Shown one piece after another: positions 1 through 64,000 of a stretch of 64,000 nt of DNA. The notes below the pieces were generated by a model, which saw only the letters and a list, made by a program, of their open reading frames with translations, was not told the origin of the DNA and did not search any database. The DNA is taken from NCBI GenBank assembly GCA_017458335.1, contig JAFTFT010000013.1, forward strand, positions 54,617-118,616, given 5' to 3'. The translations under genes and the position numbers were made by a program. Position 1 is the first letter of the stretch, and every line of letters starts with the position of its first letter. This DNA is from Oscillospiraceae bacterium (GTDB taxonomy: Bacteria > Bacillota > Clostridia > Oscillospirales > Oscillospiraceae).

Positions 1-2117
1 CTCCACTGCGATTCCGTACCATGATACCAGATATCACTCTCGCAGCCATCGAACGCATAGTCCCCGATGCTCGTCAGATTACTTCCTGCAGTGAATGTCA
101 CGCTTTCGAGGTAGGTGCAGTTCAGGAACGCCTCATCCCCGATGCTCCTGACGCTTGCCGGGATCTCTATGCTCAGGAGGCCTTCGCAGGATTTGAACGC
201 ACTGGCCCCGATGCTCGTCACGCTTTCCGGGATCTCTATGCTTCGGAGAGTGACGCATAATTCGAACGCGCGGTTTCCGATGCTCGTCAGATTACTTCCT
301 GCAGTGAATGTCACGCTTTCGAGGTTGACGCAGTTATAGAACGCCAATTCCCCGATGGTCGTCACGCCTGACGGGATCTCTATGCTCCCAAGGTTGCCGC
401 AGCCTTGGAACGCATAGCCCCCGATGCTCGCCAGTTGGCTTCCTGGAGCGAATGTTACGCTCCCAAGGTTGCCGCAGCCTTGGAACGCATAGCCCCCGAT
501 GCTCGTCACGCCGTTCTCGATGACCACACTTTTAATGTCGCCACTTTGATCATACCATTCTTGACCATCATCCATCGCACCCGTGCCGGAGATGGTCAGG
601 GTGCCGTTTTCATCCAATGACCAGGTCAGGTTGTCGCCGCAGGTGCCGCTCGCCGCTACCCCGCGCAGGGGCGCCCCCTTCGTCGCGCCGATGAACACGG
701 AGAAGCCCTCCGTCTCGAAGGCGACGACGCCGTCCTCCGCGGACACGGGCAGCAGCTCGGACTCGGCCGAACCGGCCGCGCCCACGGCGGAGAGGTCAAG
801 GACGCCCGCCCCGTTCACCGCGTCCGCCTTCACATGCAGAACGTCGGAGGGTTCTTCCCCTGTGTTCAGGCCGCCCACGCTCACGCGCACGCTCTCACCG
901 AAGTCATCCGGCTGGAACTTCTCACCATCGGAGAGGATGGAGATATCATAGGCGAAAAGGATCTCTTCCTCCGCCTTTGCTTCGCCCGTCCGGATAGAAT
1001 AGAGCTCCGCCGCGAAACTGAGCGGAATCTCAACCACGACCAGCTGCGCATCCTCCGGCAGCAGCCCGGAGACCTCGACCTTCCCGTCTTCGGAGACGAC
1101 GGTCCGCTCGGTCAGGGCCGGCTTCTTCGCGGTTTCGTCGATGTACGGCCGGTCCGTCGGCACGGCGATCACGAGGGTCGAAAGGGTGTCGGTGCTGAAG
1201 CTCCAGGAGCTCTTCGTCGGGGTGTGGGTCGTCTCGAGGATCTGCACGTCGCGGTCGACGATGTCCCCCTCCTCGTCCCAGTGCAGGGTCACCAGGGCGA
1301 AGACCGGCTCATACGCCCGATACGTTTCCGTCGCGGGACCGGAGACCGTCACATCGTACCACCCGGAGGCGGGGACGAGGTTTTTCCGATCCCCCTCTTC
1401 GTCCGTCAGGTTCAGGACCGTCCAGTCGGTGGTATAATAGCCGATCTCCTTCTCCACCGCGAGGCGGTCGAGGTAGAGCTCTTCCGCGTCCGGGGTCTTC
1501 AGCCAGAGCTTCTTCTCCACGGGCATTCCATCCGGGGTCAGCAGGGGCTTCTGCTTCCCTTCGAGCAGATTCTGCACTTCCGGCGGCACGGCGGATTCCG
1601 TTTTTGTCTCCCGCTCGATGGTGAGGGTCAGGCTGCCGTCCACGGGGCGGATGCGGAGCTTCCCGTCGTCCTCGGGGTTCTCCTCGGGGGCGTTGGGGTC
1701 AGGCGCGTTCACCGGGGTCTGGCCCGGGACGGAGGCGTCGGGCAGGGTCTGTCCCGGTGTGGAGGCGCCGGGCGGTACGCTGCCCGGCACCGGCGTCAGG
1801 GAGATGCGCAGCTCCTGATCCCCCGCGGCGTCCGCCGGGATCGTGAAGGCCTGCAGCCCCGTGCTCTCATAGCCCTCAGCCGTGGCACTGTAAAAGTACG
1901 TGCCCGGCGTGAGGTGGTGGATGCCGTCCGCGCCGACGGGCAGCGGCAGCCCCGCCGGGTCGTAAACCGTCACGCTCGCAACGGTCTCATCACAGACAAA
2001 GCGAAGCGCGAGCGGATCGCCGCCCCCCTCCGCGAAGGCCGCGCCGCCCGGAAAAACGCCCACCAGCAGGGCCAGAACCAGCATAAACATCACAACAAGC
2101 GTTCTTTTTGTTTTCAT
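1..2117 (-). CDS. BspA-type leucine-rich repeat surface protein (3' end beyond window)
   Basis: This frame is open from an ATG at 2117 to the left edge, so the protein is at least 705 residues and its C-terminus is missing. A hydrophobic signal peptide (about residues 1-30, ending GGAAFAEG) is followed by a PEGA/Cna-B-like beta domain, a Pro-rich linker near residues 105-150 and a large undefined region. From about residue 490 there is the preamble (TWSLDENGTLTISGTGAM) that usually precedes LRR_5 repeats. At least six repeats with the pattern SIG..AF..C..L.S(I/V).(I/F) follow. Such proteins are secreted or wall-linked and often bind host or microbial ligands; the ligand here is unknown. It lies 37 bp behind a small membrane protein gene and is probably co-transcribed with it. 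Confidence 0.85.
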   Translation of the reverse strand, partial: MKTKRTLVVMFMLVLALLVGVFPGGAAFAEGGGDPLALRFVCDETVASVTVYDPAGLPLPVGADGIHHLTPGTYFYSATAEGYESTGLQAFTIPADAAGDQELRISLTPVPGSVPPGASTPGQTLPDASVPGQTPVNAPDPNAPEENPEDDGKLRIRPVDGSLTLTIERETKTESAVPPEVQNLLEGKQKPLLTPDGMPVEKKLWLKTPDAEELYLDRLAVEKEIGYYTTDWTVLNLTDEEGDRKNLVPASGWYDVTVSGPATETYRAYEPVFALVTLHWDEEGDIVDRDVQILETTHTPTKSSWSFSTDTLSTLVIAVPTDRPYIDETAKKPALTERTVVSEDGKVEVSGLLPEDAQLVVVEIPLSFAAELYSIRTGEAKAEEEILFAYDISILSDGEKFQPDDFGESVRVSVGGLNTGEEPSDVLHVKADAVNGAGVLDLSAVGAAGSAESELLPVSAEDGVVAFETEGFSVFIGATKGAPLRGVAASGTCGDNLTWSLDENGTLTISGTGAMDDGQEWYDQSGDIKSVVIENGVTSIGGYAFQGCGNLGSVTFAPGSQLASIGGYAFQGCGNLGSIEIPSGVTTIGELAFYNCVNLESVTFTAGSNLTSIGNRAFELCVTLRSIEIPESVTSIGASAFKSCEGLLSIEIPASVRSIGDEAFLNCTYLESVTFTAGSNLTSIGDYAFDGCESDIWYHGTESQW

Positions 2118-2154
2118 CTTATCACGTCCTCTGTCCTGTTTCTGCATCCACGGA

Positions 2155-2472
2155 TCAGGTCTGTTTTCGCTCTGCCTTTTTCTGTCTGTCCCTGCTTCGG
2201 ATCAGAATCACCGTAACCGTGACCCCCAGCATGAAGGCCAGCACACCTACGAGGACATAGCCGCCCGCGGCGTCGGACAGCAGCGACGCGCCGGAAGCGG
2301 AATTCCCGATCAGCCCGTGTCCGTGGAAGCTGAACACCGTCACAGCCATAAGGCATGCAAACAACAGCACTGTTACGCCACCCCATGCCCGGAGCCGGGT
2401 AAGCTCTCTCTTTCGTTTCAACACCGCCATCCTGCGATGCACTTCCCGGATTCGTTCCTCGTTCGTCATCAT
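2155..2472 (-). CDS. Small two-TM membrane protein, paralogue of the gene at 4652-4984
   Basis: This 105-residue protein has a charged N-terminus (TNEERIREVHRRM...LKRKREL), a first membrane segment near 30-48 and a second near 72-92, then a basic tail. Start ATG 2472 follows a strong GGAGGTGA site. The N-terminal pattern TNEERI..(V/M)H.R and the two-TM layout match the 110-residue protein that follows the sigma factor gene at 4971-5531, so the two are paralogues. The family is not recognised. Its place directly upstream of the LRR surface protein suggests a shared role in membrane sensing or regulation of that protein, but this is inference. Confidence 0.75.
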   Translation of the reverse strand: MMTNEERIREVHRRMAVLKRKRELTRLRAWGGVTVLLFACLMAVTVFSFHGHGLIGNSASGASLLSDAAGGYVLVGVLAFMLGVTVTVILIRSRDRQKKAERKQT

Positions 2473-2542
2473 ATGTTGTCACCTCCGGTTGTCATCATCG
2501 TTTCATTTCTATAGATACATAAAATCGGAAAATTCCCGGCAG

Positions 2543-2570
2543 ATTATATCTTGTTTACAAAAAGTTCACA
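2543..2570 (-). promoter_or_regulatory. Putative promoter of the small-TM/LRR operon
   Basis: On the minus strand there is a TATAAT -10 (2548-2543) with TGTGAA 16 bp upstream (2570-2565). The -35 resembles sigma-A poorly. Its GAAC core recalls ECF sigma -35 boxes, so transcription by the nearby sigma factor (4971-5531) is possible but unproven. Confidence 0.4.
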
Positions 2571-2583
2571 TTTACAGCAAGAA

Positions 2584-2630
2584 AGATGCGGCTCCTCGTT
2601 TTGATCTCCGACGAGGAACCGCATCTGTTT
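2584..2630. terminator. Intergenic hairpin, probable terminator of vapBC
   Basis: A 14-15 bp stem (AGATGCGGCTCCTCG with CGAGGAACCGCATCT, one mismatch) lies downstream of the minus-strand vapC gene. The plus-strand side is followed by a short T-containing run. Confidence 0.6.
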
Positions 2631-2715
2631 ATCTGATTATCTGAAGAATTAAAATCCGAAGCCGTGTCAACTCATATTCTATAGATTGCTCTATCAGTCG
2701 AGGGGAGGACAAAGA

Positions 2716-3099
2716 TTACCAGAGAACACGCACATTCGGATATTGCGGAATACGTTCATCCTTCGTGATGAGGGTCATATCCCGGAAAATCGCCTGTGCA
2801 ATCAAGAGCCGGTCAAAAGGATCTCTATGGATCAGAGGAAGCGTTTTCATCACATCAATCTCCGACGCTAAAATGGTAACGACAGAGATGCCAAGTTCAT
2901 TGCAGAATGATTCCAGTTCTTCTGCGCTGGCATCGATATCAATTTTACCGATGCTCTGTTTGATGCCAAGTTCCCACAGAGAAATAATGCTGACATAGAG
3001 TTCTGAGCTTTGCTCCACGATCTCACGGGCATCATCTGATAAAAACGCGGGAGAAAACAGCAGCCCAATCAAAGCGTTGGTATCCAGCAGGTATTTCAT
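2716..3099 (-). CDS. vapC: VapC-like PIN-domain ribonuclease toxin
   Basis: This 127-residue single PIN domain protein carries the expected acidic residues: D6 (LLDTNALIG), E43 (SLWELGIKQ), D96 (HRDPFDRLL) and D114 (ITKDERI). PIN toxins of type II systems cleave tRNA or rRNA when freed from their antitoxin. It overlaps the upstream small gene by four bases (ATGA), typical of translational coupling in an antitoxin-toxin pair. The HRDPFDRLLIAQA motif is typical of the Sll0205-like PIN group. The active site is intact. Confidence 0.9.
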   Translation of the reverse strand: MKYLLDTNALIGLLFSPAFLSDDAREIVEQSSELYVSIISLWELGIKQSIGKIDIDASAEELESFCNELGISVVTILASEIDVMKTLPLIHRDPFDRLLIAQAIFRDMTLITKDERIPQYPNVRVLW

Positions 3100-3308
3100 A
3101 TATAATCCTCAAACAGATCCGGAGTTGCGTCAAAGTCATCTGCAATAGAATGAAACCGATCAGCATAGAGACCGACCGAACGTTTTTTCACCTTTTTTTC
3201 CGTTTCAGCGGCGAACTGCTGCTGAAGAAACGAAATATAGGTTACTGCCATTTCAACATATTTATCCGGAAGGCCGGTAGCTTGCTTTACCATTGTTTCC
3301 AGAGGCAT
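3096..3308 (-). CDS. vapB: Antitoxin of the PIN-domain pair (VapB/DUF2281-like)
   Basis: This 70-residue acidic protein (MPLETMVKQATGLPDKYVEM...LFEDYI) lies directly upstream of the PIN toxin and overlaps it by ATGA. ATG 3308 is preferred because AGGTGG sits nine bases before it; a TTG at 3317 has no room for a ribosome site. No classical AbrB or RHH fold can be read with confidence, and the C-terminal acidic tail may wrap the toxin. Identification rests mainly on size, order and overlap. Confidence 0.75.
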   Translation of the reverse strand: MPLETMVKQATGLPDKYVEMAVTYISFLQQQFAAETEKKVKKRSVGLYADRFHSIADDFDATPDLFEDYI

Positions 3309-3340
3309 TATGTTCAACCACCTTTCTTATAGATGATAAT

Positions 3341-3369
3341 ATTTTATCACGTTTTTGACACGAGAGCAA
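3341..3369 (-). promoter_or_regulatory. Promoter of vapBC
   Basis: TTGCTC (3369-3364), a 17-bp spacer and TAAAAT (3346-3341) form a sigma-A promoter 33 bp before the antitoxin start. The -10 lies in the near-palindrome GATAAAATATTATC, a possible autoregulatory operator. Confidence 0.6.
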
Positions 3370-3399
3370 GGTTTTGGACCGAAAGTGCCTGAAGCCGTG

Positions 3400-4032
3400 T
3401 CAGACTGCCATGCGCAGATATTTTCTGTCGAAGAGGCGGAGCAGGAAGGCCGTCACGACCGGGATCAGATAGCCGGCCCACGCAACCCAGCCGGTCTGGG
3501 AGACGAGAATGTTATAAACCCCGTGATAGGTGGACGCCACGGCGAGCAGACTGGCCGTCCCGGCCACACGCAGCCACAGCCGGTCCCAGAGAAGCAGCAT
3601 GCCCATCGTCAGAATCGAGCCGCAGACGACATGCATGGTCCCGGCGCCGAAGCCTCGGATCAGCAGGTGAAGGAAACTTGCCGCGCCGTTCTGGGTCAGG
3701 AAGCAGACGTTCTCAAAGGTGGCAAAGCCCAGCGCCAGCATCAGCACACAGCCGGGCACGCTCTTTTTCTCCGGCTCAAAGATCAGCAGCCAGAACAGCA
3801 CAGGAAAGAGCTTCATGCACTCTTCCACGAGGGGCGCGATTTCCATTGCCGCGGTCTGCAGGTTTGCGCCCTGGACCGCGGCGAGAAAGGTGCTGATATA
3901 AGAAGACAGAAGGCATGCCGTCATCCCCGCCAGCAGGAACAGAAGATTCCGCCGCTCTTTCCCGCCGAAGCACAGCACCGCGATCAGCAGCGGCGCACTC
4001 AGGCAGATATAGACGTTCTCAATATAGTTCAT
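3400..4032 (-). CDS. PrsW-family intramembrane protease
   Basis: This 210-residue polytopic protein shows the PrsW signature: EE..K (E70, E71, K74 in LVEECMKL), F..FE (FATFENVCF, E107) and two membrane-embedded histidines (H134 in GTMHVVCG, H170 in YHGVYN). In Bacillus, PrsW makes the first cut in a membrane anti-sigma factor. Start ATG 4032 has GGAGG eight bases upstream and overlaps the preceding gene by ATGA. It is the last gene of an operon that opens with a sigma factor, so a sigma/anti-sigma proteolysis circuit is likely. The substrate is inferred, probably the small TM protein or its neighbour. Confidence 0.8.
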   Translation of the reverse strand: MNYIENVYICLSAPLLIAVLCFGGKERRNLLFLLAGMTACLLSSYISTFLAAVQGANLQTAAMEIAPLVEECMKLFPVLFWLLIFEPEKKSVPGCVLMLALGFATFENVCFLTQNGAASFLHLLIRGFGAGTMHVVCGSILTMGMLLLWDRLWLRVAGTASLLAVASTYHGVYNILVSQTGWVAWAGYLIPVVTAFLLRLFDRKYLRMAV

Positions 4033-4655
4033 TGCTCCTCCGCCTTTCTCAGAGCCCATGGGAACAGCAGGAAGCAGATGGACAACAGCGTGTCGAACCA
4101 GAAGTAGGGGTTTTTCAGCGTATCGCCCATCCAGAAGCAGGAACTGGTCCATGCGGCATATTCCGCAGTGCAGAACAGAATGATCGCATCGGCAACACAC
4201 CGTTTCCCCATTTCCGGCGGATCCCGCCGCCACAGCAGCACACAGTCTGTCGTGTGCCAGAGCAGCAGACTCATCAGAACCGCCGCGGTGATGTTGCTGA
4301 TCCAGTCACCCCACTGAAGATAAAACACGCCCATGCCGATCGTAAAGACCGGGAAGAGCCAGAGCAGCCGGCTGCGGGGTACAGAGGGACGCGGGCCCCG
4401 CACTTCCAGGAGCAGCAGGAGCAGAAACACATAGCCCGCGTACCAGCTCAGATAGGGAATATAGGAGTAATCCGGGGTCTCTCCGTAAAAGATCAGAAAC
4501 AGCTGCCAGTACAGATCGCCCAGGAAATAGACGCCCGCGGCCAGGGCCAGAAGCAGCCATACCCGTTTTCCTGAGCGGACGGCGCGGCTGACGGACAGCG
4601 CCGTACAGACGGCGGTCGTCACCAGCTGGATGCCGTTTTCGATGCTCTCGATCAT
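4029..4655 (-). CDS. Polytopic membrane protein of the sigma/PrsW operon
   Basis: This 208-residue protein consists almost wholly of hydrophobic segments (about six or seven TM helices) with short Arg-rich loops. ATG 4655 overlaps the upstream stop (ATGA), and the gene overlaps prsW the same way, so the operon is tightly coupled. No known family is recognised with confidence. Context suggests it is a sensor or a partner of the protease. Confidence 0.7.
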   Translation of the reverse strand: MIESIENGIQLVTTAVCTALSVSRAVRSGKRVWLLLALAAGVYFLGDLYWQLFLIFYGETPDYSYIPYLSWYAGYVFLLLLLLEVRGPRPSVPRSRLLWLFPVFTIGMGVFYLQWGDWISNITAAVLMSLLLWHTTDCVLLWRRDPPEMGKRCVADAIILFCTAEYAAWTSSCFWMGDTLKNPYFWFDTLLSICFLLFPWALRKAEEQ

Positions 4656-4984
4656 GGAAGGTCCTCGCGGTCTTTCTTTTCCCGCCATTTTTTCAGACGG
4701 AGGCAGAACACCGTCACGCTCACGCCGAGCAGAAAGGCCAGCACCGCCACGACGATATAGCCCAGAGCGCCGCTGTCGGAGAACATGCTGGCGCTCATGG
4801 CGCCGGGAGCACCTGTCATAGCCGCAGACAACTGGGGTATCCAGGCTGCCAGCGCGACGGTCAGCGCGAGACAAAGAACAACAGCCGCCGCGCCCGCGAG
4901 GCGGGTCTCCCGTTTTCTCTTTTCTCTCCGGAGCTCCGCCGCACGCGCATGCATGGCGGCAATTCGCTCTTCATTCGTACGCAT
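4652..4984 (-). CDS. Small two-TM protein, candidate anti-sigma factor
   Basis: This 110-residue protein has a basic cytoplasmic N-terminus (TNEERIAAMHARAAELRREKRKRE), a TM segment near 27-48, a short outside loop and a second TM near 72-94. It overlaps the sigma factor gene by 14 bp. Order and topology fit a membrane anti-sigma factor, although no zinc-binding anti-sigma motif is present. A paralogue lies at 2155-2472 beside the LRR surface protein. Role inferred from context. Confidence 0.7.
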   Translation of the reverse strand: MRTNEERIAAMHARAAELRREKRKRETRLAGAAAVVLCLALTVALAAWIPQLSAAMTGAPGAMSASMFSDSGALGYIVVAVLAFLLGVSVTVFCLRLKKWREKKDREDLP

Positions 4985-5531
4985 CGGTCACACCTTCCTT
5001 CTCCAGCTCCTGCCGCAGGAGGAGTTTGCCCCGCTGCAGGAGGCGATCGATCTTCTTTTCACTGACGCGAAGCACTTCGGACGCCTCACGGTAGCTCAGG
5101 CTCTCCATGTAGACCAGCCAGAGCGCCTCCCGGTACTGCGGCTCGATCCGGTTCAGACAGCGGTGCAGGGCAAGCTTCCGCTCCTGATCCAGATATTGGG
5201 CCTCGGTCTCCGTCGGAGAGGATGGTTCTTCCGTTAATTCTTCGATGGCAAAGGTCTGCAGGCGTCCGCGCGTTGCTCCAAACCGAAGCGCCAGGTTGCG
5301 CCCCGTTTTGAAGAGATAGGCTTTGAAGCAGCCTTCCCGGATCGAGGGCTTCTTCACCATGATCCGGGCAAAGGTCTCTATCATCAGGTCTTCGGCGTCC
5401 TGCCAGTCGTGGAGGACGGCATGCAGATATGAGGTGAGGCTGTCGCCGTAACGCAGCATCAGCTCGTCTAAGGCGGCGGTTTCTCCGGACAGAAAGCGGA
5501 AATAGAGCTGATGATCGTTTTCGCTGTGCAT
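4971..5531 (-). CDS. ECF-like sigma-70 family RNA polymerase sigma factor
   Basis: This 186-residue protein has sigma region 2 (near residues 20-60: YGDSLTSYLHAVLHDWQDAEDL) and region 4 (near residues 128-176: YREALWLVYMESLSYREASEVLRVSEKKIDRLL), with no regions 1 or 3, as in ECF sigma factors. It heads a four-gene minus-strand operon with a candidate anti-sigma factor, a polytopic protein and a PrsW protease. Start ATG 5531 follows GAGGAGGCGGCGAAC. Target promoters are unknown; the LRR operon promoter near 2543-2570 is one candidate. Confidence 0.9.
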   Translation of the reverse strand: MHSENDHQLYFRFLSGETAALDELMLRYGDSLTSYLHAVLHDWQDAEDLMIETFARIMVKKPSIREGCFKAYLFKTGRNLALRFGATRGRLQTFAIEELTEEPSSPTETEAQYLDQERKLALHRCLNRIEPQYREALWLVYMESLSYREASEVLRVSEKKIDRLLQRGKLLLRQELEKEGVTDAYE

Positions 5532-5575
5532 GTTCGCCGCCTCCTCTCATAGTACCCAGCAGCCGGACCGGTACC

Positions 5576-5604
5576 AGCATAACAGAAAAACCGTCATACT
5601 TCAA
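5576..5604 (-). promoter_or_regulatory. Promoter of the sigma factor operon
   Basis: TTGAAG (5604-5599), a 17-bp spacer and TATGCT (5581-5576) lie 45 bp before the sigma factor start. It sits inside the remnant of an opposite-strand toxin gene. Confidence 0.55.
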
Positions 5605-5722
5605 TATCCGGAAGGTGCCGGTTAAGAACTATGTGCTGTATTATGCCGTCTTTCAAGACCGCGTGGAGATTCGCCGTTTTCTCTACGGCAAGCGGGACAG
5701 AAGCAGAATTGTTGAGGAATAG
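5588..5722 (+). pseudogene. C-terminal remnant of a ParE/RelE-family toxin
   Basis: The plus strand encodes KPSYFNIRKVPVKNYVLYYA, then VFQDRVEIRRFLYGKRD and a stop at 5720-5722. This matches the last strands of the RelE/ParE fold, where a V.NY.L.Y.V......I..I.YG.RD pattern is usual. No start codon or N-terminal half is present, so the gene is broken. It suggests that a second toxin-antitoxin locus was lost when the sigma operon promoter was placed here. Confidence 0.6.
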
Positions 5723-5788
5723 TGGCATCATCATGCGGTGACGCACGAATCTGTTTCAGCCCTTCCGCTGTGGCAGGGCGGGAGGAAC

Positions 5789-6052
5789 TCAGGCGCTCTG
5801 TTCTTCCTCGAGGGCGGCCTCCAGGGCGAGAGAAAGCTGGTCGGCGCAGGAGGTCCCGCGCCCGTGGCAGTCGTTGCCCTTCAGGAGGCGGATGGCTTCT
5901 TCGGCCTCTTTTCCCTCCAGCAGCTTGCCGATGGCCCGGAGGTTGCCGTCACAGCCGCCGACGAAGCTGAGATCGTGGATCTTCCCGTCTTCGAGGCCGA
6001 AGCGGATCTCGCGGGAACAGACGTATTTCGGTGTATAGGTATAGGTGTTCAT
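5789..6052 (-). CDS. TSCPD-domain protein (TIGR03905-like)
   Basis: This 87-residue protein (MNTYTYTPKYVCSREIRFGL...) ends with the motif GTSCADQLSLAL, the TSCPD box also found at the C-terminus of some ribonucleotide reductases. ATG 6052 has GGAGAA seven bases upstream. Stand-alone TSCPD proteins are common in Clostridia, and their biochemical role is unknown. The Cys residues (C12, and those in GGCDGN, NDCHGRG and TSC) could bind a metal. Confidence 0.8.
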   Translation of the reverse strand: MNTYTYTPKYVCSREIRFGLEDGKIHDLSFVGGCDGNLRAIGKLLEGKEAEEAIRLLKGNDCHGRGTSCADQLSLALEAALEEEQSA

Positions 6053-6181
6053 CAGGGTTCTCCTTTGCCTTGTGTTCTTGTCGGGACAGAATATCACGAC
6101 GAGGTGCGAAGTTCAAGTGGCGGAATGTGAAAAAAGGTGCTATACTATTTTTTTGTAATCTTTGTTCAGGGAGGAATCCAT

Positions 6182-6973
6182 ATGGCAAGCGGAAGAATGG
6201 AATTTCACGCAGACAGCATCATGCAGCACACGAACTTCAGTTTCGTGATCCCCAATGATTTCATCATGGAAGAAATCTGGAATCCCCGGCACTATGACCG
6301 GCCCACCAAATCTCTCATTCTGCTGCACGGCCTGACCGGGACTGATACGGACTGGCTCTACGGCGGCGTGGCCCAGGAGATGTCCAAGCAGTATAATCTC
6401 GCCATCTTCATGCCCACCACGGGCAACTCCTTCTATCTGGACCGCGGATACGAGGGCGGGAACTTTGCCACTTTCGTCGGGGAGGAGCTGCCGGAATATA
6501 TCCGCGACACCTTCGGCTATTGCCTGAACAGGGAGAACACCATGATCGCGGGGCTCTCCATGGGCGGCTTCGGCGCGATCCACACGGCGCTGCAGTTTCC
6601 GGAGACCTTCTCCGCCTGCATTGCCCTCTCCTCGGCTCTGGTGATCCATGAGGTCGCCGAGCTCGGAAAACGGCGCAACAGCATCATGCCCGAGGCCATG
6701 GTCCGGGATGTGTTCGGCGATCCGGAGAAGCTTCTGGAGTCCGACTATAACCCCGAGGTTCTGTACCGCAAGGGAAAGGCGGCCGGGAAGGCGCTTCCGA
6801 AGATCTATATGGCCATCGGCAGAGAGGACAGCCTCTACGGCGTGAACCAGGACTTCCGGCGCTTCCTGGAAGCGGAGGGTGCGGACTTCTTTTATGAGGA
6901 CGGTCACGGCATGCATACCTGGGACTTCTGGAACGAATATCTCCCCCGCGGCCTCGAATGGGCGCTGAAATAA
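6182..6973 (+). CDS. Esterase-family alpha/beta hydrolase
   Basis: This 263-residue protein of the esterase D/tributyrin esterase family has the nucleophile elbow GLSMGGFGA and a C-terminal catalytic His in HGMHTWDFWNEYL. The oxyanion region LLHGLTGTDTDW is near residue 50. There is no signal peptide, so it is cytoplasmic. ATG 6182 is chosen over the upstream in-frame start because GGAGGA precedes it by seven bases. The natural substrate, probably a short acyl or acetylated sugar ester, cannot be read from sequence. Confidence 0.85.
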   Translation: MASGRMEFHADSIMQHTNFSFVIPNDFIMEEIWNPRHYDRPTKSLILLHGLTGTDTDWLYGGVAQEMSKQYNLAIFMPTTGNSFYLDRGYEGGNFATFVGEELPEYIRDTFGYCLNRENTMIAGLSMGGFGAIHTALQFPETFSACIALSSALVIHEVAELGKRRNSIMPEAMVRDVFGDPEKLLESDYNPEVLYRKGKAAGKALPKIYMAIGREDSLYGVNQDFRRFLEAEGADFFYEDGHGMHTWDFWNEYLPRGLEWALK

Positions 6974-6999
6974 GCTCATAACATATCTGAAACATCCTC

Positions 7000-7028
7000 T
7001 TGACAAGACTGCCTCTATGGACTACAAT
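7000..7028 (+). promoter_or_regulatory. Promoter 1 of the thiamine leader
   Basis: TTGACA (7000-7005), a 17-bp spacer and TACAAT (7023-7028) precede the first TPP aptamer by about 12 bp. Confidence 0.8.
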
Positions 7029-7040
7029 AGCGGCACAATT

Positions 7041-7133
7041 GAGATGGGCGCTGGGTTTTCCCGGCTGAGATGGAGTAATCGAGCTCCAACACCATGGAAC
7101 CTGATCCGGATAATGCCGGCGTAGGAAAGCGAG
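7041..7133 (+). ncRNA. TPP riboswitch 1
   Basis: The TPP (THI box) core is present: CGGCTGAGA, GAACCTGAT (7097-7105), the GGATAATGCC element and GCGTAGGAAAG. Helix P2 pairs ATGG (7044-7047) with CCAT (7092-7095), and P3 is CTGGG/CCCGG. The aptamer segment GAACCTGAT is identical to the 3' arm of the terminator that follows (7160-7168). Without TPP it can therefore pair with the terminator 5' arm and prevent termination. Confidence 0.92.
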
Positions 7134-7144
7134 AGTTCATTGGT

Positions 7145-7178
7145 ATCAGGTTCGTCCGCGAACCTGATATTTTCTTTT
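7145..7178 (+). terminator. Riboswitch 1 expression platform (intrinsic terminator)
   Basis: A perfect 10-bp stem (ATCAGGTTCG, loop TCCG, CGAACCTGAT) is followed by ATTTTCTTTT. The next 90 bp hold no gene, so riboswitch 1 gates read-through into promoter/riboswitch 2. Confidence 0.9.
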
Positions 7179-7266
7179 CCATCCTAAGACCGTTTTTTAC
7201 TTTCCCAGGCTCTAAAGGATGATTGACTAACCTGCACAGAGCCGCATAAAGATTTTCAGGTATTGC

Positions 7267-7295
7267 TTGACAGGGATGCAGAAAAGTGCAATAAT
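7267..7295 (+). promoter_or_regulatory. Promoter 2 of the thiamine leader
   Basis: TTGACA (7267-7272), a 17-bp spacer and AATAAT (7290-7295) lie between the terminator of riboswitch 1 and the second aptamer, so riboswitch 2 can be transcribed on its own. Confidence 0.75.
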
Positions 7296-7312
7296 GCAGA
7301 ATTAATAAAAAC

Positions 7313-7392
7313 AGGGGAGCCGCAAGGCTGAGAGGAAGCAGAGACTTCGACCCTTTACCTGATGTGGATCATGCCACCGTAGGGAGTCAGAA
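7313..7392 (+). ncRNA. TPP riboswitch 2
   Basis: A second, more compact THI box has ACAGGGGAGCC, GGCTGAGAGG, ACCCTTTACCTGATG, GGATCATGCC and CCGTAGGGAG. P1/P2 and the conserved CTGAGA and CTGAT bulges are recognisable. The usual TAAT in J4/5 reads TCAT, which may alter affinity. Confidence 0.9.
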
Positions 7393-7401
7393 AGAGACAG
7401 G

Positions 7402-7439
7402 TCACGGGGGCATGAAAGATATCCTCTGTGATTTTTTTT
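7402..7439 (+). terminator. Riboswitch 2 intrinsic terminator
   Basis: TCACGGGGG pairs with CCTCTGTGA (nine pairs, two of them G-U) and is followed directly by eight T residues. Confidence 0.85.
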
Positions 7440-7676
7440 GCGGAAAGGGGGAAAGACGATCCGGCGTCCCGCCCATGGCGGGAGCGGACAGAGGGGGAGC
7501 GCCCTGTGCCCGGGCCAAAAAGCAGCGATGGGAAGCCGTGTTCCGGCGTGAGAGGAGACCAGCGAGTCTCGACCGCTCTTCCATGCATTGTGCGCAGGGT
7601 TCTGCGCGTTATTCTGCGGGGAGAAGACGCTGTTTGGACCGTTTTCGCCCTAAATCACAAAAAGGAGATCATAATA
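7440..7676 (+). other. Long leader between riboswitch 2 terminator and thiW
   Basis: These 237 bp before the thiW ribosome site (AAAGGAGATC) contain GC-rich short inverted repeats (for example CCCGCCATGGCGGG near 7470) but no further aptamer or convincing ORF. Their function is unknown. Confidence 0.5.
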
Positions 7677-8189
7677 ATGAGTAAAACATCTGTTAAAAAG
7701 CTTGCGCTGGCCGCCATGCTGACGGCCGTTGCTGTTGTTGGAAGCACCTTATCCTTCCCCGTGTTCGGGAGTCGCTGCGCTCCAGTACAGCATATGGTGA
7801 ACATTCTCTGCGCAGTCCTGCTGGGTCCCTGGTACGGGCTGGGTGTTGCTTTCGCGGCAAGCCTCTTGAGAAACCTTCTGGGTCTCGGAAGCCTGCTGGC
7901 ATTCCCGGGCAGCATGTGCGGCGCATTGCTCTGCGGCCTTGGTTATCGCCTGACCAAAAACCTGCCGGTCACGCTGCTTTGTGAGATTTTCGGCACCGGA
8001 ATCATTGGCGGTCTGCTATCCTACCCGATTGCCATTGCCTTCATGGGGAAGACTGCGGGTGATATCGCGTTTTATGCCTATGTGGTTCCCTTCCTGGTCT
8101 CCACCATCGGCGGAAGTCTGCTGGCCGGCGTGCTGGTTCTGGCTCTGCAGAAGAACGGCGCCCTGCACAAAATTCAGGCGACTATCTGA
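7677..8189 (+). CDS. thiW: ThiW, thiazole-specific ECF transporter S component
   Basis: This 170-residue integral membrane protein has about five or six TM helices and the ThiW/ECF-S pattern (VFGSRCAPVQHMVNILCAVLLGP and FAASLLRNLLGLGSLLAFPGS). It is thought to bring in hydroxyethylthiazole for salvage, working with the shared EcfA/EcfT module encoded elsewhere. It is the first gene behind tandem TPP riboswitches and is followed by thiM, whose product phosphorylates the same thiazole. The start has a good AAAGGAG site. Confidence 0.92.
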   Translation: MSKTSVKKLALAAMLTAVAVVGSTLSFPVFGSRCAPVQHMVNILCAVLLGPWYGLGVAFAASLLRNLLGLGSLLAFPGSMCGALLCGLGYRLTKNLPVTLLCEIFGTGIIGGLLSYPIAIAFMGKTAGDIAFYAYVVPFLVSTIGGSLLAGVLVLALQKNGALHKIQATI

Positions 8190-8224
8190 TTATATTGTTT
8201 AATCGGATCTTTCGGGAGGATTCT

Positions 8225-9034
8225 ATGCTCGATTTCAACGGTCTGACCCGGATCAAGGAGGAGCGTCCGCTGCTGCACTGTGTCAGCAACATTGTCTCGG
8301 CCAACGACTGCGCCAACCTGGCTTTGGCGGTCGGGGCCAGTCCCATGATGGCGCAGGCCCTGGAAGAGATGACCGAGATTACGGCCATTTCTTCTGCGAC
8401 GGTGCTCAATACCGGAACACCGGACAGGGAACGCTTTGCGGTATGCCGGATCTGCGGTCAGGCGGCGCAGGCAATCGGCCAGCCGGTTATTCTGGATCCG
8501 GTCGGCGTCGGCGCAGGCAGCTGGCGTCTGAAGGAAGTAACGGGCCTCCTGGAAAGCTTCCGACCCTCCATCATCCGGGTGAACCTGGGAGAAGCCGAGG
8601 CGCTTTGCCGTCGGAAAGGTTATGAGCAAGGGGTAGACAGCACGGTACCCGCAGCCCCGGAGAAGAGAGCGGCACTGGCGAACGAGCTCGCCTGCCGCTA
8701 TGAAACCACGGTTCTGCTGACTGGAGATGAGGATGTTGTCAGTGATGGAATCGACACCCTTGTCGTTACTGGTGGAAGCCTGCGGATGGCCCGAGTCACA
8801 GGTACAGGATGTATGCTTTCAGTGCTCTGCGGCGCATTTGCGGCGGTAGAATCGGATGCGTTTGCGGCGGCGGCATTGGCATCCGCATACTGGAAGCTCT
8901 GCGCAGAACGTGCATCCGAAGCGACGCAGGGTCGCGGAATTGGGAGCTTCCGGGCGGAACTCATGAATGCTGCGGAACAGATAGACGCAAAGGCGCTGGA
9001 AGCACGCGGGAATATCCGGACGATTTCGGGATGA
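8225..9034 (+). CDS. thiM: Hydroxyethylthiazole kinase
   Basis: This 269-residue ribokinase-like enzyme phosphorylates 4-methyl-5-(2-hydroxyethyl)thiazole. Recognisable motifs are NIVSANDCANLALAVGASPMM (N-terminal substrate loop), LDPVGVGA and the anion hole/catalytic VTGTGCMLSVLCGAF. ATG 8225 follows GGGAGGATTCT; an earlier in-frame start lacks a ribosome site. It is part of the TPP-regulated salvage operon between thiW and thiE. Confidence 0.95.
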   Translation: MLDFNGLTRIKEERPLLHCVSNIVSANDCANLALAVGASPMMAQALEEMTEITAISSATVLNTGTPDRERFAVCRICGQAAQAIGQPVILDPVGVGAGSWRLKEVTGLLESFRPSIIRVNLGEAEALCRRKGYEQGVDSTVPAAPEKRAALANELACRYETTVLLTGDEDVVSDGIDTLVVTGGSLRMARVTGTGCMLSVLCGAFAAVESDAFAAAALASAYWKLCAERASEATQGRGIGSFRAELMNAAEQIDAKALEARGNIRTISG

Positions 9035-9050
9035 GCGGAGGAAAGAACCG

Positions 9051-9680
9051 ATGAAAAGAGACGATCTGACCCTGTACGCAGTGACGGACAGAAGCTGGCT
9101 CGGAGAGGAGAGCCTCGGTGTACAGGTGGAGAAGGCGCTGAAAGGCGGCGCAACTTTTGTCCAGCTGCGGGAAAAGCATCTGGATGGAGAGAGCCTTCTG
9201 AGAGAAGCAAGGGAGATCGCGTCTTTGTGCCATATATATGGCGTTCCTTTCGTTGTCAATGACAATGTGGAAATTGCCATCGCATGCGGCGCGGATGGTG
9301 TCCACGTCGGGCAGGAAGATATGGCAGTACCAGAGGCAAGACGTCTTCTCGGTCCGAATATGATTATCGGCGCTACCTGCAAGACGGTAGAGCAGGCGAT
9401 CCGGGCCCAGGAGCAGGGGGCGGATTATCTCGGCTCGGGAGCGATGTTCTCAAGCATAGCAAAGCCTAATGCACAGCCGATCAGCTTTGAGACCCTGCGG
9501 GATATTTGCGGCGCGGTAACGATTCCTGTCGTCGCTATCGGCGGGATTGCTCGGGACAATGTCAGGCTGCTTCGGGGCTGCGGAATCGCCGGGGTTGCGG
9601 TGGTCAGCGCCATATTCGCCCAGCCGGACATTGAGGTCGCGACTCGGGAGCTCTATCAGACGGTCACACAGATTCTGTGA
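9051..9680 (+). CDS. thiE: Thiamine-phosphate synthase
   Basis: This 209-residue TIM-barrel enzyme joins HMP-PP and thiazole phosphate to thiamine phosphate. Motifs are GGATFVQLREKHLD, the Mg/pyrophosphate site VNDNVEIAIACGADGVHVGQED, and GATCKT with YLGSGAMFSS. Length and motifs are normal for the family. Confidence 0.96.
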   Translation: MKRDDLTLYAVTDRSWLGEESLGVQVEKALKGGATFVQLREKHLDGESLLREAREIASLCHIYGVPFVVNDNVEIAIACGADGVHVGQEDMAVPEARRLLGPNMIIGATCKTVEQAIRAQEQGADYLGSGAMFSSIAKPNAQPISFETLRDICGAVTIPVVAIGGIARDNVRLLRGCGIAGVAVVSAIFAQPDIEVATRELYQTVTQIL

Positions 9681-9690
9681 TCCATATACA

Positions 9691-9713
9691 GGCGGAGAGC
9701 GAAGCTCTCCGCC
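9691..9713 (+). other. Stable intergenic hairpin between thiE and thiD
   Basis: GGCGGAGAGC, a GAA loop and GCTCTCCGCC form a perfect 10-bp stem with no T tract. It may stabilise the upstream mRNA or partly attenuate transcription. Confidence 0.5.
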
Positions 9714-9785
9714 GCGGCACATTGGGGGCACCACCTTGGGCCGCGTAATAAAATCATTGCTGTACAACAGGAAAGGAGAATTCTT

Positions 9786-10583
9786 ATGAAGACAGCATTG
9801 ACAATCGCTGGGTCAGACTCCAGCGGAGGCGCCGGAATTCAGGCCGATATCAAGACCATGACGGCAAACGGCGTGTTCGCCATGAGCGCCATCACGGCTC
9901 TGACCGCCCAGAATACCACCGGCGTGCAGGGGATCTTTGAAGTTCCCCCCGAGTTCCTTGCGATGCAGATCGACAGCGTGTTTACCGACATTCGGCCGGA
10001 TGCAGTCAAAATCGGGATGGTTTCATCGGTGGAGCTTATCGAGACCATTGCTGAACGCCTGACCTTTTACAGGGCAGGAAACATCGTGGTCGATCCTGTC
10101 ATGGTCGCGACCAGCGGTTCCAGGCTTCTGAGCGATGACGCGGTGGATACGTTGAAGGCAAAACTCCTGCCGCTTGCTGCGGTGCTGACACCGAATATCC
10201 CGGAGGCAGAAGTCCTTGCCGGGATGGAGATCCGTTCAGCGGATGATATGGTTCTGGCAGCGGAGACAATCGGCAGAACCTATGGCTGTTCGGTTCTATG
10301 CAAAGGCGGGCATCAGCTCAATGACGCCAATGATCTTCTCTGGAAGGCCGGGAAGATCCGGTGGTTCTATGGCAAGCGGATCAACAACCCGAATACCCAT
10401 GGTACCGGCTGCACTCTTTCAAGCGCCATTGCCTCAAACCTCGCGAAAGGCTGCGATCTGGAAACGGCCGTTGAGCGCGCAAAGATATATATCTCGGGTG
10501 CGCTGGCGGCAATGCTGAACCTGGGGAAAGGCTCCGGTCCGATGAACCATGCTTTTGCCATCGACGGCGAATTCGCTGGATGA
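9786..10583 (+). CDS. thiD: Hydroxymethylpyrimidine/phosphomethylpyrimidine kinase
   Basis: This 265-residue ribokinase-fold enzyme makes HMP-P and HMP-PP. Motifs are TIAGSDSSGGAGIQADIKTM at the N-terminus, DPVMVATSG, and the catalytic NTHGTGCTLSSAIAS near residue 205. It has a strong AAAGGAG site and full length. Confidence 0.96.
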   Translation: MKTALTIAGSDSSGGAGIQADIKTMTANGVFAMSAITALTAQNTTGVQGIFEVPPEFLAMQIDSVFTDIRPDAVKIGMVSSVELIETIAERLTFYRAGNIVVDPVMVATSGSRLLSDDAVDTLKAKLLPLAAVLTPNIPEAEVLAGMEIRSADDMVLAAETIGRTYGCSVLCKGGHQLNDANDLLWKAGKIRWFYGKRINNPNTHGTGCTLSSAIASNLAKGCDLETAVERAKIYISGALAAMLNLGKGSGPMNHAFAIDGEFAG

Positions 10584-10595
10584 GAGGGCGGCAAC

Positions 10596-11264
10596 ATGGA
10601 GATGACAGTCACCGAAAGGCTGCTTGCCTGCACGGGAGAGCTCTGGAAGGCTTATCTTGAGCATCCCTTTGTCCGGGGTATCGCAGACGGAAGCTTGGAC
10701 GAAAAAAAGTTCCGATACTACATGGTGCAGGACTACATTTACCTGATTGATTACGCAAAGGTCTTTGCCCTGGGCATCGCGAAAGCCCGGGACATAAAGA
10801 CCATGCGCCTATTTGCTAATTATGTCCATCAGATTCTGGATGGGGAAATGGACATTCATAAGGGATACATGAAAAGGCTCGGCATCGCACTTTCGGATGC
10901 GGAGTCTGCGGAGCCTGCGCTGGACAACCGCTCGTACACTGCATATATGATGCGGGTGGCCTACGACGAGGGCCCGGCAGAGATTGCCGCGGCGATCCTC
11001 TCCTGCGCGCTAAGCTATGAACATATAGCCCGCCGCGTGTTGGAGATGCACCCCGCGGCTGATCAGCACCCGTTCTATGGGGAGTGGGTCAGTGGTTATG
11101 CCAGTGACGATTATCACAAAGCCAATCTGGAGCTGATTGACCTGACCGAACGCCTCACCGCCGGTTGTACCGAAGTGCATCTGAGACACCTGGAGGAAAT
11201 CTTCATGGTCTGCTCCCGCTATGAGATGGCTTTCTGGGATATGGCTTGGGAGATGAGACACTGA
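10596..11264 (+). CDS. tenA: Thiaminase II / aminopyrimidine aminohydrolase
   Basis: This 222-residue all-alpha TenA enzyme hydrolyses 4-amino-5-aminomethyl-2-methylpyrimidine to HMP so that degraded thiamine can be reused. The catalytic Cys is C137 (ILSCALSYEHIA), and the substrate region YYMVQDYIYL is present. The stop codon abuts the start of the next gene (TGAATG). Association with the thiXYZ-type importer that follows fits pyrimidine salvage. Confidence 0.93.
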   Translation: MEMTVTERLLACTGELWKAYLEHPFVRGIADGSLDEKKFRYYMVQDYIYLIDYAKVFALGIAKARDIKTMRLFANYVHQILDGEMDIHKGYMKRLGIALSDAESAEPALDNRSYTAYMMRVAYDEGPAEIAAAILSCALSYEHIARRVLEMHPAADQHPFYGEWVSGYASDDYHKANLELIDLTERLTAGCTEVHLRHLEEIFMVCSRYEMAFWDMAWEMRH

Positions 11265-12017
11265 ATGCTGGACTTTGAGCATGTTGTGTTCCAGTATGCG
11301 GTCGAGGACTTCAACATCATCGATGATCTGAGCTTCCATGTAGAGAAAGGGGAGTTCGTCTCGATCATCGGCCCTTCCGGTTGCGGCAAGAGCACCATTT
11401 TCCGCCTGATCAACCGCCTGCTTCAGCCTAAATCCGGGGAAATTCGTATCGCAGGGGAGAGCATTTACCAAAAGAAGAGCCCCTGCGGATACATGCCGCA
11501 GCAGGATCTGCTTTTTCCCTGGCGAACCGTAGAAGAAAACCTCCGTCTTCCGATGGAGATCCGGGGAGGTCTTTCCAAAGCGGAAATGAAAGAAAAAACA
11601 GAGGAAGCGCTGAAGAATGTCGGGCTGGAGGCCTGGGGGAAGAAGTCGCCCTCGGAGCTCTCGGGCGGCATGCGTCAGCGTGCCGCTTTTGCCCGCACCC
11701 TGCTCACGGGAGCGGATCTTCTGCTGCTGGATGAACCCTTCTCGGCGCTGGATTACCTGACCCGCATTAGCATGCGGGAGTGGCTGCTGCAGCAGTGGGA
11801 GCGGGAAAAGAAAACCGTTTTATTCATCACACATGACGTTGAGGAGGCAATCTATCTCTCTGGCCGGATCCTGGTGGCGGAGCAGATGCCGATTACCGGA
11901 CTAACCTCGGTATCGGTACCGCTTGGGTATCCCAGGGGCATCGAGACGCTGAAGGAGACAGCGCTTCTGGAACTCAGGGAGCAGCTGATCCGAAAGCTGA
12001 GGAGGGACGCCGAATGA
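11265..12017 (+). CDS. thiZ: ThiZ-like ABC transporter ATPase (pyrimidine import)
   Basis: This 250-residue nitrate/sulfonate/taurine-class ABC ATPase has Walker A GPSGCGKST, signature LSGGMRQR, Walker B LLLLDEPFSALD and switch His in FITHD. Its ATG directly follows the tenA stop, and its end overlaps thiX by four bases. With the permease and the NMT1/THI5-like binding protein it forms a ThiXYZ importer for formylaminopyrimidine or HMP-type precursors. Confidence 0.88.
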   Translation: MLDFEHVVFQYAVEDFNIIDDLSFHVEKGEFVSIIGPSGCGKSTIFRLINRLLQPKSGEIRIAGESIYQKKSPCGYMPQQDLLFPWRTVEENLRLPMEIRGGLSKAEMKEKTEEALKNVGLEAWGKKSPSELSGGMRQRAAFARTLLTGADLLLLDEPFSALDYLTRISMREWLLQQWEREKKTVLFITHDVEEAIYLSGRILVAEQMPITGLTSVSVPLGYPRGIETLKETALLELREQLIRKLRRDAE

Positions 12018-12769
12018 AGAGTACAAACAGGGCGAATCTCCCCGCGGCAATTCTGGTGCTTCTGCTGCTGATGGTCTGGCAGGCGGCAGCTATAGGGATG
12101 GACGCGGCATATATCCTGCCTTCCCCCGCGCAGGTGCTGCGCCGCCTCTGGGAACTGCGAAAACCACTGTTTTGCGCCCACCTGCCGGCAACGATGTCAG
12201 TGGTCGGGATCGGATTGCTGATTTCAATTGTTCTTGGCCTCGCACTCGCGATTCTGATGGACCTCAGTCCAGTCGCTGAAAAAGCTCTGTATCCATTGGT
12301 CATCGCATCCCAGACCATCCCGACGACGGCGCTGGCACCGCTGTTTGTGCTGTGGTTTGGCTATAGCATCTGGAGCAAAGTCCTGGTCACGGTGCTGATG
12401 ACCTTCTTCCCGGTGACGATCACGGTGTTTGACGGGTTCCGATCCGTGCGGGCGGACATGAAGGACCTGATGACCTCGTTCGGTGCGAACCCGGGACAGA
12501 TCTTTTTGAAGCTCAAGCTTCCGGCGGTTATGCCGTATTTCTTCTCGGCGCTCAAAATGGCGATTCCGCTCTCCATTATCGGAGCGGCGATCGGCGAGTG
12601 GCTTGGCGCTCAAAGCGGGCTTGGCTACTTCAGCCGCCGGATGATGACCCAGCTGGACGGAGCAGGCGTGTTTGCGCCGATCCTGCTGCTCTCGGCGGCG
12701 GCGATGCTGCTTGTCGCGCTGGTGAACCTGGTTGAACGTCGTGTCATTATCTGGCGCAGCAACATGTAA
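12014..12769 (+). CDS. thiX: ThiX-like ABC transporter permease
   Basis: This 251-residue inner-membrane permease has about six TM helices and the BPD_transp_1 coupling loop (near residues 155-185: DLMTSFGANPGQIFLKLKLP). It belongs to the SsuC/ThiX group and is translationally coupled to the ATPase gene (ATGA overlap). Confidence 0.88.
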   Translation: MKSTNRANLPAAILVLLLLMVWQAAAIGMDAAYILPSPAQVLRRLWELRKPLFCAHLPATMSVVGIGLLISIVLGLALAILMDLSPVAEKALYPLVIASQTIPTTALAPLFVLWFGYSIWSKVLVTVLMTFFPVTITVFDGFRSVRADMKDLMTSFGANPGQIFLKLKLPAVMPYFFSALKMAIPLSIIGAAIGEWLGAQSGLGYFSRRMMTQLDGAGVFAPILLLSAAAMLLVALVNLVERRVIIWRSNM

Positions 12770-12809
12770 CGGATTCCATGAATAATGAATGAAAGGAAAG
12801 GAATATTCC

Positions 12810-13919
12810 ATGAAAAAAAATATCTACCAGCTTCTAGCATTGATCCTCTGCCTCGGAATGCTAGCCGGATGCGGTCAGAGCGCGAAACCAGAAGGCAACA
12901 CTGCCGTACCGGCAGAAACCGCAGAAACCGTATCTGAACCAGCAAGGCACGAAGAGCCGGTGGCAGAACAAGTAGAAAAAACCTCCACAGGTTCGGATGA
13001 TAAGCCGCTTCGCGAGATGAACGTTGTCTTGGACTGGTATCCCAATGCGCTGCACAGTTTCATATATACCGCAATTGAGCGCGGTTACTACGCCGAGGAA
13101 GGATTGAACGTCGTTGTCCGTTTCCCGGCTAATGACAACGACGCTCTGGCTCTCGTCGCTGCCGGGAAAGCGGAAATCGGTCTGTACTACGAACACGATA
13201 TCATCCAGGCTGTGGCCAATCAGAATGTGAAGATCAAATCTATCGGTGCGGTGGTTCAGTCTCCGCTGAACGTGATTCTTTCCTTGGAGGAAAAGAATAT
13301 TACCACCCCAAAGGATTTGGTCGGCAAGACGGTGGGATACGGTGGAACCGCCCTGAGTGAGGCGCTGGTGAAAACCATGATGTCCTCCTGCGGCGAAGAT
13401 CCAAATGATGTGAACCTCATTAATGTCGGTTTTGAACTGATGAGCTCGATGACCACAAATAACGTGGATGCCACCATCGGCTGCCTCGTGAACCACGAGG
13501 TCCCGCAGATGGAGGAAGAAGGCTTCGATGTCAACTATTTCCTGGTGAACCAATACGGCATTCCCAATTATTATGAGGCGGTCTTCCTTACCAACAGCGA
13601 GATGATTGAGAAAGAGCCGGAGGTCCTGGCGGGCTTCCTGCGTGCGTCCGCAAGGGGCTTTGAGGACTTCAAAGAGGACCCGGACGGCTGTCTGGAAATC
13701 CTGCTGAAGAACCAGAATGAGGAGAATTTCCCCCTATCTCCGACAGTGGAGAAAAAATCCTGTGAAACGCTGCTTCCACTGATGGAGACCGATGATGCTG
13801 CTTTCCTGAGCCAGACAGAAGCAAACTGGCAGGAAAATATTGACTGGATGAAGGAGAACGGTCTGATCGAACGGACGATCTCTGTGTCGGACGTGATGGC
13901 GGAGATTGACTGGAGATAA
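12810..13919 (+). CDS. thiY: ThiY-like lipoprotein, pyrimidine-binding protein
   Basis: This 369-residue lipoprotein has the lipobox LAGC near residue 18, a Glu/Ala/Pro-rich linker, then an NMT1/THI5-like domain starting LDWYPNALHSFIYTAIERGY. The DWYPN motif marks the ThiY/THI5 pyrimidine-binding group. ATG 12810 follows AAAGGAAAGGAA. It ends the operon, with an intrinsic terminator 22 bp later. Confidence 0.9.
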   Translation: MKKNIYQLLALILCLGMLAGCGQSAKPEGNTAVPAETAETVSEPARHEEPVAEQVEKTSTGSDDKPLREMNVVLDWYPNALHSFIYTAIERGYYAEEGLNVVVRFPANDNDALALVAAGKAEIGLYYEHDIIQAVANQNVKIKSIGAVVQSPLNVILSLEEKNITTPKDLVGKTVGYGGTALSEALVKTMMSSCGEDPNDVNLINVGFELMSSMTTNNVDATIGCLVNHEVPQMEEEGFDVNYFLVNQYGIPNYYEAVFLTNSEMIEKEPEVLAGFLRASARGFEDFKEDPDGCLEILLKNQNEENFPLSPTVEKKSCETLLPLMETDDAAFLSQTEANWQENIDWMKENGLIERTISVSDVMAEIDWR

Positions 13920-13940
13920 CGAGCACTCAGGCAAATGAAT

Positions 13941-13975
13941 CAACCCTCCCGGTTTCGGGAGGGTTGTCGGTTTTT
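13941..13975 (+). terminator. Terminator of the thiamine operon
   Basis: CAACCCTCCC and GGGAGGGTTG form a perfect 10-bp stem with a 6-nt loop, followed by TCGGTTTTT. Confidence 0.9.
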
Positions 13976-14002
13976 ATGGGCTTGTTCCGGCCCCGGAAAT
14001 GC

Positions 14003-15121
14003 TCAGGTTTCGGCGTTTCTCGATGCCGCGATGTCCGCCATGATCTGCTCGACCTGGGCCCGCTGGGTAAAGAGCACGCAGCCGCCCACATGGGCTTCTT
14101 CCAGTACATGCTTCTCGCGCAGCGCATCAAACAGCTGAGACTTCATCGCGTCCCGAAGAGAGGTCGTCTTCACGTTGATATCCGAGTACGGGGAGAAGGG
14201 ACACGGTTCCGCTCCGCCGTGGGAATTGATGTGGAAGAACTCTCTTCCCGCCGCCATGCAGCCGCCCATCGCGAGCTCGTCTCCCGGGAAGGACAGCAGC
14301 ACCATGTCGTCATACCTGCTGCGCAGCGCGTCAACGGCTTCCGCCATGTAGGCGCGCTCCTTCTCTCCCGGCGCCAGGTGCATCGCCTCCTCGGTGACGG
14401 GGACGAACTCCACATAGATCACCAGCTTGCAGCCCTGCTCGGCCAGCCCCCGGACAAAGGCCTCGGAGATGACCTCCTGTACGTTCTCGGTGGTCACGGT
14501 GATGGACGCGCCGAAGATCAGGCCCTTCTCCTGGAACCTCTTCATGTTGGCGGTGACCCGGTCATAGATTCCCTCGCCCCGCCGGGCGTCGGTGATCTCC
14601 CTGCCGCCCTCGATGCTGAGGACCGGAACAAGGTTGCGGCACTCATCCAGCAGTTTGAAATACCGCTCGTCGATGAAGGTCCCGTTGGTGAACACCGGGA
14701 AGATGATGTTCTGCATGCTGCCGGCCGCCTCAATCACGTCGCGGCGGATCATGGGCTCGCCGCCTGCCAGCATGATAAAGCTCACGCCCAGCTCGTCCGC
14801 CTCCCGGAATACCCGCAGCCACTCATCGCGGCTCAGCTGTTCCACGGGAGCCGCGTCGACGGTGGCGTTGTTGCAGCGCGAGTAGCAGCCCGCGCAGTGC
14901 AGGTTGCAGCTGCTCGTGATGCTCGCAATCAGGAAGCCCGGCACATGCAGGCCCTCCTGCTCCAGCTTCATGCGGGTCTTCGAGGCCTTCCGGCTGGCCG
15001 CGGCGAAGCGGACCATGAAGGCGCTCTCTTTGGGGTTCTTCAGCGTCGCCTTGATGGTATCTGAAACGATCTTTTCGACACCCTGTTCGATGTGTTTCTG
15101 TAAATCAAAGGTCTCTTTCAT
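14003..15121 (-). CDS. Radical SAM protein with SPASM-like C-terminus
   Basis: This 372-residue protein has the radical SAM cluster motif C72-x3-C76-x2-C79 (CNLHCAGC), followed by FIMLAGGEPMIRRD (SAM binding) and a Cys-containing C-terminal region (GGCMAAGREF, EPCPFSPY, HVGGCVLF) that resembles a SPASM or twitch domain. About 60 residues precede the motif. Substrate is unknown. No precursor peptide gene could be recognised next to it, so a RiPP role is not supported. ATG 15121 follows AAGGAGCCGGATC. Confidence 0.85.
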   Translation of the reverse strand: MKETFDLQKHIEQGVEKIVSDTIKATLKNPKESAFMVRFAAASRKASKTRMKLEQEGLHVPGFLIASITSSCNLHCAGCYSRCNNATVDAAPVEQLSRDEWLRVFREADELGVSFIMLAGGEPMIRRDVIEAAGSMQNIIFPVFTNGTFIDERYFKLLDECRNLVPVLSIEGGREITDARRGEGIYDRVTANMKRFQEKGLIFGASITVTTENVQEVISEAFVRGLAEQGCKLVIYVEFVPVTEEAMHLAPGEKERAYMAEAVDALRSRYDDMVLLSFPGDELAMGGCMAAGREFFHINSHGGAEPCPFSPYSDINVKTTSLRDAMKSQLFDALREKHVLEEAHVGGCVLFTQRAQVEQIMADIAASRNAET

Positions 15122-15179
15122 GATCCGGCTCCTTCTTTAAATCTTTCTTTAAGTCTTTGCTTTTGACTGTTTTCTCCAC

Positions 15180-15208
15180 ACTGTAAAAGAGAAACACCCA
15201 TTTGTCAA
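15180..15208 (-). promoter_or_regulatory. Promoter of the radical SAM gene
   Basis: TTGACA (15208-15203), a 17-bp spacer and TACAGT (15185-15180) lie 59 bp before the start. The rest of the 249-bp gap to 15370 shows no other supported feature. Confidence 0.65.
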
Positions 15209-15370
15209 TGACATATTTTTTCAACGCCGCTCCCGCTGCAGTTTCCCGCTTGATTTCTCTCCGGAAGCGAATAAAATAAAGCCTGATCAGGGCAGAAGTC
15301 ATGACGGGAATGATCTGGGCCGTCGCATGCCGCATGCCCGATCACAGAGGCAGAAAGGAGCCGAAGAGAG

Positions 15371-15874
15371 ATGAAAACCGCCGAACAGCTTGTCCATCCG
15401 TTTCCGCCAACCTGGGACGAACACTCCGAGATTCTGATTTTGGGGAGCTTTCCCTCGGTGAAGTCCCGGGAAATGGCGTTTTTCTACGGTCATCCGCAGA
15501 ACCGCTTCTGGCGCCTTGTCGCCGCTCTGTATGAGGACACCGCCCCGCAGAGCGTGGAAGAGCGCCGCGCCTTTCTGCTCCGGCACCATATCGCGCTCTG
15601 GGACGTGATCGCCTCCTGCTCCATCGTCGGCTCCTCCGACAGCAGCATCCGCGACGCCGTGCCGAACGATATCCGCCCCATTCTCGCCGGGGCCCCGATC
15701 CGCGGGATCTATACCAACGGCCAGACCGCCTTCCGCCTGTACCGGAGGTATCTTCTTCCGGAGATCGGCCGGGAAGCCGTCTGTCTTCCCTCCACCAGTC
15801 CGGCCAACGCCGCCTGGTCCTTTGACCGGCTGACCGAGGCCTGGCGGGTAATCCGCAGGACTGAAACGTCATGA
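15371..15874 (+). CDS. DNA-deoxyinosine glycosylase (UDG superfamily)
   Basis: This 167-residue single-domain enzyme of the uracil-DNA glycosylase fold carries the family signature HPFPPTWDEHSEILILGSFP and SVKSREMAFFYGHPQNRFW, then LWDVIASC and a late PSTSPAN box. Members excise hypoxanthine (deaminated adenine) from DNA. ATG 15371 follows AAAGGAGCCGAAGAG. It is a stand-alone gene with a terminator at its end. Confidence 0.9.
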   Translation: MKTAEQLVHPFPPTWDEHSEILILGSFPSVKSREMAFFYGHPQNRFWRLVAALYEDTAPQSVEERRAFLLRHHIALWDVIASCSIVGSSDSSIRDAVPNDIRPILAGAPIRGIYTNGQTAFRLYRRYLLPEIGREAVCLPSTSPANAAWSFDRLTEAWRVIRRTETS

Positions 15875-15885
15875 GTCCTCAACAG

Positions 15886-15913
15886 CAGAGGCAGGCCGTT
15901 TGGCCTGCCTCTG
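15886..15913. terminator. Bidirectional terminator
   Basis: CAGAGGCAGGCC and GGCCTGCCTCTG form a perfect 12-bp stem with a GTTT loop between two convergent genes. Confidence 0.8.
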
Positions 15914-15934
15914 TGGATTTATCTGTATTCCTGT

Positions 15935-17479
15935 TCAGTTGATGTCCAGATCCGCCGTAACTTCATAGTAGTCACAGGCATGAGCCGTCCAGTTCGAGAC
16001 GGTTGCCTTGGAAATCATGTTCATCTCCAGGAAGGAGCAGAAGACATAGGCGTTGTCGTCCAGGATGGCCTGCTGCAGGTCGATGGCCAGCTGAGCGCGT
16101 TTTGCGGTGTCGAACTCGGTGGAGAGTTCCTCGATCATCGCGCTGACCTTCTCGTTCTCATACGCGCCGAAGTTGTAGCTCATGCCGGGCAGGCAGCTGG
16201 TGGTGAAGAAGTACTGCGGGTCGCCGGAGGGCGCCGTGACCAGAGCCGAGGCGTAGATGTCCCAGGAACTCATATCGGCCAGGAACTCGCGGCGGTTGGC
16301 GGTGCAGTTGATGTCCACGTCCATGCCGATGTCCTTCAGCGTCGCCTGCGCCGCCTCCGCCAGCAGAGGCAACTCCTGCCGGCTGGGATAGGTCAGCCAG
16401 CGGATTCTGAGCTTCACGCCGTCCTTTTCACGGATGCCGTCACCGTCGCTGTCGACCCAGCCGGCTTCCTCGAGAACAGCCTTTGCGCCTTCCGGATCAT
16501 AGCTTTCGGTGGCGATGTTCTCGCCGCCGAAGGTCGAGAAGCCGTCGGGGAAGGCCCCGTTGCCCGGAACTCCGTGCCCGTCCAGCAGCGCGGCGACGAA
16601 GCCGGCTTTGTTGATGCCCATGGCGATGGCCTTGCGTACGGCGTTGTCCTGAATGACGGGGCTCGTCATGTTCATGGAGGCGAAGAAGGCACGGGAGGTC
16701 TGGATGGCGGAGAACTGATAGTTCTCGTTTTCAAAATTCGGATAGGCTTCATAGGCCATACCGTAGGCCGCGTCGATGTCTCCGGCCTGCAGCGCGGCAG
16801 AGAGGGTATCGCCGTTGGAGAGTGTGCGGATCGTCAGCTCATCGAGCTTCGGCTCGCCGTTCCAGTAATTGCTGTTCTTTGTCAGGGTCAGGTGATCGTC
16901 CGTCACCATGTCGACCACGACATAGGGGCCGGTGCCGACCGCAATGCCGGTTTCAAAGTCACTGGCATCCACGTCGATGATGCAGCCGTAGGGGTCGCCC
17001 AGGTAGTTCATCAGGGCCGGATTCGGCTCGGTGGTGGTGATGGTCAGGATCTGTCCGTCTGCTGCGATCTCCGCGATTTTGGTATCGCCGGGGGCGCGGT
17101 CATGGTTTTCCAGCAGGTGTTCGAAGCACTGTTTGACTGCCTCTGCGTCCATCTTGCGCCCGCTGGAGAAGTTCACATCGTCCCGCAGGGTGATGGTCCA
17201 GGTCAGGGCTCCGTCATTTTCCCAGGCTGTGGCCAGCCAGGGTTCCAGTTCCATCGTGTCGGTGTAGTGCACCAGTGTTTCGCCGATGCCGTAGCGGATG
17301 CAGGGCCAGCCGTTGTAGGTCCGGTGCGGATCGACGGTTTCCTCCCAGTTTTCGGCGTTGAAGGTGGTGTCGCCGATCGTCATGGTCTTCTTTCCGTCTG
17401 CGAAGGCCGTTCCGCCCGTCCCGCCGAACAGGCTCAGGACCAGACACAGGGCAAGTGCGAGGGTGAGTGTTTTTTTCAT
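15935..17479 (-). CDS. Nickel/peptide-class ABC substrate-binding protein
   Basis: This 514-residue SBP_bac_5 protein has a signal peptide (1-27, GTAFAD), then the group pattern ETVDPHRTYNGWPCIRYGIG and ETLVHYTDTMELEPWLA. It probably binds a nickel-chelator or small-peptide ligand outside the cell. It is the last gene of the minus-strand importer operon and may also have its own promoter (TATAAT at 17526-17521). The nickel assignment comes from family likeness and from the HypB genes nearby. Confidence 0.85.
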   Translation of the reverse strand: MKKTLTLALALCLVLSLFGGTGGTAFADGKKTMTIGDTTFNAENWEETVDPHRTYNGWPCIRYGIGETLVHYTDTMELEPWLATAWENDGALTWTITLRDDVNFSSGRKMDAEAVKQCFEHLLENHDRAPGDTKIAEIAADGQILTITTTEPNPALMNYLGDPYGCIIDVDASDFETGIAVGTGPYVVVDMVTDDHLTLTKNSNYWNGEPKLDELTIRTLSNGDTLSAALQAGDIDAAYGMAYEAYPNFENENYQFSAIQTSRAFFASMNMTSPVIQDNAVRKAIAMGINKAGFVAALLDGHGVPGNGAFPDGFSTFGGENIATESYDPEGAKAVLEEAGWVDSDGDGIREKDGVKLRIRWLTYPSRQELPLLAEAAQATLKDIGMDVDINCTANRREFLADMSSWDIYASALVTAPSGDPQYFFTTSCLPGMSYNFGAYENEKVSAMIEELSTEFDTAKRAQLAIDLQQAILDDNAYVFCSFLEMNMISKATVSNWTAHACDYYEVTADLDIN

Positions 17480-17635
17480 TTGTGTTCCTCCAGTTTTTCT
17501 TGAATCTTTCCGCCCGGTGGATTATACTGGAGACGGCGTTGGCGGATTCCGCCATCTGTCCAGTTTCGGCAGCTGCCCTGTGCTTTCCTACGGCTCAAGG
17601 GGCGGCTGCTTTTTTACACAGGATCTGTCGCCGGG
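17480..17635 (-). other. Leader between methyltransferase and substrate-binding protein genes
   Basis: This 156-bp gap contains a TATAAT (17526-17521) and a GGCGGATTCCGCC palindrome (17541-17553) just upstream of it. No riboswitch consensus could be confirmed. It may give extra transcription of the binding-protein gene. Confidence 0.4.
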
Positions 17636-18364
17636 CTACTCTTTGTACGCCGCGATGGTAAAGATCGGCGTCGGGTTATAGAACTCGTCGATCTCGGCGT
17701 AGATGCGTTTGTATACCCCCATGTCCACGGTGACGCGCTCAAAGCCCGCCTCCACCAGCAGCTGTACATCCCACTGCGGCCGCGGCATCTGATAGGCCGA
17801 CAGTTCCAGACTGATTGCCTCGTTTTCGGTCCAGAGATCGGGATCGATGTTCTTGTGGGCGTGGTTGTCCGGGAGATCTCCGTCGTCCCCGTCTTCTACG
17901 GCACGGCAATAGTCGGCGTCAAAGTTGATGAGCACGCCCCCCGGCTTCAGCAGCTTGTACCACTCCCGATAGGCATCGGCCAGGTGCGGCAGTGTCCAGG
18001 TCAGATTCCGCGTCACCAGGACATCGAAGCTCTCCGGCGGGAAGTCCGGCTGTTCCGCGTCCATGACCGCGAACCGGGCCTCCAGGCCGAGAATACCGAC
18101 CGTTTCCTTTGCTTTTTCGATCATGTCCGGCGTCAGGTCGATGCCGGTGGCGTCATGCCCCTCCGCCGCAAACACAAAGGCGAAGAAGCCGGTCCCTGTT
18201 CCCAGGTCCAGCACCCGCAGTGTGCGGTCACGCGGGATATATCGGTTGAACTCCGCCAGCCATCTGGCATGCTTCTCGTCCGCGAACTCCCGGATCCGCT
18301 GTGCCTGAAATGCCTCTGCGCGGTGAGCCCAGTAGTGTGAAATGCGATGCTTGATCAGTTCCAT
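17636..18364 (-). CDS. Class I SAM methyltransferase of the nickel-importer operon
   Basis: This 242-residue Rossmann methyltransferase has motif I VLDLGTGTGFFAFVFA, an acidic D in GIDLTPDMI, and the distinctive stretch RNLTWTLPHLADAYREWYKL followed by LKPGGVLINFDADY. It is homologous to the methyltransferase at 21919-22728, which shares RNLTW.LPH...AY.EW...LKPGG.L.NFDA. It lies 18 bp after the importer ATPase gene. Substrate unknown; a metallophore or metal-ligand role is inferred from context. Confidence 0.82.
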   Translation of the reverse strand: MELIKHRISHYWAHRAEAFQAQRIREFADEKHARWLAEFNRYIPRDRTLRVLDLGTGTGFFAFVFAAEGHDATGIDLTPDMIEKAKETVGILGLEARFAVMDAEQPDFPPESFDVLVTRNLTWTLPHLADAYREWYKLLKPGGVLINFDADYCRAVEDGDDGDLPDNHAHKNIDPDLWTENEAISLELSAYQMPRPQWDVQLLVEAGFERVTVDMGVYKRIYAEIDEFYNPTPIFTIAAYKE

Positions 18365-18382
18365 GCTCTCTCCTTTTGATGC

Positions 18383-19147
18383 CTAAAGAATGCTGTCGAT
18401 CAACCGTTTTGTATAGTCGTTCTGCGGATTCCGGATCACATTGTCCGGTGTTCCCTCTTCGACAATCTCGCCGTGATACATCACCAGCACCCGGTCGCAG
18501 AATTGCTGCACCAGGGCGATGTCGTGACAGATGAACAGGATGGACAGGTCCGTCCCCTTCTCCCGGCGCAGTCTGTTCAGAAGCTCCAGGATCTCCTTCT
18601 GGATGGTCACGTCCAATGCCGAGGTCGCTTCGTCACAGATCAGGATCTTCGGCCGGATCGCAAGCGCTCTCGCGATGGCCGCGCGCTGGCACTGTCCGCC
18701 GCTGACCTGATGGGGATACCGCTCTGCAAACTCCGCCGGCAGCCCGCACTCCTCCAGCAGGCGCGCTGCCTCCGTTTTTGTGTCCGCCCGGGACCGGCCG
18801 GCGTTTCGCAGGCTCTCGCCGATGCCGTCGCCCAGCCTGCAGCGCGGATCAAACGACTCTGTCGGTGTCTGAAAGACCATCTGCATGCTGGCATAGACCT
18901 TGCGCAGGGCCTTTCCGCTGAGGTTTGTGATCTCTTCGCCGTCCAGGATGATCTGCCCCTCCGTGGCATCCAGCAGCCGCGTGATCATGTTGATCAATGT
19001 GGTTTTCCCGCTGCCGCTCTCGCCGATGATGCCGAGACATTCGCCGGGCATCAGGTCGAAACTGACATGCTTTACCGCGGTGAAGCGCTCCTTTCCCTTT
19101 CGGGAGAAGACTCTGGTCAGGTTTCTGACGCTCAGAATCGCTTCCAT
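18383..19147 (-). CDS. ABC transporter ATPase (NikE/DppF-like)
   Basis: This 254-residue ATPase has Walker A GESGSGKTT, signature VSGGQCQRAAIARA and Walker B LICDEATSALD. It ends with the Opp/Nik-type C-terminal region (GEIVEEGTPDNVIRNPQNDYTKRL). It pairs with the ATPase encoded just upstream to energise the dipeptide/nickel-type importer. Confidence 0.9.
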   Translation of the reverse strand: MEAILSVRNLTRVFSRKGKERFTAVKHVSFDLMPGECLGIIGESGSGKTTLINMITRLLDATEGQIILDGEEITNLSGKALRKVYASMQMVFQTPTESFDPRCRLGDGIGESLRNAGRSRADTKTEAARLLEECGLPAEFAERYPHQVSGGQCQRAAIARALAIRPKILICDEATSALDVTIQKEILELLNRLRREKGTDLSILFICHDIALVQQFCDRVLVMYHGEIVEEGTPDNVIRNPQNDYTKRLIDSIL

Positions 19148-19148
19148 C

Positions 19149-19931
19149 TCACACCCTCCTCAGCTTCGGTACGGCGGACATGAGCGTCCTGGTATATTCC
19201 TCTTTTGGCTGCTCCAGCACCCGGCGGGTCTCGCCCGATTCGACGACGCGTCCGTCCTTCATGACCAGGACCCGGTCGGCCATGGCACCGATCACCCCGA
19301 TGTTGTGGGTCACCAGGACGATGGCCGTGCCGAAGCTTCTGCGCACCAGAAGCATCTCTTCCACCACCTGCTTCTGCACCGACACGTCCAGCGCCGAGGT
19401 GGGTTCATCCGCCAGCAGCACGCTCGGCTTCAGCAGCATGGCCGCCGCAATACCGACACGCTGCTGCATGCCGCCGGAGAGTTCAAAGGGGTAGCTCTCG
19501 AGGATATACTGTCCGTCCGTGAAGCCAAGCTTCCGCAACAGATCCGCCGCCCGGGTGCGGAACTCTTCCTTGCTGAGCCGCTCATGCTCCCTCATGCTCT
19601 CATAGAGCTGGACTCCGACGGTCCGGATCGGGCAGAAGGAGCTGCCCGCGCTCTGAAAGATCATGCCGATCTCTGGTCCGTTCAGTCTGCGAAGTTCTTT
19701 TTCCGGCAGATCCGGAAGGTTTTTCCCTTTGTACCAGATGTCGCCCCTTGTTACCAGACCGTTTGGAACCAGCAGCCCCATCGCCGCCCGGATCAGGGTC
19801 GACTTTCCGGAACCGCTCTCTCCCACGATCCCCAGGATCTCCCCTTCCTGAAGGGTAACGCTCACATTCTGTACGGCGGGCACACCGTTGTAGGAGATGT
19901 CCACATGCTCATACCGTAAAATCTCCGCCAT
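19149..19931 (-). CDS. ABC transporter ATPase (NikD/DppD-like)
   Basis: This 260-residue ATPase has Walker A GESGSGKST, signature LSGGMQQRVGIAAA and Walker B LLADEPTSALD. It is the first of two different ATPases in the operon, as in Opp/Dpp/Nik systems, and starts five bases after the permease gene. Confidence 0.9.
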   Translation of the reverse strand: MAEILRYEHVDISYNGVPAVQNVSVTLQEGEILGIVGESGSGKSTLIRAAMGLLVPNGLVTRGDIWYKGKNLPDLPEKELRRLNGPEIGMIFQSAGSSFCPIRTVGVQLYESMREHERLSKEEFRTRAADLLRKLGFTDGQYILESYPFELSGGMQQRVGIAAAMLLKPSVLLADEPTSALDVSVQKQVVEEMLLVRRSFGTAIVLVTHNIGVIGAMADRVLVMKDGRVVESGETRRVLEQPKEEYTRTLMSAVPKLRRV

Positions 19932-19936
19932 TCTGT

Positions 19937-20788
19937 CTACCTCCCACGCATCTTCGGGTCCGCCCAGTCGCGGACCGTGTCGCCCAGAAGATTAAAGATC
20001 ATGACCGAGACAAAGATCGCCACACCGGGTGCAAGCGTCACCCAGGGGGCGGTGGCAAGCAGGCTTCGCGTGTCGCTCATCATGCTGCCCCATTCGGCGG
20101 TGGGGGGCTTCGCGCCCAGGCCGAGAAAGCTCAGCCCCGCCAGCTCCATCATCATGGTTCCGATGTCCAGCATGGAGGTCACCAGAATCGGGCCGATGAT
20201 GTTCGGCAGAATATGCTTCAGGATGATCTTCCCGGTACCGCTGCCCGAGAGCTTTACCGCTTTCATCCAGGCGGTCTCCTTCTGGGCCAGCGTCTGGCTG
20301 CGGGCAATGCGGGCATATTTGGGCCAGCTGATCGCCGCCAGCGCAATGATGGCGTTATGCAGGCCGCCGCCCAGGACGCCGGCTACGGCCAGCGCAAAGA
20401 CCAGCCCCGGGAAAGCCAGAAACATATCGGAGATGCGCATCAGCAGCGTGTCGGTCCACTTCCCGTGCCAGCCGCAGAACACGCCGACAACCGTGCCGGT
20501 CACCGTGATGATCGTCACCAGCAGCAGGGTCGAGAAGATGCTGGTCCGGCTTCCGACGATGACGCGGGAAAGCATGTCCCGTCCGTAGCGGTCCGTTCCG
20601 AACGGGTGCTCGGCAGAGGGAGGCGCTTTGGTGTTCATCAGGTCCTGCAGATAAGGGTCATAGGGGGTCAGATGCTCGGAGAAGATCGAGCCGATCAGCA
20701 GCAGCGCCGCCAGCGTGCCGAAGACGATGAGCCGGATCTTCAGGGTGTCCCTCCGGACCTTCTGAATTCTGACCGTCGGTTCGCTCAT
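19937..20788 (-). CDS. ABC transporter permease (NikC/DppC-like)
   Basis: This 283-residue permease has an N-terminal OppC-type segment (LLIGSIFSEHLTPYDPYLQD...HPFGTDRYGRDMLSR) and a BPD_transp_1 domain with about five TM helices. It overlaps the upstream permease gene by four bases. Confidence 0.9.
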   Translation of the reverse strand: MSEPTVRIQKVRRDTLKIRLIVFGTLAALLLIGSIFSEHLTPYDPYLQDLMNTKAPPSAEHPFGTDRYGRDMLSRVIVGSRTSIFSTLLLVTIITVTGTVVGVFCGWHGKWTDTLLMRISDMFLAFPGLVFALAVAGVLGGGLHNAIIALAAISWPKYARIARSQTLAQKETAWMKAVKLSGSGTGKIILKHILPNIIGPILVTSMLDIGTMMMELAGLSFLGLGAKPPTAEWGSMMSDTRSLLATAPWVTLAPGVAIFVSVMIFNLLGDTVRDWADPKMRGR

Positions 20789-21726
20789 TCCCGGCTCACC
20801 CCCAGACGAATCCGCGGATCAAGCGCATGATACAGCAGGTCGGTAATCAGGTTCACCAGCACATAGATGACTGCCATCCAGACCACATAGGCCTGGATGA
20901 TGGGGTAGTCGCGCAGGGTGATCGCATCGACCGCGAGCTTTCCGACGCCGTCCCACATGAAGATACTCTCGATGATGGCCGTGCCGCCCAGTAGGCTTCC
21001 GACGGAGAGGGCAAGCAGCGTGATGATCGTCAGCATGGAAGATTTCAGAACACTTCTCCACAGGATTACCCGGTCCCGAATGCCGCGGGCCTTCGCCCCG
21101 GCCACATACTCTTTGTTCAGTTCTTCCAGAACCGTTGCCCGCACCTGGCGCATATATTTGGCCGACATGGCGATCGCGAGGGTCAGCGTCGGCATCACGG
21201 CGCTTTTAAGGCCGGTTCCGCTTGAAAGGACCGGCAGGAGCTTCCAGCGGATGGCCAGCAGCTGCATCAGCAGCAGCGCCACAAAAAAGTTCGGCAGCGA
21301 ATTTCCGATAAAGCTCAGAACTCTCAGAGCATAGTCGATCAGCCGGTCGTGGTTCACCGCCGCCAGCACCCCCAGCGGGATGGAGATGATCACCGTCAGC
21401 AGGATGGACAGCGCGGTCAGTAGCAGCGTCGCCGGGAGCTTCGAGACAAAGGTCTGAAACACGTCTCTCCCCGAGACGTAGCTCTTACCCATGTCTCCGG
21501 TCAGCAGTCCGCCCAGCCACGAGACATACTGGGTCAGAAACGGCCTGTCGAGGCCAAGTTCCGCCCGTTTGGCATCGACAATCTCCTGTGCCACCGCTCC
21601 CTTATCTCCGTACAGCTCGGTGATCGCGTCGCTTCCGGCAATTCGCATCATCGCAAAGGACAGGAAAGTGATGCCGAGCAGGACCGGGATCAGCTGTATC
21701 AGTCTTTTGACAACGTATGTTCTCAC
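20785..21726 (-). CDS. ABC transporter permease (NikB/DppB-like)
   Basis: This 313-residue permease of the DppB class (KRLIQLIPVLLGITFLSFAM at the N-terminus; ATVLEELNKEYVAGAKARGI coupling region) starts with GTG at 21726. It opens the six-gene minus-strand importer operon, whose promoter region carries a perfect 21-bp inverted repeat. Confidence 0.9.
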   Translation of the reverse strand: MRTYVVKRLIQLIPVLLGITFLSFAMMRIAGSDAITELYGDKGAVAQEIVDAKRAELGLDRPFLTQYVSWLGGLLTGDMGKSYVSGRDVFQTFVSKLPATLLLTALSILLTVIISIPLGVLAAVNHDRLIDYALRVLSFIGNSLPNFFVALLLMQLLAIRWKLLPVLSSGTGLKSAVMPTLTLAIAMSAKYMRQVRATVLEELNKEYVAGAKARGIRDRVILWRSVLKSSMLTIITLLALSVGSLLGGTAIIESIFMWDGVGKLAVDAITLRDYPIIQAYVVWMAVIYVLVNLITDLLYHALDPRIRLGVSRE

Positions 21727-21768
21727 TTGCGGCTCCGTGTTCCATGGGATAATTCATTCAGCAGGCTT

Positions 21769-21797
21769 ATTATAATCTCTTCTCTCCTCCGGCGGAA
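21769..21797 (-). promoter_or_regulatory. Promoter of the nickel-type importer operon
   Basis: TATAAT (21774-21769) has a weak -35 (TTCCGC, 21797-21792) at 17 bp. The inverted repeat at 21797-21858 touches this -35, which suggests an activator- or repressor-controlled promoter. Confidence 0.55.
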
Positions 21798-21858
21798 GCC
21801 CCCGGGGGGGATATCATCTCCGTTAAAATTTCAGCCTGATATCCCCCCCGGGGGCTTG
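21797..21858. repeat. Perfect 21-bp inverted repeat between divergent importer and methyltransferase genes
   Basis: The left arm is AAGCCCCCGGGGGGGATATC plus A (21797-21817). The right arm (21838-21858) is its exact reverse complement, and the spacer is 20 bp. Each arm itself contains a C5G5 palindrome. There is no T tract, and it lies upstream of both genes. It is a candidate operator (nickel-responsive?) or cruciform. Confidence 0.85.
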
Positions 21859-21918
21859 TGGACCGCTTCCAAACGTGATAGGCTGAGTCCTATTCTCTGA
21901 AACGGCAGGAACTGATCC

Positions 21919-22728
21919 ATGCAGAATACGTCGCAGTCCTCCATCCTTTCCGAAAACCTGGCCTACTGGACCGGACGCGCCGCCGGCTACTCGGAAGTCA
22001 ATCAGGCAGAGCTCTCCACTTCCCAGCGGGAAACCTGGAGCCGCTGTCTCCGTTCGGAGATCTCGCGCCGCTTTCCGGGCATCCCGCCGGAGCAGCTCCG
22101 GGTCCTTGATATCGGCACCGGTCCGGGCTTTTTCGCCATTCTTCTCTGCGAAGCAGGTTATGACGTCACGGCAGTTGATCTGACGCCGGCCATGCTGGAG
22201 GAAGCCAGAAAAAACGCCGGCTCTCTGGCCGGCAGGATACGGTTTCTGGAAATGAACGCGGAGTCTCCGGACTTTCCGGACTGCAGTTTCGACGTGGTCG
22301 TCAGCCGCAACCTGACCTGGAATCTTCCGCATCCGGACCGGGCTTATGCCGAATGGGCAAGAGTCCTGAAGCCCGGCGGTCTGCTCCTGAACTTTGACGC
22401 CAACTGGTACGCCTATCTTTTCGATGGCGAGGCCCAGGCCGCCTATGAGCGGGACCGGGTCAACAGTGCCGAGCAGGGCGTGTGGGACCAGAACGTCGGG
22501 GAGAACTTCGACGTGATGGAGGATATCGCCCGCCGTGTCCCCCTGTCCGGCACTCGCCGTCCCGCCTGGGATCTGAACCTGCTTGACCGTCTCGGCCTGC
22601 AGGCAGAAGCAGACGAAGAGGTCTGGAAGCGGGTCTGGTCCGAGGATGAAAAGGTCAGCTTCCGCTCGACGCCCATGTTCCTGGTGCACGCGCGGAAAGT
22701 TTCAGAATCCGCCGCTCTTCCGCTGTGA
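21919..22728 (+). CDS. Class I SAM methyltransferase, homologue of the one at 17636-18364
   Basis: This 269-residue methyltransferase has motif I VLDIGTGPGFFAILL, acidic VDLTPAML, and the shared signature RNLTWNLPHPDRAYAEWARV followed by LKPGGLLLNFDANWY. It is divergent from the importer operon across the inverted repeat. Two homologous enzymes on either side of one importer suggest successive methylations of one ligand or two related ligands. The ATG follows GCAGGAACTGATCC. A terminator lies 52 bp past its end. Confidence 0.82.
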   Translation: MQNTSQSSILSENLAYWTGRAAGYSEVNQAELSTSQRETWSRCLRSEISRRFPGIPPEQLRVLDIGTGPGFFAILLCEAGYDVTAVDLTPAMLEEARKNAGSLAGRIRFLEMNAESPDFPDCSFDVVVSRNLTWNLPHPDRAYAEWARVLKPGGLLLNFDANWYAYLFDGEAQAAYERDRVNSAEQGVWDQNVGENFDVMEDIARRVPLSGTRRPAWDLNLLDRLGLQAEADEEVWKRVWSEDEKVSFRSTPMFLVHARKVSESAALPL

Positions 22729-22780
22729 AAGCCGCCGGCACTTCATCTGCCGCGTGCCGCTTATCTTGTTTTTCCGTAAA

Positions 22781-22840
22781 AAAGAACCTGAGTCCTGCTC
22801 CGTCCGGTTTGGATGAAGCCTGGCTCAGGTTCTTTCTGTT
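22781..22840. terminator. Bidirectional terminator between methyltransferase and hypB genes
   Basis: AAAGAACCTGAG and CTCAGGTTCTTT form a 12-bp stem with a 31-nt loop and T-rich ends on both strands. Confidence 0.8.
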
Positions 22841-22852
22841 TTGGTCGGCCAA

Positions 22853-23533
22853 TCAGATCTTTCCCGCTCTGACCGCTTCCAGTTCCTCCACGACCCAGTC
22901 GCAGACCGCGTCGAGTCCTTCGCCGGTCTTCGCGCTGATCGGGAAGAAGATCGCCTTCGGGTTCAGCGCCAGGATACGCTCCTTCGCCTTCTCCAGGTCA
23001 AAGTCAAAATAGTCCAGGGCGTCGATCTTGTTGATCAGCACCACGTCGCTGACCTGATACATCAGCGGGTACTTGAGGGGCTTGTCGTCTCCCTCCGGCA
23101 CGGAGAGAATGGTGACGTTCTTATGTGCGCCGGTGTCGAACTCCGCCGGGCAGACCAGGTTGCCGATGTTCTCCAGGATCAGCAGGTCCAGCCCTTCGGT
23201 GTCATACTCCAGCAGAGCCCGGGCCGTCATGTCCGCGTCGATGTGGCAGAGGCCGCCGTTGTGGATCTGCAGGGAGCGGATGCCGGTCCGGTCTGCCACA
23301 CGCTGCGCGTCAAGGCTGCTCTCGATGTCCACGTCCATCTCGCCGATGTTCAGGCTGCCCTTCAGGCGGTTGATGAGCGCCACCAGGGTCGTGGTCTTCC
23401 CGCTTCCCGGCGAGGACATGAAGTTCAGAAACAGCGTCCCCTGCGCGGTGAGCCGCTTCCGGATCAGCTCTGCCGAGCGGTCGTTCTCGGCAAAAATGGA
23501 TTCGTTGACCTGAATTACCCGCACCTCGCTCAT
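22853..23533 (-). CDS. hypB: HypB-family nickel GTPase, copy 2
   Basis: This 226-residue SIMIBI GTPase has Walker A SSPGSGKTTT, the metal site/switch LVCPAEFDTGA, and NKID for guanine. HypB delivers nickel to hydrogenase or related enzymes with HypA/SlyD. ATG 23533 is preferred because it overlaps the stop of the first copy (ATGA). There is no His-rich N-terminal nickel store. No hydrogenase structural gene is in the window. Confidence 0.9.
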   Translation of the reverse strand: MSEVRVIQVNESIFAENDRSAELIRKRLTAQGTLFLNFMSSPGSGKTTTLVALINRLKGSLNIGEMDVDIESSLDAQRVADRTGIRSLQIHNGGLCHIDADMTARALLEYDTEGLDLLILENIGNLVCPAEFDTGAHKNVTILSVPEGDDKPLKYPLMYQVSDVVLINKIDALDYFDFDLEKAKERILALNPKAIFFPISAKTGEGLDAVCDWVVEELEAVRAGKI

Positions 23534-24201
23534 TTCGCGTTCCACTCCTTTACCTTCTTCACCAGTGCATCGGCCAGCTCCTGTACGCCCTCGCCCGTCT
23601 TCGCCGAGATGTAGAAGATCTCGATCTCAGGATTGCGCGCTCTGGCATAGCCCTCCATCTTCTCCTTATCGAAGTCGAAGATCGGCAGGGTGTCGATCTT
23701 GTTTACGACGAGCATGTCACAGGTCTCGTACATCAGGGGGTACTTGGCCGGTTTATCGTCCCCTTCCGGGACGGAGAGAATCGTCATGTTGATGGCGGCG
23801 CCGGTGTCGAACTCCGCGGGGCAGACCAGGTTGCCGATGTTTTCCAGCACGATCAGCTCCGCGTCTTCCATGCCCAGTGCCCGGATCCCCTGGCGGGTCA
23901 TGTCCGCGTCCAGGTGGCACATGCCGCCCGTATGGAGCTGTACAGACGGCACCCCTGCCGCGAGCATGGTGTCGGCGTCCACCGCGCTGTCGATGTCCGC
24001 TTCCATCACGCCCCAGCGGAGCCGCCCGTCAAAGGCCTTATTCAGCGCCAGAAGCGTTGTGGTCTTCCCGCTTCCCGGGGAGGACATCAGGTTCATCAGG
24101 CAGGTGCCGTCCGCCCGCAGTTCTTCCCGCAGGGCCTGCGCGTCCTGGTCGTTGTCTTCCAGCACCGATTCCTTCAGTGCGATGATCTTTGCTTTTTCCA
24201 T
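23530..24201 (-). CDS. hypB: HypB-family nickel GTPase, copy 1
   Basis: This 223-residue paralogue of the next gene has the same motifs (SSPGSGKTTT, LVCPAEFDTGA, VNKIDTL) and an N-terminus KIIALKESVLEDNDQDA. The two genes overlap by four bases, so they are translated together. Two paralogues may form a heterodimer or serve different nickel enzymes. Confidence 0.9.
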   Translation of the reverse strand: MEKAKIIALKESVLEDNDQDAQALREELRADGTCLMNLMSSPGSGKTTTLLALNKAFDGRLRWGVMEADIDSAVDADTMLAAGVPSVQLHTGGMCHLDADMTRQGIRALGMEDAELIVLENIGNLVCPAEFDTGAAINMTILSVPEGDDKPAKYPLMYETCDMLVVNKIDTLPIFDFDKEKMEGYARARNPEIEIFYISAKTGEGVQELADALVKKVKEWNAK

Positions 24202-24241
24202 GTGTATTTCTCCCGGTCAACATACTTGATTCAATGCTTTC

Positions 24242-24269
24242 ATTATAGTCGTAAAGAATCAGAATGCAA
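24242..24269 (-). promoter_or_regulatory. Promoter of the tandem hypB genes
   Basis: TTGCAT (24269-24264), a 16-bp spacer and TATAAT (24247-24242). Confidence 0.7.
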
Positions 24270-24299
24270 TCGCTTTTTTTAATCTTTCCGGCACAGGGC

Positions 24300-24362
24300 A
24301 TGTCGGATTATGAGATCCTCCGCGGAAAGGAACTGACCGTCAAAGAACTCGGATTTGAATAA
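24300..24362 (+). pseudogene. Possible C-terminal remnant of a lost gene
   Basis: A 20-codon frame (MSDYEILRGKELTVKELGFE) with no ribosome site ends in TAA. The frame stays open a little upstream. It reads like a protein C-terminus, but no family is recognised. The rest of the 24202-24633 gap holds the hypB promoter and a hairpin. Confidence 0.3.
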
Positions 24363-24379
24363 GATCGTGTAAACCGCAA

Positions 24380-24425
24380 AGCACCGACCCGCTGTGGGAT
24401 TGTTTCATCCCTGCTGGTCGGTGCT
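24380..24425 (+). terminator. Hairpin, probable terminator
   Basis: AGCACCGACC and GGTCGGTGCT form a perfect 10-bp stem with a 26-nt loop. The T tract is poor. Confidence 0.5.
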
Positions 24426-24633
24426 GTCGGTTTCCCGTCGTGAACGCCCTTTTATGAAGCCCCATCTTTCTGCAAGACGCTCCGTGCCGCAAAGCGGGAT
24501 TAACGGTTTTCCTCCATTCCTTAATGAGAATTAACGCTTTGCGGCCTTGTCTTAACCGTTTCTTTCCCGCCGGTCATGATAAAATAAGCCACAGTGAGCC
24601 CTATCTCAAACCGGTTGAAACGGAGGAATAAAA

Positions 24634-25200
24634 ATGGATGAGATGCTAAAGGCGGGCCTGCTTCCCGACGAAAAAATTCTCTGGCGCGGGAAAGCAGAAC
24701 CCTTCACAACCCTGGACAAAACCCATAAGAAGAGATTCATCATCTGCGCAGGCATCGGCCTGCTGATCACGGCGCTGGTGGCCGTTGCCTATTTCGCCGC
24801 GGTAGCCCGCGGCGGACTGCAGGCCAAGCCGTACGTTCTTCTGATCGTCCTGCTGCTCTGCGGAATCCCTGCCTTCAACATGCTGGGTGACGCCTCCAAG
24901 CTTAAGAAGATGGAATACGTCGTCACCGACCAGCGTCTGATTGTTCTTCGTGACTCCCTTCGTCCCATGCCTTTCAAAACCATTCAGGAAGCGGGCTTCC
25001 GCACGGACGATGACGGTCATGTCAGTCTTCTCTGCGGGAAAGACGCTCTGAAAGCCAAGCCGGACAAATGGCGTGAGATCTGTGTCGTCGGGCAGAGTGC
25101 CGCAGACGGAACCGATGTCTGCTCCCGCTTTGTCTTCTATGCCCCCGCCGACCTGAAGGGTCTCAAAGCTGCACTGAAAGACAAGCTGCCCATCATCTGA
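24634..25200 (+). CDS. Membrane protein with bacterial PH-like domain, copy 1
   Basis: This 188-residue protein has an N-terminal LLPDEKILWRGKAEPF motif typical of bPH domains, two TM helices near 37-58 and 68-85, then a beta-rich PH-like domain (YVVTDQRLIVLRDS...PFKTIQEAGFRTDDDGHVSLLCG). It is a tandem paralogue of the next gene. The function of this family is unknown, and a membrane-associated role is inferred. Confidence 0.75.
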   Translation: MDEMLKAGLLPDEKILWRGKAEPFTTLDKTHKKRFIICAGIGLLITALVAVAYFAAVARGGLQAKPYVLLIVLLLCGIPAFNMLGDASKLKKMEYVVTDQRLIVLRDSLRPMPFKTIQEAGFRTDDDGHVSLLCGKDALKAKPDKWREICVVGQSAADGTDVCSRFVFYAPADLKGLKAALKDKLPII

Positions 25201-25216
25201 TAGAGGAAAGAAGACA

Positions 25217-25780
25217 ATGGACGAACTGCTCAAGGCCAGCCTGGAGCCGGGAGAGAAGATCCTGTGGCAGGGGACGCCGGAATCGTTTCAGCTTCTGGAC
25301 AAAACGAACATCGGCTCTTTTTTGAAGGACATCTGCACCTGCCTGCTGGGCAGTGCCGTGATCGCGGCGGAATACTGGTATTTCTCCGGTATGCGGGCTC
25401 TTCCGGTGGAATTATTGTGGATCACTCTTCTGCTTGTTGCGGTACCGGTCTGTTTTCTCATTTCTGACACCCTGAAGCTGCGCCGCACAAGATACTATGT
25501 CTCTGACCGGCGCCTTGCCGTTGTAAACAGTTCCGTGAAGGATGTCGCCTTTTTCCGAATTCAGGAGGCTTCCCTGAAGCAGGACTCCTGCGGTCACACG
25601 ACGCTCCTCTGCGGGGGAAAGGCCCTTCACGATAAGGCCTCAAGCTATCGGGCCCGTACCGTTCTCGGCCTTGACGCGCTGGATGGCGACGACACAACGT
25701 GTGACAGTTTCGCCTTCTATGCCGTGAATCAGCCTGAAGAACTGAAGAAGGCTCTTTCCGGTGTGCTTCCCCTTTCCTGA
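25217..25780 (+). CDS. Membrane protein with bacterial PH-like domain, copy 2
   Basis: This 187-residue paralogue of the upstream gene, 16 bp away, keeps the same layout: LEPGEKILWQGTPESF, two TM helices, and YYVSDRRLAVVNSS followed by the DSCGHTTLLCGGKAL segment. Tandem duplication with strong divergence suggests a heteromeric pair. Confidence 0.75.
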   Translation: MDELLKASLEPGEKILWQGTPESFQLLDKTNIGSFLKDICTCLLGSAVIAAEYWYFSGMRALPVELLWITLLLVAVPVCFLISDTLKLRRTRYYVSDRRLAVVNSSVKDVAFFRIQEASLKQDSCGHTTLLCGGKALHDKASSYRARTVLGLDALDGDDTTCDSFAFYAVNQPEELKKALSGVLPLS

Positions 25781-25824
25781 TCCTTTTTGGAAGGCAATCG
25801 CCTCCAAAGCGCCCTTTTAATGGA

Positions 25825-25870
25825 AACCCCGACAGAAGACCGGCTTTCCGGTCCTCTGTCGGGTTTGTTC
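25825..25870 (+). terminator. Terminator of the PH-domain gene pair
   Basis: CCCGACAGAAGACCGG pairs with CCGGTCCTCTGTCGGG (one mismatch) and is followed by TTTGTTCTT. Confidence 0.85.
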
Positions 25871-25934
25871 TTATCCGGCTGTCCCGCCGCTTTACGCTGC
25901 AAAAAGCAGGTTTCTGTCTCGTTGTCTTCGGTCG

Positions 25935-26636
25935 TCAGTCGCCCTCGATCATGCGGTAGCCCACGCCGACTTCGGTAAAGATATACTGGGGTTCCGCAGG
26001 GTTTTTCTCAATCTTGCGCCGGATGTTGGCCATGTTCACCCGCAGGATCTGGTTCCCGCCTCCGTTCTGAGGTCCCCAGAGTTCCTTCATGATATAATCA
26101 TAGGTTAGCACCTTGCCGGCATAGCGCGACAGCAGCGCGACGATCCGGAATTCATTCTGCGTGAGCTTCATGTTTTCTCCACGGATCAGGACCTGGTGTT
26201 TATCATAGTCCACCGTCAGATCCCCGGCCACGAAGCATCCGCCGTTTGCCTGAGTGCCGGCGCTGTTATGCGTATGCCGAAGGGCGACGCGAATCCGGGC
26301 CAGGAGCTCTGCCGCACCGAAGGGTTTCGTGATATAGTCGTCCGCACCGGTCTCCAGCGCCGACACCTTATCCTGCTCGTTTCCTCTGGCCGACACCACG
26401 ATGATCGGCAGCTGGGTCCAGCTGCGCACCTTGGTGATGATCTCCGTGCCGTCCATATCCGGGAGGCCGAGATCGAGGATCACAAGGTCCGGGCAGTGAG
26501 AGCTGATCATGGTCAGCGCCTCGCCGCCGCTCTGTGCCACCATGGCGTCATAGCCGTTGGAATTGAGGATGGCCCGGATAAAGCCCGCAATGCTCTTTTC
26601 ATCCTCTACGATCATGATACGGTCACGAATTTTCAA
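25935..26636 (-). CDS. KdpE-like response regulator
   Basis: This 233-residue OmpR-class regulator has a receiver domain (acidic VEDE, phospho-Asp in LVILDLGLPDMDG, K in ITKPFG) and a C-terminal winged helix (LTQNEFRIVALLSRYAGKVL...GVGYRM). It starts with TTG 26636, after GGAGG, inside the end of the kinase gene (14-bp overlap). No kdpABC is present, so the target may not be potassium uptake; the tct transporter genes are the nearest neighbours. Confidence 0.88.
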   Translation of the reverse strand: MKIRDRIMIVEDEKSIAGFIRAILNSNGYDAMVAQSGGEALTMISSHCPDLVILDLGLPDMDGTEIITKVRSWTQLPIIVVSARGNEQDKVSALETGADDYITKPFGAAELLARIRVALRHTHNSAGTQANGGCFVAGDLTVDYDKHQVLIRGENMKLTQNEFRIVALLSRYAGKVLTYDYIMKELWGPQNGGGNQILRVNMANIRRKIEKNPAEPQYIFTEVGVGYRMIEGD

Positions 26637-27750
26637 CAGAAGAACCTCCCAGCGGTAATGTAAATGAGAAACAGGCCCCGCCCTCCGGCAGATTATGTGC
26701 CTGAATGGTGCCGCCGTGTGCCTGGATGATCGTCCGGCAGGCGCTCAGTCCGATTCCGAGGCTGCGCGTATGATCGGCGTTCTGCTGCAGGCCGGAAAAC
26801 GGCAGCGCGCCGTCAAACAGGTGATTCAGGCGGCTCCGGTCAATCCCGACTCCGTTGTCCTCCACGGATACCACCGCTTTCCCGTTTTCCGTATAAGCCC
26901 GCACCCGGATTCCGGTGGTCGTTTTCCCGTGAAACACCGCATTGTCCAGCAGATTCTGCATCACCTGCTGAATCAGCACCGGATCGATGGGCACCATCAG
27001 CACGGAGTCCGGCACCGAGACCTCCACCGCGACATCCGGGTGGCGCTTGCGGAAGGAGAGGACCGCCGCGCCGATCACTTCCTCCAGCGCTTCTTCCTGG
27101 GTATGCAGCGCGCCGACCGCGCCGTCGGTGATCCTCGTAACGGAGAGGAGGTTCTCAACCATCCGGCAGAGCCAGTCCGCGTCCTCCTTGGCCCCTTCAA
27201 GCAGCTCTCTCTGCTGTTCTCTGGAGAGATACGCTTCGTTATCCAGAACGGCGGAGATGGAACCGCTGATCCCCGTGAGGGGCGTACGCAGATCGTGGGA
27301 CATCCCCCGCAGAAGATTCGCCCGTAGCTTTTCCCGTTCGTTCTCCAGACGGAGCTTTTCCTGCTGCTGGACGCGGGTCATCAGGGTGGAAATCACCACG
27401 CCCACGGCCAGCATGGTCATGAACGTCAGCGGATAGCCGTAGGGGGTAAAGTCTATCTGCATGTACGGCGCGGTAAAGGCATAGTTTACCGCGATGACAC
27501 TGGTCAGCGCCGCCAGGATTCCGTAGAAATACCCTTCCGTCAGCAGAGACACCACCAGAACCACCAGCACAAAGATGATCGGCACATGCACATCCGAGGT
27601 ACTCACCTGCTGGAGCATGATGCAGACCAGGGAAGCGATCAGCATGGCCAGCAGGTAGACCAGCCAGCCCTTCAGGGACATCGGGGCATAGGTTTTCAGT
27701 TTTTGCCGCAGATTCTGCAGGGAACTCACGCTCCTCTTCTCATCATGCAT
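26623..27750 (-). CDS. KdpD-like sensor histidine kinase lacking the Usp-like N-terminus
   Basis: This kinase has four TM helices of the DUF4118 type (about residues 25-125), phospho-acceptor MSHDLRTPLTG and an HATPase domain with NLLDNAVFHG and DNGVGI. Canonical KdpD has an extra ~400-residue N-terminal KdpD/UspA part that is absent here. The start is uncertain: ATG 27750 overlaps the -10 TATAAT, so the true start may be the GTG at 27729. No kdpABC is nearby. Confidence 0.85.
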   Translation of the reverse strand: MHDEKRSVSSLQNLRQKLKTYAPMSLKGWLVYLLAMLIASLVCIMLQQVSTSDVHVPIIFVLVVLVVSLLTEGYFYGILAALTSVIAVNYAFTAPYMQIDFTPYGYPLTFMTMLAVGVVISTLMTRVQQQEKLRLENEREKLRANLLRGMSHDLRTPLTGISGSISAVLDNEAYLSREQQRELLEGAKEDADWLCRMVENLLSVTRITDGAVGALHTQEEALEEVIGAAVLSFRKRHPDVAVEVSVPDSVLMVPIDPVLIQQVMQNLLDNAVFHGKTTTGIRVRAYTENGKAVVSVEDNGVGIDRSRLNHLFDGALPFSGLQQNADHTRSLGIGLSACRTIIQAHGGTIQAHNLPEGGACFSFTLPLGGSSVENS

Positions 27751-27757
27751 TATACCA
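27749..27757 (-). promoter_or_regulatory. Extended -10 promoter of the kinase/regulator pair
   Basis: TGGTATAAT on the minus strand (TG-N-TATAAT) with no good -35. The -10 overlaps the first annotated ATG, giving a leaderless or downstream-start mRNA. Confidence 0.5.
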
Positions 27758-27797
27758 TAATCTGAGTAAAGAAATTGCCAAAAAACGATAATTTCAA

Positions 27798-27835
27798 AAC
27801 AGGTCCCGGAGCTGTTTGGGGTCTCCGGGACCTGT
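27798..27835 (-). terminator. Terminator of the tctCBA operon
   Basis: AACAGGTCCCGGAG and CTCCGGGACCTGTT form a 14-bp stem followed on the minus strand by TTGAAATTATCGTTTTTT. Confidence 0.85.
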
Positions 27836-27858
27836 TCATGTCTGTCATTGGGAAGCGC

Positions 27859-29412
27859 TTATTCCTGGGCGAAGGAGACTTCCTCCACGCCGGAGGCCGC
27901 CAGGGCCTCCGCTTCCCGCTTGTTGATCTTCCTCTGGTTGAAGATGGAGAAGATCACCACGCCGACCGCGACGACGAAGAAACCGACCGCGATGGGATAG
28001 TGGATAATCTCGCCAAAGTTGCCCTGGTTCAGGTCCATGAAGCGGACAAAGTTCTGCTCGCACATGGGTCCCAGGATCAGCGCCAGCAGGATCGGGGACA
28101 GCGGGAACTCATACTTGTTCATCAGCCAGCCGATCACACCGAACAGAACACAGACGCCCACGTCAAACACGTTCTTGTTGATCGAGAACGCGCCCAGCAG
28201 GGACACCACCAGGATGATCGGGTACAGCATGCGCTTTTCGAGCGAAACGATCTTCGCGAACACGCGCACGCCCGCACAGCCTACCAGCAACATCGCAAGG
28301 TTTGCCAGCATCAGGGCGGCAAAGACCTTGTACACCGTGGGAAGCTCGGAGACATACATCATGGGCCCCGGCTGGATGCCCTTCATGATGAAGGCGCCGA
28401 GCAGGATGGCCGTGACGGAGTCGCCCGGCACACCGAGGGACAGCAGCGGGATCATCGCGCCGCCGGAGCAGCCGTTGTTGGCAGATTCCGTGGCCGCGAC
28501 GCCGTTCGGGATGCCGGTGCCCCATTTCTCCGGGTGCTTGCTGGCGCCCTTGTTGAAGGCGTAGGAGACAAACACCGCGATGTCGCCGCCGGCGCCCGGG
28601 ATCGCACCGATGAAGGTGCCGATGATGCCGCCGGAGAGGATGTTCGGCCAGATCTGCTTGATGGTCTTTCCGTCGGGCAGGACGCGGGTGATCTTTTCCG
28701 TGGACTTTGCCTGGGCGCTCTCACGTCCGGCGATGATGCGCTCGACACCCGCGATGACTTCCGCCACCGCGAAGAGACCGATCAGCACCGGGATAAAGCT
28801 CAGGCCGCCCTTCAGGCTGGTCACGCCGAAGGTGAAGCGCTGCTTGGAATAGGTCGGGTCCAGACCGACGGTGCACAGCAGCATGCCAAAGAACGCGCTG
28901 ATCAGGCCCTTGGCGACGGACTTGCCGGAGATGGAGATGATGACCGACAGGCCGAAGACCGCCAGCATCAGCATTTCCGCCGAAGTGAACTTCATCGCGA
29001 CCTTCGCCACCAGCGGGGAGAGGAAGGTCATGATCAGCGCGCCGATGACGCCGCCGCAGAAGGAAGCGAACATCGCCACCGACAGTGCTCTGCCCGCCTC
29101 GCCCTTCTGGGCCATGGGATAGCCGTCCAGCAGCGTGGCCGCCGCAGAGGGAGTCCCGGGGGCGTGGATCAGGATGGCGGAGATGGAACCGCCGTACATG
29201 CCGCCGCAGTAAATGCCCAGCAGCAGGCCGACGGAGGGGATCAGGTCCATTCCGAAGGAGAAGGGGATCAGCAGCGCGACACCCATGGTCGCCGTCATAC
29301 CCGGGATGGCACCCAGGAGAACACCGCCGATCGCCCCCAGCAGGGTCATCAGCAGCACCTGCGGGGAGAGGAACACGCTCGCATAACTGGAAAACAGCAA
29401 ACTCCAATCCAT
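27859..29412 (-). CDS. tctA: TctA, large membrane subunit of tripartite tricarboxylate transporter
   Basis: This 517-residue protein has about ten to twelve TM helices and the TctA signature GAIPGMTATMGVALLIPFSF near residue 33; a second inverted half contains GAIPGAGGDIAVFVSYAFNK. It imports citrate-like carboxylates using an ion gradient together with TctB and the extracellular TctC. It ends the operon before a strong terminator. Confidence 0.93.
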   Translation of the reverse strand: MDWSLLFSSYASVFLSPQVLLMTLLGAIGGVLLGAIPGMTATMGVALLIPFSFGMDLIPSVGLLLGIYCGGMYGGSISAILIHAPGTPSAAATLLDGYPMAQKGEAGRALSVAMFASFCGGVIGALIMTFLSPLVAKVAMKFTSAEMLMLAVFGLSVIISISGKSVAKGLISAFFGMLLCTVGLDPTYSKQRFTFGVTSLKGGLSFIPVLIGLFAVAEVIAGVERIIAGRESAQAKSTEKITRVLPDGKTIKQIWPNILSGGIIGTFIGAIPGAGGDIAVFVSYAFNKGASKHPEKWGTGIPNGVAATESANNGCSGGAMIPLLSLGVPGDSVTAILLGAFIMKGIQPGPMMYVSELPTVYKVFAALMLANLAMLLVGCAGVRVFAKIVSLEKRMLYPIILVVSLLGAFSINKNVFDVGVCVLFGVIGWLMNKYEFPLSPILLALILGPMCEQNFVRFMDLNQGNFGEIIHYPIAVGFFVVAVGVVIFSIFNQRKINKREAEALAASGVEEVSFAQE

Positions 29413-29425
29413 TCTTTTTCCCTCC

Positions 29426-29959
29426 TCAAATCTTGTCTACCAGATCACGGAGGAACTGGAGCGGTCCCATCGGGATGTTGACGGCAAGGAACTTGTAGAA
29501 AATCAGCCAGATGCCCAGCGGCACCAGCGCCGAGATCAGGACCAGCTGTACCGGCTTGCGAAGGCCGATCATCCACATGATGACCGCCGAGAGCAGGAAG
29601 CTCACGATCACATAGCCGAGGCTCTTGAAGAAATAGACGTAGGCGCAGCAGAGCAGGATCGCGAAGAACGCGGCCAGGACGCCCTTGTCTTTCACGGGGT
29701 TCAGGCTCTCCGCTTTCTCTGCCAGCGGGTCGCCCGCCTTCAGATTCGAGAGCTTGAGGACAGACTGGATCAGCAGCACCACGGTGAAGACCGCCATGCC
29801 GATGATCATGATCCGAGGGAAGGTGGACGGCTGCACAGCTGCGTTCTTTGCGGTTTTGATCAGGGTGGACTGATACCAGGCCCAGGCTTCAAAGGCGAGC
29901 AGCACAAGCGAGAGGATCAAGTTGGAAAACGCCTTGGTCTGTGTTTTTTTCACATCCAA
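29426..29959 (-). CDS. tctB: TctB, small membrane subunit
   Basis: This 177-residue protein has four TM helices and a family-typical ending (LPLGIWLIFYKFLAVNIPMG pattern near the C-terminus). It starts with TTG 29959 after AGAAGGA; a GTG two codons later is an alternative. It lies 13 bp before tctA. Confidence 0.88.
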   Translation of the reverse strand: MDVKKTQTKAFSNLILSLVLLAFEAWAWYQSTLIKTAKNAAVQPSTFPRIMIIGMAVFTVVLLIQSVLKLSNLKAGDPLAEKAESLNPVKDKGVLAAFFAILLCCAYVYFFKSLGYVIVSFLLSAVIMWMIGLRKPVQLVLISALVPLGIWLIFYKFLAVNIPMGPLQFLRDLVDKI

Positions 29960-30000
29960 GAAGCATCACATCCTTCTGTTTCATGAAATAGCCAAAGAGA

Positions 30001-30034
30001 AAGGGCAGGCATTTATGCCTGCCCTTTCGGCATC
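30001..30034 (-). terminator. Hairpin between tctC and tctB
   Basis: AAAGGGCAGGCA and TGCCTGCCCTTT form a 12-bp stem with TTTCTCTTT on the minus strand. It probably lowers tctBA expression relative to the binding-protein gene. Confidence 0.75.
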
Positions 30035-30060
30035 ATATAACTGGTGGAATAACTGGTAGA

Positions 30061-31062
30061 TTATGCGGCTTCTTCCTCTTCGATCAGGCCGACGGAAGCC
30101 ATGGCGACAGGAACGTTCTCTTCTTCCTGAGCCAGGAATGCAGCGAAGTCTTCTCCGTTCAGGTAGGAGATGGTCTGGCCGGCGTTGGCCATAAACTCGA
30201 CAAAGTCAGGATCTTCGATCGCGGCTGCGCAGGCGGTCTCCAGCGCGGCGACGACATCGTCATCAACACCGAGAGGCACCGCGATTCCGCGCCAGGTGCC
30301 CCAGATGCAGTTGTCATAGCCCTGTTCCTCGCAGGTCGGGACATCGGGGAAGACGGGGTTGCGCTCAGCGCTCATGATGGCAAGCATCGTCAGGTCGCCG
30401 GATTCGACGAAGGAGCGGGCCTCGGCAGCGGAGATAGTGACACCGGTGATCTCGCCCTGGGCAGCGGCCTTCGCAGCGGAAGCAGCGCCATCCTGATAGG
30501 TGATCATCTTGATGTCGATGCCGGCTTCATTCATCAGATAGCCGCCGCCGACGTGCCACACGGAGCCGGAGGAAGAACCGCCCATGGTGACCTCACCTGG
30601 GTGATCCTTGCAGTAGGCGACAAAGCTGTCCAGATCGGTGACATTGTTGTCGGCCGCCCACTTGGTGTTGACCGTGATGGCGGCTGCGTCGGTGTTGACG
30701 CGGCAGATGGGGATGTAGTTTTCATAGGTGTACTCGGACATATCCTGAGGAACATAGGAAGAGAGCTCCCAGGTGATCATGCCGATGGTGTAGCCGTCGG
30801 GATCGGCATCCGCGATGGCTTCGTGGCCGATAACGCCGCTGGCACCGGTCAGGTTGTCAACGGTGATGGTCTGGCCGAGCTGCTTCTCGAGCGCAGCGCA
30901 GAAAGCACGCAGGCAGTTGTCCGTGCCGCCGCCGGCGCCCCAGGGGTTGATCGCGTAGATGCCCTTGGTGGGATAGTCCGCCGCAAACGCGGAAGGAGCC
31001 ATCACGGCCATTGCCAGCATCAGAACCAGTGCGACAGCAATGATTTTCTTGCAGGTTTTCAT
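30061..31062 (-). CDS. tctC: TctC, extracellular tricarboxylate-binding protein
   Basis: This 333-residue Bug/TctC-family protein has a signal peptide (1-27, SAFAAD) and the family pattern NPWGAGGGTDNCLRAFCAAL, then GASGVIGHEAIADADPDGYT. It captures a carboxylate for TctAB. ATG 31062 follows AAGGAGGACAAAC. The tail is acidic (IEEEEAA). Confidence 0.92.
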   Translation of the reverse strand: MKTCKKIIAVALVLMLAMAVMAPSAFAADYPTKGIYAINPWGAGGGTDNCLRAFCAALEKQLGQTITVDNLTGASGVIGHEAIADADPDGYTIGMITWELSSYVPQDMSEYTYENYIPICRVNTDAAAITVNTKWAADNNVTDLDSFVAYCKDHPGEVTMGGSSSGSVWHVGGGYLMNEAGIDIKMITYQDGAASAAKAAAQGEITGVTISAAEARSFVESGDLTMLAIMSAERNPVFPDVPTCEEQGYDNCIWGTWRGIAVPLGVDDDVVAALETACAAAIEDPDFVEFMANAGQTISYLNGEDFAAFLAQEEENVPVAMASVGLIEEEEAA

Positions 31063-31162
31063 GTTTGTCCTCCTTAAAAATAATGGGTTTAGGGTCTTGC
31101 TAACCTGAAAATAATTTTAGTCAACATGGGACGTTCTGTCAACAGAAAAATGAATTTTTTTC

Positions 31163-32626
31163 TCAGCGGTCTGCAAGGCTGAAGCCGTTCTTCATCTGCT
31201 CGCTGGCGGTCTGCAGGACCTTGTTCAGAGCGGCCGTCGTCTCCTCCCGGCACATCTCGCAGAGCTTCCTGTTTGCCTCCTCCGTCAGGGAAAAGTCCCC
31301 GCTCTCCGTCATCTTCCGGTCGTACTCCCGCACCAGCTGTCTGCTCCGGATCGCAACCGCGTCCTGATAGCGCTCGATGTTCTGAGAGCTGGCCCCGAAG
31401 CACTTGTCCGCCAGGGCCCCGATCAGCCGGCTGCTCCAGAACAGGTTCTCCGTGGAAGTATCAAGCGTAACCCTGCTGAGGTAATCCGGCAGTCTGCGGA
31501 CATTAGGGTATACCGGCAGCATCGCGCTGAAGGTGGTGGACCCGAAGCAGATCCACTCCAGGCCCCTGATGGCGTCGGGGACGCCGCTGCGGATCTGGCA
31601 GAGGGAGGTGACGCCGGTCCGGTTGATGCCGATGGGCCGGTAGATGCCGCGCTTTCCGCTGTCCCGGCCGGTGTACGGGTCATACGGCGTCCCCTGATAG
31701 TGTGCCGAGAGCAGATACTTCACATCCTCGACCGCCACCTTCCGGTCCGGAACCAGCGACCAGGGGATGTTGTCGCTCTCCGGGCCGAATTCCGCGTCCG
31801 GTCCGTCCCAGCGGTGGGAATACGGTGCCAGATAACGCCCCATGAACCAGGCCCGAGGGGTGTTATAGATATGGTCCATATCCCGGCGGGAGCCGAAAAT
31901 GTCCCTGGGGTTGAACGTTCCATCCTGATTCAGATCCAGATCATTGTCCCGGATGAATTCCTTCAGATCCTTCGAGCAGAGATGCGCCTCCTGGGCGCCG
32001 AAGGCATCCTCCAGGTCGAAGCCGTCCATCCCGAACTGGTTCGGGTTGATCACCACGCAATCGTCCGGGATCCGCCGGGCCATCCAGTGGTGGCCGCCGA
32101 TGGTCTCCAGCCACCAGACTTCGTTTTCGTCGTTGAAGGCGATCCCGTTGGATTCATAGGTGCCGTACCGCTCCAGCAGCTCCGCCAGACGCAGCACGCC
32201 CTCCCGGGTGCTGCGGATATAGGGCAGGACCAGCACGACGATGTCCTCTTCCCCGATGCCGCCGGGGATCTCCTTCTCCCTCCGGCTTTTGGCTGCCCGG
32301 TAAGTCACCAGCGGATCCGCCGCCAGGACGCGCGGATTGGAGGTGATGGTCTCAGTGGCCGTCATGCCGACGCTCGCGGCATTGATGCCGGTGGCCGCCC
32401 AGATGCCGTCTTTCGGGTCGACGCTCGGGCAGGCGGTATAGCGCAGCGGTTCTTCCGGAAGCTCAATCTCCAGATGGGAGAGGACGCTTTTGTATTTTCT
32501 CGGCTGATCCTTCGGTTCGACCACAATCAGCTTCTTGACGTCAAAATGACCGTCGTCCGTCCGGGCGATCATGGTGGAGCGGTCATTGCTCGCATTTTTT
32601 CCGACCAGTACGGTGGTGCATGGCAT
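31163..32626 (-). CDS. C69-family dipeptidase
   Basis: This 487-residue N-terminal nucleophile hydrolase begins MPCTTVLVGKNASNDRSTM; Cys3 becomes the nucleophile after removal of the first residues. It shows the family box ARTDDGHF and DENEVWWLETIGGHHWMARR. It hydrolyses dipeptides or similar amides in the cytoplasm. ATG 32626 is chosen because the nucleophile Cys must be near the N-terminus and AAAGGAGG precedes it; the longer frame is rejected. Confidence 0.92.
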   Translation of the reverse strand: MPCTTVLVGKNASNDRSTMIARTDDGHFDVKKLIVVEPKDQPRKYKSVLSHLEIELPEEPLRYTACPSVDPKDGIWAATGINAASVGMTATETITSNPRVLAADPLVTYRAAKSRREKEIPGGIGEEDIVVLVLPYIRSTREGVLRLAELLERYGTYESNGIAFNDENEVWWLETIGGHHWMARRIPDDCVVINPNQFGMDGFDLEDAFGAQEAHLCSKDLKEFIRDNDLDLNQDGTFNPRDIFGSRRDMDHIYNTPRAWFMGRYLAPYSHRWDGPDAEFGPESDNIPWSLVPDRKVAVEDVKYLLSAHYQGTPYDPYTGRDSGKRGIYRPIGINRTGVTSLCQIRSGVPDAIRGLEWICFGSTTFSAMLPVYPNVRRLPDYLSRVTLDTSTENLFWSSRLIGALADKCFGASSQNIERYQDAVAIRSRQLVREYDRKMTESGDFSLTEEANRKLCEMCREETTAALNKVLQTASEQMKNGFSLADR

Positions 32627-32807
32627 AGGGCAGTTTCCTCCTTTTTGATCTTTCGCAAGTATAGCCGCTTCCCCGGAAAAGCGCAAGATCCTTGTTCCCG
32701 TTTGTGCTCTTTTCCGGTTGAATTCCTCCCGTATGCAGATTATAATGAGGCTGTCCTGTACCGCATTGTTTCTGATCCAATCACCCTTGAATACACAGGA
32801 GAAGTTC

Positions 32808-33572
32808 ATGATTTCGACTGATTATTACGATATTCTGCTGCAGGGGCTCAACAGCCGCTGCACGGTCACCCGGCTGGTCCACGGCGTTTCCTGGACCGCC
32901 GCAGTCTTGAGCGACGGCAGCTGCGGTGTCGCCATGCATACCACAGGCGAAACGGTTCCCAGGATGTACGATACGCTCATCGGCCTGCCGCTGAAGGAAG
33001 CCGCCGGGGCGGTTCTCTCCTGGAACATGGAGGAAGCAAGCGAAGCCCTCGCCGCCGTCAACGCCTTTTATAACCGCCCGGACTGCGCCTTTCTGCGGCC
33101 CGAGGCAAAGACTTTGGACGGCGTGGACCTCGCCGGGAAGCGGGTCGGGATGATCGGGCACATGATCGGCCACAGCAACATCACCGCCGAGCTTCTGGCT
33201 CCGGCGGAAAAGCTCTGGATCATGGACCGGGAAGAAAAGCCCGGCGCCTACCCCGACAGTGCGGCGGAGTTCTTTCTCCCGGGCTGTGACGTGGTCATCA
33301 TCACGGGCAGCGCCGCCATCAACAAGACCCTGCCCCGCCTGCTGGAGCTCAGCCGCGAGGCTCAGGTCATCCTCACCGGCCCCAGCGTCAGCTGCTGCCC
33401 GGCCCTGACGGAGCTGGGGATCGACCGCCTGAACGGACGCGTCATCACCCGGCCGGAGCCCATGCTGCAGGCCATCGTGGAAAAGCGCAGGTCGGTCAAC
33501 CCCTGGTCCGAGACCTTTCAGCTGGACCGCCGTCCCCTTCCGGCGCAGGACACCGAAACGGAGCGATGCTGA
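32808..33572 (+). CDS. DUF4213/DUF364 (putative heavy-metal chelation) protein
   Basis: This 254-residue protein has an N-terminal DUF4213-like part (SCGVAMHTTGETVP) and a Rossmann-like C-terminal DUF364 part (KRVGMIGHMIGHSNITAELL, VVIITGSAAINKTL, VILTGPSVSCCPALTELGID). The family has been linked with metal or metal-ligand binding from structure, without a proven reaction. ATG 32808 follows CAGGAGAAGTTC. It overlaps functionally with nothing obvious, though TrmO is encoded one base later. Confidence 0.85.
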   Translation: MISTDYYDILLQGLNSRCTVTRLVHGVSWTAAVLSDGSCGVAMHTTGETVPRMYDTLIGLPLKEAAGAVLSWNMEEASEALAAVNAFYNRPDCAFLRPEAKTLDGVDLAGKRVGMIGHMIGHSNITAELLAPAEKLWIMDREEKPGAYPDSAAEFFLPGCDVVIITGSAAINKTLPRLLELSREAQVILTGPSVSCCPALTELGIDRLNGRVITRPEPMLQAIVEKRRSVNPWSETFQLDRRPLPAQDTETERC

Positions 33573-33573
33573 C

Positions 33574-34263
33574 ATGTCCCACGATCTTCTGATCCGCCCC
33601 ATCGCCCATATCCGGACCGATTTCCCGTCGAAGTTCGGCATTCCCCGGCAGGCCGGGCTCGCCGAAGCGCTGGAGGGTACCGTCGTCTTTGAGCCGGAAT
33701 TCCGGGTTGATGAAGCCCTGCGCGGAATAGAGGGCTTCTCCCATCTCTGGCTGATCTGGGGGTTTTCCGAGAATGCCGGACACGACTGGTCCCCGACGGT
33801 GCGCCCGCCGCGTCTGGGCGGCAACACCCGCATGGGGGTCTTTGCGACCCGCTCGCCCTTCCGCCCCAACGGCCTCGGCCTCTCCTGTGTCAGGCTTCTC
33901 TCCCTCCGGAAGGACGAAGCGCTTGGAACGACGCTGACCGTCGCCGGGGCCGACATGGTCGACGGCACACCGATCTATGACATCAAGCCCTACATTCCCT
34001 ATGCCGACAGCGTTCCCGCGGCCGTCGGCGGCTTTGCCCCGGATGCGGGGCGCCTTCTGCAGGTGGAGTTTCCTCCGGAACTGGAAGAAAAAGTCCCCCC
34101 GGAGAAGCGTGACGGGCTGCGCGCCGTCCTCGCTCATGATCCCCGTCCCCGCTATCAGGATGACCCCCACCGGGTCTACGGCATGGGCTTTGCCGGACTG
34201 GAGGTCTGCTTCCGGGTCGAGGGCGGGGTCCTCACCGTGACGGAGATTGAAGCCGCCGGATAA
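33574..34263 (+). CDS. trmO: tRNA t6A37 N6-methyltransferase TrmO
   Basis: This 229-residue TsaA-like beta-barrel SAM enzyme has PIAHIRTDFPSKFGIPRQAG, FSHLWLIWGF and the catalytic/SAM region RLGGNTRMGVFATRSPFRPN, then DIKPYIPYADS. It methylates threonylcarbamoyladenosine at position 37 of tRNA. Its C-terminal region is of normal bacterial length. Confidence 0.94.
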   Translation: MSHDLLIRPIAHIRTDFPSKFGIPRQAGLAEALEGTVVFEPEFRVDEALRGIEGFSHLWLIWGFSENAGHDWSPTVRPPRLGGNTRMGVFATRSPFRPNGLGLSCVRLLSLRKDEALGTTLTVAGADMVDGTPIYDIKPYIPYADSVPAAVGGFAPDAGRLLQVEFPPELEEKVPPEKRDGLRAVLAHDPRPRYQDDPHRVYGMGFAGLEVCFRVEGGVLTVTEIEAAG

Positions 34264-34280
34264 ACCAAACATGGAAGGCA

Positions 34281-34314
34281 GGAGCCGGTACATCCCTTTG
34301 GACGTACCGGCTCC
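34281..34314 (+). terminator. Hairpin downstream of trmO
   Basis: GGAGCCGGTAC and GTACCGGCTCC form a perfect 11-bp stem. The T tract is weak (ATCTGTTA). Confidence 0.6.
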
Positions 34315-34329
34315 ATCTGTTACATATCA

Positions 34330-34983
34330 TCAATGCCTTCCACAGAAAACAGCAATTTCCTTTTCCAGCAGCCTGTAGACATTTGCCACAAGAAATCCAT
34401 CCGCTATCGCATGATTCAGTCGAACACTCACCGGCATCATCAGCCTGCCGTTTTCCTCCCGGTATTTACCCCAGTTGATGATCGGAGCAAAATGCAGATA
34501 TCCGTCCGGCAGCTCAATATTCAGCGAATCATAGGACAGCCAGGAGATATAGGACGCATCGAACCAGTTTGGATGATTCATCATGTCCAGCCCATATTCC
34601 CTGGATTTCTTGGCATTCTCCACATCATCTGCTGCGTTCCGGTAAAACTCTTCATAGTCTTCAGCATAGACGGTATAGACCGGCGTACAGGTTTCCGTAT
34701 CTTCGTGAAAGACATACTGAATCGGATTGATGCTGTCATAACAGATCAGCTCTTCCGACTGCCAAAGATACCCCATCTTGTAATCATCCCTTGAGTTCAG
34801 CACCTTCGAGAGCACGTATAGAAAGTTGATGTAGAATTTGGTGCCAGTCCGCCTGGATTGCTCCACCAGATCCGTGACATCGATTCTCGCAGTCATAGAA
34901 GTCGAGCATTTACAGTCTTCCGTAAAATGGCGGAATACTCCGCTTCTGTAATACTGTTCCTTGTCTATTACCCTGTAATTCAT
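34330..34983 (-). CDS. Chloramphenicol acetyltransferase-like protein
   Basis: This 217-residue CatA-fold acyltransferase carries the catalytic HxxxD motif HAIADGF near residue 193, and FINF/PIINWGKYREENG typical of type A CATs. Whether it modifies chloramphenicol is not certain: many gut relatives with this length have unknown acceptors. Its ATG overlaps the upstream DUF3795 stop (ATGA). Confidence 0.85.
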   Translation of the reverse strand: MNYRVIDKEQYYRSGVFRHFTEDCKCSTSMTARIDVTDLVEQSRRTGTKFYINFLYVLSKVLNSRDDYKMGYLWQSEELICYDSINPIQYVFHEDTETCTPVYTVYAEDYEEFYRNAADDVENAKKSREYGLDMMNHPNWFDASYISWLSYDSLNIELPDGYLHFAPIINWGKYREENGRLMMPVSVRLNHAIADGFLVANVYRLLEKEIAVFCGRH

Positions 34984-35330
34984 ATGATCTTACCTCTCTC
35001 AACTCCGAGATTCTGTCGGGCCTCCTCGTTGTTTCCGAGGATCATACCAGCTTTTTCGCACGTTCGTACCTCTGCACAGGTGCCGCAAGTGGACACTTTC
35101 CTTTCCATAGCGCACTGGCGGATCGGACAGAGTGATTCACAATACGGCGTCTTTACCCCGTCAATCCGGCATCCGGTGCAATTGATCATTTCCGGGGTAA
35201 TTTCCACACCGTTCAGTTCCGACCAAAGCTTTGCAACCTTTTCCCGCAGCGCGTCGTCGTTATGCATTGTTGCGATTCGGGCTTCGCAGGTTTCGCAATT
35301 CAGGCCACAATAGGCAATATAGGTTTTCAT
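34980..35330 (-). CDS. DUF3795 Cys-rich protein
   Basis: This 116-residue protein has many paired cysteines (IAYCGLNCETCEAR, CTGC, CESLCPIRQC, CGTCAEVRTC) in the DUF3795 pattern. It probably binds zinc or an iron-sulfur centre. It is co-transcribed with the acetyltransferase-like gene. Function unknown. Confidence 0.85.
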   Translation of the reverse strand: MKTYIAYCGLNCETCEARIATMHNDDALREKVAKLWSELNGVEITPEMINCTGCRIDGVKTPYCESLCPIRQCAMERKVSTCGTCAEVRTCEKAGMILGNNEEARQNLGVERGKII

Positions 35331-35436
35331 TTTTATACTCCTCCATTCACAATCGCCGCGTACTGCTCTTCCTGTCTTTTTAGAATCCGCTTATCGCAAG
35401 CGCAAATCCCACTGGAGCGAATACTGCGCCGAGGAT

Positions 35437-35584
35437 TCATATCAATACCGCATATTTATTTGAGAGGCGTTCGCCGCCCTCTGTTTTCCACTTTTCAGAG
35501 TGTCCAAAATGAGACTGGCGACACAAAAAGTAATCCCAGTCCGATCAGGCACAGAACAAGTCCGCCGATCAATTCCTGTTTCAT
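35437..35584 (-). pseudogene. Frameshifted small membrane protein (DUF6199-like)
   Basis: ATG 35584 (AGGAG ten bases upstream) opens a frame coding MKQELIGGLVLCLIGLGLLF and then VSPVSFWTL and stop. One base further along, another frame continues SEKWKTEGGERLSNKYAVLI. Joined, they resemble the small one-helix DUF6199 family, where SPxxFW is followed by (T/S)E.WK. The gene appears broken by a one-base shift and shortened. Confidence 0.4.
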
Positions 35585-35702
35585 AACGCCATAACTCCTT
35601 TCTCCTGGCACAGTGTCACAAAAGGGCATACCAACACGCATCACAGCTCCCCTGATTGTTTCTGTCGGAACTGCGCACGGTATCTTCAAATCTCCTGATC
35701 CG

Positions 35703-36374
35703 TCACCACACAAACGGGATCACCTTATATTTGACCCGTTTCTTGTATTCTGCGTATCCTTCCAGTCCGGCTTCCAGTACCTGTTCTTCATTGCGGATGC
35801 GTTTTGCGATGATCGGGATATACGCCAGCATGATCACAAAGGAAATGACAGACCCTAAAACCAGCGGCATTGAAAGAAACAGCAAAAGTGTACACATGTA
35901 CATCGGGTGTCGGACAACACCGTAAAGTCCGGTGTCGATCACCGTCTGGTTCTCCTGCACTTCAACCGTCCGGGAGAGCCAGACATTCTCTCGCAGGACC
36001 TCCCCATACAATGCATAGGCAAGCAGGAACAGAACCGCCGCTGCATAGGAAACCCAGGCGGGGAGCACGATCCAGCCAAACCGGAAATTCAGCCCGGCGA
36101 CAGGAAATGCTGCCAGAAACATCAGCCCGCTGAGGGCAATCACCGCCTTCTGCTCGGCCTGTTCCTCTCTGGCATCCAGCCTTCTGCGCAGCAGCTCCGG
36201 AGATTTCTTCATCATGACAAGGCCCGCAACGAACATCGGAATGAACAGGATTCCTATGAGAAGCCAGGCCTGCCAGTATGCAAATGTTCCCGCCGGCAGG
36301 AACAGAAGCAGTCCGACGATCAGCAGACCGCTCAGGAATTTCACGATCGCTTGTGAAAACAGTTTTGCGTCCAT
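35703..36374 (-). CDS. ICMT/PEMT-like membrane methyltransferase
   Basis: This 223-residue protein has about five TM helices and the C-terminal isoprenylcysteine methyltransferase-type motif TGLYGVVRHPMYMCTLLLFL, with RIRNEEQVLEAGLEGYAEYK. Bacterial members methylate small lipophilic or thiol substrates; the substrate here is unknown. It lies downstream of a TetR gene on the same strand (63-bp gap) and may be part of its regulon. Confidence 0.85.
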   Translation of the reverse strand: MDAKLFSQAIVKFLSGLLIVGLLLFLPAGTFAYWQAWLLIGILFIPMFVAGLVMMKKSPELLRRRLDAREEQAEQKAVIALSGLMFLAAFPVAGLNFRFGWIVLPAWVSYAAAVLFLLAYALYGEVLRENVWLSRTVEVQENQTVIDTGLYGVVRHPMYMCTLLLFLSMPLVLGSVISFVIMLAYIPIIAKRIRNEEQVLEAGLEGYAEYKKRVKYKVIPFVW

Positions 36375-36437
36375 ATTTACTTCATTCTCCTGGATTGTCT
36401 TCCCGCACCGTCGGATCAGTTTCCTGCGGCATTTTCC

Positions 36438-37028
36438 TTAAACCCCATATATTTTAATGAAGTGGCGGCTGAATGCCTCAATCTGCCTGATTGCTTCCTC
36501 TGTTTTTTCCGGCTCCCGGTCGCACAGGTGAATCAAGGCAGAGATCGGCGCGGTATAGGCAAAGGCAAGCATCTCAGGGTCATCCTTCCGGAGCAGTCCC
36601 TTGTCCATCATCCCGGCGAATATCCGCGTAAACATGTCCGTGAGGCCGGTAAGGAAGTGCTTTGTCGCAAGTTTGCATGCACGCTGATCGCGGTACTGCT
36701 CAAGGGTCAGCACCTTGCGCGTCATGATGATTCTTTCATCATGGACCGTGAAGTTCACCATCTTCATCGTCATCTGTGTCAGTTCCTCCAGCGATTCCGG
36801 CACAGGCAGCAAATGCTCGGCAGAGCCGAAATGTTCCGCATAATAGGCAATCATCCGATCCAGCAGTGCATTCCAGATTGCTTCCTTGCTCTCAAAATGC
36901 TTATAGACCCCGGACTTTACAAGCCCGAGCGATGCGCTCAGTTCGCGGATATTCGTCCCCGCATAGCCGTTTTGGGAAAACATCTCCAGCGCAGCATCCA
37001 AGATTCTTTCTTTTGTATCGTTCGCCAT
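36438..37028 (-). CDS. TetR/AcrR-family transcriptional regulator
   Basis: This 196-residue regulator has an N-terminal HTH (ERILDAALEMFSQNGYAGTN, then LVKSGVYKHFESKE) and a helical ligand domain. ATG 37028 follows GGAGGTGCTT. A near-perfect inverted repeat in its promoter points to autoregulation. The candidate regulon is itself and the downstream membrane methyltransferase. Confidence 0.9.
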   Translation of the reverse strand: MANDTKERILDAALEMFSQNGYAGTNIRELSASLGLVKSGVYKHFESKEAIWNALLDRMIAYYAEHFGSAEHLLPVPESLEELTQMTMKMVNFTVHDERIIMTRKVLTLEQYRDQRACKLATKHFLTGLTDMFTRIFAGMMDKGLLRKDDPEMLAFAYTAPISALIHLCDREPEKTEEAIRQIEAFSRHFIKIYGV

Positions 37029-37050
37029 AAGCACCTCCACAAATAATATA

Positions 37051-37090
37051 GTGACCTTCCGTTCACCTATTATAGTGAACGAAAGGTCAC
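37051..37090. promoter_or_regulatory. TetR operator (near-perfect inverted repeat)
   Basis: GTGACCTTCCGTTCAC (37051-37066) and GTGAACGAAAGGTCAC (37075-37090) are inverted with one mismatch around an 8-bp CTATTATA spacer. It lies 23 bp before the TetR start and overlaps a likely -10. Confidence 0.8.
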
Positions 37091-37125
37091 CTGTCAAGTT
37101 TTTTCTTTCCCATGATCTCCCGGCT

Positions 37126-37920
37126 TTATTTGCTGCAGAATGCCAGCACCCGGTCGTAAAAGTCCTTCGCTTCCTCAAAAGCCCCGTGTCCGAGGCCTTC
37201 ATAGATAAACAATTCACTGCCGGCGATGGCGCTGCGCAGTTCCGAGGACGCGTTGGTTCCGACCGTGTGATCGTCGCTCCCCGCGATGATGAGCGTCGGG
37301 CACCCGATCTTTGGCAGCTCTCTACGCGCATCGAAGCGCAGGATCGCATCGGCGTTTTTCAGGAAGCGGTCATAGTCGGAGGGTTTCGTGAGTTTCGAAA
37401 GATACGGGAACGCCTTTCTGTACTTCTGCAGATACCGCTCCGAGTACATCTTCTCCGCGGTATCGCTCATCAGCGCCGTATGATTCCCCCGCTCCGCCAG
37501 TTCCATCCATCCCGAAACCACCGCTTTCACGGTCTCGTTCGCATACGGCGCCGTGACCGCCAGGATCAGCTTTTCTACCAGCGCCGGGTGTCTGATGGCA
37601 AGCTCCTGCGCAATCATGCCGCCCTGTGAACCCCCAAGCACACAGGCCTGCCCGATTCCGAGACTCTTCATGGCCGAAGCCTGATCATCGGCCATGTCTT
37701 CGATCGAGTATCCTTCCGGTATGTCGTTCTTTCTGCTGAACAGATAGACGGTATAATCCCGAAAGAATTTCCGGTAAGGCACAGACAGGAACCAGGCCTT
37801 CCCTTTTACCGTTGTCAGTCCGTCCGACAGCCCCGGCAGAACCACCAGCCTCTTTTCACCCTCGCCGAAGGAAACATAATCCATTTCCGTATTGCCGAGA
37901 AGGACGCTGCCGTTTTTCAT
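37126..37920 (-). CDS. Alpha/beta-fold hydrolase
   Basis: This 264-residue hydrolase has nucleophile elbow GGSQGGMI (Ser), acid D in IIAGSDDHTVG and His in GLGHGAFEE. It has no signal peptide. It ends 36 bp upstream of the TetR operator on the same strand. The substrate is unknown. Confidence 0.85.
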   Translation of the reverse strand: MKNGSVLLGNTEMDYVSFGEGEKRLVVLPGLSDGLTTVKGKAWFLSVPYRKFFRDYTVYLFSRKNDIPEGYSIEDMADDQASAMKSLGIGQACVLGGSQGGMIAQELAIRHPALVEKLILAVTAPYANETVKAVVSGWMELAERGNHTALMSDTAEKMYSERYLQKYRKAFPYLSKLTKPSDYDRFLKNADAILRFDARRELPKIGCPTLIIAGSDDHTVGTNASSELRSAIAGSELFIYEGLGHGAFEEAKDFYDRVLAFCSK

Positions 37921-38000
37921 GTTTCTCTTCTCCTTATATCCTTATAAAAATTGCTGCCGCAGGGTTTTGCATCAGGATGCAGCCCCGCGGCAGCCGTCGT

Positions 38001-39764
38001 TCAGACCAGGCCTTCCGCCCGGAAGCAGTCCAGAATCCTCGCGATCAGGCCGGTCCGGCCGAAGGGCGTCATCAGGTAATAGCCGTCCACAGAGTCGGCG
38101 ATCTGACGGGCGAATTCCGCGGAGATCTCCACGGCCAGCTCTTCTCCCCTGGCCCGGTCCGCATTCTCATAGCGTGCGATGATCTCCGGCGCCACCGAGA
38201 TGCCCGAGATTTCGCTGTTCATGAACAGGGCGTTGCGCCGGCTGACCACCGGCATGATCCCGCCCAGGAGTTTTCCCTTCAGGGTCTCGCGGGCAAGCTT
38301 CAGATTCTCCACCGCCTGCTGGCTCAGGACCGGCTGGGTCAGGAAGGCGTCCGCGCCGTTCTCCTCCTTTGCCCGGGCGATATCCAGCTGGATGCGGAAA
38401 TTCCTTGCGTTGACGTTCAGCGCCGCGAAGATATGAAACGGCGTCGGCAGCACGGCTTCGTTCAGGCCTTTGATGTACCGGATCAGGCGGCGGGAGTTGA
38501 AATTGTACACGCTCTTGACCTCGTCACGGCTGGCGTTCGGAATCGGGTCTCCGGTAACCACCAGGACGTTTCCGATGCCCTCGGCACAGAGGCCCAGGAG
38601 CAGCGCCTGTGTGGCGTTCAGGTTCCGGTCGCGGCAGGTCATATGCGGCAGGGCGCTCATGCCGAGCTCCCGGTGCAGCTTGCAGGCCATCAGGCTTGAA
38701 TCCACCCGCACCCGGGCCACCGGGCAGTCGGCGATGGTGATGATGTCGACATCCTTCGCCCGCAGCTCCCGTGCGCCGGTCATGAACTTGCTCAGGTCCG
38801 CGCCCTCCGGCGGATCCAGCTCCACCGCGATCGCCTTGCGGTCCGGATCGCACAGCACGTCCCAGAAGGGGTTCGGCCGGGTCTGGGGGATCTTTTCCCG
38901 TTGCAGCGGATATTCCATCCGGATGTGCGCCGGAGATTCCAAGGCTTTGGACGTGGCGGCGATATAGGCCGGCGTCGTGCCGCAGCAGCCGCCGAGGATC
39001 CATGCCCCCTCGTCCCGCAGCACCGCCATCTGGGCAGCGAAGTATCCGGGGTCACCGTCGTAGCAGCTCCGGTTTCCGCGGACCGTGGGATAGCTTGCGT
39101 TCGGCATGACGGAAATCGGGATGTTCAGCGGGCCGATCTTCCGCAGGAGGTCCACCATGTGCCGCGCCGTGGTCATGCAGTTCATTCCCACCGCGTCCAC
39201 ATTGGGATCCTCCTCCGCGGCCTTGCAGAGGTCCCGGATCATCCGGCCGGCTGTCGTGAAGCCGTCCGGCTGGACGTTGAAGGAGAGAATGATGAAGGCC
39301 TCCGGGTCCCGCTCCTTGATATAGGCCGCGGTCTCGTGCAGGCAGAGGTCACTGCTGTGGGTCTCGATGAGGAAATTCCGCATACCGAGCTCCAGGAAGC
39401 AGTCCACTACAAAGCGATATTCCGCCTCCAGATCCCGGTCGTCCTGTTCCTCGATCGGGCCGATGGTGGAGAAGAGGAAGGTCTCTTCCTTTGCCGCTCT
39501 TCGCGCGATCTCACAGGCAGCCCGGATCAGCGCTTTGCAGTCCGCCTCCGGCATCCGCAGACGGTTGATGCCGTAGGTGTTCGTTTTCAGCGCCCGGCAG
39601 CCCGCCTCCAGGTACGCCCGGTGGATCGCCTCCACCTCCTTCGGGTTGCTCAGGTTCGCCCACTCGCAGGCATCCCCGGCGGTGTTGTTCCGCTCGGCGT
39701 AATAGGTGCTCATCCCTCCGTCAAACAGCAGGGTATGCTCTTTCAGCCAGCTTCTGATGTCCAT
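38001..39764 (-). CDS. Bifunctional homocysteine S-methyltransferase / methylenetetrahydrofolate reductase
   Basis: This 587-residue fusion has an N-terminal homocysteine methyltransferase barrel (LLFDGGMSTYYAERN; zinc Cys in GMNCMT and GGCCGTTP, about residues 1-290) and a C-terminal MetF-like domain (AVELDPPEGADLSKF...TCRDRNLNATQALLLGL...NVLVVTGDPIP). It would provide 5-methyl-THF and also a second homocysteine methyltransferase. It is the last gene of the methionine operon, 15 bp after metH. Confidence 0.93.
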   Translation of the reverse strand: MDIRSWLKEHTLLFDGGMSTYYAERNNTAGDACEWANLSNPKEVEAIHRAYLEAGCRALKTNTYGINRLRMPEADCKALIRAACEIARRAAKEETFLFSTIGPIEEQDDRDLEAEYRFVVDCFLELGMRNFLIETHSSDLCLHETAAYIKERDPEAFIILSFNVQPDGFTTAGRMIRDLCKAAEEDPNVDAVGMNCMTTARHMVDLLRKIGPLNIPISVMPNASYPTVRGNRSCYDGDPGYFAAQMAVLRDEGAWILGGCCGTTPAYIAATSKALESPAHIRMEYPLQREKIPQTRPNPFWDVLCDPDRKAIAVELDPPEGADLSKFMTGARELRAKDVDIITIADCPVARVRVDSSLMACKLHRELGMSALPHMTCRDRNLNATQALLLGLCAEGIGNVLVVTGDPIPNASRDEVKSVYNFNSRRLIRYIKGLNEAVLPTPFHIFAALNVNARNFRIQLDIARAKEENGADAFLTQPVLSQQAVENLKLARETLKGKLLGGIMPVVSRRNALFMNSEISGISVAPEIIARYENADRARGEELAVEISAEFARQIADSVDGYYLMTPFGRTGLIARILDCFRAEGLV

Positions 39765-39779
39765 GTCGTCTCTCCCGTC

Positions 39780-42134
39780 TCAGCCCAGCACCCTGCGGGC
39801 GATATCCGCGCTCTGCTTGGCGTCCCTGGCGTAATAATCCGCGCCGATTTCCGCCGCATAGTCCGGGGTCAGCACCGCGCCGCCCACCATGATTTTGCAG
39901 TCATGTCCGCTCTTCCGGATGGCGGCGATGGTGTCCGCCATGCTCTTAACCGTGGTCGTCATAAGCGCGGAAAGACCCACCAGCTTCACGTCCTCCCGGA
40001 TCACCGTCTCTACAACGGTTTCCGCCGGGACATCCCGCCCCAGGTCGATCACGGTGTAGCCGTAGTTTTCCAGAACCACCCGGACGATGTTCTTCCCGAT
40101 GTCGTGGATGTCGCCGAAGACCGTGGCCAGGACGATTTTTCCCTTCGACACGGAACCGGCTCCGGATTTGGCAATGCGTTCCTTGATCACATCAAAGCCG
40201 CCGCAGGCGGCGTTTGCCGCGTTGATCAGCTGCGGCAGAAAGATCTCCTGCTTCTCATAGAGCTCTCCCACGCGGTCCAGCGCCGGGATCAGGAGCTCGT
40301 TAATCACGTCCATCTCGGACCGGCTCTCCAGCTCCTGCCGAGTGATGGCGGCGGTCTCCGCTTTCAAACCGCGCAGGATGCAGTCGGCCAGGTTCATGTC
40401 CTTCCCCGGTACTGGCGTCGTCGTCTTCGGCGCGCTGTCCGCCGCCGCAAAGCGCCGGATATAGGCCTCGCTGTCTCTGTCCTCGCCGGAAAGCACCCGG
40501 AAAGACGCCACCGCGTCCATCACCGCGGTCTGGTTCGGATTGAGGATGGGCAGGTCGAGTCCCGCATAGAGCGCCTGGGTCAGGAAGCTCACGGTGATGT
40601 TCTCCCGTGCCGGCAGGCCGAAAGAGATGTTGCTCACGCCCAGCACCGTGTGCAGGCCGAGTTCTTTACGCACCGCACGCAGCGCCTTCAGGGTCTCAGC
40701 CGCCTGCTCCTGCTGGGCCGAGACCGTCAGGGTGAGACAGTCGATGAGCACGTCTTCCTTCGGGATGCCTGCGGCCAGCGCCGCGTCCAGAATCCGCTTC
40801 GCGATGGCGATGCGCTCCTGCCAGGTCTGGGGGATTCCGTTTTCGTCCATGCAGAGGCCAACCACGGCCGCCCCGTATTTTTTGCAGATCGGGAGGATAG
40901 AGCGCAGCACCTCCGGCTTACCGTTCACGGAGTTCACGATGGCCTTGCCGTTCACGGCACGCAGCCCCGCTTCGATCGCGGCGGGGTCCGAAGAGTCGAT
41001 CTGCAGCGGCAGATCCACCACCGCCTGCAGCGCCTTGACCACCCGGGTCATCATCTCCGGCTCATCGATGCCGGGAAGTCCCACGTTCACATCCAGCAGA
41101 TCCGCTCCCGCGTCCTGCTGTTCAATGCCTCTTGCGACAATGTAATCGATGTCATTCTCCCGCAGCGCCTGCTGGAAGCGTTTCTTTCCGGTAGGATTGA
41201 TGCGCTCGCCGATGACCCGGACCGGTCCGAAGGCGGCGGTCTGGGAGGCAGAGCACACGCCGCTGCGGCGCGCGGGCGGAGGAGACGGGATCCGCTCTCC
41301 CTGCATTGCGGCGCTGAGCGCGCGGATAAAGTCCGGCGTCGTGCCGCAGCAGCCGCCCAGCATCCGTACTCCGTCCTCCGGGGCAGGCGCCAGCTCCGCT
41401 GCAAACTCCTCCGGCGTGATCCGGTATTCCCCCGTGGCCGGGTCCGGCAGGCCGGCGTTCGGCTTCAGAATCAGCGGCTTATCCGTCCAGCGGCGCAGCT
41501 CACGGATCATGGGCAGAAGCTCTTTCGGGCCGAGACTGCAGTTGAAGCCCATGGCGTCCACACCGAGGCCGCTCAGGGTCAGCCCCATGGCCGAAACGGT
41601 CGTCCCGACAAAGGTCCGGCCGCTCGCCTCAAAGGTCATGGTGACCCAGACCGGAAGCGCGGAGTTCTCCCTGGCCGCGAGGACGGCGGCCTTGACCTCG
41701 TACAGGTCGCTCATCGTCTCGATCACGATGAGGTCCGCCCCGGCGTCCCGTCCGGCCTCCACGATCTCCCGGAAGATATCATAGGCCTCTTCAAACTTCA
41801 GGGTCCCCAGAGGCTCCAGGATCTGTCCCAGAGGCCCGATGTCCAGTGCGACCCGGACTTCTTTCGTCCCGGCAGCGGCTCTGGCGCAGCGGACGCCGCC
41901 CTCCACCAGTTCCCGGACAGAATGTCCGATCCGCGCGGTTTTGAGTCGGTTGACGCCGAAGGTGTTGGTATAGAGGACCTTGCTCCCCGCCTCCACATAG
42001 CGCCGATGGACCGCGCTTACCTTTTCCGGCTCGGTCAGGTTCCAGAGCTCGGGGGCCTGGCCCATCGGCAAACCGGCGGCCTGCAGCTGGGTGCCCATGC
42101 CGCCGTCCAGTATGATCAGTTCAGTTGGCTCCAC
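39780..42134 (-). CDS. metH: Cobalamin-dependent methionine synthase core (no activation domain)
   Basis: This 784-residue protein has the homocysteine domain (LDGGMGTQLQAAGLP; zinc ligands in NCSLG and GGCCGTTP), the pterin domain (VIGERINPTGKKRFQQAL; DVNVGLPGID; NSVNGKPEVL), the B12 cap, and the B12-binding domain with the axial His in GDIHDIGKNIV near residue 677. It lacks the C-terminal SAM-binding activation domain, which is the separate upstream gene. GTG 42134 after AAAGGAGG is preferred to a longer frame. Confidence 0.95.
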   Translation of the reverse strand: MEPTELIILDGGMGTQLQAAGLPMGQAPELWNLTEPEKVSAVHRRYVEAGSKVLYTNTFGVNRLKTARIGHSVRELVEGGVRCARAAAGTKEVRVALDIGPLGQILEPLGTLKFEEAYDIFREIVEAGRDAGADLIVIETMSDLYEVKAAVLAARENSALPVWVTMTFEASGRTFVGTTVSAMGLTLSGLGVDAMGFNCSLGPKELLPMIRELRRWTDKPLILKPNAGLPDPATGEYRITPEEFAAELAPAPEDGVRMLGGCCGTTPDFIRALSAAMQGERIPSPPPARRSGVCSASQTAAFGPVRVIGERINPTGKKRFQQALRENDIDYIVARGIEQQDAGADLLDVNVGLPGIDEPEMMTRVVKALQAVVDLPLQIDSSDPAAIEAGLRAVNGKAIVNSVNGKPEVLRSILPICKKYGAAVVGLCMDENGIPQTWQERIAIAKRILDAALAAGIPKEDVLIDCLTLTVSAQQEQAAETLKALRAVRKELGLHTVLGVSNISFGLPARENITVSFLTQALYAGLDLPILNPNQTAVMDAVASFRVLSGEDRDSEAYIRRFAAADSAPKTTTPVPGKDMNLADCILRGLKAETAAITRQELESRSEMDVINELLIPALDRVGELYEKQEIFLPQLINAANAACGGFDVIKERIAKSGAGSVSKGKIVLATVFGDIHDIGKNIVRVVLENYGYTVIDLGRDVPAETVVETVIREDVKLVGLSALMTTTVKSMADTIAAIRKSGHDCKIMVGGAVLTPDYAAEIGADYYARDAKQSADIARRVLG

Positions 42135-42792
42135 AGTGGGCGCCCTCCTTTCGGAATCTGCAGGTTTCAAACAGGGTGCAGCTCGCACAGCCCCGGTGCC
42201 GGTGCGGCTGCGGCCGGTCCGCCACGCCGATCAGCGCGGTCACGGATTTCTGCGGCAGCATGAGTCCGCTCTCCGAGAGGCTTACGCCGATCCGCCGCGT
42301 GATGTCCAGAATCTCAAAGAAGTCCCTCTGCTGGGAAAACGGGAAGTCCCCGTAACCCGGGCTGAAGCGGTCGGTCAGGTATTTTGGCTCAAACTGATCC
42401 GCCAGGTCCTCGCAGAGATTGTCGCACACATTCTCGATGGCCGCGCTGGCCGCGGCATCCAGAATCACCGCATCGCCCATGTTCCGGATCTGACTCCGCC
42501 GGAGCAGAAGCTCCGCCTCGCTCCCCAGCGTCGCCGCCATCAGGATTGCCCCGCTGCAGTCCTTCAGCAGGGCGGGCACGTCCTTTCCCTGCGGCCGGAA
42601 GGCCGTCCCGCTGAAACTTCCGTCCGGAAGCAGCTCAAAATACCGCCAGACGGCATGAGGCCGGGCCGTGGTCAGAATCAGCTGCTCACAGCGGGAGATA
42701 TCTTCCTCGACTTCCGCCGGAATCCCGCTGCCGAGATACCCAAGGTACTGAAGGGTCTCCTTCCGGTTGATGACGGTCAGTCTCGCCTCCAT
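42121..42792 (-). CDS. Stand-alone methionine synthase activation-domain protein
   Basis: This 223-residue protein corresponds to the MetH reactivation domain (TDRFSPGYGDFPFSQQ; LMLPQKSVTALIGV). It ends with a Cys cluster (CASCTLFETC) that may bind metal. It overlaps metH by 14 bp. It presumably uses SAM and a reductant to rescue oxidised cobalamin in MetH. ATG 42792 follows GGGAGGTGGGG. Confidence 0.9.
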   Translation of the reverse strand: MEARLTVINRKETLQYLGYLGSGIPAEVEEDISRCEQLILTTARPHAVWRYFELLPDGSFSGTAFRPQGKDVPALLKDCSGAILMAATLGSEAELLLRRSQIRNMGDAVILDAAASAAIENVCDNLCEDLADQFEPKYLTDRFSPGYGDFPFSQQRDFFEILDITRRIGVSLSESGLMLPQKSVTALIGVADRPQPHRHRGCASCTLFETCRFRKEGAHCGAN

Positions 42793-42876
42793 GTTTTGCC
42801 CCACCTCCCGGCTTTCCTCTTCGCATACAGCGCATACAGGCTTTCTATTACTGCGCACAGCGCGCGAATCTGCCTG

Positions 42877-42906
42877 ATTATAGCACGGAGGTTCCGGTCC
42901 TTTCAA
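42877..42906 (-). promoter_or_regulatory. Promoter of the methionine operon
   Basis: TTGAAA (42906-42901), an 18-bp spacer and TATAAT (42882-42877). The leader (about 80 nt) shows no SAM or cobalamin riboswitch. The remaining gap to 43037 holds nothing else recognised. Confidence 0.7.
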
Positions 42907-43037
42907 CTGTTGGTGCGGGTTTTCTTTTCCCTATGATATTTATAGGTTGATTTTATACCGCTGTTTTGGTTTCTTGTCAAGATCCTTAACCCCTTTGTCT
43001 TGCTTTTCCGGCCCTGTTGTGGTAGACTCTCTTCGCT

Positions 43038-43712
43038 ATGAATGAACGAAAACGTACGATAATCATGTGGACCGCCCGGATTCTGCCGCTCGTCGGCTTT
43101 GTCGTACTGGGGGGCTTTTTTCTCCTCTCCGGAAAGGAACTCACCGTCGACGACATTCTGAACTATACCCCGTCCGAACCTGTTCTGGCGGTGCTCTTTC
43201 TCTGGCTGGCTTTTGCGCTGAAGAGTCTGTCTCTGGTCTTTCCCGTCGTCGCCCTCTTTGCGGTCAGCGGGCAGCTTTTCCCGCTCCCCGTTGCCCTCGC
43301 GGTCAATACCGTCGGCATCGCCATCACGATGACCCTGCCGTATCTACTGGGCAGGGCTTCGGAGCTGGATTTTTCCGAGAAGCTGATGGCAAAATACCCG
43401 AAACTCCGGGAAGTCCGTCAGCTCCGGGAACAGAGCAGTTTCTTCCTCTCCTTTCTTGTCAGGGCCATCGGGGTTCTGGCCTGTGATGTGGTCAGCATGT
43501 ACTTCGGCAGCACCAAGATGGACTATCTTCCCTATATCACCGGGGCGGTGCTGGGTTTCATGCCGGATCTGATCTGTGCCACCATCCTCGGCCAGCAGAT
43601 TGAGGAATATGACTCTCCCGGTTTCTGGATCACGCTTGCGATTAACATCCTCTGCTGCATCGGCGGTTATCTTCTCTACCGCTGGTACAAGAAGAAAAAG
43701 GGCATCGCCTGA
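43038..43712 (+). CDS. VTT-domain (TVP38/TMEM64/DedA-like) membrane protein
   Basis: This 224-residue protein has five or six TM helices and a VTT/SNARE-assoc pattern (SLVFPVVALFAVSGQLFPLP, ITMTLPYLLGRASE, FLSFLVRAIGVLACDVVSMY). Family members are thought to move lipids or maintain membrane potential. It stands alone, with a long terminator hairpin downstream. Confidence 0.88.
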   Translation: MNERKRTIIMWTARILPLVGFVVLGGFFLLSGKELTVDDILNYTPSEPVLAVLFLWLAFALKSLSLVFPVVALFAVSGQLFPLPVALAVNTVGIAITMTLPYLLGRASELDFSEKLMAKYPKLREVRQLREQSSFFLSFLVRAIGVLACDVVSMYFGSTKMDYLPYITGAVLGFMPDLICATILGQQIEEYDSPGFWITLAINILCCIGGYLLYRWYKKKKGIA

Positions 43713-43802
43713 ACCAGATCGATGTCTGTTCTCTTTCAACCCTGTGGGGTAAGGGGTGTATGCTCTTCTGTCCATTTTTCTTCTGCTTCCAGGCATGAAA
43801 GT

Positions 43803-43863
43803 GGGCTGTGAAGTCTGGGTGAGGTTCACCTCACCTTTTCTTCGCAGCCCTTTTCTCTTTTTC
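43803..43863 (+). terminator. Branched terminator hairpin
   Basis: GGGCTGTGAAG pairs with CTTCGCAGCCC around an inner perfect stem GGTGAGGT/ACCTCACC and is followed by TTTTCTCTTTTTCCCC. Confidence 0.75.
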
Positions 43864-43908
43864 CCCTTGTCAGATGCCGGAAGCAGATCAGACTCAAGGA
43901 AAGGTACA

Positions 43909-45591
43909 TTATTTCAGTATGTATTTACTTCCCCTGCCTTTGCCGGTCAAAGCTACACCATCATTTTCCATTTCTGCCATCAGCTTTCTGACTTGTTGTG
44001 CTGTTCTGCCGGTAACCTGGCGGATCTCCTGATTGGAAAGAGGCTGTTTTTTCAAAAGTGTCAGGATTTCTGCTTTCAGCACAGCTTCTTCCGCCTGCTC
44101 ATTCCTTCTGTACTGTACATCTTCCGACAGCAGTCTATGGATTTCGTTGGAAAGAGCATAGTAACGTCCTCTGCCTTTTCCTCCCGCTGTCAGAATATTG
44201 CAGTCCACATCCATTTTGTTCAGCGTTTCTGATGTCCGTCTGACGGACCGCTGGCAAATTTCGGCAGCTGTTTGGGCAGAGATTTCACGATGCCGCAAAA
44301 GATAATTCAGGATAATCAGCTCGTCAACGTCGATCTTTATACCCTCCTCCGAGAGCTGTTTGATCAGCAAACGGATGGACGGCACAACCACAGACCCAAG
44401 CAGTGTTAATTCAACATTTTCTCCGAACACCTCATAGATCGGCGTTTCTTTGCCTTCCATAAGCATCGAAGAATAAATTCGAGGGACTCCGAGATTGCTC
44501 CGGTTTACGAGCCTCAGTCTCTCAAGAATACTCGCAAGCGCATTGTTTCTCGATACCGGTGCATGGTGCAGGATGTTGTCAGGCGTAATGCCACCAATCA
44601 ACTCACCGGGGTTGCTGATAATCAACTCATCTGAATAATGCTTTACCATCACCGCGCCGGGTATACGATAATCCCGGTGGACAAATGCATTCATGATGCC
44701 TTCACGGATCGCGATCTTGGGAAACTTTTTGAATTCAGGGTGCAAAAAACCCATCTCCAATGTAGATACAGGATTATCCGCATCGATATATCTTTCCAGC
44801 TCGCGCAGCGCGAGCGGTATGGCGTCAGTGCCCTCATCTCTGATCGTATATTCTGTATCGGAAGCCATCTTGCGAAACGCCCATCGATGGCAGGGAACGT
44901 ATTTTTCGATCAGACGTGATTTTCCCGCCATCAGCAAACCCGCTACAGTCAGTTTGCCCTCTTTCAGCGCACCTATGGCTTGCAGTAAATCTTCATCACT
45001 CATACTCCGCAATTCCTGCGGAGCAGATTCTTCAGCCATCATTTCACGCAGCCGTTCCAAGGCGGCGGGTGAATAAGCGTCCTTCCAGCTTTCTGAAATG
45101 ACGGAAGCTGTCGCATCGTGATATCCCATACTCTCCATCATTTCACGACGGCGTGAACCCGTCAGGGGTTTATTTTCCTTGCCGACACGAATCCAGCCGG
45201 CTCCGTCACTTGTTGTGTACGGCGGCATACCTGGGAAAACCTGAATGGCCAGCAGTCTTCCGGTTCCATATTCCGTGGAGATCTCGTGAACCTTGACCGT
45301 AATGTGCGGTTCGGTCTGATCATAAATGCTTTTCTGGACACCTAAAGGGTCAACTCCGCGCGGTATACCCAGGATAGCTTTTTCACAGCCTTTTACCCGC
45401 TCTTTCACACCGGCAATAACCAAACCTTCTCCCGCATTGGCAAAACTGACCACTGCTCGGACAAGAATTTTCATCATTTCCCTAAAGCTGTCTTCCCACT
45501 GCTTAAAGTCCAGCTCCTGACTTTCAAGGTCATCGGCAACATGGTCTTCCAATTGCTCCAGCAAAGCAGGGATCTCACTGATCTGAATCAT
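43909..45591 (-). CDS. AlbA_2 (Schlafen-type) ATP-binding protein / transcriptional regulator
   Basis: This 560-residue protein has an N-terminal AlbA_2 domain (ESQELDFKQW...SFANAGEGLVIAGVKE, residues 20-110), a middle GHKL-like AAA_4 ATPase region (REGIMNAFVHRDYRIPGAVM, DELIISNPGELIGGI) and two C-terminal winged-helix parts (ISAQTAAEICQRSVRRTSET; LSNQEIRQVTGRTAQQVRKL). Such proteins act as regulators or in defence-like contexts. Base composition is lower in GC than its neighbours, a sign of transfer. ATG 45591 follows GGAGGAGAGAAGCC. Confidence 0.85.
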   Translation of the reverse strand: MIQISEIPALLEQLEDHVADDLESQELDFKQWEDSFREMMKILVRAVVSFANAGEGLVIAGVKERVKGCEKAILGIPRGVDPLGVQKSIYDQTEPHITVKVHEISTEYGTGRLLAIQVFPGMPPYTTSDGAGWIRVGKENKPLTGSRRREMMESMGYHDATASVISESWKDAYSPAALERLREMMAEESAPQELRSMSDEDLLQAIGALKEGKLTVAGLLMAGKSRLIEKYVPCHRWAFRKMASDTEYTIRDEGTDAIPLALRELERYIDADNPVSTLEMGFLHPEFKKFPKIAIREGIMNAFVHRDYRIPGAVMVKHYSDELIISNPGELIGGITPDNILHHAPVSRNNALASILERLRLVNRSNLGVPRIYSSMLMEGKETPIYEVFGENVELTLLGSVVVPSIRLLIKQLSEEGIKIDVDELIILNYLLRHREISAQTAAEICQRSVRRTSETLNKMDVDCNILTAGGKGRGRYYALSNEIHRLLSEDVQYRRNEQAEEAVLKAEILTLLKKQPLSNQEIRQVTGRTAQQVRKLMAEMENDGVALTGKGRGSKYILK

Positions 45592-45623
45592 GGCTTCTCT
45601 CCTCCAGCATCGTTTCAATGAAC

Positions 45624-45678
45624 ATTTTAAATCAATAATCGAATACTGTCAACTTCATTTGCATTTATTATTGATTTA
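45624..45678. promoter_or_regulatory. Promoter and 12-bp inverted repeat upstream of the AlbA_2 gene
   Basis: TTGACA (45652-45647), a 17-bp spacer and TAAAAT (45629-45624) form a strong minus-strand promoter. TAAATCAATAAT (45628-45639) and ATTATTGATTTA (45667-45678) are perfect inverted copies bracketing the -35, a likely autoregulatory site. The rest of the 316-bp gap (to 45907) shows no gene. Confidence 0.75.
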
Positions 45679-45907
45679 TCCAATTCAGAAATGCATTTCC
45701 AAAAGTGCGCAGTTCGACGAAACCTGTAGCTCTCTTGTTTTCGGTATTCATACTTCCGGCTTTAAGCAGTAGAGCTGATCCCGCTCTCGCGCTGCCGTTC
45801 ATATACTGCTTGGGTTCTGGCATGCAAAAAATAGATTAAATTGGTTATTTTCGCATGGTCAGTTTCCTGTTATCATATAGCCAGAATCCGAAAAGGAAGT
45901 GATCTCT

Positions 45908-46519
45908 GTGGAACATAAAAAAATATTGCAGCTGACCCAGTGCGCGCTGATCGCGGCGCTGGCCTACGTCGGCTTCCAGTTTCTGCGTATCGATATCCCC
46001 GTCGGGACCGAGCGCACCGCCATTCACCTCGGCAACACCTTTGTCGTGATCGGCGCTCTGCTGCTGGGCGGCTGGGGCGGCTTTGCCGGCGCGATGGGCC
46101 TGACGATGGCGGACCTGACCAGCGGGTATATCACCAGCGCGCCGAAGACCTTCCTTCTGAAGCTCGCCATCGGGCTGATCACCACGCTGGTTGCACGCAG
46201 ATTCTTTCACATTGAGAAGGAACCAGGCATCAAGGCCCAGACCAGGATCGCCCTCTGCGCTTCCGCGGCTTCCCTCGGCTGCAACGTGATCCTGGACCCG
46301 CTCTTCGGCTATTTCTACAAGGCCTATATTTTCGGCATTCCGCAGGATCTCTCGGCGGCCCTGTCGAAGATCGGCTCGGCCACCACGCTGGTCAACGCCG
46401 TCGCCTCCACCGTGATGGTCTTCCTGCTCTGGCCGGCGCTGTACACCGCCCTCGCCAGATCCGGAAAGCTCCCCTGGGCTTCCGCCGATGAGCACGACGA
46501 TATCGTCAAGATCAGCTGA
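45908..46519 (+). CDS. ECF transporter S component
   Basis: This 203-residue protein has about six TM helices and the ECF-S pattern (HLGNTFVVIGALLLGGWGGF, GLTMADLTSGYITSAPKTFL). It would bind a vitamin or similar solute and use the shared EcfAAT module. The substrate cannot be read; no riboswitch lies in front. GTG 45908 is preferred because AAGGAAG is properly spaced; an in-frame GTG at 45899 has no room for one. Confidence 0.82.
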   Translation: MEHKKILQLTQCALIAALAYVGFQFLRIDIPVGTERTAIHLGNTFVVIGALLLGGWGGFAGAMGLTMADLTSGYITSAPKTFLLKLAIGLITTLVARRFFHIEKEPGIKAQTRIALCASAASLGCNVILDPLFGYFYKAYIFGIPQDLSAALSKIGSATTLVNAVASTVMVFLLWPALYTALARSGKLPWASADEHDDIVKIS

Positions 46520-46600
46520 CGCGCTTTCTTCGTCTGAATCTGTAAATCCCTGGCCGGTCACCGCGTCTGGCAGGCAGATGACCGGTATCAGGTTTCCACG

Positions 46601-46641
46601 GCAAAGCCCCCTGATGTGCAGATTACGTCAGGGGGCTTTGC
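46601..46641 (+). terminator. Long hairpin upstream of the carboxymuconolactone decarboxylase-like gene
   Basis: GCAAAGCCCCCTGATG pairs with CGTCAGGGGGCTTTGC (one G-T pair). It is probably the terminator of the ECF gene and is also the first half of repeat element A. Confidence 0.6.
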
Positions 46642-46684
46642 TATAACTTCAAGTTATAGCAGCTTTCACTTTTGGCATTGTACA
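46607..46684 (+). repeat. Repeat element, copy A
   Basis: This 78-bp stretch is alignable along its length with copy B at 51966-52044 (shared blocks CCCCCTGATGT, ACGTCAGGGGG, CTTTGCTAT, GGCAT-GTACA). It joins a hairpin, a palindrome and a -35-like TTGTAC. Confidence 0.7.
46639..46661. promoter_or_regulatory. Perfect 23-bp palindrome (MerR-type operator?)
   Basis: TGCTATAACTT, a central C and AAGTTATAGCA form a perfect palindrome about 100 bp before the next gene. The CTATAACTTCAAGTTATAG core resembles MerR-family sites, but no merR gene is in the window. Confidence 0.55.
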
Positions 46685-46758
46685 AAGGAAGCATCCTCCT
46701 GTATACTGGGTTCACAAAGGAAAAACACCATCAACACAATTCACAGGAGGAATTCATC

Positions 46759-47085
46759 ATGGCAGAAAAGCAGACGGCAGGCAGAGATCATCTGGGCAAG
46801 CTCGCTCCCAAATTTGCGGAGCTCAACGACGATGTTTTATTCGGCGAGGTCTGGTCCCGGGAAGCGGAGCTCTCTCCCCGCGACCGCAGCATGATCACCA
46901 TCGCGGCGCTGTTCTCCGCGGGGCTCTATCCCCAGCTCAAGAGCCATCTCGCTCTGGGGAAAGCCCACGGCATCACCAGGGAAGAAGCCGTGGAGATTGT
47001 GACGCAGCTGGCTTTTTACTGCGGCTGGCCAAAGGCCTGGAGCACCTTCCCGCTGATTGCGGAAGTGTGGCCGGAAGAAGAGTAA
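46759..47085 (+). CDS. Carboxymuconolactone decarboxylase-family protein
   Basis: This 108-residue AhpD/CMD-like protein contains ELSPRDRSMITIAALFSAGL, LKSHLALGKAHGITREEAVE and LAFYCGWPKAWS. The AhpD double-Cys motif is absent (only one Cys, in FYCGWP), so a redox role like AhpD is doubtful. ATG 46759 follows ACAGGAGGAATTC. Confidence 0.88.
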   Translation: MAEKQTAGRDHLGKLAPKFAELNDDVLFGEVWSREAELSPRDRSMITIAALFSAGLYPQLKSHLALGKAHGITREEAVEIVTQLAFYCGWPKAWSTFPLIAEVWPEEE

Positions 47086-47098
47086 AGGAGGGGCTGAG

Positions 47099-47194
47099 AT
47101 GACACTTCATATCGCGCTGGAGGTCCCCGGCGAGGGATGCAAGGTGGAGTGGCTGGTGCCGGTCACCGACGAAGAATACGGTAAGCTGCCGTAA
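47099..47194 (+). CDS. 31-residue ORF of unknown function
   Basis: MTLHIALEVPGEGCKVEWLV and 11 more residues are encoded 13 bp behind the preceding gene with a strong AAAGGAGG site. It could be a small partner protein or the truncated start of a larger lost gene. No family is recognised. Confidence 0.45.
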   Translation: MTLHIALEVPGEGCKVEWLVPVTDEEYGKLP

Positions 47195-47270
47195 GAGGGT
47201 CGCACGTGATCCCCGAAGCCGGTCACTTTATGCTGATAGATACGCGGATGAGAGAAATCTGATTTCATAA

Positions 47271-47307
47271 AACTGGGCGGGCTTCAATGCCCGCCCAGTT
47301 CATATTC
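47271..47307. terminator. Terminator between convergent genes
   Basis: AACTGGGCGGGC and GCCCGCCCAGTT form a perfect 12-bp stem with a 6-nt loop. Confidence 0.85.
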
Positions 47308-47309
47308 TC

Positions 47310-47891
47310 TTATGACTTTGCCAGATTGCTCAAGTACCCGATAATGTTGTGATTGATGCCGCCGGTGAGGACGCCGTTGTAATTGCAGAGGAAGGTGCCC
47401 GTGATAAGGATCATCATGGCCTCGGCCTCCTGCTTGCCGACCGCCTCGCCGTAGACCGCGATGAGGCATTGCTCCATGGTTTCGCGCCATTCCTTGAACT
47501 CGGCCTTGACCAGCCGCGAGACCTCCTCGTTATAGTGCGTCAGCACATAGGTCTGGGTGGTGGCGTTGGGACGCTCCTCCCCGGCTTTGCCGTTGGCCAC
47601 ATAGGACATAAAAGCGTTCATATAAGCCAGGTTGCTCTCATAATCCCGCCGGTCGTGCTCCAGGAACCAGGCCTTGCATTTCTCGGTCATAAAGTCCTTG
47701 GTGTAGCGCACATAACTGACCACAAGATCGTCCCGACTCTCAAAATAATTGAGGAGCTTGGCGTGGGACATCCCGGCCTCCGCCGCAATATCACGCAGAG
47801 AGACCTTGGTCAACGGCTTCTTTTCAATACAGCGCTGGAAGGCCATCAGGATCTCCATGCGCATGGCTTCTTTATCGACGATCAGGGGCAC
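47310..47891 (-). CDS. TetR-family regulator of the metal-handling operon
   Basis: This 193-residue regulator has an HTH (KVSLRDIAAEAGMSHAKLLN, YFESRDDL). It starts with GTG 47891 after GAGGTG. It is the last of four minus-strand genes (membrane protein, P-type ATPase, HMA-TauE/SafE, regulator). The TTACCAATTGGTAA-type operators in the operon's promoter region are its probable targets. Confidence 0.88.
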   Translation of the reverse strand: MPLIVDKEAMRMEILMAFQRCIEKKPLTKVSLRDIAAEAGMSHAKLLNYFESRDDLVVSYVRYTKDFMTEKCKAWFLEHDRRDYESNLAYMNAFMSYVANGKAGEERPNATTQTYVLTHYNEEVSRLVKAEFKEWRETMEQCLIAVYGEAVGKQEAEAMMILITGTFLCNYNGVLTGGINHNIIGYLSNLAKS

Positions 47892-47925
47892 CGGTCATCA
47901 CCTCGCCGCTTAGTATAAAGGAAAT

Positions 47926-48873
47926 TCAGAGCATCCGCAAGCCCGTAATCAGCATTTTCAGGCCTATGGACGTGACCAGAACGGCGCTTGCTTTCAGGAA
48001 GTATTTGTTCCATTTCTTTGGAATCAGCGCCCCCAGCGCGCCGAACAGGAACAGCAGCGGCGCCGTGCCGAGGGCGAAAGCCAGCATGCTTTCCGCGCCA
48101 TAGGCCGCGCTGCCGCCCGAAACGGCGTGCAGCCACATGGCGTAGAGCGAACCGCAGGGCATCAGCCCTGTGAGAAGTCCGATCACAAGCGGTCTGCCCG
48201 CAAAGCGTTTCTGCGTTTTCGTGGGCAGCTGGCAAAACGAAGGCTGTGACGGAAACAGCGTGGCGACGCCCGGCAGCAGCCCCCAGAGGTTCAGACCGAT
48301 CAGAACGACCACAAGCCCCACCATGGTGAAGACCATGGATTTGACGTTCATGGAGTAGGCAATCACGGTTCCCAGCGCGCCGAAGATCCCGCCAATGGCG
48401 GTATAAGACAGGATGCGCCCACCGTTATAAGCGAGGGAGGCAAGCACAGGGGAGCGGCTCTGGGCACAGTTTCCCAGCAGGATCCCGCCGCACATACCGA
48501 GACAATGGGGACTGGTCATCAAACCCAGCAGGAAGGCCGCACCAAAGCCTGCACTGTCGCCGGGCTCCATGCCGTGGTGGCTGCCGCCCAGCAAAAACCA
48601 GGTAAGCAGCAGCGTCAGCGCAAGGCAAAGCCCGTCCAGCGCAAGACCGCTGAGACCCCGATCCCCGGACTGATAACCATTTTCGGCAAGACGTTTTCGC
48701 ACATCGTCCAGGCTCACAAGCTCCGGATCGTATTCGAGCTGTGCCTGCCCCTTGAGGTAGCTGACCTTCGCGCGGATCACGCCCCGCGTGTGGAGCAGCA
48801 GCGCTTCCACCTCGCCCACACAGCTTCGGCAGATCATGCCGCGGATCTTCAATTCCTGTATTTCAGTTTTCAT
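47926..48873 (-). CDS. HMA domain fused to TauE/SafE (UreH-like) membrane protein
   Basis: This 315-residue protein has an N-terminal heavy-metal-associated domain with the metal pair GMICRSC (residues 13-18) and a six-TM TauE/SafE/UreH-type domain (MTSPHCLGMCGGILLGNC; GLLTGLMPCGSLYAMW). Such fusions are linked with copper or other transition-metal handling. It overlaps the P-type ATPase gene by 11 bp. Confidence 0.85.
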   Translation of the reverse strand: MKTEIQELKIRGMICRSCVGEVEALLLHTRGVIRAKVSYLKGQAQLEYDPELVSLDDVRKRLAENGYQSGDRGLSGLALDGLCLALTLLLTWFLLGGSHHGMEPGDSAGFGAAFLLGLMTSPHCLGMCGGILLGNCAQSRSPVLASLAYNGGRILSYTAIGGIFGALGTVIAYSMNVKSMVFTMVGLVVVLIGLNLWGLLPGVATLFPSQPSFCQLPTKTQKRFAGRPLVIGLLTGLMPCGSLYAMWLHAVSGGSAAYGAESMLAFALGTAPLLFLFGALGALIPKKWNKYFLKASAVLVTSIGLKMLITGLRML

Positions 48874-50485
48874 AGTGATTCAATCGCAACGAGTGCAGCA
48901 AAATGCCGTTGGACGAGAGCGTCATGGCTGCCGCGGCGATGGAGGGGTTCACGATCCCGCAGGCCGCGACAGGAATACAGATCAGATTATAAAACAGCGC
49001 CCAGCCGAGGTTTTGCCGCACCGTCCTTCGGGCAGCTTTGGCGAGCCGCAGCGTCTGCGGCACCCGACCGATGCGTCCGCCGGGCAGCACCGCGTCGGCA
49101 CACTCGATGGCAATGTCCGTTCCGGTGCCCATGGCGATCGCGAGATCGGCTTCCGCCATGGCCGGGGCGTCGTTGATCCCGTCGCCCACCATGGCGACGC
49201 GGCGACCCTCATTTTTCAAGCGAGTGATCTGCGCGGCCTTTTCCTCCGGCTTCACCTCGAAGAGAATGTGCTCGATCCCGCATGCCTGGGCGATGCGTCT
49301 TGCCGTTTCCTCCTTGTCGCCGGAGATCATCCAGACCTCCAGCCTCATCGCCCTGCAGGCGTCGACAGCACATTTCGCATCTTCACGCAGCGGATCGCGG
49401 ATGCCCGGCTCTACGCGGCCTTCGGTCAGTGTGCCGGTTTTGTCAAAGACGACCGTATCAATGCTCCATGCCTTTTCGATGGCCGAGGCGCCTTTGAAGA
49501 GGATCCCCAGTTCCGCCGCCCGTCCGGAAGCCGTCATCAAGGCGGCAGGCGTGGCGAGCCCCAGCGCACAGGGGCAGGCGATCACCAGCACGCCGCAGAC
49601 TGTCGAGACCGCCTTTCCCCAATCCCCGGGAGCGAGCAGGAAAAACCACAGCGCAAAGATCAGTACCGCAAGCGCGACAACAGATGGGACGAAGATCGTG
49701 GCGATCCGATCCGCGAACCGCTGGACGGGCGCCTTTTCGCTCTGCGCACGGCGCACGAAGGCCGCCATCTGCTGCAGGGTCGAAGCCTCTCCGACAGATG
49801 TCGCTATGTATGTAACTTTACCCTCGCGGTCAAGCGTACCGCCGGTGATGCTGTCGCCGGGATTTTTTTGCACGGGAACGCTCTCACCGGTCAGCAGCGA
49901 CTCGTCCACCAGACAGTTTCCCTCAAGAATCTTCCCGTCAGCGGGAATACGCTCGCCGGGGCGGAGCAGGATCGTGTCGCCGGAGACAATTTCCGATGCA
50001 TCGATCTCGACCTCGATCCCATCCCGCAGCACGATCGCGGTCTTGGGCTGCAGGCGCAGAAGGCTGCGCACCGCTTCTCCGCTCTGGTAGATCGCCACGG
50101 ATTCCAGATAGCGTCCGAAGAGCAGCAGCGAGATCAGCACCCCGTCACAGAGAAAATAGAGCTTGATGTTCTCCGTCACAGTGAAGGCGACGACTGTGCT
50201 GTAGGCATAGATCACCGTAGTGGAGAGCGCCACCAGCAGATCCATGCCAAGGCTGCGGTTTTTCAGCCCACGGATCGCATTTCGGACAAAGTACAGACCC
50301 GGCCAGAATTGCAGCACCGTTGCCAGCACAAACTGGAAGCGCGGCGGCAAATCCCAGAGAAGCGGCATGCTCAGCGCTGTGGAGGCGATCAGCAGCCGTA
50401 GCAGACGGAAACGCTGCTTGAGCTCCTCCGCCTCATCCCCGAACACCTCGCAGCCGCAGCCGAGGACAACGCCTTCCTTATCCAA
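48863..50485 (-). CDS. P1B-type metal ATPase lacking the nucleotide-binding domain
   Basis: This 540-residue protein has TGES (199-202), metal motif ACPCALG (CPC 304-306), DKTGT (348-352) and GDGINDAPA (434-442). From DKTGTLTEGRVEPG it passes directly to IRDPLREDAKCAVDACRAM and ISGD (388-390). The ~110-120 residue N-domain with the SEHP/GxG ATP-binding motifs is therefore missing in frame. It starts with TTG 50485. There is no N-terminal HMA domain, but a CGC pair lies at 10-12. Without an N-domain it should not bind ATP normally. Confidence 0.88.
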   Translation of the reverse strand: MDKEGVVLGCGCEVFGDEAEELKQRFRLLRLLIASTALSMPLLWDLPPRFQFVLATVLQFWPGLYFVRNAIRGLKNRSLGMDLLVALSTTVIYAYSTVVAFTVTENIKLYFLCDGVLISLLLFGRYLESVAIYQSGEAVRSLLRLQPKTAIVLRDGIEVEIDASEIVSGDTILLRPGERIPADGKILEGNCLVDESLLTGESVPVQKNPGDSITGGTLDREGKVTYIATSVGEASTLQQMAAFVRRAQSEKAPVQRFADRIATIFVPSVVALAVLIFALWFFLLAPGDWGKAVSTVCGVLVIACPCALGLATPAALMTASGRAAELGILFKGASAIEKAWSIDTVVFDKTGTLTEGRVEPGIRDPLREDAKCAVDACRAMRLEVWMISGDKEETARRIAQACGIEHILFEVKPEEKAAQITRLKNEGRRVAMVGDGINDAPAMAEADLAIAMGTGTDIAIECADAVLPGGRIGRVPQTLRLAKAARRTVRQNLGWALFYNLICIPVAACGIVNPSIAAAAMTLSSNGILLHSLRLNHYEN

Positions 50486-50984
50486 GCCGCGCGTCCTTTT
50501 TCAGTCTGCGCCAGTGCTTGAAGCCGATCACGGCACAGGGCACGCAGCAGGGCACCATATGAAACAGCAGCACCCAGCTCAGCCAGTCGACGCCCTGATA
50601 GAAATTACCCTGGTATTCCACGCCTTTCATCAGCGCAAAGTAGGAGAAGTTCCACACGCCCCAGAGACCTGTGGCCGAGCCGAAGAGGTGCAGGCCCAGG
50701 AAAGACGCCGGCGTGAAGATACCGCCGATCGCCCCGACGAGGGTGGCGGACATGCGGCGGGATTTGGCGAGGAAGATCGTGATCACGGGAAAAATGTACA
50801 CGGTGAGATTCAGCGCCCAGATCGCGAGTGGGATGTGATAGCCCCAGTTGAGCGCCTGACGGATGTGGTCGCCGTCGTGAATCAGCACGGCGATGACCAT
50901 GACGACTCCGCAGATGAACATGGTATGCGCGGTTTTTTCGTCCAGCTTCTTGTCGAGCATGGCGGCGGTCTGTTTGTTTGACAT
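50478..50984 (-). CDS. Four- or five-TM membrane protein of the metal operon
   Basis: This 168-residue protein has TM helices and intramembrane His/Cys residues (LIHDGDHIRQALNWGYHIPL; LLFHMVPCCVPCAVIGF), consistent with metal or haem contact. It overlaps the ATPase gene by 8 bp. ATG 50984 follows GAGGGATCAAAC. The family is not recognised. Confidence 0.7.
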   Translation of the reverse strand: MSNKQTAAMLDKKLDEKTAHTMFICGVVMVIAVLIHDGDHIRQALNWGYHIPLAIWALNLTVYIFPVITIFLAKSRRMSATLVGAIGGIFTPASFLGLHLFGSATGLWGVWNFSYFALMKGVEYQGNFYQGVDWLSWVLLFHMVPCCVPCAVIGFKHWRRLKKDARLG

Positions 50985-51005
50985 GTTTGATCCCTCACAA
51001 AGCAT

Positions 51006-51095
51006 ATTTTATTTACCAATTGGTAAGTAAAATATAGCATCCTGGAAAGTCTGTGTCAATAGGGTGTTGACATCTTTCTGACCAAATGGTAAATT
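51006..51095. promoter_or_regulatory. Divergent promoters, each with a TetR-type operator
   Basis: Minus: TTGACA (51059-51054), 17 bp, TATATT (51036-51031). Plus: TTGACA (51067-51072), 17 bp, TAAATT (51090-51095). Operator 1 is the palindrome TTACCAATTGGTAA (51013-51026) with inverted flanks to 51006-51033; operator 2 is the related GACCAAATGGTAAA (51080-51093). Each overlaps a -10 region or the bases just beyond it. Confidence 0.85.
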
Positions 51096-51113
51096 TCTAT
51101 TCGAGGTGATCGA

Positions 51114-51980
51114 ATGAAGATCCATGTTCTGCACTGCGGGTATATTCAGGTGTCGGAGAGCGTGCCGTACGGCAACAGTATTGATTTAAAAAACACGGCC
51201 AAGCAGTTGACCGCTCCGGACAGAAACCGGATCACACTGCCTGTCTGCGCCTATCTGATTGAGCACCCCAAAGGGCTGATCCTTGTGGATACCGGCTGGT
51301 GCCGTGACATAAGTCCCCGGGGCGTTTATGATCCGGATGCAGTCAGAAAGGTCCTTCCGCCCCATCTCGCCGCTCTTTTTCACCCCTATCTTCCTGAGGG
51401 CATGGCGATCCATGAGCAGCTGGCTGCCATGGGCATCCGACCGGAGGAGCTGGACTATGTACTGTTCACGCATTTGGATCCCGATCATGTGGCGGGGCTA
51501 AAGCATGTAAGCAAGGCGAAGCGCATCATTCTGCCGGAGGATGAGTACTTCTGGTCCTGCCGAACGGTGTATAAGACCCGGCAGCCCTGGAGCCTGTGGC
51601 GCGATCAGCCCATTGAACGCATCTATTACCGGGGCTCTCCGCTGGGGCCGAACCACTGGGCCATCGACCTGTTTGGAGATGAAAGTATCCAGTTGGTCAA
51701 TGTCCCCGGGCACACTGACGGGCAGGCGGCGATCATCGCTCGCAGCGGCGGCAGGTTTGTTCTTCTGGCCGCTGATGCGGCTTACTCTCCCCGCAACTGG
51801 CAGGAGAGCATCACGCCCGGCTTTGGCTTTGCGCGGGAGTGGCAGCTGAAATCTCTGAAATGGATCTCGGAGATGGCCGCCGATCCCGGATGCGTCGCCG
51901 TGCTGTGCAGTCATGACCCGGCAATCGCACCAACACTCGTCCCGATATGGGAAACGGATCTCTGTCCCCCTGATGTATAA
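51114..51980 (+). CDS. MBL-fold hydrolase (AHL-lactonase-like family)
   Basis: This 288-residue metallo-beta-lactamase-fold protein has LILVDTGW, metal motif THLDPDHVAGL (second His replaced by Asp, as in many clostridial relatives), VNVPGHTDGQAAII and a late CSHDPAI. It is probably a hydrolase of a lactone or thioester; quorum-quenching activity is not shown. It is divergent from the metal operon and shares TetR-type operator control. Confidence 0.85.
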   Translation: MKIHVLHCGYIQVSESVPYGNSIDLKNTAKQLTAPDRNRITLPVCAYLIEHPKGLILVDTGWCRDISPRGVYDPDAVRKVLPPHLAALFHPYLPEGMAIHEQLAAMGIRPEELDYVLFTHLDPDHVAGLKHVSKAKRIILPEDEYFWSCRTVYKTRQPWSLWRDQPIERIYYRGSPLGPNHWAIDLFGDESIQLVNVPGHTDGQAAIIARSGGRFVLLAADAAYSPRNWQESITPGFGFAREWQLKSLKWISEMAADPGCVAVLCSHDPAIAPTLVPIWETDLCPPDV

Positions 51981-52044
51981 AGCACGTCAGGGGGGCTTTG
52001 CTATGTTCAGAGGTTATAACAGTATGCACAATCGGCATCGTACA
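51966..52044 (+). repeat. Repeat element, copy B
   Basis: This 79-bp stretch is related to copy A (46607-46684). It begins inside the last codons of the MBL gene, keeps the hairpin CCCCCTGATGT...ACGTCAGGGGG and CTTTGCTAT, and has a degenerate palindrome. Confidence 0.65.
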
Positions 52045-52091
52045 TTGTAGCACTTGATAAACAATTATCTGCTATCCCCAAAGAAGAACAC

Positions 52092-52111
52092 CTCCGCCGG
52101 TCTCGGCGGAG
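52092..52111 (-). terminator. Terminator of the FmdE-like operon
   Basis: CTCCGCC and GGCGGAG form a 7-bp stem followed on the minus strand by GTGTTCTTCTTT. Confidence 0.55.
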
Positions 52112-52140
52112 AGCTTTTCATATGCCGATTTCTTTTTCTG

Positions 52141-52770
52141 TCATAGGAAAAAGCCGGTAGGAGCAGACCTCATACTGACTGCATCTTCCGATGCAGCGAT
52201 GTTGAACCGGAACAATTCGTCCGGCCTAAGTCTCAGAAGCTGCTGCTCCGTGGCTTTTCTGACATTCATCAGTTCCTTTATTTCTCTGCTCGATGGTTTA
52301 CTGCCGTCATCGTGCAGCGTGTGCATCTTTCTGGAAATTGCGAAAAAATCGCCTCCAATGATTCCCTCCCGTACGCTGGCTTCCCATGACATATCCCCTA
52401 TCGTTCCGGAAAAGTAATACTTACCCCCGCCCGGAGCAGCCGGAGCATCTTTCTCCTGACAGGCTCTGATATCCGTATGAAGGCATCCCCTGCTTCTCAC
52501 ACGATACACTGCTTCTGCCGTATCGATGATTCCCTGCCCGTTCCACCCGAGCCCCGTATAAAAAGATACGCTCCTTCGTTCCGGCACCTCTCCGCACAGA
52601 TCCTGATAGTGCGCCGTCAGTCCCATGAACATACGGAAGGCAAGAGCCACGCCGGCAGGCATGGCTCCCCCATGATAATTCATGATACTGTCATAGCAAA
52701 ATCGGAGATACCTTCCGTCTTCCTGAACGAGCAGGGTTTCCTGTTCAGTCGAAGAAAAGGGCAGAGACAT
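52141..52770 (-). CDS. FmdE-like protein
   Basis: This 209-residue protein has the stretch YDSIMNYHGGAMPAGVALAF, which resembles the FmdE domain pattern (Y.GH..PG.ALG.R) of formylmethanofuran dehydrogenase operons. Further features are FYTGLGWNGQGIIDTAEAVY and a possible metal Cys in RGCLHTDIRACQ. ATG 52770 overlaps the binding-protein gene by 26 bp and has GAGGAG seven bases upstream. The role is unknown; it is the last gene of the importer operon. Confidence 0.65.
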   Translation of the reverse strand: MSLPFSSTEQETLLVQEDGRYLRFCYDSIMNYHGGAMPAGVALAFRMFMGLTAHYQDLCGEVPERRSVSFYTGLGWNGQGIIDTAEAVYRVRSRGCLHTDIRACQEKDAPAAPGGGKYYFSGTIGDMSWEASVREGIIGGDFFAISRKMHTLHDDGSKPSSREIKELMNVRKATEQQLLRLRPDELFRFNIAASEDAVSMRSAPTGFFL

Positions 52771-53674
52771 CGAAGGGCTCCTCAATCATCTCGGAGCTGT
52801 ACATGAAGTCGGCAGTCTTCTGGAAGCCCGCTATATCCTCTTCGCTGATCTCAAGAGAAAAGTCATAATAATCCGCCATTTCCTTCACGGCGTCCACATC
52901 CAGATCCAGATAATCGCCGGCCGTCGCATATGCCGCTTCAGGGTCTGCTTCAATCCGTGCCATTACAGCTTCTTCCGCTTCCCTGATCTTGGCGATCACA
53001 TCCGGATGGGCATCGTAGAATTCCTGCGTGACGGCAACGGCAATAATCGCCTGGATCAGGCCATCGCCGTTTGTAATAAGATGATACCCTGCTTTGGAGG
53101 CATTGTAAGCCGCCGCACCGCCCAGCATTGCCACATCCGCACTGCCGCCGTCCAGAGCTGCCTTCGCATCGGGGATGCTCATACTGACGTAGTTGACCTC
53201 CGCGATGGTCATACCGGCTGTATTCAGATAAGCAACCAGCAGCTCATGCAAATTTGTTCCGGCAGGGCCGGCAATGGTCTTGCCGCGCAGCGACTCCGGG
53301 CTGGTCAGGCTGTCGTCCTTGGAATAAAGGCAGAAAGCCTTCGGGGCTCTGCTGTACATATTGAGCACCTTGATATCTGCACCGTTTGCCGCGGAGAGGA
53401 TGATAGAGGTTCCGCCGACAGCGTAAAGGAGCTGAACATCACCCGAAGCGAGCGCCTGTGTCTGGTCAGCGCCGGAAGTAATTTCGGCATACTCTACCGG
53501 AATCCCAAGGGTTTCGGTGAAGATTCCGTTCTCTTTCTCTACGATGCTGGGAATATTCAGTGGCGAAGTCACATAAGTCGCTGTCAGGCTGTCTACCGAA
53601 AGCCCGTCAGCAAACGCTGTAAAGCAGCCTGCTGTCACCATGAGTGCGAGAATGATTGCGAAAACTTTTTTCAT
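52745..53674 (-). CDS. SsuA/TauA-class ABC substrate-binding protein
   Basis: This 309-residue protein has a signal peptide or lipobox (LMVTAGCFTAFAD) and a nitrate/sulfonate/taurine-type periplasmic fold (SIVEKENGIFTETLGIPVEY, LRGKTIAGPAGTNLHELLVA, YLDLDVDAVKEMADYYDF). The ligand is unknown. ATG 53674 follows TGGAGGAAAACAGT. Confidence 0.85.
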   Translation of the reverse strand: MKKVFAIILALMVTAGCFTAFADGLSVDSLTATYVTSPLNIPSIVEKENGIFTETLGIPVEYAEITSGADQTQALASGDVQLLYAVGGTSIILSAANGADIKVLNMYSRAPKAFCLYSKDDSLTSPESLRGKTIAGPAGTNLHELLVAYLNTAGMTIAEVNYVSMSIPDAKAALDGGSADVAMLGGAAAYNASKAGYHLITNGDGLIQAIIAVAVTQEFYDAHPDVIAKIREAEEAVMARIEADPEAAYATAGDYLDLDVDAVKEMADYYDFSLEISEEDIAGFQKTADFMYSSEMIEEPFDVSALFFD

Positions 53675-53713
53675 ACTGTTTTCCTCCATTTGATCTTTCT
53701 ATTCCAGCCCGTA

Positions 53714-54442
53714 TTATACGGGAGTGGAATCATTTGGCTTTTCCAGCGCCGAGACAATCGCACGCCGGACCGCGATGAGCTCATCGCACAGGATGTCGCG
53801 CGGCTGCTTCTGCGGCAGCCGGTACTCTGCGGAGACCACGCCTTCGGAAATCAAAATAATTCTGTCCGCCAGGGTCAGAGCCTCATCGATGGAATGGGTC
53901 ACGAAAAGGATGCTGGCATCGGTTTCGCGGCGGACCCGCAACAGTTCCTGTTGCATACTCTCGCGGGTAAAATGATCCAGCGCAGCGAATGGCTCATCCA
54001 TCATAATAAATGACGGCCGATAAGCCAGCGCCCTGGCAAGGGCAGTACGCTGCTGCATTCCGCCTGACAATTGATGCGGTTTGGACTTTTCAAACCCGTC
54101 AAGGCCCACCGTATGGATAATCCGGGCCGTATCTTCACGATTTCTCTGATTCTTTTTCTGTCCGAACTCAATGTTGTCTCTGACGTTCAGCCAGGGCATC
54201 AGACGCGGTTCCTGGAAAACGAAGGCTGTTTTCTGTTCTCCGGGAAATCTGATTTCCCCGTTTTCCGGTTCTTCCAGTCCGCCGACCAGACGCAGAAGCG
54301 TTGTTTTCCCACAGCCGCTTTTCCCCAGTACCACGGTAATTTCCCCTTCAGGGAGGGTCAGTTCGATCCCGCGAAGGACCTGCAACGTACCGGATTCCAT
54401 CTTATAAGACTTTGTCAGTCCTCTGATTTCAATTCCAGCCAT
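53714..54442 (-). CDS. SsuB/TauB-class ABC transporter ATPase
   Basis: This 242-residue ATPase has Walker A GKSGCGKTT, FQEPRLMPWLNV (typical of the SsuB/TauB group), signature LSGGMQQR and Walker B FIMMDEPFAALD. ATG 54442 lies within the permease 3' end (14-bp overlap). Confidence 0.9.
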   Translation of the reverse strand: MAGIEIRGLTKSYKMESGTLQVLRGIELTLPEGEITVVLGKSGCGKTTLLRLVGGLEEPENGEIRFPGEQKTAFVFQEPRLMPWLNVRDNIEFGQKKNQRNREDTARIIHTVGLDGFEKSKPHQLSGGMQQRTALARALAYRPSFIMMDEPFAALDHFTRESMQQELLRVRRETDASILFVTHSIDEALTLADRIILISEGVVSAEYRLPQKQPRDILCDELIAVRRAIVSALEKPNDSTPV

Positions 54443-55196
54443 TCTGCGCAGTGCCTCCCACAAAACAACGAATCAACAGCCCCAGCAGCCGATCTGTACC
54501 GTATCCGACCGTCCCGATTACAAAAATCCCGACGATGACCTTATCTGTTCTGGACATCTGCTGTGCAAACAGGATCATATGTCCGAGGCCCGTTGATGCC
54601 GCAACCATTTCCGCGCCGATGATCGCGCGCCAGGAGTAGCCCAGGCTGGTCCGCATTCCGACCAGGATATCCGGCACTGCGGAAGGAAGGATCACTCGCA
54701 CAAAGGTTCTCATGGGGCTGTATGAGAATGATCGTGCAACTTCAAGCAATTTTCTGTCACACCCGGTAAATCCTTTGACAATGCTCAGGTACATCGGGAA
54801 AAAGGATGCCAGAACAATGATGACCGTTTTTGTTGTCTCTCCGATCCCGCACCAGAGAATAAGCAGAGGGATCAATGAAAGCGGCGGTACATTCCGGAAA
54901 AACTGAATCAGGTATTCATAATACGGTTCACTCTTTGGGAAGAAAATACGAAATGCAGCGATCACGAAGGCCAGCAGGAACGCAATTCCAAAGCCCCGTA
55001 ATACACGCCCGAAGCTGATCGCAATATCCCGGAACACCTCTCCTGTCTTCAGCATTTTCAGGAATGTAGCCCAGACTTTCTGCGGCGAGGGCAGAACATA
55101 AGAATTAAATATGCCCGCCCAGCACACGAAATACCATGCAGCGAAAATCGCTGCGATTCCAATCAGAGCGGGTACCCATTTGTTCTTTTTCTTCAT
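54429..55196 (-). CDS. SsuC/TauC-class ABC transporter permease
   Basis: This 255-residue permease has about six TM helices and the coupling region EVARSFSYSPMRTFVRVILP, with YSWRAIIGAEMVAASTGLGH. It starts three bases after the H-cluster-like gene ends, so it is in the same transcript. Confidence 0.9.
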   Translation of the reverse strand: MKKKNKWVPALIGIAAIFAAWYFVCWAGIFNSYVLPSPQKVWATFLKMLKTGEVFRDIAISFGRVLRGFGIAFLLAFVIAAFRIFFPKSEPYYEYLIQFFRNVPPLSLIPLLILWCGIGETTKTVIIVLASFFPMYLSIVKGFTGCDRKLLEVARSFSYSPMRTFVRVILPSAVPDILVGMRTSLGYSWRAIIGAEMVAASTGLGHMILFAQQMSRTDKVIVGIFVIGTVGYGTDRLLGLLIRCFVGGTAQNGWN

Positions 55197-55199
55197 TGT

Positions 55200-55799
55200 C
55201 TATACCCCGTCGCCGTTGTGGCAGCCCCCCGGGCAGAAAAGCGCTTCAAACAGCCTTGTTTTCAGCGGAAGTGATGCCGCCCTTTCTGTAATTTCCTGCC
55301 CCCCGGTGGCGGTAACGGTTACTACTCCGAGTGGATCAAAAAATCCGGGAGGAATAGGGCTGCAGTCGAGCTGTTTCACGGAATGATATCCAATTACGTC
55401 AAGAAACTCCCTCGCTGTTATAAATACCGTCCGCGGAAGCTTGAAACGATTCCCTTGTTCTGCAAGCGCCCGGCAGGGAGTTGTTACCACAATCTCTCCC
55501 TCTTGCAGATCTTCTCTGTCAGACAGTTCTTTCGCGCAGTGAAGTAAAATCGGCAGTACCGGCGCTTCCCGGATTCGGTCAATATGCAAAGCTCGTACAA
55601 GCTCAACCGCCATGGGACATCGCGTGTCCAAAACGGTCTTATCCTCTGTTTGCAGCACCGCAGAATATTCTTCAAGGACACGCCGAGTCCAGTTTTCCCT
55701 GCAGAATACTCGGCGTAAGCCGTGCTCATGCAATGCTTTCTCAAGTTCTTCCGGGTTTGTCATCCTGTCTGTGACTGGATTAATCAGCACATAAGTCAT
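55200..55799 (-). CDS. Minimal [FeFe]-hydrogenase H-cluster-like protein
   Basis: This 199-residue protein keeps the order and spacing style of the hydrogenase large-subunit C-terminal domain: P1-like DTRCPMAVELVR (C61), P2-like VVTTPCRALAEQ (C109), and P3-like LFCPGGCHNGDGV (C189, C193). All four H-cluster cysteines have counterparts, as does a GATGG-like VTATGGQEI. It lacks the FeS-rich N-terminus and is far shorter than HydA (~350 residues for this domain). It opens an operon with an SsuABC-like importer and an FmdE-like gene. Catalysis is not implied; binding of an iron or other cofactor is plausible. Confidence 0.65.
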   Translation of the reverse strand: MTYVLINPVTDRMTNPEELEKALHEHGLRRVFCRENWTRRVLEEYSAVLQTEDKTVLDTRCPMAVELVRALHIDRIREAPVLPILLHCAKELSDREDLQEGEIVVTTPCRALAEQGNRFKLPRTVFITAREFLDVIGYHSVKQLDCSPIPPGFFDPLGVVTVTATGGQEITERAASLPLKTRLFEALFCPGGCHNGDGV

Positions 55800-55997
55800 C
55801 GCAGCATCCTACGAAGTTAACATGAGTTTGATTAAACTTACCACAAGTTTATCACAACATGCCTACCAGGTCAATAGGTTTTTATTTTGTCCCTAGGGGA
55901 AATCGACTTTTTCTGTGATCGTATTCTCCTGTTCAGACCGGTCAGCTGTAAATAGTCATGATGCCCTCGAGTACCCCTGTTCAACCTGCGTATGTTC
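55800..55997. other. Divergent intergenic region before the trans-sulfuration gene
   Basis: This AT-richer stretch separates the importer operon (minus) from the PLP enzyme (plus). It contains short TTTGATTAAACTTACCACAA-type inverted half-sites near 55827-55850 but no confirmed -10/-35 for the minus operon. Confidence 0.35.
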
Positions 55998-56053
55998 TTG
56001 ACAACGCCTGCTCATTGCTTTATAATAACCTATCATTATTATAGGTTATTATA
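55998..56053 (+). promoter_or_regulatory. Promoter with overlapping 13-bp inverted repeat operator
   Basis: TTGACA (55998-56003), a 17-bp spacer and TATAAT (56021-56026). TATAATAACCTAT (56021-56033) and ATAGGTTATTATA (56041-56053) are exact inverted copies with 7 bp between, covering the -10 and start site, so a repressor is expected. Confidence 0.85.
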
Positions 56054-56069
56054 AAGGAAGCTGATACAG

Positions 56070-57266
56070 ATGGCAAAAAAGGAAAACAAGTTCGAAGGAT
56101 ATGGGGTATCGACGCAGGCAGTCCATACCGGGACGGATTATGACGCGGAAACCGGCGCCGTAAGGAGACCTCTACACATGGCAAACAGCTATAAGCTGCC
56201 GGATGATCTTTCGACCGTTAATTATTCGTCTACCGATCTGTTGTTTTATTCCCGAAACGGCAACGCAAATCAGCATTGGCTTGAAGAGAAGGTCGCCGCG
56301 TTGTACGGCGCAGATGACGCCATTGTTTTTGCCAGTGGCGTAGGCGCTCTTCACGCGCTTTTCTGGACCTTGCTGAAATCGGGAGATCGTGTGATTTATC
56401 CCAATGTCAGCTACATGGCAGTCTACAGAATGTTCCACGAGCTGTTTAATCAAAAGTTCGGTGTTGAGACGGTAATGGTTGACATGACCGATCTGTCCGC
56501 GGTTGAGAAGGCGGTGACGGATGGAACCAGGTTGGTTCATATCGAAACACCGGATAATCCGACAGTAGGGATTACCGATATCGCCGCCGTGGCCGAGATT
56601 GCCCACCGTCATGGCGCTCTGTTGTCTGTCGATAACACGTTTGCCTCACCCCTGAACCAGAAACCTCTTGATCTCGGAGCTGATTTTGTGGTCGACGCAT
56701 TAACCAAATATTTTAACGGACACGGAGATGCCCAGGGAGGTGCTGTTATTTCCAATGATCTGGAAATGATGGATCGTATCCGTTATGAGGCTCAGGTCAA
56801 TGTCGGCGCAGTCATCAGTCCCTTTAACGCATGGCAGATTTTCAGAGGCTCGGTGACCTTTCCTCTCCGCATGCAGAGGATCAATACCACATCCCAATTC
56901 GTGGCAGAGTGGCTCGAGCAAAGAGAGAATGTAACCTTTGTCTCTTACCCCGGCCTGAGCAGCAATCCCGGACATGAGGTTGCGAAGAAACAGATGCACA
57001 ACGGCTATGGCGGCGTCATATCGTTTGGACTGAATACCGACGACAAAACAGTTGAAAAATTCTGTGCGGCATTGAAGGTCGTAACTTTTGCAGTGTCTCT
57101 GGGCCATGATGAAAGCCTTATTTTTCCCCAGCCGAGCTATGATGAGAGGATTCATCTTTATCCTGAACAGTTTCAGAATGGGTTTATTCGCTTCTCTATC
57201 GGTCTGGAGGAACCTGATGACATTATCTGTGACCTGGATCAGGCGCTAAAAGCAGTCGGACTGTAA
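56070..57266 (+). CDS. Cys/Met-metabolism PLP enzyme (cystathionine gamma-lyase/synthase or O-acetylhomoserine sulfhydrylase type)
   Basis: This 398-residue trans-sulfuration-family enzyme has STQAVHTG, YSRNGNANQHWLEEKVAALY, FASGVGALHALFWTLL, SVDNTFASPLNQKPLDLGAD and the PLP lysine in DALTKYFNGHGDAQGG (TKY.NGH). It ends with FIRFSIGLEEPDDII. The exact reaction cannot be chosen from sequence. It has its own repressor-type promoter and terminator. Confidence 0.92.
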   Translation: MAKKENKFEGYGVSTQAVHTGTDYDAETGAVRRPLHMANSYKLPDDLSTVNYSSTDLLFYSRNGNANQHWLEEKVAALYGADDAIVFASGVGALHALFWTLLKSGDRVIYPNVSYMAVYRMFHELFNQKFGVETVMVDMTDLSAVEKAVTDGTRLVHIETPDNPTVGITDIAAVAEIAHRHGALLSVDNTFASPLNQKPLDLGADFVVDALTKYFNGHGDAQGGAVISNDLEMMDRIRYEAQVNVGAVISPFNAWQIFRGSVTFPLRMQRINTTSQFVAEWLEQRENVTFVSYPGLSSNPGHEVAKKQMHNGYGGVISFGLNTDDKTVEKFCAALKVVTFAVSLGHDESLIFPQPSYDERIHLYPEQFQNGFIRFSIGLEEPDDIICDLDQALKAVGL

Positions 57267-57347
57267 TCATCAGAGAGCCATTCCGCTTTCTCTGATTGTC
57301 GACTCCTGAACCGGACAGTGTCATTGGAGCAAACCGACAGTAAGAAT

Positions 57348-57380
57348 ACCCCGTGCCTAAAATGAGCACGGGGTGTTTTT
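57348..57380 (+). terminator. Terminator of the PLP enzyme gene
   Basis: ACCCCGTGC and GCACGGGGT form a 9-bp stem with a 9-nt loop, followed by GTTTTT. Confidence 0.85.
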
Positions 57381-57405
57381 CTATCTCCTGATGTCACGAA
57401 ACAAT

Positions 57406-57453
57406 CTACAGGTTGGGATTGAACCGGAACAATTCGCCCGGTATGTTATTCAG
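57406..57453 (-). pseudogene. C-terminal scrap of a second FmdE-like gene
   Basis: The minus strand encodes LNNIPGELFRFNPNL and stop, matching RPDELFRFNIAAS near the end of the FmdE-like protein at 52141-52770. The DNA shares TTGAACCGGAACAATTCG (18 bases) with 52203-52220. Stops bound the fragment, so it is a relic. Confidence 0.5.
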
Positions 57454-57490
57454 TTATTAGAACGTACTAATTATTTGCCGGCAGTATCTT

Positions 57491-58114
57491 GTGTGCTTCA
57501 CCATCGGTTATCACGGTTTCATCAACTGGGCCGGGCTTCACAGCTTCATCGCAGCGTTCACCCGGCGCCATCCGGAAATTGAAGTGTCTATCCTGCAGCA
57601 ACAGATGAAGGAACTTGCGGATTATCTGGAGCTCGGCACGCTGGACGTTGCCTTCGTGGAGGCCTCCGAACTGCGCGACCGGAACGAACTGTCCTCCCTG
57701 GCTCTGTTTCAGGAAAAGACCTGCTTTGCCGTTCCGCTGACTCATCCTCTCGCAGACAGAGATCGCGTGACAATCGACGATCTGAAGGGCGAAACCATTG
57801 TGATGAACAACCACCCGTCCGTCTGCATGGACGAACTGATCGGAAATCTGATCCGCTCCGGAATCCGGCAGGAACAGTTCCACTTCGTTGATCAGCCGGA
57901 TGTGGCGCTGGCACTCTCCGTGGCCGGTATGGGTCTGACCTCTCTGCCGATCTCCTTCCGTCAGGACGGCATCCCGCTCCGCTATGTGGAGTATGACACA
58001 CCGGTCTGCCGCATGTCCTACTCTCTGGCCTGGCGCAGTGGCACCGATAATTCTGCGGTCCGGCTCTTCTGCGGAGAAGTCAGTCGGACGGACTGGCCCT
58101 ATGCCGGAAGTTAA
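57491..58114 (+). pseudogene. LysR-type regulator lacking its DNA-binding domain
   Basis: This 207-residue frame opens at GTG 57491 with FTIGYHGFINWAGLHSFIAA and continues through a full LysR substrate-binding domain (LELGTLDVAFVEASELRDRN; VALALSVAGMGLTSLPISFR). The ~85-residue helix-turn-helix part is absent: a stop and unrelated AT-rich DNA with an FmdE relic lie upstream. There is no ribosome site. It is probably a broken gene. Confidence 0.75.
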
Positions 58115-58177
58115 AGTATGCTAAACCATGACAAAAAGGACGTAACTATTTTTCTCTTTTTTGTCTCCTGGTTTTTA

Positions 58178-58206
58178 TCGACATTCCACTTCATCTGGTG
58201 TATAAT
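58178..58206 (+). promoter_or_regulatory. Promoter of the small-protein pair
   Basis: TCGACA (58178-58183), a 17-bp spacer and TATAAT (58201-58206). Confidence 0.65.
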
Positions 58207-58262
58207 CACAACCGTTGTGTACAAGATACGGGAAACCAGAACGAAACTGTGGAGGGATCAAG

Positions 58263-58397
58263 ATGGATGCAGTGGAATTGTGGCTGGAGAGAAGAAAGAG
58301 CTCGCCGAAACCGGATGATGATTTCCTGATCAGGCTGGAGGAACTGCATATTCCGATTCAGCACACAGCTCCCACCCCTCAGCCGCTCCAGGCATGA
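58263..58397 (+). CDS. 44-residue protein of unknown function
   Basis: MDAVELWLERRKSSPKPDDD is followed by FLIRLEELHIPIQHTAPTPQ and PLQA. It has a strong GGAGGGATCAAG site and its own promoter, so it is probably expressed. It is charged and soluble and matches no known family. Confidence 0.55.
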   Translation: MDAVELWLERRKSSPKPDDDFLIRLEELHIPIQHTAPTPQPLQA

Positions 58398-58434
58398 GGC
58401 AAACGGGAAAACGCATATCGCCATAACAGGGAGA

Positions 58435-58665
58435 ATGAAATTTCAAATGATCACTTGCAAACTTTGTAATACAAGACTGGAAAGGAAGAATCTGAGAAAA
58501 GACGGCTCCATGCTCTGTCCCGTCTGCGGACAGATTTACTGGAAAGCGGCGGTCGAGGCCGCGGGCACTTCCTCCTTCCGTCATCACAGTGCCGAAGAAA
58601 GGATGGCAGAGTACGCACGGCAGAGCAGGCTGAGTGTGGAAATGCTGAGAGCCAGACTGGCGTAA
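58435..58665 (+). CDS. Small zinc-ribbon protein
   Basis: This 76-residue protein has two Cys pairs (CKLCNTRLERKNLR and LCPVCGQIYW) forming a likely zinc ribbon, and a helical C-terminus (AEERMAEYARQSRLSVEMLR). It may bind nucleic acid or protein. It follows the 44-residue gene by 37 bp in the same transcript. Confidence 0.7.
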   Translation: MKFQMITCKLCNTRLERKNLRKDGSMLCPVCGQIYWKAAVEAAGTSSFRHHSAEERMAEYARQSRLSVEMLRARLA

Positions 58666-58689
58666 CGGAATTTAATCTGAGTATGCATC

Positions 58690-58721
58690 GAGGACTGCCG
58701 GAAACGGCAGTCCTCGTTTTT
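58690..58721 (+). terminator. Terminator of the small-protein pair
   Basis: GAGGACTGCCG, a GAAA tetraloop and CGGCAGTCCTC, followed by GTTTTT. Confidence 0.92.
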
Positions 58722-58769
58722 GCGTTGTGATCTGTGATCAGGCTATCGAATGCCCGTTGCCGTCCGGAT

Positions 58770-59231
58770 TCATCCGAACAGGCCAAGAAACCAGTCTTTT
58801 GCGTCGTTGACGCCCTGGGTGATGCCGCTTTCGCTCAGGCTGTCAAAGAAGCCGTTGATCTTCTCCACAGCGCTGTTCATCGCTTCAATCCCCTGCTGCA
58901 GGCCCTCCGCGCCGTTCTCTCCGAACGCGTCAAAGAGTTCGTTGATTTTTTCCGTCGTATCATGCAGGTCCTTCAACGCCTGTTCCGCATTTTCATACCC
59001 CGCATCCTTCAGTCCGTCAAAGAGGCCTGTGATCTCCTGGGTCGCGGTGTTGATTCTGTCGATGTTGGTCTGCACTTCCCGGATCGAAGCGGAAAGCTTC
59101 GCCCAGACGACCGCCAGCACGATGATCAAAGCCGCAATCACCACCGCTGTGAAGATCAGCGGGATTTTCCTCTGTTTTTCATTCCGCCGCTTCTCTTCCA
59201 GCAACTCCATTAAGATTTCATGATCGCTCAT
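58770..59231 (-). CDS. Single-TM coiled-coil protein
   Basis: This 153-residue protein has a charged N-terminus (MSDHEILMELLEEKRRNEKQ), one TM helix near 23-45 and a long extracytoplasmic helical region with heptad-like repeats (IDRINTATQEITGLFDGLKD; TEKINELFDAFGENG; VEKINGFFDSLSESG). Three related E/EKIN..FD..-type repeats are visible. It overlaps the exporter gene by ATGA. Function unknown. Confidence 0.65.
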   Translation of the reverse strand: MSDHEILMELLEEKRRNEKQRKIPLIFTAVVIAALIIVLAVVWAKLSASIREVQTNIDRINTATQEITGLFDGLKDAGYENAEQALKDLHDTTEKINELFDAFGENGAEGLQQGIEAMNSAVEKINGFFDSLSESGITQGVNDAKDWFLGLFG

Positions 59232-60124
59232 TCTTGGTTTCCTCCTCTTTCCTGTTGTTTCATTTTAAACCCACCTTCCGCCACAATGGCGGCCCCGATG
59301 ATCATCACCGCTCCGATCAAGGTGTAAATACTGAACGGCTCCCCCAGGAAGAACACCGAGATAATCACGGCGACAACCGGATCCGCATAGGAGAAGAAGG
59401 CGACGCTTCCCGACGGAATCCGAACCACCAGGCTGAAATACGCGATATATGCCGCGGCGGTCATTACAACGCCCAGGAGCAGCAGAAGCCCGATGTCTTT
59501 CGCACCGAGCCGGTATGCGCTCAGATCCGTCGTCCACAGGACGTAGACCGTCATCATGAGCGCAGCGGTACACAGCTGGATCAGAGTCCGTTTCAGCTGG
59601 TCGCCTTCGGGGTATCTCTTATTGATCAGGATGACCACCGCATAGCCGAGCGCGCCCAGCAGCGCCAGCAGGACCCCTTTCATTTCCGAGAGCTTCGGCA
59701 GTCCGTTCTGGACCATGCCGGTGACAAAGCCCATGCCGGCCACGGCGACCGCAATACAGATCACCTGCCGGAGGGACAGCTTTTCCCGGAGGAAGATCGC
59801 CGCCCCGAGCAGGACGAGTACCGGCGCGATATAATAGCAGAGGGTCGTGGTGGCGATGGTCGTATAGCGATAGGACGCAAACAGGCCGATCCAGTCAACG
59901 GCAAGAAAGATACCGCTGAAAATCATCGGGCCCAGAAACGTCCGGCAGTCTTTCAGCCCCTCTCTTCGAAACAGCAGCAGGAAGATCAGCAGCGCCGCGG
60001 CGGAGATCACCGCTCTCGCCCACACGATCACCAGCGACGGAAGAGAGATTCCCCGCACCACCGGGCCGAGACAGCCATAGGCGCACATCAGAAGCAGGAA
60101 TTCAATCTTCAGTTTTCTCATCAT
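59228..60124 (-). CDS. EamA/DMT-family transporter
   Basis: This 298-residue protein has ten predicted TM helices arranged as two EamA repeats (first near 8-140, second near 150-285: FFSYADPVVAVIISVFFLGE). It probably exports a small metabolite or amino acid. It is coupled to the coiled-coil gene downstream. Confidence 0.9.
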   Translation of the reverse strand: MMRKLKIEFLLLMCAYGCLGPVVRGISLPSLVIVWARAVISAAALLIFLLLFRREGLKDCRTFLGPMIFSGIFLAVDWIGLFASYRYTTIATTTLCYYIAPVLVLLGAAIFLREKLSLRQVICIAVAVAGMGFVTGMVQNGLPKLSEMKGVLLALLGALGYAVVILINKRYPEGDQLKRTLIQLCTAALMMTVYVLWTTDLSAYRLGAKDIGLLLLLGVVMTAAAYIAYFSLVVRIPSGSVAFFSYADPVVAVIISVFFLGEPFSIYTLIGAVMIIGAAIVAEGGFKMKQQERGGNQE

Positions 60125-60150
60125 GTGTCGTCACTTCTGTTTACTCACGT

Positions 60151-61170
60151 TCACCGCTGCTGCACGGACGGCATCAGGATGTCATAGTTGATCGTTTTAT
60201 AGAACCCGTCGCAGATGGATACATAATCTCTGCCGTAGGTTCCCATCAGGTACATCAGCTTCGTGATCGTCGCCTCCAGCGTCATGTCATAGGCCTCCAT
60301 CAGATGGAAGTCCTGTTTCACCTGCTGCCCGACCTCATAGACCTCCATGTTGCTCCCTTCGTTGGCAACCTGGGTCGCGATCACGACGACCTTCCCCCGG
60401 GAAATCCAGTGCTCCATCTGCTGATAAAACACTTTCCGCAGCTTATCCGGAATACCGCCGACGCCGAAGCTCTCGATCACGAGACAGTCATAATGCCCGA
60501 AGAGGTATTCCACCAGCTCCGGCTTTGTGCCGGGAATCAGCTTCAGGACCACGATGCTGTCGTCCAGCCTGTGCCCGAAGCGGACCGGCTCGGTGTACGG
60601 CGTCTGGGAGATAAAGCGGATGATCCTGCGCTCCCGGATCACGGCCAGTGTGGGGAAGTTGACACTGCTGAAGGCATTGTAACTGTGGGCATAGGTCTTC
60701 TTTGCTCTTGTCCCCGCGATCACATTTCCGTTGAAGACCAGGACCACGCCCATGGACGCATCATCGGCGGCGTAGCGGATGCTGTCAAGCAGGTTGAGCT
60801 TTGCATCGGTGCTGTCTTCGCCGATCGGCTTCTGCGATCCGGTGATCACGATGGGCTTGTTGGAGTTCTGGATCATATAGGACAGGGCCGCCGACGTATA
60901 GGCCATCGTATCTGTCCCGTGGCAGACCACAAAGCCGTCGTAATACAGATATTTGGCTTCAATGGCACAGACGATCTGCTTCCAGATTTCCGGGCTCATA
61001 TTCGTGCTGTCGATGTTGCAGACCTGAACGGCATCGACATCGCACTCTTCTTTAATCTCCGGAATGAAGGACAGGATCTGTTCTGCGTTCAGCCCCGGTC
61101 TCAGACCGTGCTCGGACAGCAGGGAGGCAATCGTCCCACCTGTCGCAAGGAGCAGGATCTTTTTCTTCAT
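60151..61170 (-). CDS. ansA: Type I L-asparaginase
   Basis: This 339-residue cytoplasmic asparaginase has the first catalytic Thr in LLATGGTIAS (near residue 12), the second in VVCHGTDTMAYT, and ITGSQKPIGEDSTDAKLNLL. There is no signal peptide. It hydrolyses asparagine to aspartate and ammonia. Confidence 0.93.
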   Translation of the reverse strand: MKKKILLLATGGTIASLLSEHGLRPGLNAEQILSFIPEIKEECDVDAVQVCNIDSTNMSPEIWKQIVCAIEAKYLYYDGFVVCHGTDTMAYTSAALSYMIQNSNKPIVITGSQKPIGEDSTDAKLNLLDSIRYAADDASMGVVLVFNGNVIAGTRAKKTYAHSYNAFSSVNFPTLAVIRERRIIRFISQTPYTEPVRFGHRLDDSIVVLKLIPGTKPELVEYLFGHYDCLVIESFGVGGIPDKLRKVFYQQMEHWISRGKVVVIATQVANEGSNMEVYEVGQQVKQDFHLMEAYDMTLEATITKLMYLMGTYGRDYVSICDGFYKTINYDILMPSVQQR

Positions 61171-61226
61171 CGCACTCTCCCCTATCTCATATGGGTTGAT
61201 ATCCGCAAAGGCCGACAGATCGAGAT

Positions 61227-61631
61227 TCAGCCGTCGGAGTCACGGCACCACCTGGCAATCTTCCGGATCAGTTCCTCCGGTAGTTCTCTGTCATATGGCA
61301 GCCGGATTGTACCTTTGCTCACGTCAAAGTCTTTCAGTTCCTCCGCAAAGGCCGCAGTTGCCTCGTCCCCGGGATAGAGGCCGAGATGCTTTTTCGCGGC
61401 AGCAAAATGGATCAGGTTTCTGCCCTTCCAATAGGTCGGCATCGACCAGCTGATCTTTTCCAGCGCATCCGGAAGTTCGGAGCGGAGAATCCCCCGGATC
61501 TCCCTCAGCTTTGGCTGAACTGCCTCATCCTGGGCTGCAATATACTCATCAACATTTTGCGGTTTGGTGCAATAATGATCCTGCTTCTGTTTCGCGAATT
61601 CCCTGCCGCATTTCGGACATTTCCACTTCAT
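61227..61631 (-). CDS. DUF1801 (YdhG-like) protein with N-terminal zinc ribbon
   Basis: This 134-residue protein begins MKWKCPKCGREFAKQKQDHY with a CxxC and a later Cys, then a DUF1801 domain (VDEYIAAQDEAVQPKLREIR; ISWSMPTYWKGRNLIHFAAA; LGLYPGDEA). The family fold is related to iron-binding frataxin-like proteins. Its ATG abuts the stop of the upstream 54-residue gene. Confidence 0.85.
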   Translation of the reverse strand: MKWKCPKCGREFAKQKQDHYCTKPQNVDEYIAAQDEAVQPKLREIRGILRSELPDALEKISWSMPTYWKGRNLIHFAAAKKHLGLYPGDEATAAFAEELKDFDVSKGTIRLPYDRELPEELIRKIARWCRDSDG

Positions 61632-61796
61632 TTATTTCTCTTCTTCCTCATTTTTGTCTTCCAGCATATCTTCCAGCGCCTCTTTTGCCGCAATCTTCAC
61701 CGGCGTGATGAGGTCGCTTTTCAGGCTCTCCAGCTCTTCTTCACCGAGCGCCTGGGTGGCTTTCCTATAGAGCCATCTGCTGATTCTTCTGTTCAT
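61632..61796 (-). CDS. 54-residue charged protein upstream of the DUF1801 gene
   Basis: MNRRISRWLYRKATQALGEE is followed by a helical region and an acidic tail ending EDKNEEEEK. It has GGGAGGAACAG before ATG 61796, and its stop touches the next ATG (TAAATG), so the two genes are one operon. No family is recognised. Confidence 0.6.
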   Translation of the reverse strand: MNRRISRWLYRKATQALGEEELESLKSDLITPVKIAAKEALEDMLEDKNEEEEK

Positions 61797-62069
61797 CTGT
61801 TCCTCCCGATCAACTGCAGGATTCTTGCGTCCATACCCGCAGGATCACATGCTCTGCAATGTCTGTGTTTGTACAGAAGTATATCAGAAAACCGGCCTCT
61901 CTTCAACTCAGGAAGTTTTCTGCGACCTGCCATTTCTTATTATACTTTTCCCATATGATTTATCGCATTTGATAGGTATTTCCTTTTTCCAGTTTCCTGT
62001 GGTAAGCTATAACCGTCCTGAGGGAGAAACAGGAAAGGACAGAGAAAACACAGAAAGAGGGTGCCAAAC

Positions 62070-62117
62070 ATGTTGAAAGAGTTCTACGAAAGCTTCTCTC
62101 ACCGTGAAGGAAAATGA
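62070..62117 (+). CDS. 15-residue micro-ORF 1 (MLKEFYESFSHREGK)
   Basis: ATG follows AAAGAGGGTGCCAAAC. The peptide has hydrophobic/aromatic residues alternating with charge. It lies in a short transcript with TATAAC near 62008 and a terminator at 62245. It is too short to assign; leader peptide, signal peptide or type I toxin are possible. Confidence 0.5.
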   Translation: MLKEFYESFSHREGK

Positions 62118-62174
62118 GAATCCGGCTGACTCCGGTTACCACAACAATATTAGAGAAAGAAGGCGTCAAAAATA

Positions 62175-62219
62175 TTGAAGGAGTTCTATGACAGCTTCTC
62201 TCACCGCGAGGGCAAGTAA
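62175..62219 (+). CDS. 14-residue micro-ORF 2 (LKEFYDSFSHREGK, TTG start)
   Basis: It duplicates micro-ORF 1 with one change (E to D). The ATG is replaced by ATA, so translation would begin at TTG 62175 or be lost. GAAGG lies upstream. Confidence 0.4.
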   Translation: MKEFYDSFSHREGK

Positions 62220-62244
62220 TGAGAAGATACCACAATAGAAATTA

Positions 62245-62290
62245 ACAGGGACTGTATTCTGATCGTCGGAATGCAGTCCCTGTATTTATT
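62245..62290 (+). terminator. Terminator after the micro-ORF repeat
   Basis: ACAGGGACTG and CAGTCCCTGT form a perfect 10-bp stem with a 19-nt loop, followed by ATTTATT. Confidence 0.7.
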
Positions 62291-62372
62291 CCGTTTATTA
62301 CATGTTCATCGCGTAGACCGGTATGAAGCAGCCCGGAAACGCCACCGCTTCCGCCATGTTCAATTTGGCGCT

Positions 62373-62777
62373 TTACATGATGTGCACATCCACATTTACT
62401 ACAGAAGCATAGCACAGAATAGAAACAATCTCATACAGTAAGTCTGCACCATCACTAGTTGTGTATAGATTTGCACACGAAGTCACTACCGGGCTAAGAT
62501 TTCCCTTCCACGGTGCCTGTTTTTCAAGTTTATCGCAGTCCCAAATGGCTTCTTCTGGCGGAAACTGTGAAAGCATATCACGTATCAGGTTAATCTCTCT
62601 TGCAGTACGCAGAGCACTGTCATGGTTGCATTTCCCAGTCCTCAAGAATTCGATAGCATAATGGATCTTTTGAACCTCGTTTTTCAACAAAACTGATACT
62701 GTTGAATAGATAGAATGCCAAAGCTCAAACGCCCCAATATTTACAGATCTCTTGTGGTCTCCACTTTCAATAATCAT
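62373..62777 (-). CDS. Imm70-like immunity protein
   Basis: This 134-residue protein has the Imm70-type C-terminal pattern LSPVVTSCANLYTTSDGADL, then LYEIVSILCYAS. It overlaps the upstream toxin gene by four bases (ATGA), as expected for a toxin-immunity pair. It would neutralise the neighbouring nuclease-like toxin in the producing cell. Confidence 0.75.
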   Translation of the reverse strand: MIIESGDHKRSVNIGAFELWHSIYSTVSVLLKNEVQKIHYAIEFLRTGKCNHDSALRTAREINLIRDMLSQFPPEEAIWDCDKLEKQAPWKGNLSPVVTSCANLYTTSDGADLLYEIVSILCYASVVNVDVHIM

Positions 62778-63955
62778 ACCATCGCTCCCATAACATCAAT
62801 CGGAATATTTGGATAGACTCCATTTAGCGTCATATGTAGCTCTTCAATCACGCTGTCAACCAATGTAGCACTGAATTTGCGGCCTTCTACATTCAGGACA
62901 ATGCGCTGCTGATATCCTGCAGGCAGGTTTTCTACTCTAGCTGTAACCTGCCGAAGAAGTTCATCATTCAATCTGGTACGACACGCCTCGTCTGCAAGAT
63001 TATACCGTTTTACCTCAATTGCCTCAAAGATACCATTTGTATTCTTTGTCACAACATCAGGCCGTGTAGCCCCCGGTGTTCCATAAGGCACTTCTTTCCC
63101 GCCCAAATATGTGACCTGATCGGTTCCGCCATATTTCTTGAGTGCAGCCGCTTCTGCTTCCTGAGGAGATGGAAGCGGCTTATTCAACGCAACCAGCTTG
63201 GAACCGCCACCGATAACTGCACCGGAGATGGCACCCCATTTCAAACCTTCGCTCGCTCCAACAGCAGCAGATTTCATGGCTTCTTCAAAATCTCCTGTTT
63301 GGATCCCTGTAATAATACCGGAAGAGATACCACCTAAAGCGCCAGCGGAGAGCGCAAATTTTGTCCCGGTACTTGCAGAAGCGGCCAAGACTGCGCTGAC
63401 TGTTGATGCTCCTAAACCACCAGCAGCAACAGAAACCGTAACGCAAACTAAGATTACGCCAGTTCCTATAGCAACGTTCTTGATTACCTTCTGGAATGAC
63501 TGGTCTTCATAAGCTTCAAATGCTTTTACAGTAGTTTTACCGTCGTTACCAAGTGTGAATACATAACGTTGCCCTTCAAATTGCTGATCTAACTCAGAGA
63601 GTTTGAATCCAAAGTATACATTTTCAAGAGAGTTATACGCCAGGTCTTCCAGAAACTCATCAGATAGATAAACAACGCTGACATCTTCAACGTGAAAATC
63701 ATCGCTTTGAAAGGTTGTTTCCATCTCAGAGTATACGGTATCTTCCACATACTGCAGCAAATTCGGATCGTTCAGTGTTTTGAACTTTTTCTCATCATCT
63801 GCAATAGCTGTCACGGGTATGTTCGAAGTGATCAGAAGACAAAGTGCCAGAAATAATGATACTTGAGAGTGAAAAGTTTGCCTGAAGTCACAAGCTGAAA
63901 AAAGCGCGCACGAAGCCAAAGGCATATCATCCAAATTTGTGAGAATCCGGATCAA
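62774..63955 (-). CDS. Secreted polymorphic toxin with nuclease-like C-terminus
   Basis: This 393-residue protein (TTG 63955; ATG 63925 is the alternative start) has a signal-like segment (SLFLALCLLITSNIPVTAIA), a middle domain, a Gly/Ala-rich hydrophobic region (about 160-255, with GASEGLKWGAISGAVIGGGS) typical of toxins that cross membranes, and a C-terminal REase-like domain (VPYGTPGATRPDVV; FEAIEVKRYN; QVTARVENLPAGYQQRIVLN). RPD and EVK fit the PD-(D/E)xK core. GC content is lower than in its neighbours. The window edge lies just upstream, and the frame is open to about 63993. Confidence 0.75.
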   Translation of the reverse strand: MIRILTNLDDMPLASCALFSACDFRQTFHSQVSLFLALCLLITSNIPVTAIADDEKKFKTLNDPNLLQYVEDTVYSEMETTFQSDDFHVEDVSVVYLSDEFLEDLAYNSLENVYFGFKLSELDQQFEGQRYVFTLGNDGKTTVKAFEAYEDQSFQKVIKNVAIGTGVILVCVTVSVAAGGLGASTVSAVLAASASTGTKFALSAGALGGISSGIITGIQTGDFEEAMKSAAVGASEGLKWGAISGAVIGGGSKLVALNKPLPSPQEAEAAALKKYGGTDQVTYLGGKEVPYGTPGATRPDVVTKNTNGIFEAIEVKRYNLADEACRTRLNDELLRQVTARVENLPAGYQQRIVLNVEGRKFSATLVDSVIEELHMTLNGVYPNIPIDVMGAMV

Positions 63956-64000
63956 ACACCCAACAAAGTGCTGTATTCTGGAACATAGGGATAGCTACGG

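Follow-up and report, generated by a model that had tools for sequence, protein, structure and literature searches.

Why should an importer operon begin with a protein that recalls the active-site domain of [FeFe]-hydrogenase? The question is raised by a stretch of 64,000 nucleotides from an Oscillospiraceae bacterium (contig JAFTFT010000013.1, hereafter the window), in which five minus-strand genes form a tight operon from 55799 to 52141, encoding a minimal H-domain protein (H), a permease, an ATPase, a binding protein and an FmdE-like protein. The initial annotation described five co-oriented genes with overlaps or tiny gaps, and their order, strand and spacing are as it claimed. H and the permease gene are separated by 3 nt, the ATPase gene overlaps the permease gene, a gap of 24 nt precedes the binding protein gene, and the FmdE-like gene overlaps the latter. 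The ATPase starts at a TTG at 54463, with an internal ATG further on, while the FmdE-like protein is 209 aa long if translation begins at the ATG at 52770, and 214 aa long with the TTG at 52785 as its start. The features, in window coordinates, are:

55846..55874, minus strand: sigma-70-like promoter TTGACC-17-TAAACT upstream of H (consensus match only)
55200..55799, minus strand: H, 199 aa, with Cys 61, 109, 189 and 193; leads the operon and matches the HydA H-domain profile to profile
54429..55196, minus strand: SsuC/SaoP-like ABC permease (PF00528, 1.3e-21)
53714..54463, minus strand: SsuB/TauB-like ABC ATPase (PF00005, 1.3e-30)
52745..53689, minus strand: substrate-binding protein of the SsuA/TauA clade (SsuA_fam, 1.2e-33; signal peptide by eye)
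52141..52770 (or 52785), minus strand: FmdE-like protein (hhalign to 31 canonical FmdE)
52091..52112, minus strand: terminator-like hairpin 3' of the FmdE-like gene (consensus match only)

A divergent gene for a PLP enzyme of Cys/Met metabolism adjoins the operon.

H is related to the hydrogenase H-domain

As judged by profile comparison, H is a genuine homologue of the H-domain of [FeFe]-hydrogenase, although shortened internally. As a single sequence it matched Pfam PF02906 over P3 only (E=0.0013; 18.8 bits against a gathering cut-off of 22.1). A profile of 12 H sequences aligned with 31 HydA H-domains in hhalign with a probability of 93.8%, E 1.7e-7 and a score of 55.1, where the maximum in 100 column shuffles was 25.4 and the reversed profile scored 16.8. 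Adding five Pelosinus-type H-domains to H gave a probability of 96.0 and E 3.8e-9. The H-cluster-domain relationship proposed for the 199-residue protein, for which a profile search against Fe_hyd_lg_C had been suggested, is thus weak and under the Pfam cut-off from the single sequence, but firm and significant once 12 homologues are compared profile to profile. The profile-profile homology runs from the start of the domain across P1 and P2 and takes in P3, before which a stretch is deleted; the N-terminal ferredoxin domains of hydrogenase are absent. The description of H as lacking the rest of hydrogenase therefore holds for the ferredoxin domains and the pre-P3 deletion, but not for the domain start, P1 and P2, which H covers. 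Against the PDB, profiles A4 and A3 (the latter with a partial row for the H of L044, whose N-terminus is missing from the open frame) gave weak P3 matches to hydrogenases, the best with E 0.12, and no FmdE match.

Searches with the single H sequence, which can miss distant forms, found no H elsewhere in the order (394 genomes) or genus (101); the exception, L006, is by eye a ScpB-like protein and a chance match. Viral and genome contig scans with the H sequence alone as query found none either. A weak P3-like match in a 170-aa frame (G402) was dropped, as it lies antisense within a 627-aa plus-strand frame of L039. Frames of 575 and 642 aa are present at L171 and L172.

The initial annotation noted that the window's H has all four motif cysteines, and this is borne out by their conservation: C61, C109, C189 and C193, in P1-, P2- and P3-like contexts, are invariant in 23/23 homologues (L169 included, though missed by the P3 regex; L170 left out), as is Arg60. 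Other positions differ from hydrogenase. The lysine after P2, which in hydrogenases such as CpI lies by the [2Fe] site, is present in 31/31 HydA domains, whereas the 23 H sequences have Leu (22) or Phe (1). The first cysteine of P1, which has a role in proton transfer in hydrogenase, belongs to a TSC motif in 29/31 HydA domains; in H its place is taken by Arg60. The P1 register is uncertain and was set by the following proline, which aligns C61 with the second position of TSC-C/S-P, where 20 of the 31 HydA domains have Cys and eight have Ser. The P3 methionine, found in 16/16 HydA domains matched by the P3 pattern, is Leu in 15 and Phe in eight of the 23 H sequences, and the P2 methionine occurs in 19/31 HydA domains. 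Neither methionine was used as a test, because the P3 pattern matched only 16/31 HydA domains and the P2 methionine was found in only 19.

With the four cysteines kept and the lysine of the two-iron site lost, H should serve in electron transfer or metal handling as a [4Fe-4S] protein rather than act as a hydrogenase, and we infer that it binds a [4Fe-4S] cluster. That H contains an entire H-cluster and produces or senses hydrogen is highly improbable. Conservation of all four cysteines fits such a role, and the HydF maturase was over the cut-off in 11/15 genomes with H; against it stand the replaced lysine in 23/23 sequences, the internal deletion, and the four genomes, perhaps incomplete, in which HydF was not over the cut-off.

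The FmdE-like protein and the gene neighbourhood

The FmdE-like label was reached from a motif, and PF02663 had no match in the window's protein at E<=1, or in G000 at E<=0.001. The homology is nevertheless real by profile-profile comparison: against 31 canonical FmdE sequences hhalign gave a probability of 95.6, E 1.3e-8 and a score of 60.1 (maximum 26.7 in 100 shuffles), while against two the score of 20.1 was not significant (shuffles up to 19.4). On this alignment, the protein is a distant FmdE homologue across the core domain. The family is sparse, with one other genome of 400 in the bacterial family and one other of 341 in the class.

The five-gene order recurs in 11/79 loci found via the FmdE-like gene, which is present in those 11 by construction because the loci were found through it. 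Among the loci fetched through H, the genes for H, permease, ATPase and binding protein are together in 6/6. The FmdE-like gene is in one of these six, and the genomes of the five loci without it have no FmdE-like gene anywhere. Syntrophomonas L061 has the importer and the FmdE-like gene without H. Since L061 lacks H and five of six H loci lack the FmdE-like gene, neither partner is obligatory. The expectation that all five genes stay together in relatives thus holds for H with the three importer genes, but not for the FmdE-like gene. The H operon occurs in clostridia, among them C. difficile, and also in a MAG whose title names Ottowia, a betaproteobacterial genus.

A second arrangement occurs in five Pelosinus-type loci (L058 and L062-L065, of which L062-L064 are close relatives). 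In 5/5 an H-domain protein is encoded directly upstream of the FmdE-like gene, and a TonB receptor gene lies within a few kb. The H profile matches these proteins weakly (E 0.57 to 1.3). It is conceivable, if rather doubtful, that H-domain and FmdE-like proteins recur together as a cytosolic module of two parts, placed on different importers and processing an imported metal complex. In such a module the [4Fe-4S] cubane of H, whose bridging cysteine might hold a second metal as it does in HydA, would act on a metal centre offered by the FmdE-like protein. If so, this would be a new, hydrogenase-derived and Fur-controlled route of iron acquisition.

H operons appear to respond to iron

The upstream sequences and a Bacillus consensus suggested Fur control; our count uses the Fur consensus TGATAATVAWHWTCA, published for C. 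difficile (PMC6311696). Matches within two mismatches occur in 13/16 H upstream regions, that of L174 being perfect. The same threshold gave 76/1150 matches in control windows (binomial 2e-13, with loci treated as independent). Because the control windows are mostly coding, we added a composition-matched control, and dinucleotide shuffles of the same regions predict 2.13/16 (P 2e-10, loci again treated as independent). The count leaves out L044, where the start is unclear, L170, which masked bases interrupt, and L175 and L161-L165, close relatives represented by L174 and L177. Taken one by one, the matches in L052, L053 and L176 fall short of significance (shuffle P values of 0.12, 0.14 and 0.21). 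There is no Fur box upstream of H in L047 or L054, nor at the window operon, where the best site has four mismatches and 593/1263 control windows are equally good.

L174 contains, at 40/40 nt, the piece of ssuA2 that PMC7438776 prints, and it carries the genes for H, permease, ATPase and binding protein. Table 1 of PMC6311696 lists 'iron hydrogenase-like' CD630_29920 beside ssuABC2 and gives log2 transcript changes in low iron of 2.60 (ssuA2), 2.91 (ssuB2), 3.53 (ssuC2) and 2.93 (CD630_29920), and in a fur mutant of 4.39, 4.50, 6.10 and 4.38. As stated there, the Fur effect was taken as indirect because the authors had found no Fur site. One paper gives CD2989 a SigH promoter. Operons related to that of the window appear to be induced by a shortage of iron. 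The initial annotation proposed that the H-cluster-like and FmdE-like proteins may sense, store or process the imported compound by means of a metal cofactor, iron or another; the Fur matches (13/16), the C. difficile induction and the link between FmdE homologues and metal transporters support the iron side of that idea.

Alternatively, H could be a sensor whose Fe-S cluster registers iron or redox status and regulates the importer or the operon. Clostridial sigma-54 activators have regulatory H-domains (in the systems described in PMC6615313), H stands first in the operon, and a 591-residue frame found with the H profile appears by eye to combine an H-domain with ferredoxin motifs and an extended C-terminal part. 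We consider a sensor unlikely, as Pfam and NCBIfam scans found no DNA-binding or output domain in H and Fur boxes already explain control in most loci.

What does the importer carry?

The importer proteins stayed below the NCBIfam cut-offs of the following Sao, Ssu and Tau models. The permease scored best with SaoP (155.4 bits, cut-off 295) and reached 154.2 with SsuC (cut-off 347), the ATPase scored 170.4 against SaoA (cut-off 360), and the binding protein 116.6 against SsuA_fam (cut-off 163.5) and 60.3 against TauA (cut-off 304.25). The nearest solved relatives of the binding protein (profile A5) are TauA (6ssy, 1.9e-24) and SsuA (2x26, 2.9e-23), placing it nearest to taurine and sulfonate binders and not to iron-chelate binders. 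It also matched NMT1/THI5.

The TauA and SsuA relationship fits an importer of sulfonates or other organosulphur compounds, with the iron response arising through iron-sulphur coupling and H and the FmdE-like protein acting in reductive sulphur release. The C. difficile authors favour a sulfonate transporter tied to sulphur metabolism (PMC6311696), induction of CD2989-2991 by cysteine is mentioned as unpublished data (PMC5767170), and the PLP enzyme gene lies beside the window operon. That gene, however, has no match in the 13 other loci compared, some of them short contigs; the five conserved genes include no monooxygenase or desulfonation enzyme; the Fur matches, with L174 perfect, suggest iron; and FmdE homologues accompany metal importers (PMC2954224 and the FmdE-like loci here). 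Sulphur import is a less probable reading, yet one to be taken seriously.

The NMT1/THI5 match would fit the iron-sparing uptake of an organic precursor, for example of thiamine, whose synthesis needs Fe-S enzymes that fail at low iron. In L050 the genes immediately upstream of H look by eye like thiM-thiE-thiD, and a TPP riboswitch lies ahead of them. This neighbourhood was seen in L050 only, none of the 12 loci scanned has a riboswitch directly upstream of H, and no role is left for H, making precursor uptake distinctly unlikely.

We tentatively favour, at somewhat less than even confidence, a Fur-controlled importer for iron starvation with cytosolic H, joined in some genomes by the FmdE-like protein, acting on the cargo. 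An ABC transporter of the SsuABC/TauABC type would import a small ligand, in all likelihood an iron carrier or a compound that helps to acquire iron, and the two cytosolic partners would act on it. The FmdE-like protein, where present, may be the partner that binds metal or a chelate. H would most likely give an electron to the imported compound, or take metal from it, with release of iron; we infer both the nature of the cargo and this reductive step.

Comparison with known systems

The locus shows that a pared-down hydrogenase active-site domain has found a new use in an importer operon, one that appears iron-responsive. It joins two unexplained families, the degenerate H-domains and the FmdE homologues encoded next to metal importers, and suggests that gut bacteria may get or use iron in a way not yet studied.

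H shares profile homology and the four motif cysteines with HydA (PF02906), but has no ferredoxin domains, has an internal deletion before P3 and has lost the P2 lysine. H-domain proteins of the Nar1/NARF type are also thought not to make hydrogen; they are longer and serve eukaryotic Fe-S assembly, whereas H has about 200 aa and sits in an importer operon. The short Pelosinus/Propionispora-type protein has the H-domain and four cysteines in common with H, but keeps the P2 lysine and has a TonB receptor as its importer setting, and L063 has ferredoxin-type cluster motifs. The FmdE-like protein shares the core domain with FmdE (PF02663) but lacks HGH-x-CPG, the other cysteines and the C-terminal zinc finger; genes of the FmdE family, too, mostly adjoin metal-ion transporters (PMC2954224).

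The importer itself recalls two systems. In the selenocysteine-assisted organometal (SAO) transporter lie the permease's best NCBIfam score, SaoP, and the ATPase's match, SaoA; the scores are about half of the curated cut-offs, and no other Sao model was among the matches listed for the seven window proteins scanned. The other is the C. difficile ssu operon (CD630_29890-29920), which, through the 40-nt match of L174, has the importer genes and a true H orthologue in common with the window, and from which the FmdE-like gene is absent. In PMC6311696 that operon is described solely as a transporter of sulfonates, accompanied by an 'iron hydrogenase-like' protein that is uncharacterised. Comparison with the window gives this operon, strongly induced in low iron and known only as 'ssu', a testable function.

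Results

The initial annotation described five co-oriented genes that overlap or lie a small gap apart, and the gene coordinates bear this out. The first encodes H, a minimal [FeFe]-hydrogenase H-domain protein, and the last a distant FmdE homologue (FmdE-like).

55874-55846, minus strand: sigma-70-like promoter, upstream edge of operon (consensus match only)
55200-55799, minus strand: H
54429-55196, minus strand: permease (best score SaoP, 155.4 bits, cut-off 295)
53714-54463, minus strand: ATPase
52745-53689, minus strand: binding protein (SsuA_fam, 1.2e-33)
52141-52770, minus strand: FmdE-like
52112-52091, minus strand: terminator-like hairpin, downstream edge of operon (consensus match only)

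Judged by sequence, this is an SsuABC/TauABC-type importer, and TauA and SsuA are the closest solved structures to the binding-protein family. A rival to the iron-linked reading that we prefer is that the operon serves organosulphur uptake.

The flanks hold other features. An inverted repeat with 12-nt perfect arms (56022-56052), a possible operator, lies in the promoter region of a divergent Cys/Met-metabolism PLP enzyme gene, and 57491-58114 encodes a LysR substrate-binding domain, possibly a remnant, the N-terminal DNA-binding part being absent in this frame. Farther downstream on the operon's strand, past an opposite-strand gene, 47926-51005 encodes an HMA-DsbD_2 protein, a P-type ATPase (no HMA match) and a protein without a Pfam family.

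The H-domain identity of H was settled by its homologues, whereas the window sequence alone fell below the PF02906 cut-off (E=0.0013, a 29-residue C-terminal stretch only). Compared with 31 HydA H-domains, a profile built from 12 H proteins (A3) aligned from the H-domain start through motifs P1 and P2, at probability 93.8 and score 55.1. As this outscores all 100 column shuffles (maximum 25.4; reversed profile 16.8), the identity is firm. An earlier comparison with 12 H-domains, one badly clipped, gave a full-length alignment including P3 at probability 66.7. Searching H of 11 five-gene loci with the HydA HMM gave 5.9e-7 for L055, 9e-4 for L045 and E >0.01 for the remaining nine.

The four H-cluster-motif cysteines noted initially proved conserved throughout. 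C61, C109, C189 and C193, with R60, P62, P108, G192, G196 and G198, are invariant in 23/23 H proteins (the 12 of A3 plus L159-L169). When aligned to TSC-C/S-P, the P1 motif of HydA, C61 falls on the second position (Cys in 20/31, Ser in 8/31) and R60 on the motif's first Cys; the P1 ligand, assigned via the following Pro, could therefore be off by one. The Lys after the P2 cysteine, present in 31/31 HydA domains, is replaced in H by Leu (22/23) or Phe (1/23). From the CpI literature, we take the P1 and P2 positions compared to line the two-iron subsite. HydF was above cut-off in 11/15 genomes with H but not in the window's genome or those of L050, L052 and L054, whose assemblies may be incomplete. 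We conclude that H likely carries a cubane and is unlikely to carry a full H-cluster.

Scanning with the FmdE-like alignment found 120 relatives, the best 80 of which represent 79 distinct loci. The order H-permease-ATPase-binding protein-FmdE-like occurs in 11 of these (L044-L047, L049-L055), with H at 33-45% identity; the FmdE-like gene is present in all 11 by construction, because it was the query. The title of L054, Ottowia, suggests that the operon has moved between phyla. Near two of these operons, a cation-efflux gene under a NiCo riboswitch is convergent to the H operon (L047:10606-11899), and some 450 nt past the FmdE-like gene begins a hydrogenase-type H-domain protein that the contig end truncates (L046:6188-7138).

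The expectation that the five genes stay together held in part. Among 71 Peptostreptococcaceae genomes, H was found in 12, a count that takes in neither L171, L172 nor L173; L173, from one of two extra matching genomes, was rejected as H, its motifs being those of hydrogenase. H and the three importer genes stand together, in the order H-permease-ATPase-binding protein, in 6/6 of these loci that were fetched, but the FmdE-like gene in only one (L176), and it was not found anywhere in the genomes of the other five. The operon is also patchy, since a single-sequence H query matched only the window's own genome, both across the order (394 genomes) and within the genus (101 genomes).

The resemblance to FmdE emerged by profile-profile comparison but not by Pfam, as PF02663 matched none of four FmdE-like members tried. 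A 26-member profile compared with 31 canonical FmdE sequences reached a score of 60.1 (shuffled controls, maximum 26.7), at probability 95.6 and E 1.3e-8. Unlike canonical FmdE, these proteins lack the canonical cysteines and zinc finger. In 32/79 loci (best 80 of 120 relatives) there is a FecCD permease gene no more than 6 kb away; most FmdE homologues adjoin metal-ion transporters, according to PMC2954224.

Other FmdE-like settings were seen. In Halomonas (L091:7038-14715) a single run holds FecB-FecCD-ATPase, an unusual importer for C-P lyase, the FmdE-like gene and phnGHIJ C-P lyase genes (Pfam), then genes resembling phnK and phnL by eye; L092-L096 have comparable FecBCD and FmdE-like sets (tblastn). 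On a Flavonifractor-type contig (L040:134-6477), two genes, one NifH-like by eye and the other nitrogenase-component-like by Pfam, are followed by a cobalamin riboswitch (2660-2777) preceding FecB, FecCD, ATPase and FmdE-like genes. Syntrophomonas L061 is an exception to the H operon pattern: it has the importer and FmdE-like genes, next to corrinoid methyltransferase-type genes, but no H was found in its genome. Its cluster (2665-15516) encodes a pair of URO-D-type proteins, a B12-binding protein and a RACo-like protein, then two importers that each have their own FmdE-like gene.

Pelosinus-type loci are a second, different importer setting of the H-domain and FmdE-like pair. A short H-domain protein gene immediately precedes the FmdE-like gene in 5/5 (L058, L062-L065), and genes for a TonB receptor and a small membrane protein are present within a few kb in all five. 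As L062-L064 are closely related, these amount to about three independent cases. Their H-domains match HydA with probability 99.6, and the L063 protein matches PF02906 at 1.5e-23 and has ferredoxin-type motifs too.

We scanned 250 nt upstream of H at 16 loci for the C. difficile Fur consensus TGATAATVAWHWTCA, as printed in PMC6311696. Matches with at most two mismatches occurred in 13/16 regions against 76/1150 control windows (binomial 2e-13), and dinucleotide shuffles of the same regions predict 2.13/16 (P 2e-10); both P values treat loci as independent, and several are related. The box overlaps a promoter in several loci (by eye). No such match was found upstream of H in the window copy, L047 or L054.

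Discussion

Our best reading of the operon is a Fur-controlled importer with H and an optional FmdE-like partner. The importer would bring in a small iron-bearing or iron-yielding compound, H may act as a [4Fe-4S] handler of electrons or metal, and the FmdE-like protein, where present, may bind metal or chelate. Rival explanations, besides organosulphur uptake, are sensing by H and iron-sparing precursor uptake.

Among the matches listed in searches of open-licence PMC papers, no description of this H/FmdE-like importer system was found beyond PMC6311696, PMC7438776 and PMC2954224. PMC6311696 reports that CD630_29890-29920 of C. difficile, comprising ssuA2, ssuB2, ssuC2 and an 'uncharacterized protein, iron hydrogenase-like', is strongly induced when iron is low and also in a fur mutant. 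L174 contains the 40-nt ssuA2 stretch of PMC7438776 with zero mismatches and is therefore C. difficile or very close. The authors of PMC6311696 report no Fur site at the operon and call the effect indirect, whereas L174 matches the Fur consensus perfectly at a site 37 nt upstream of H.
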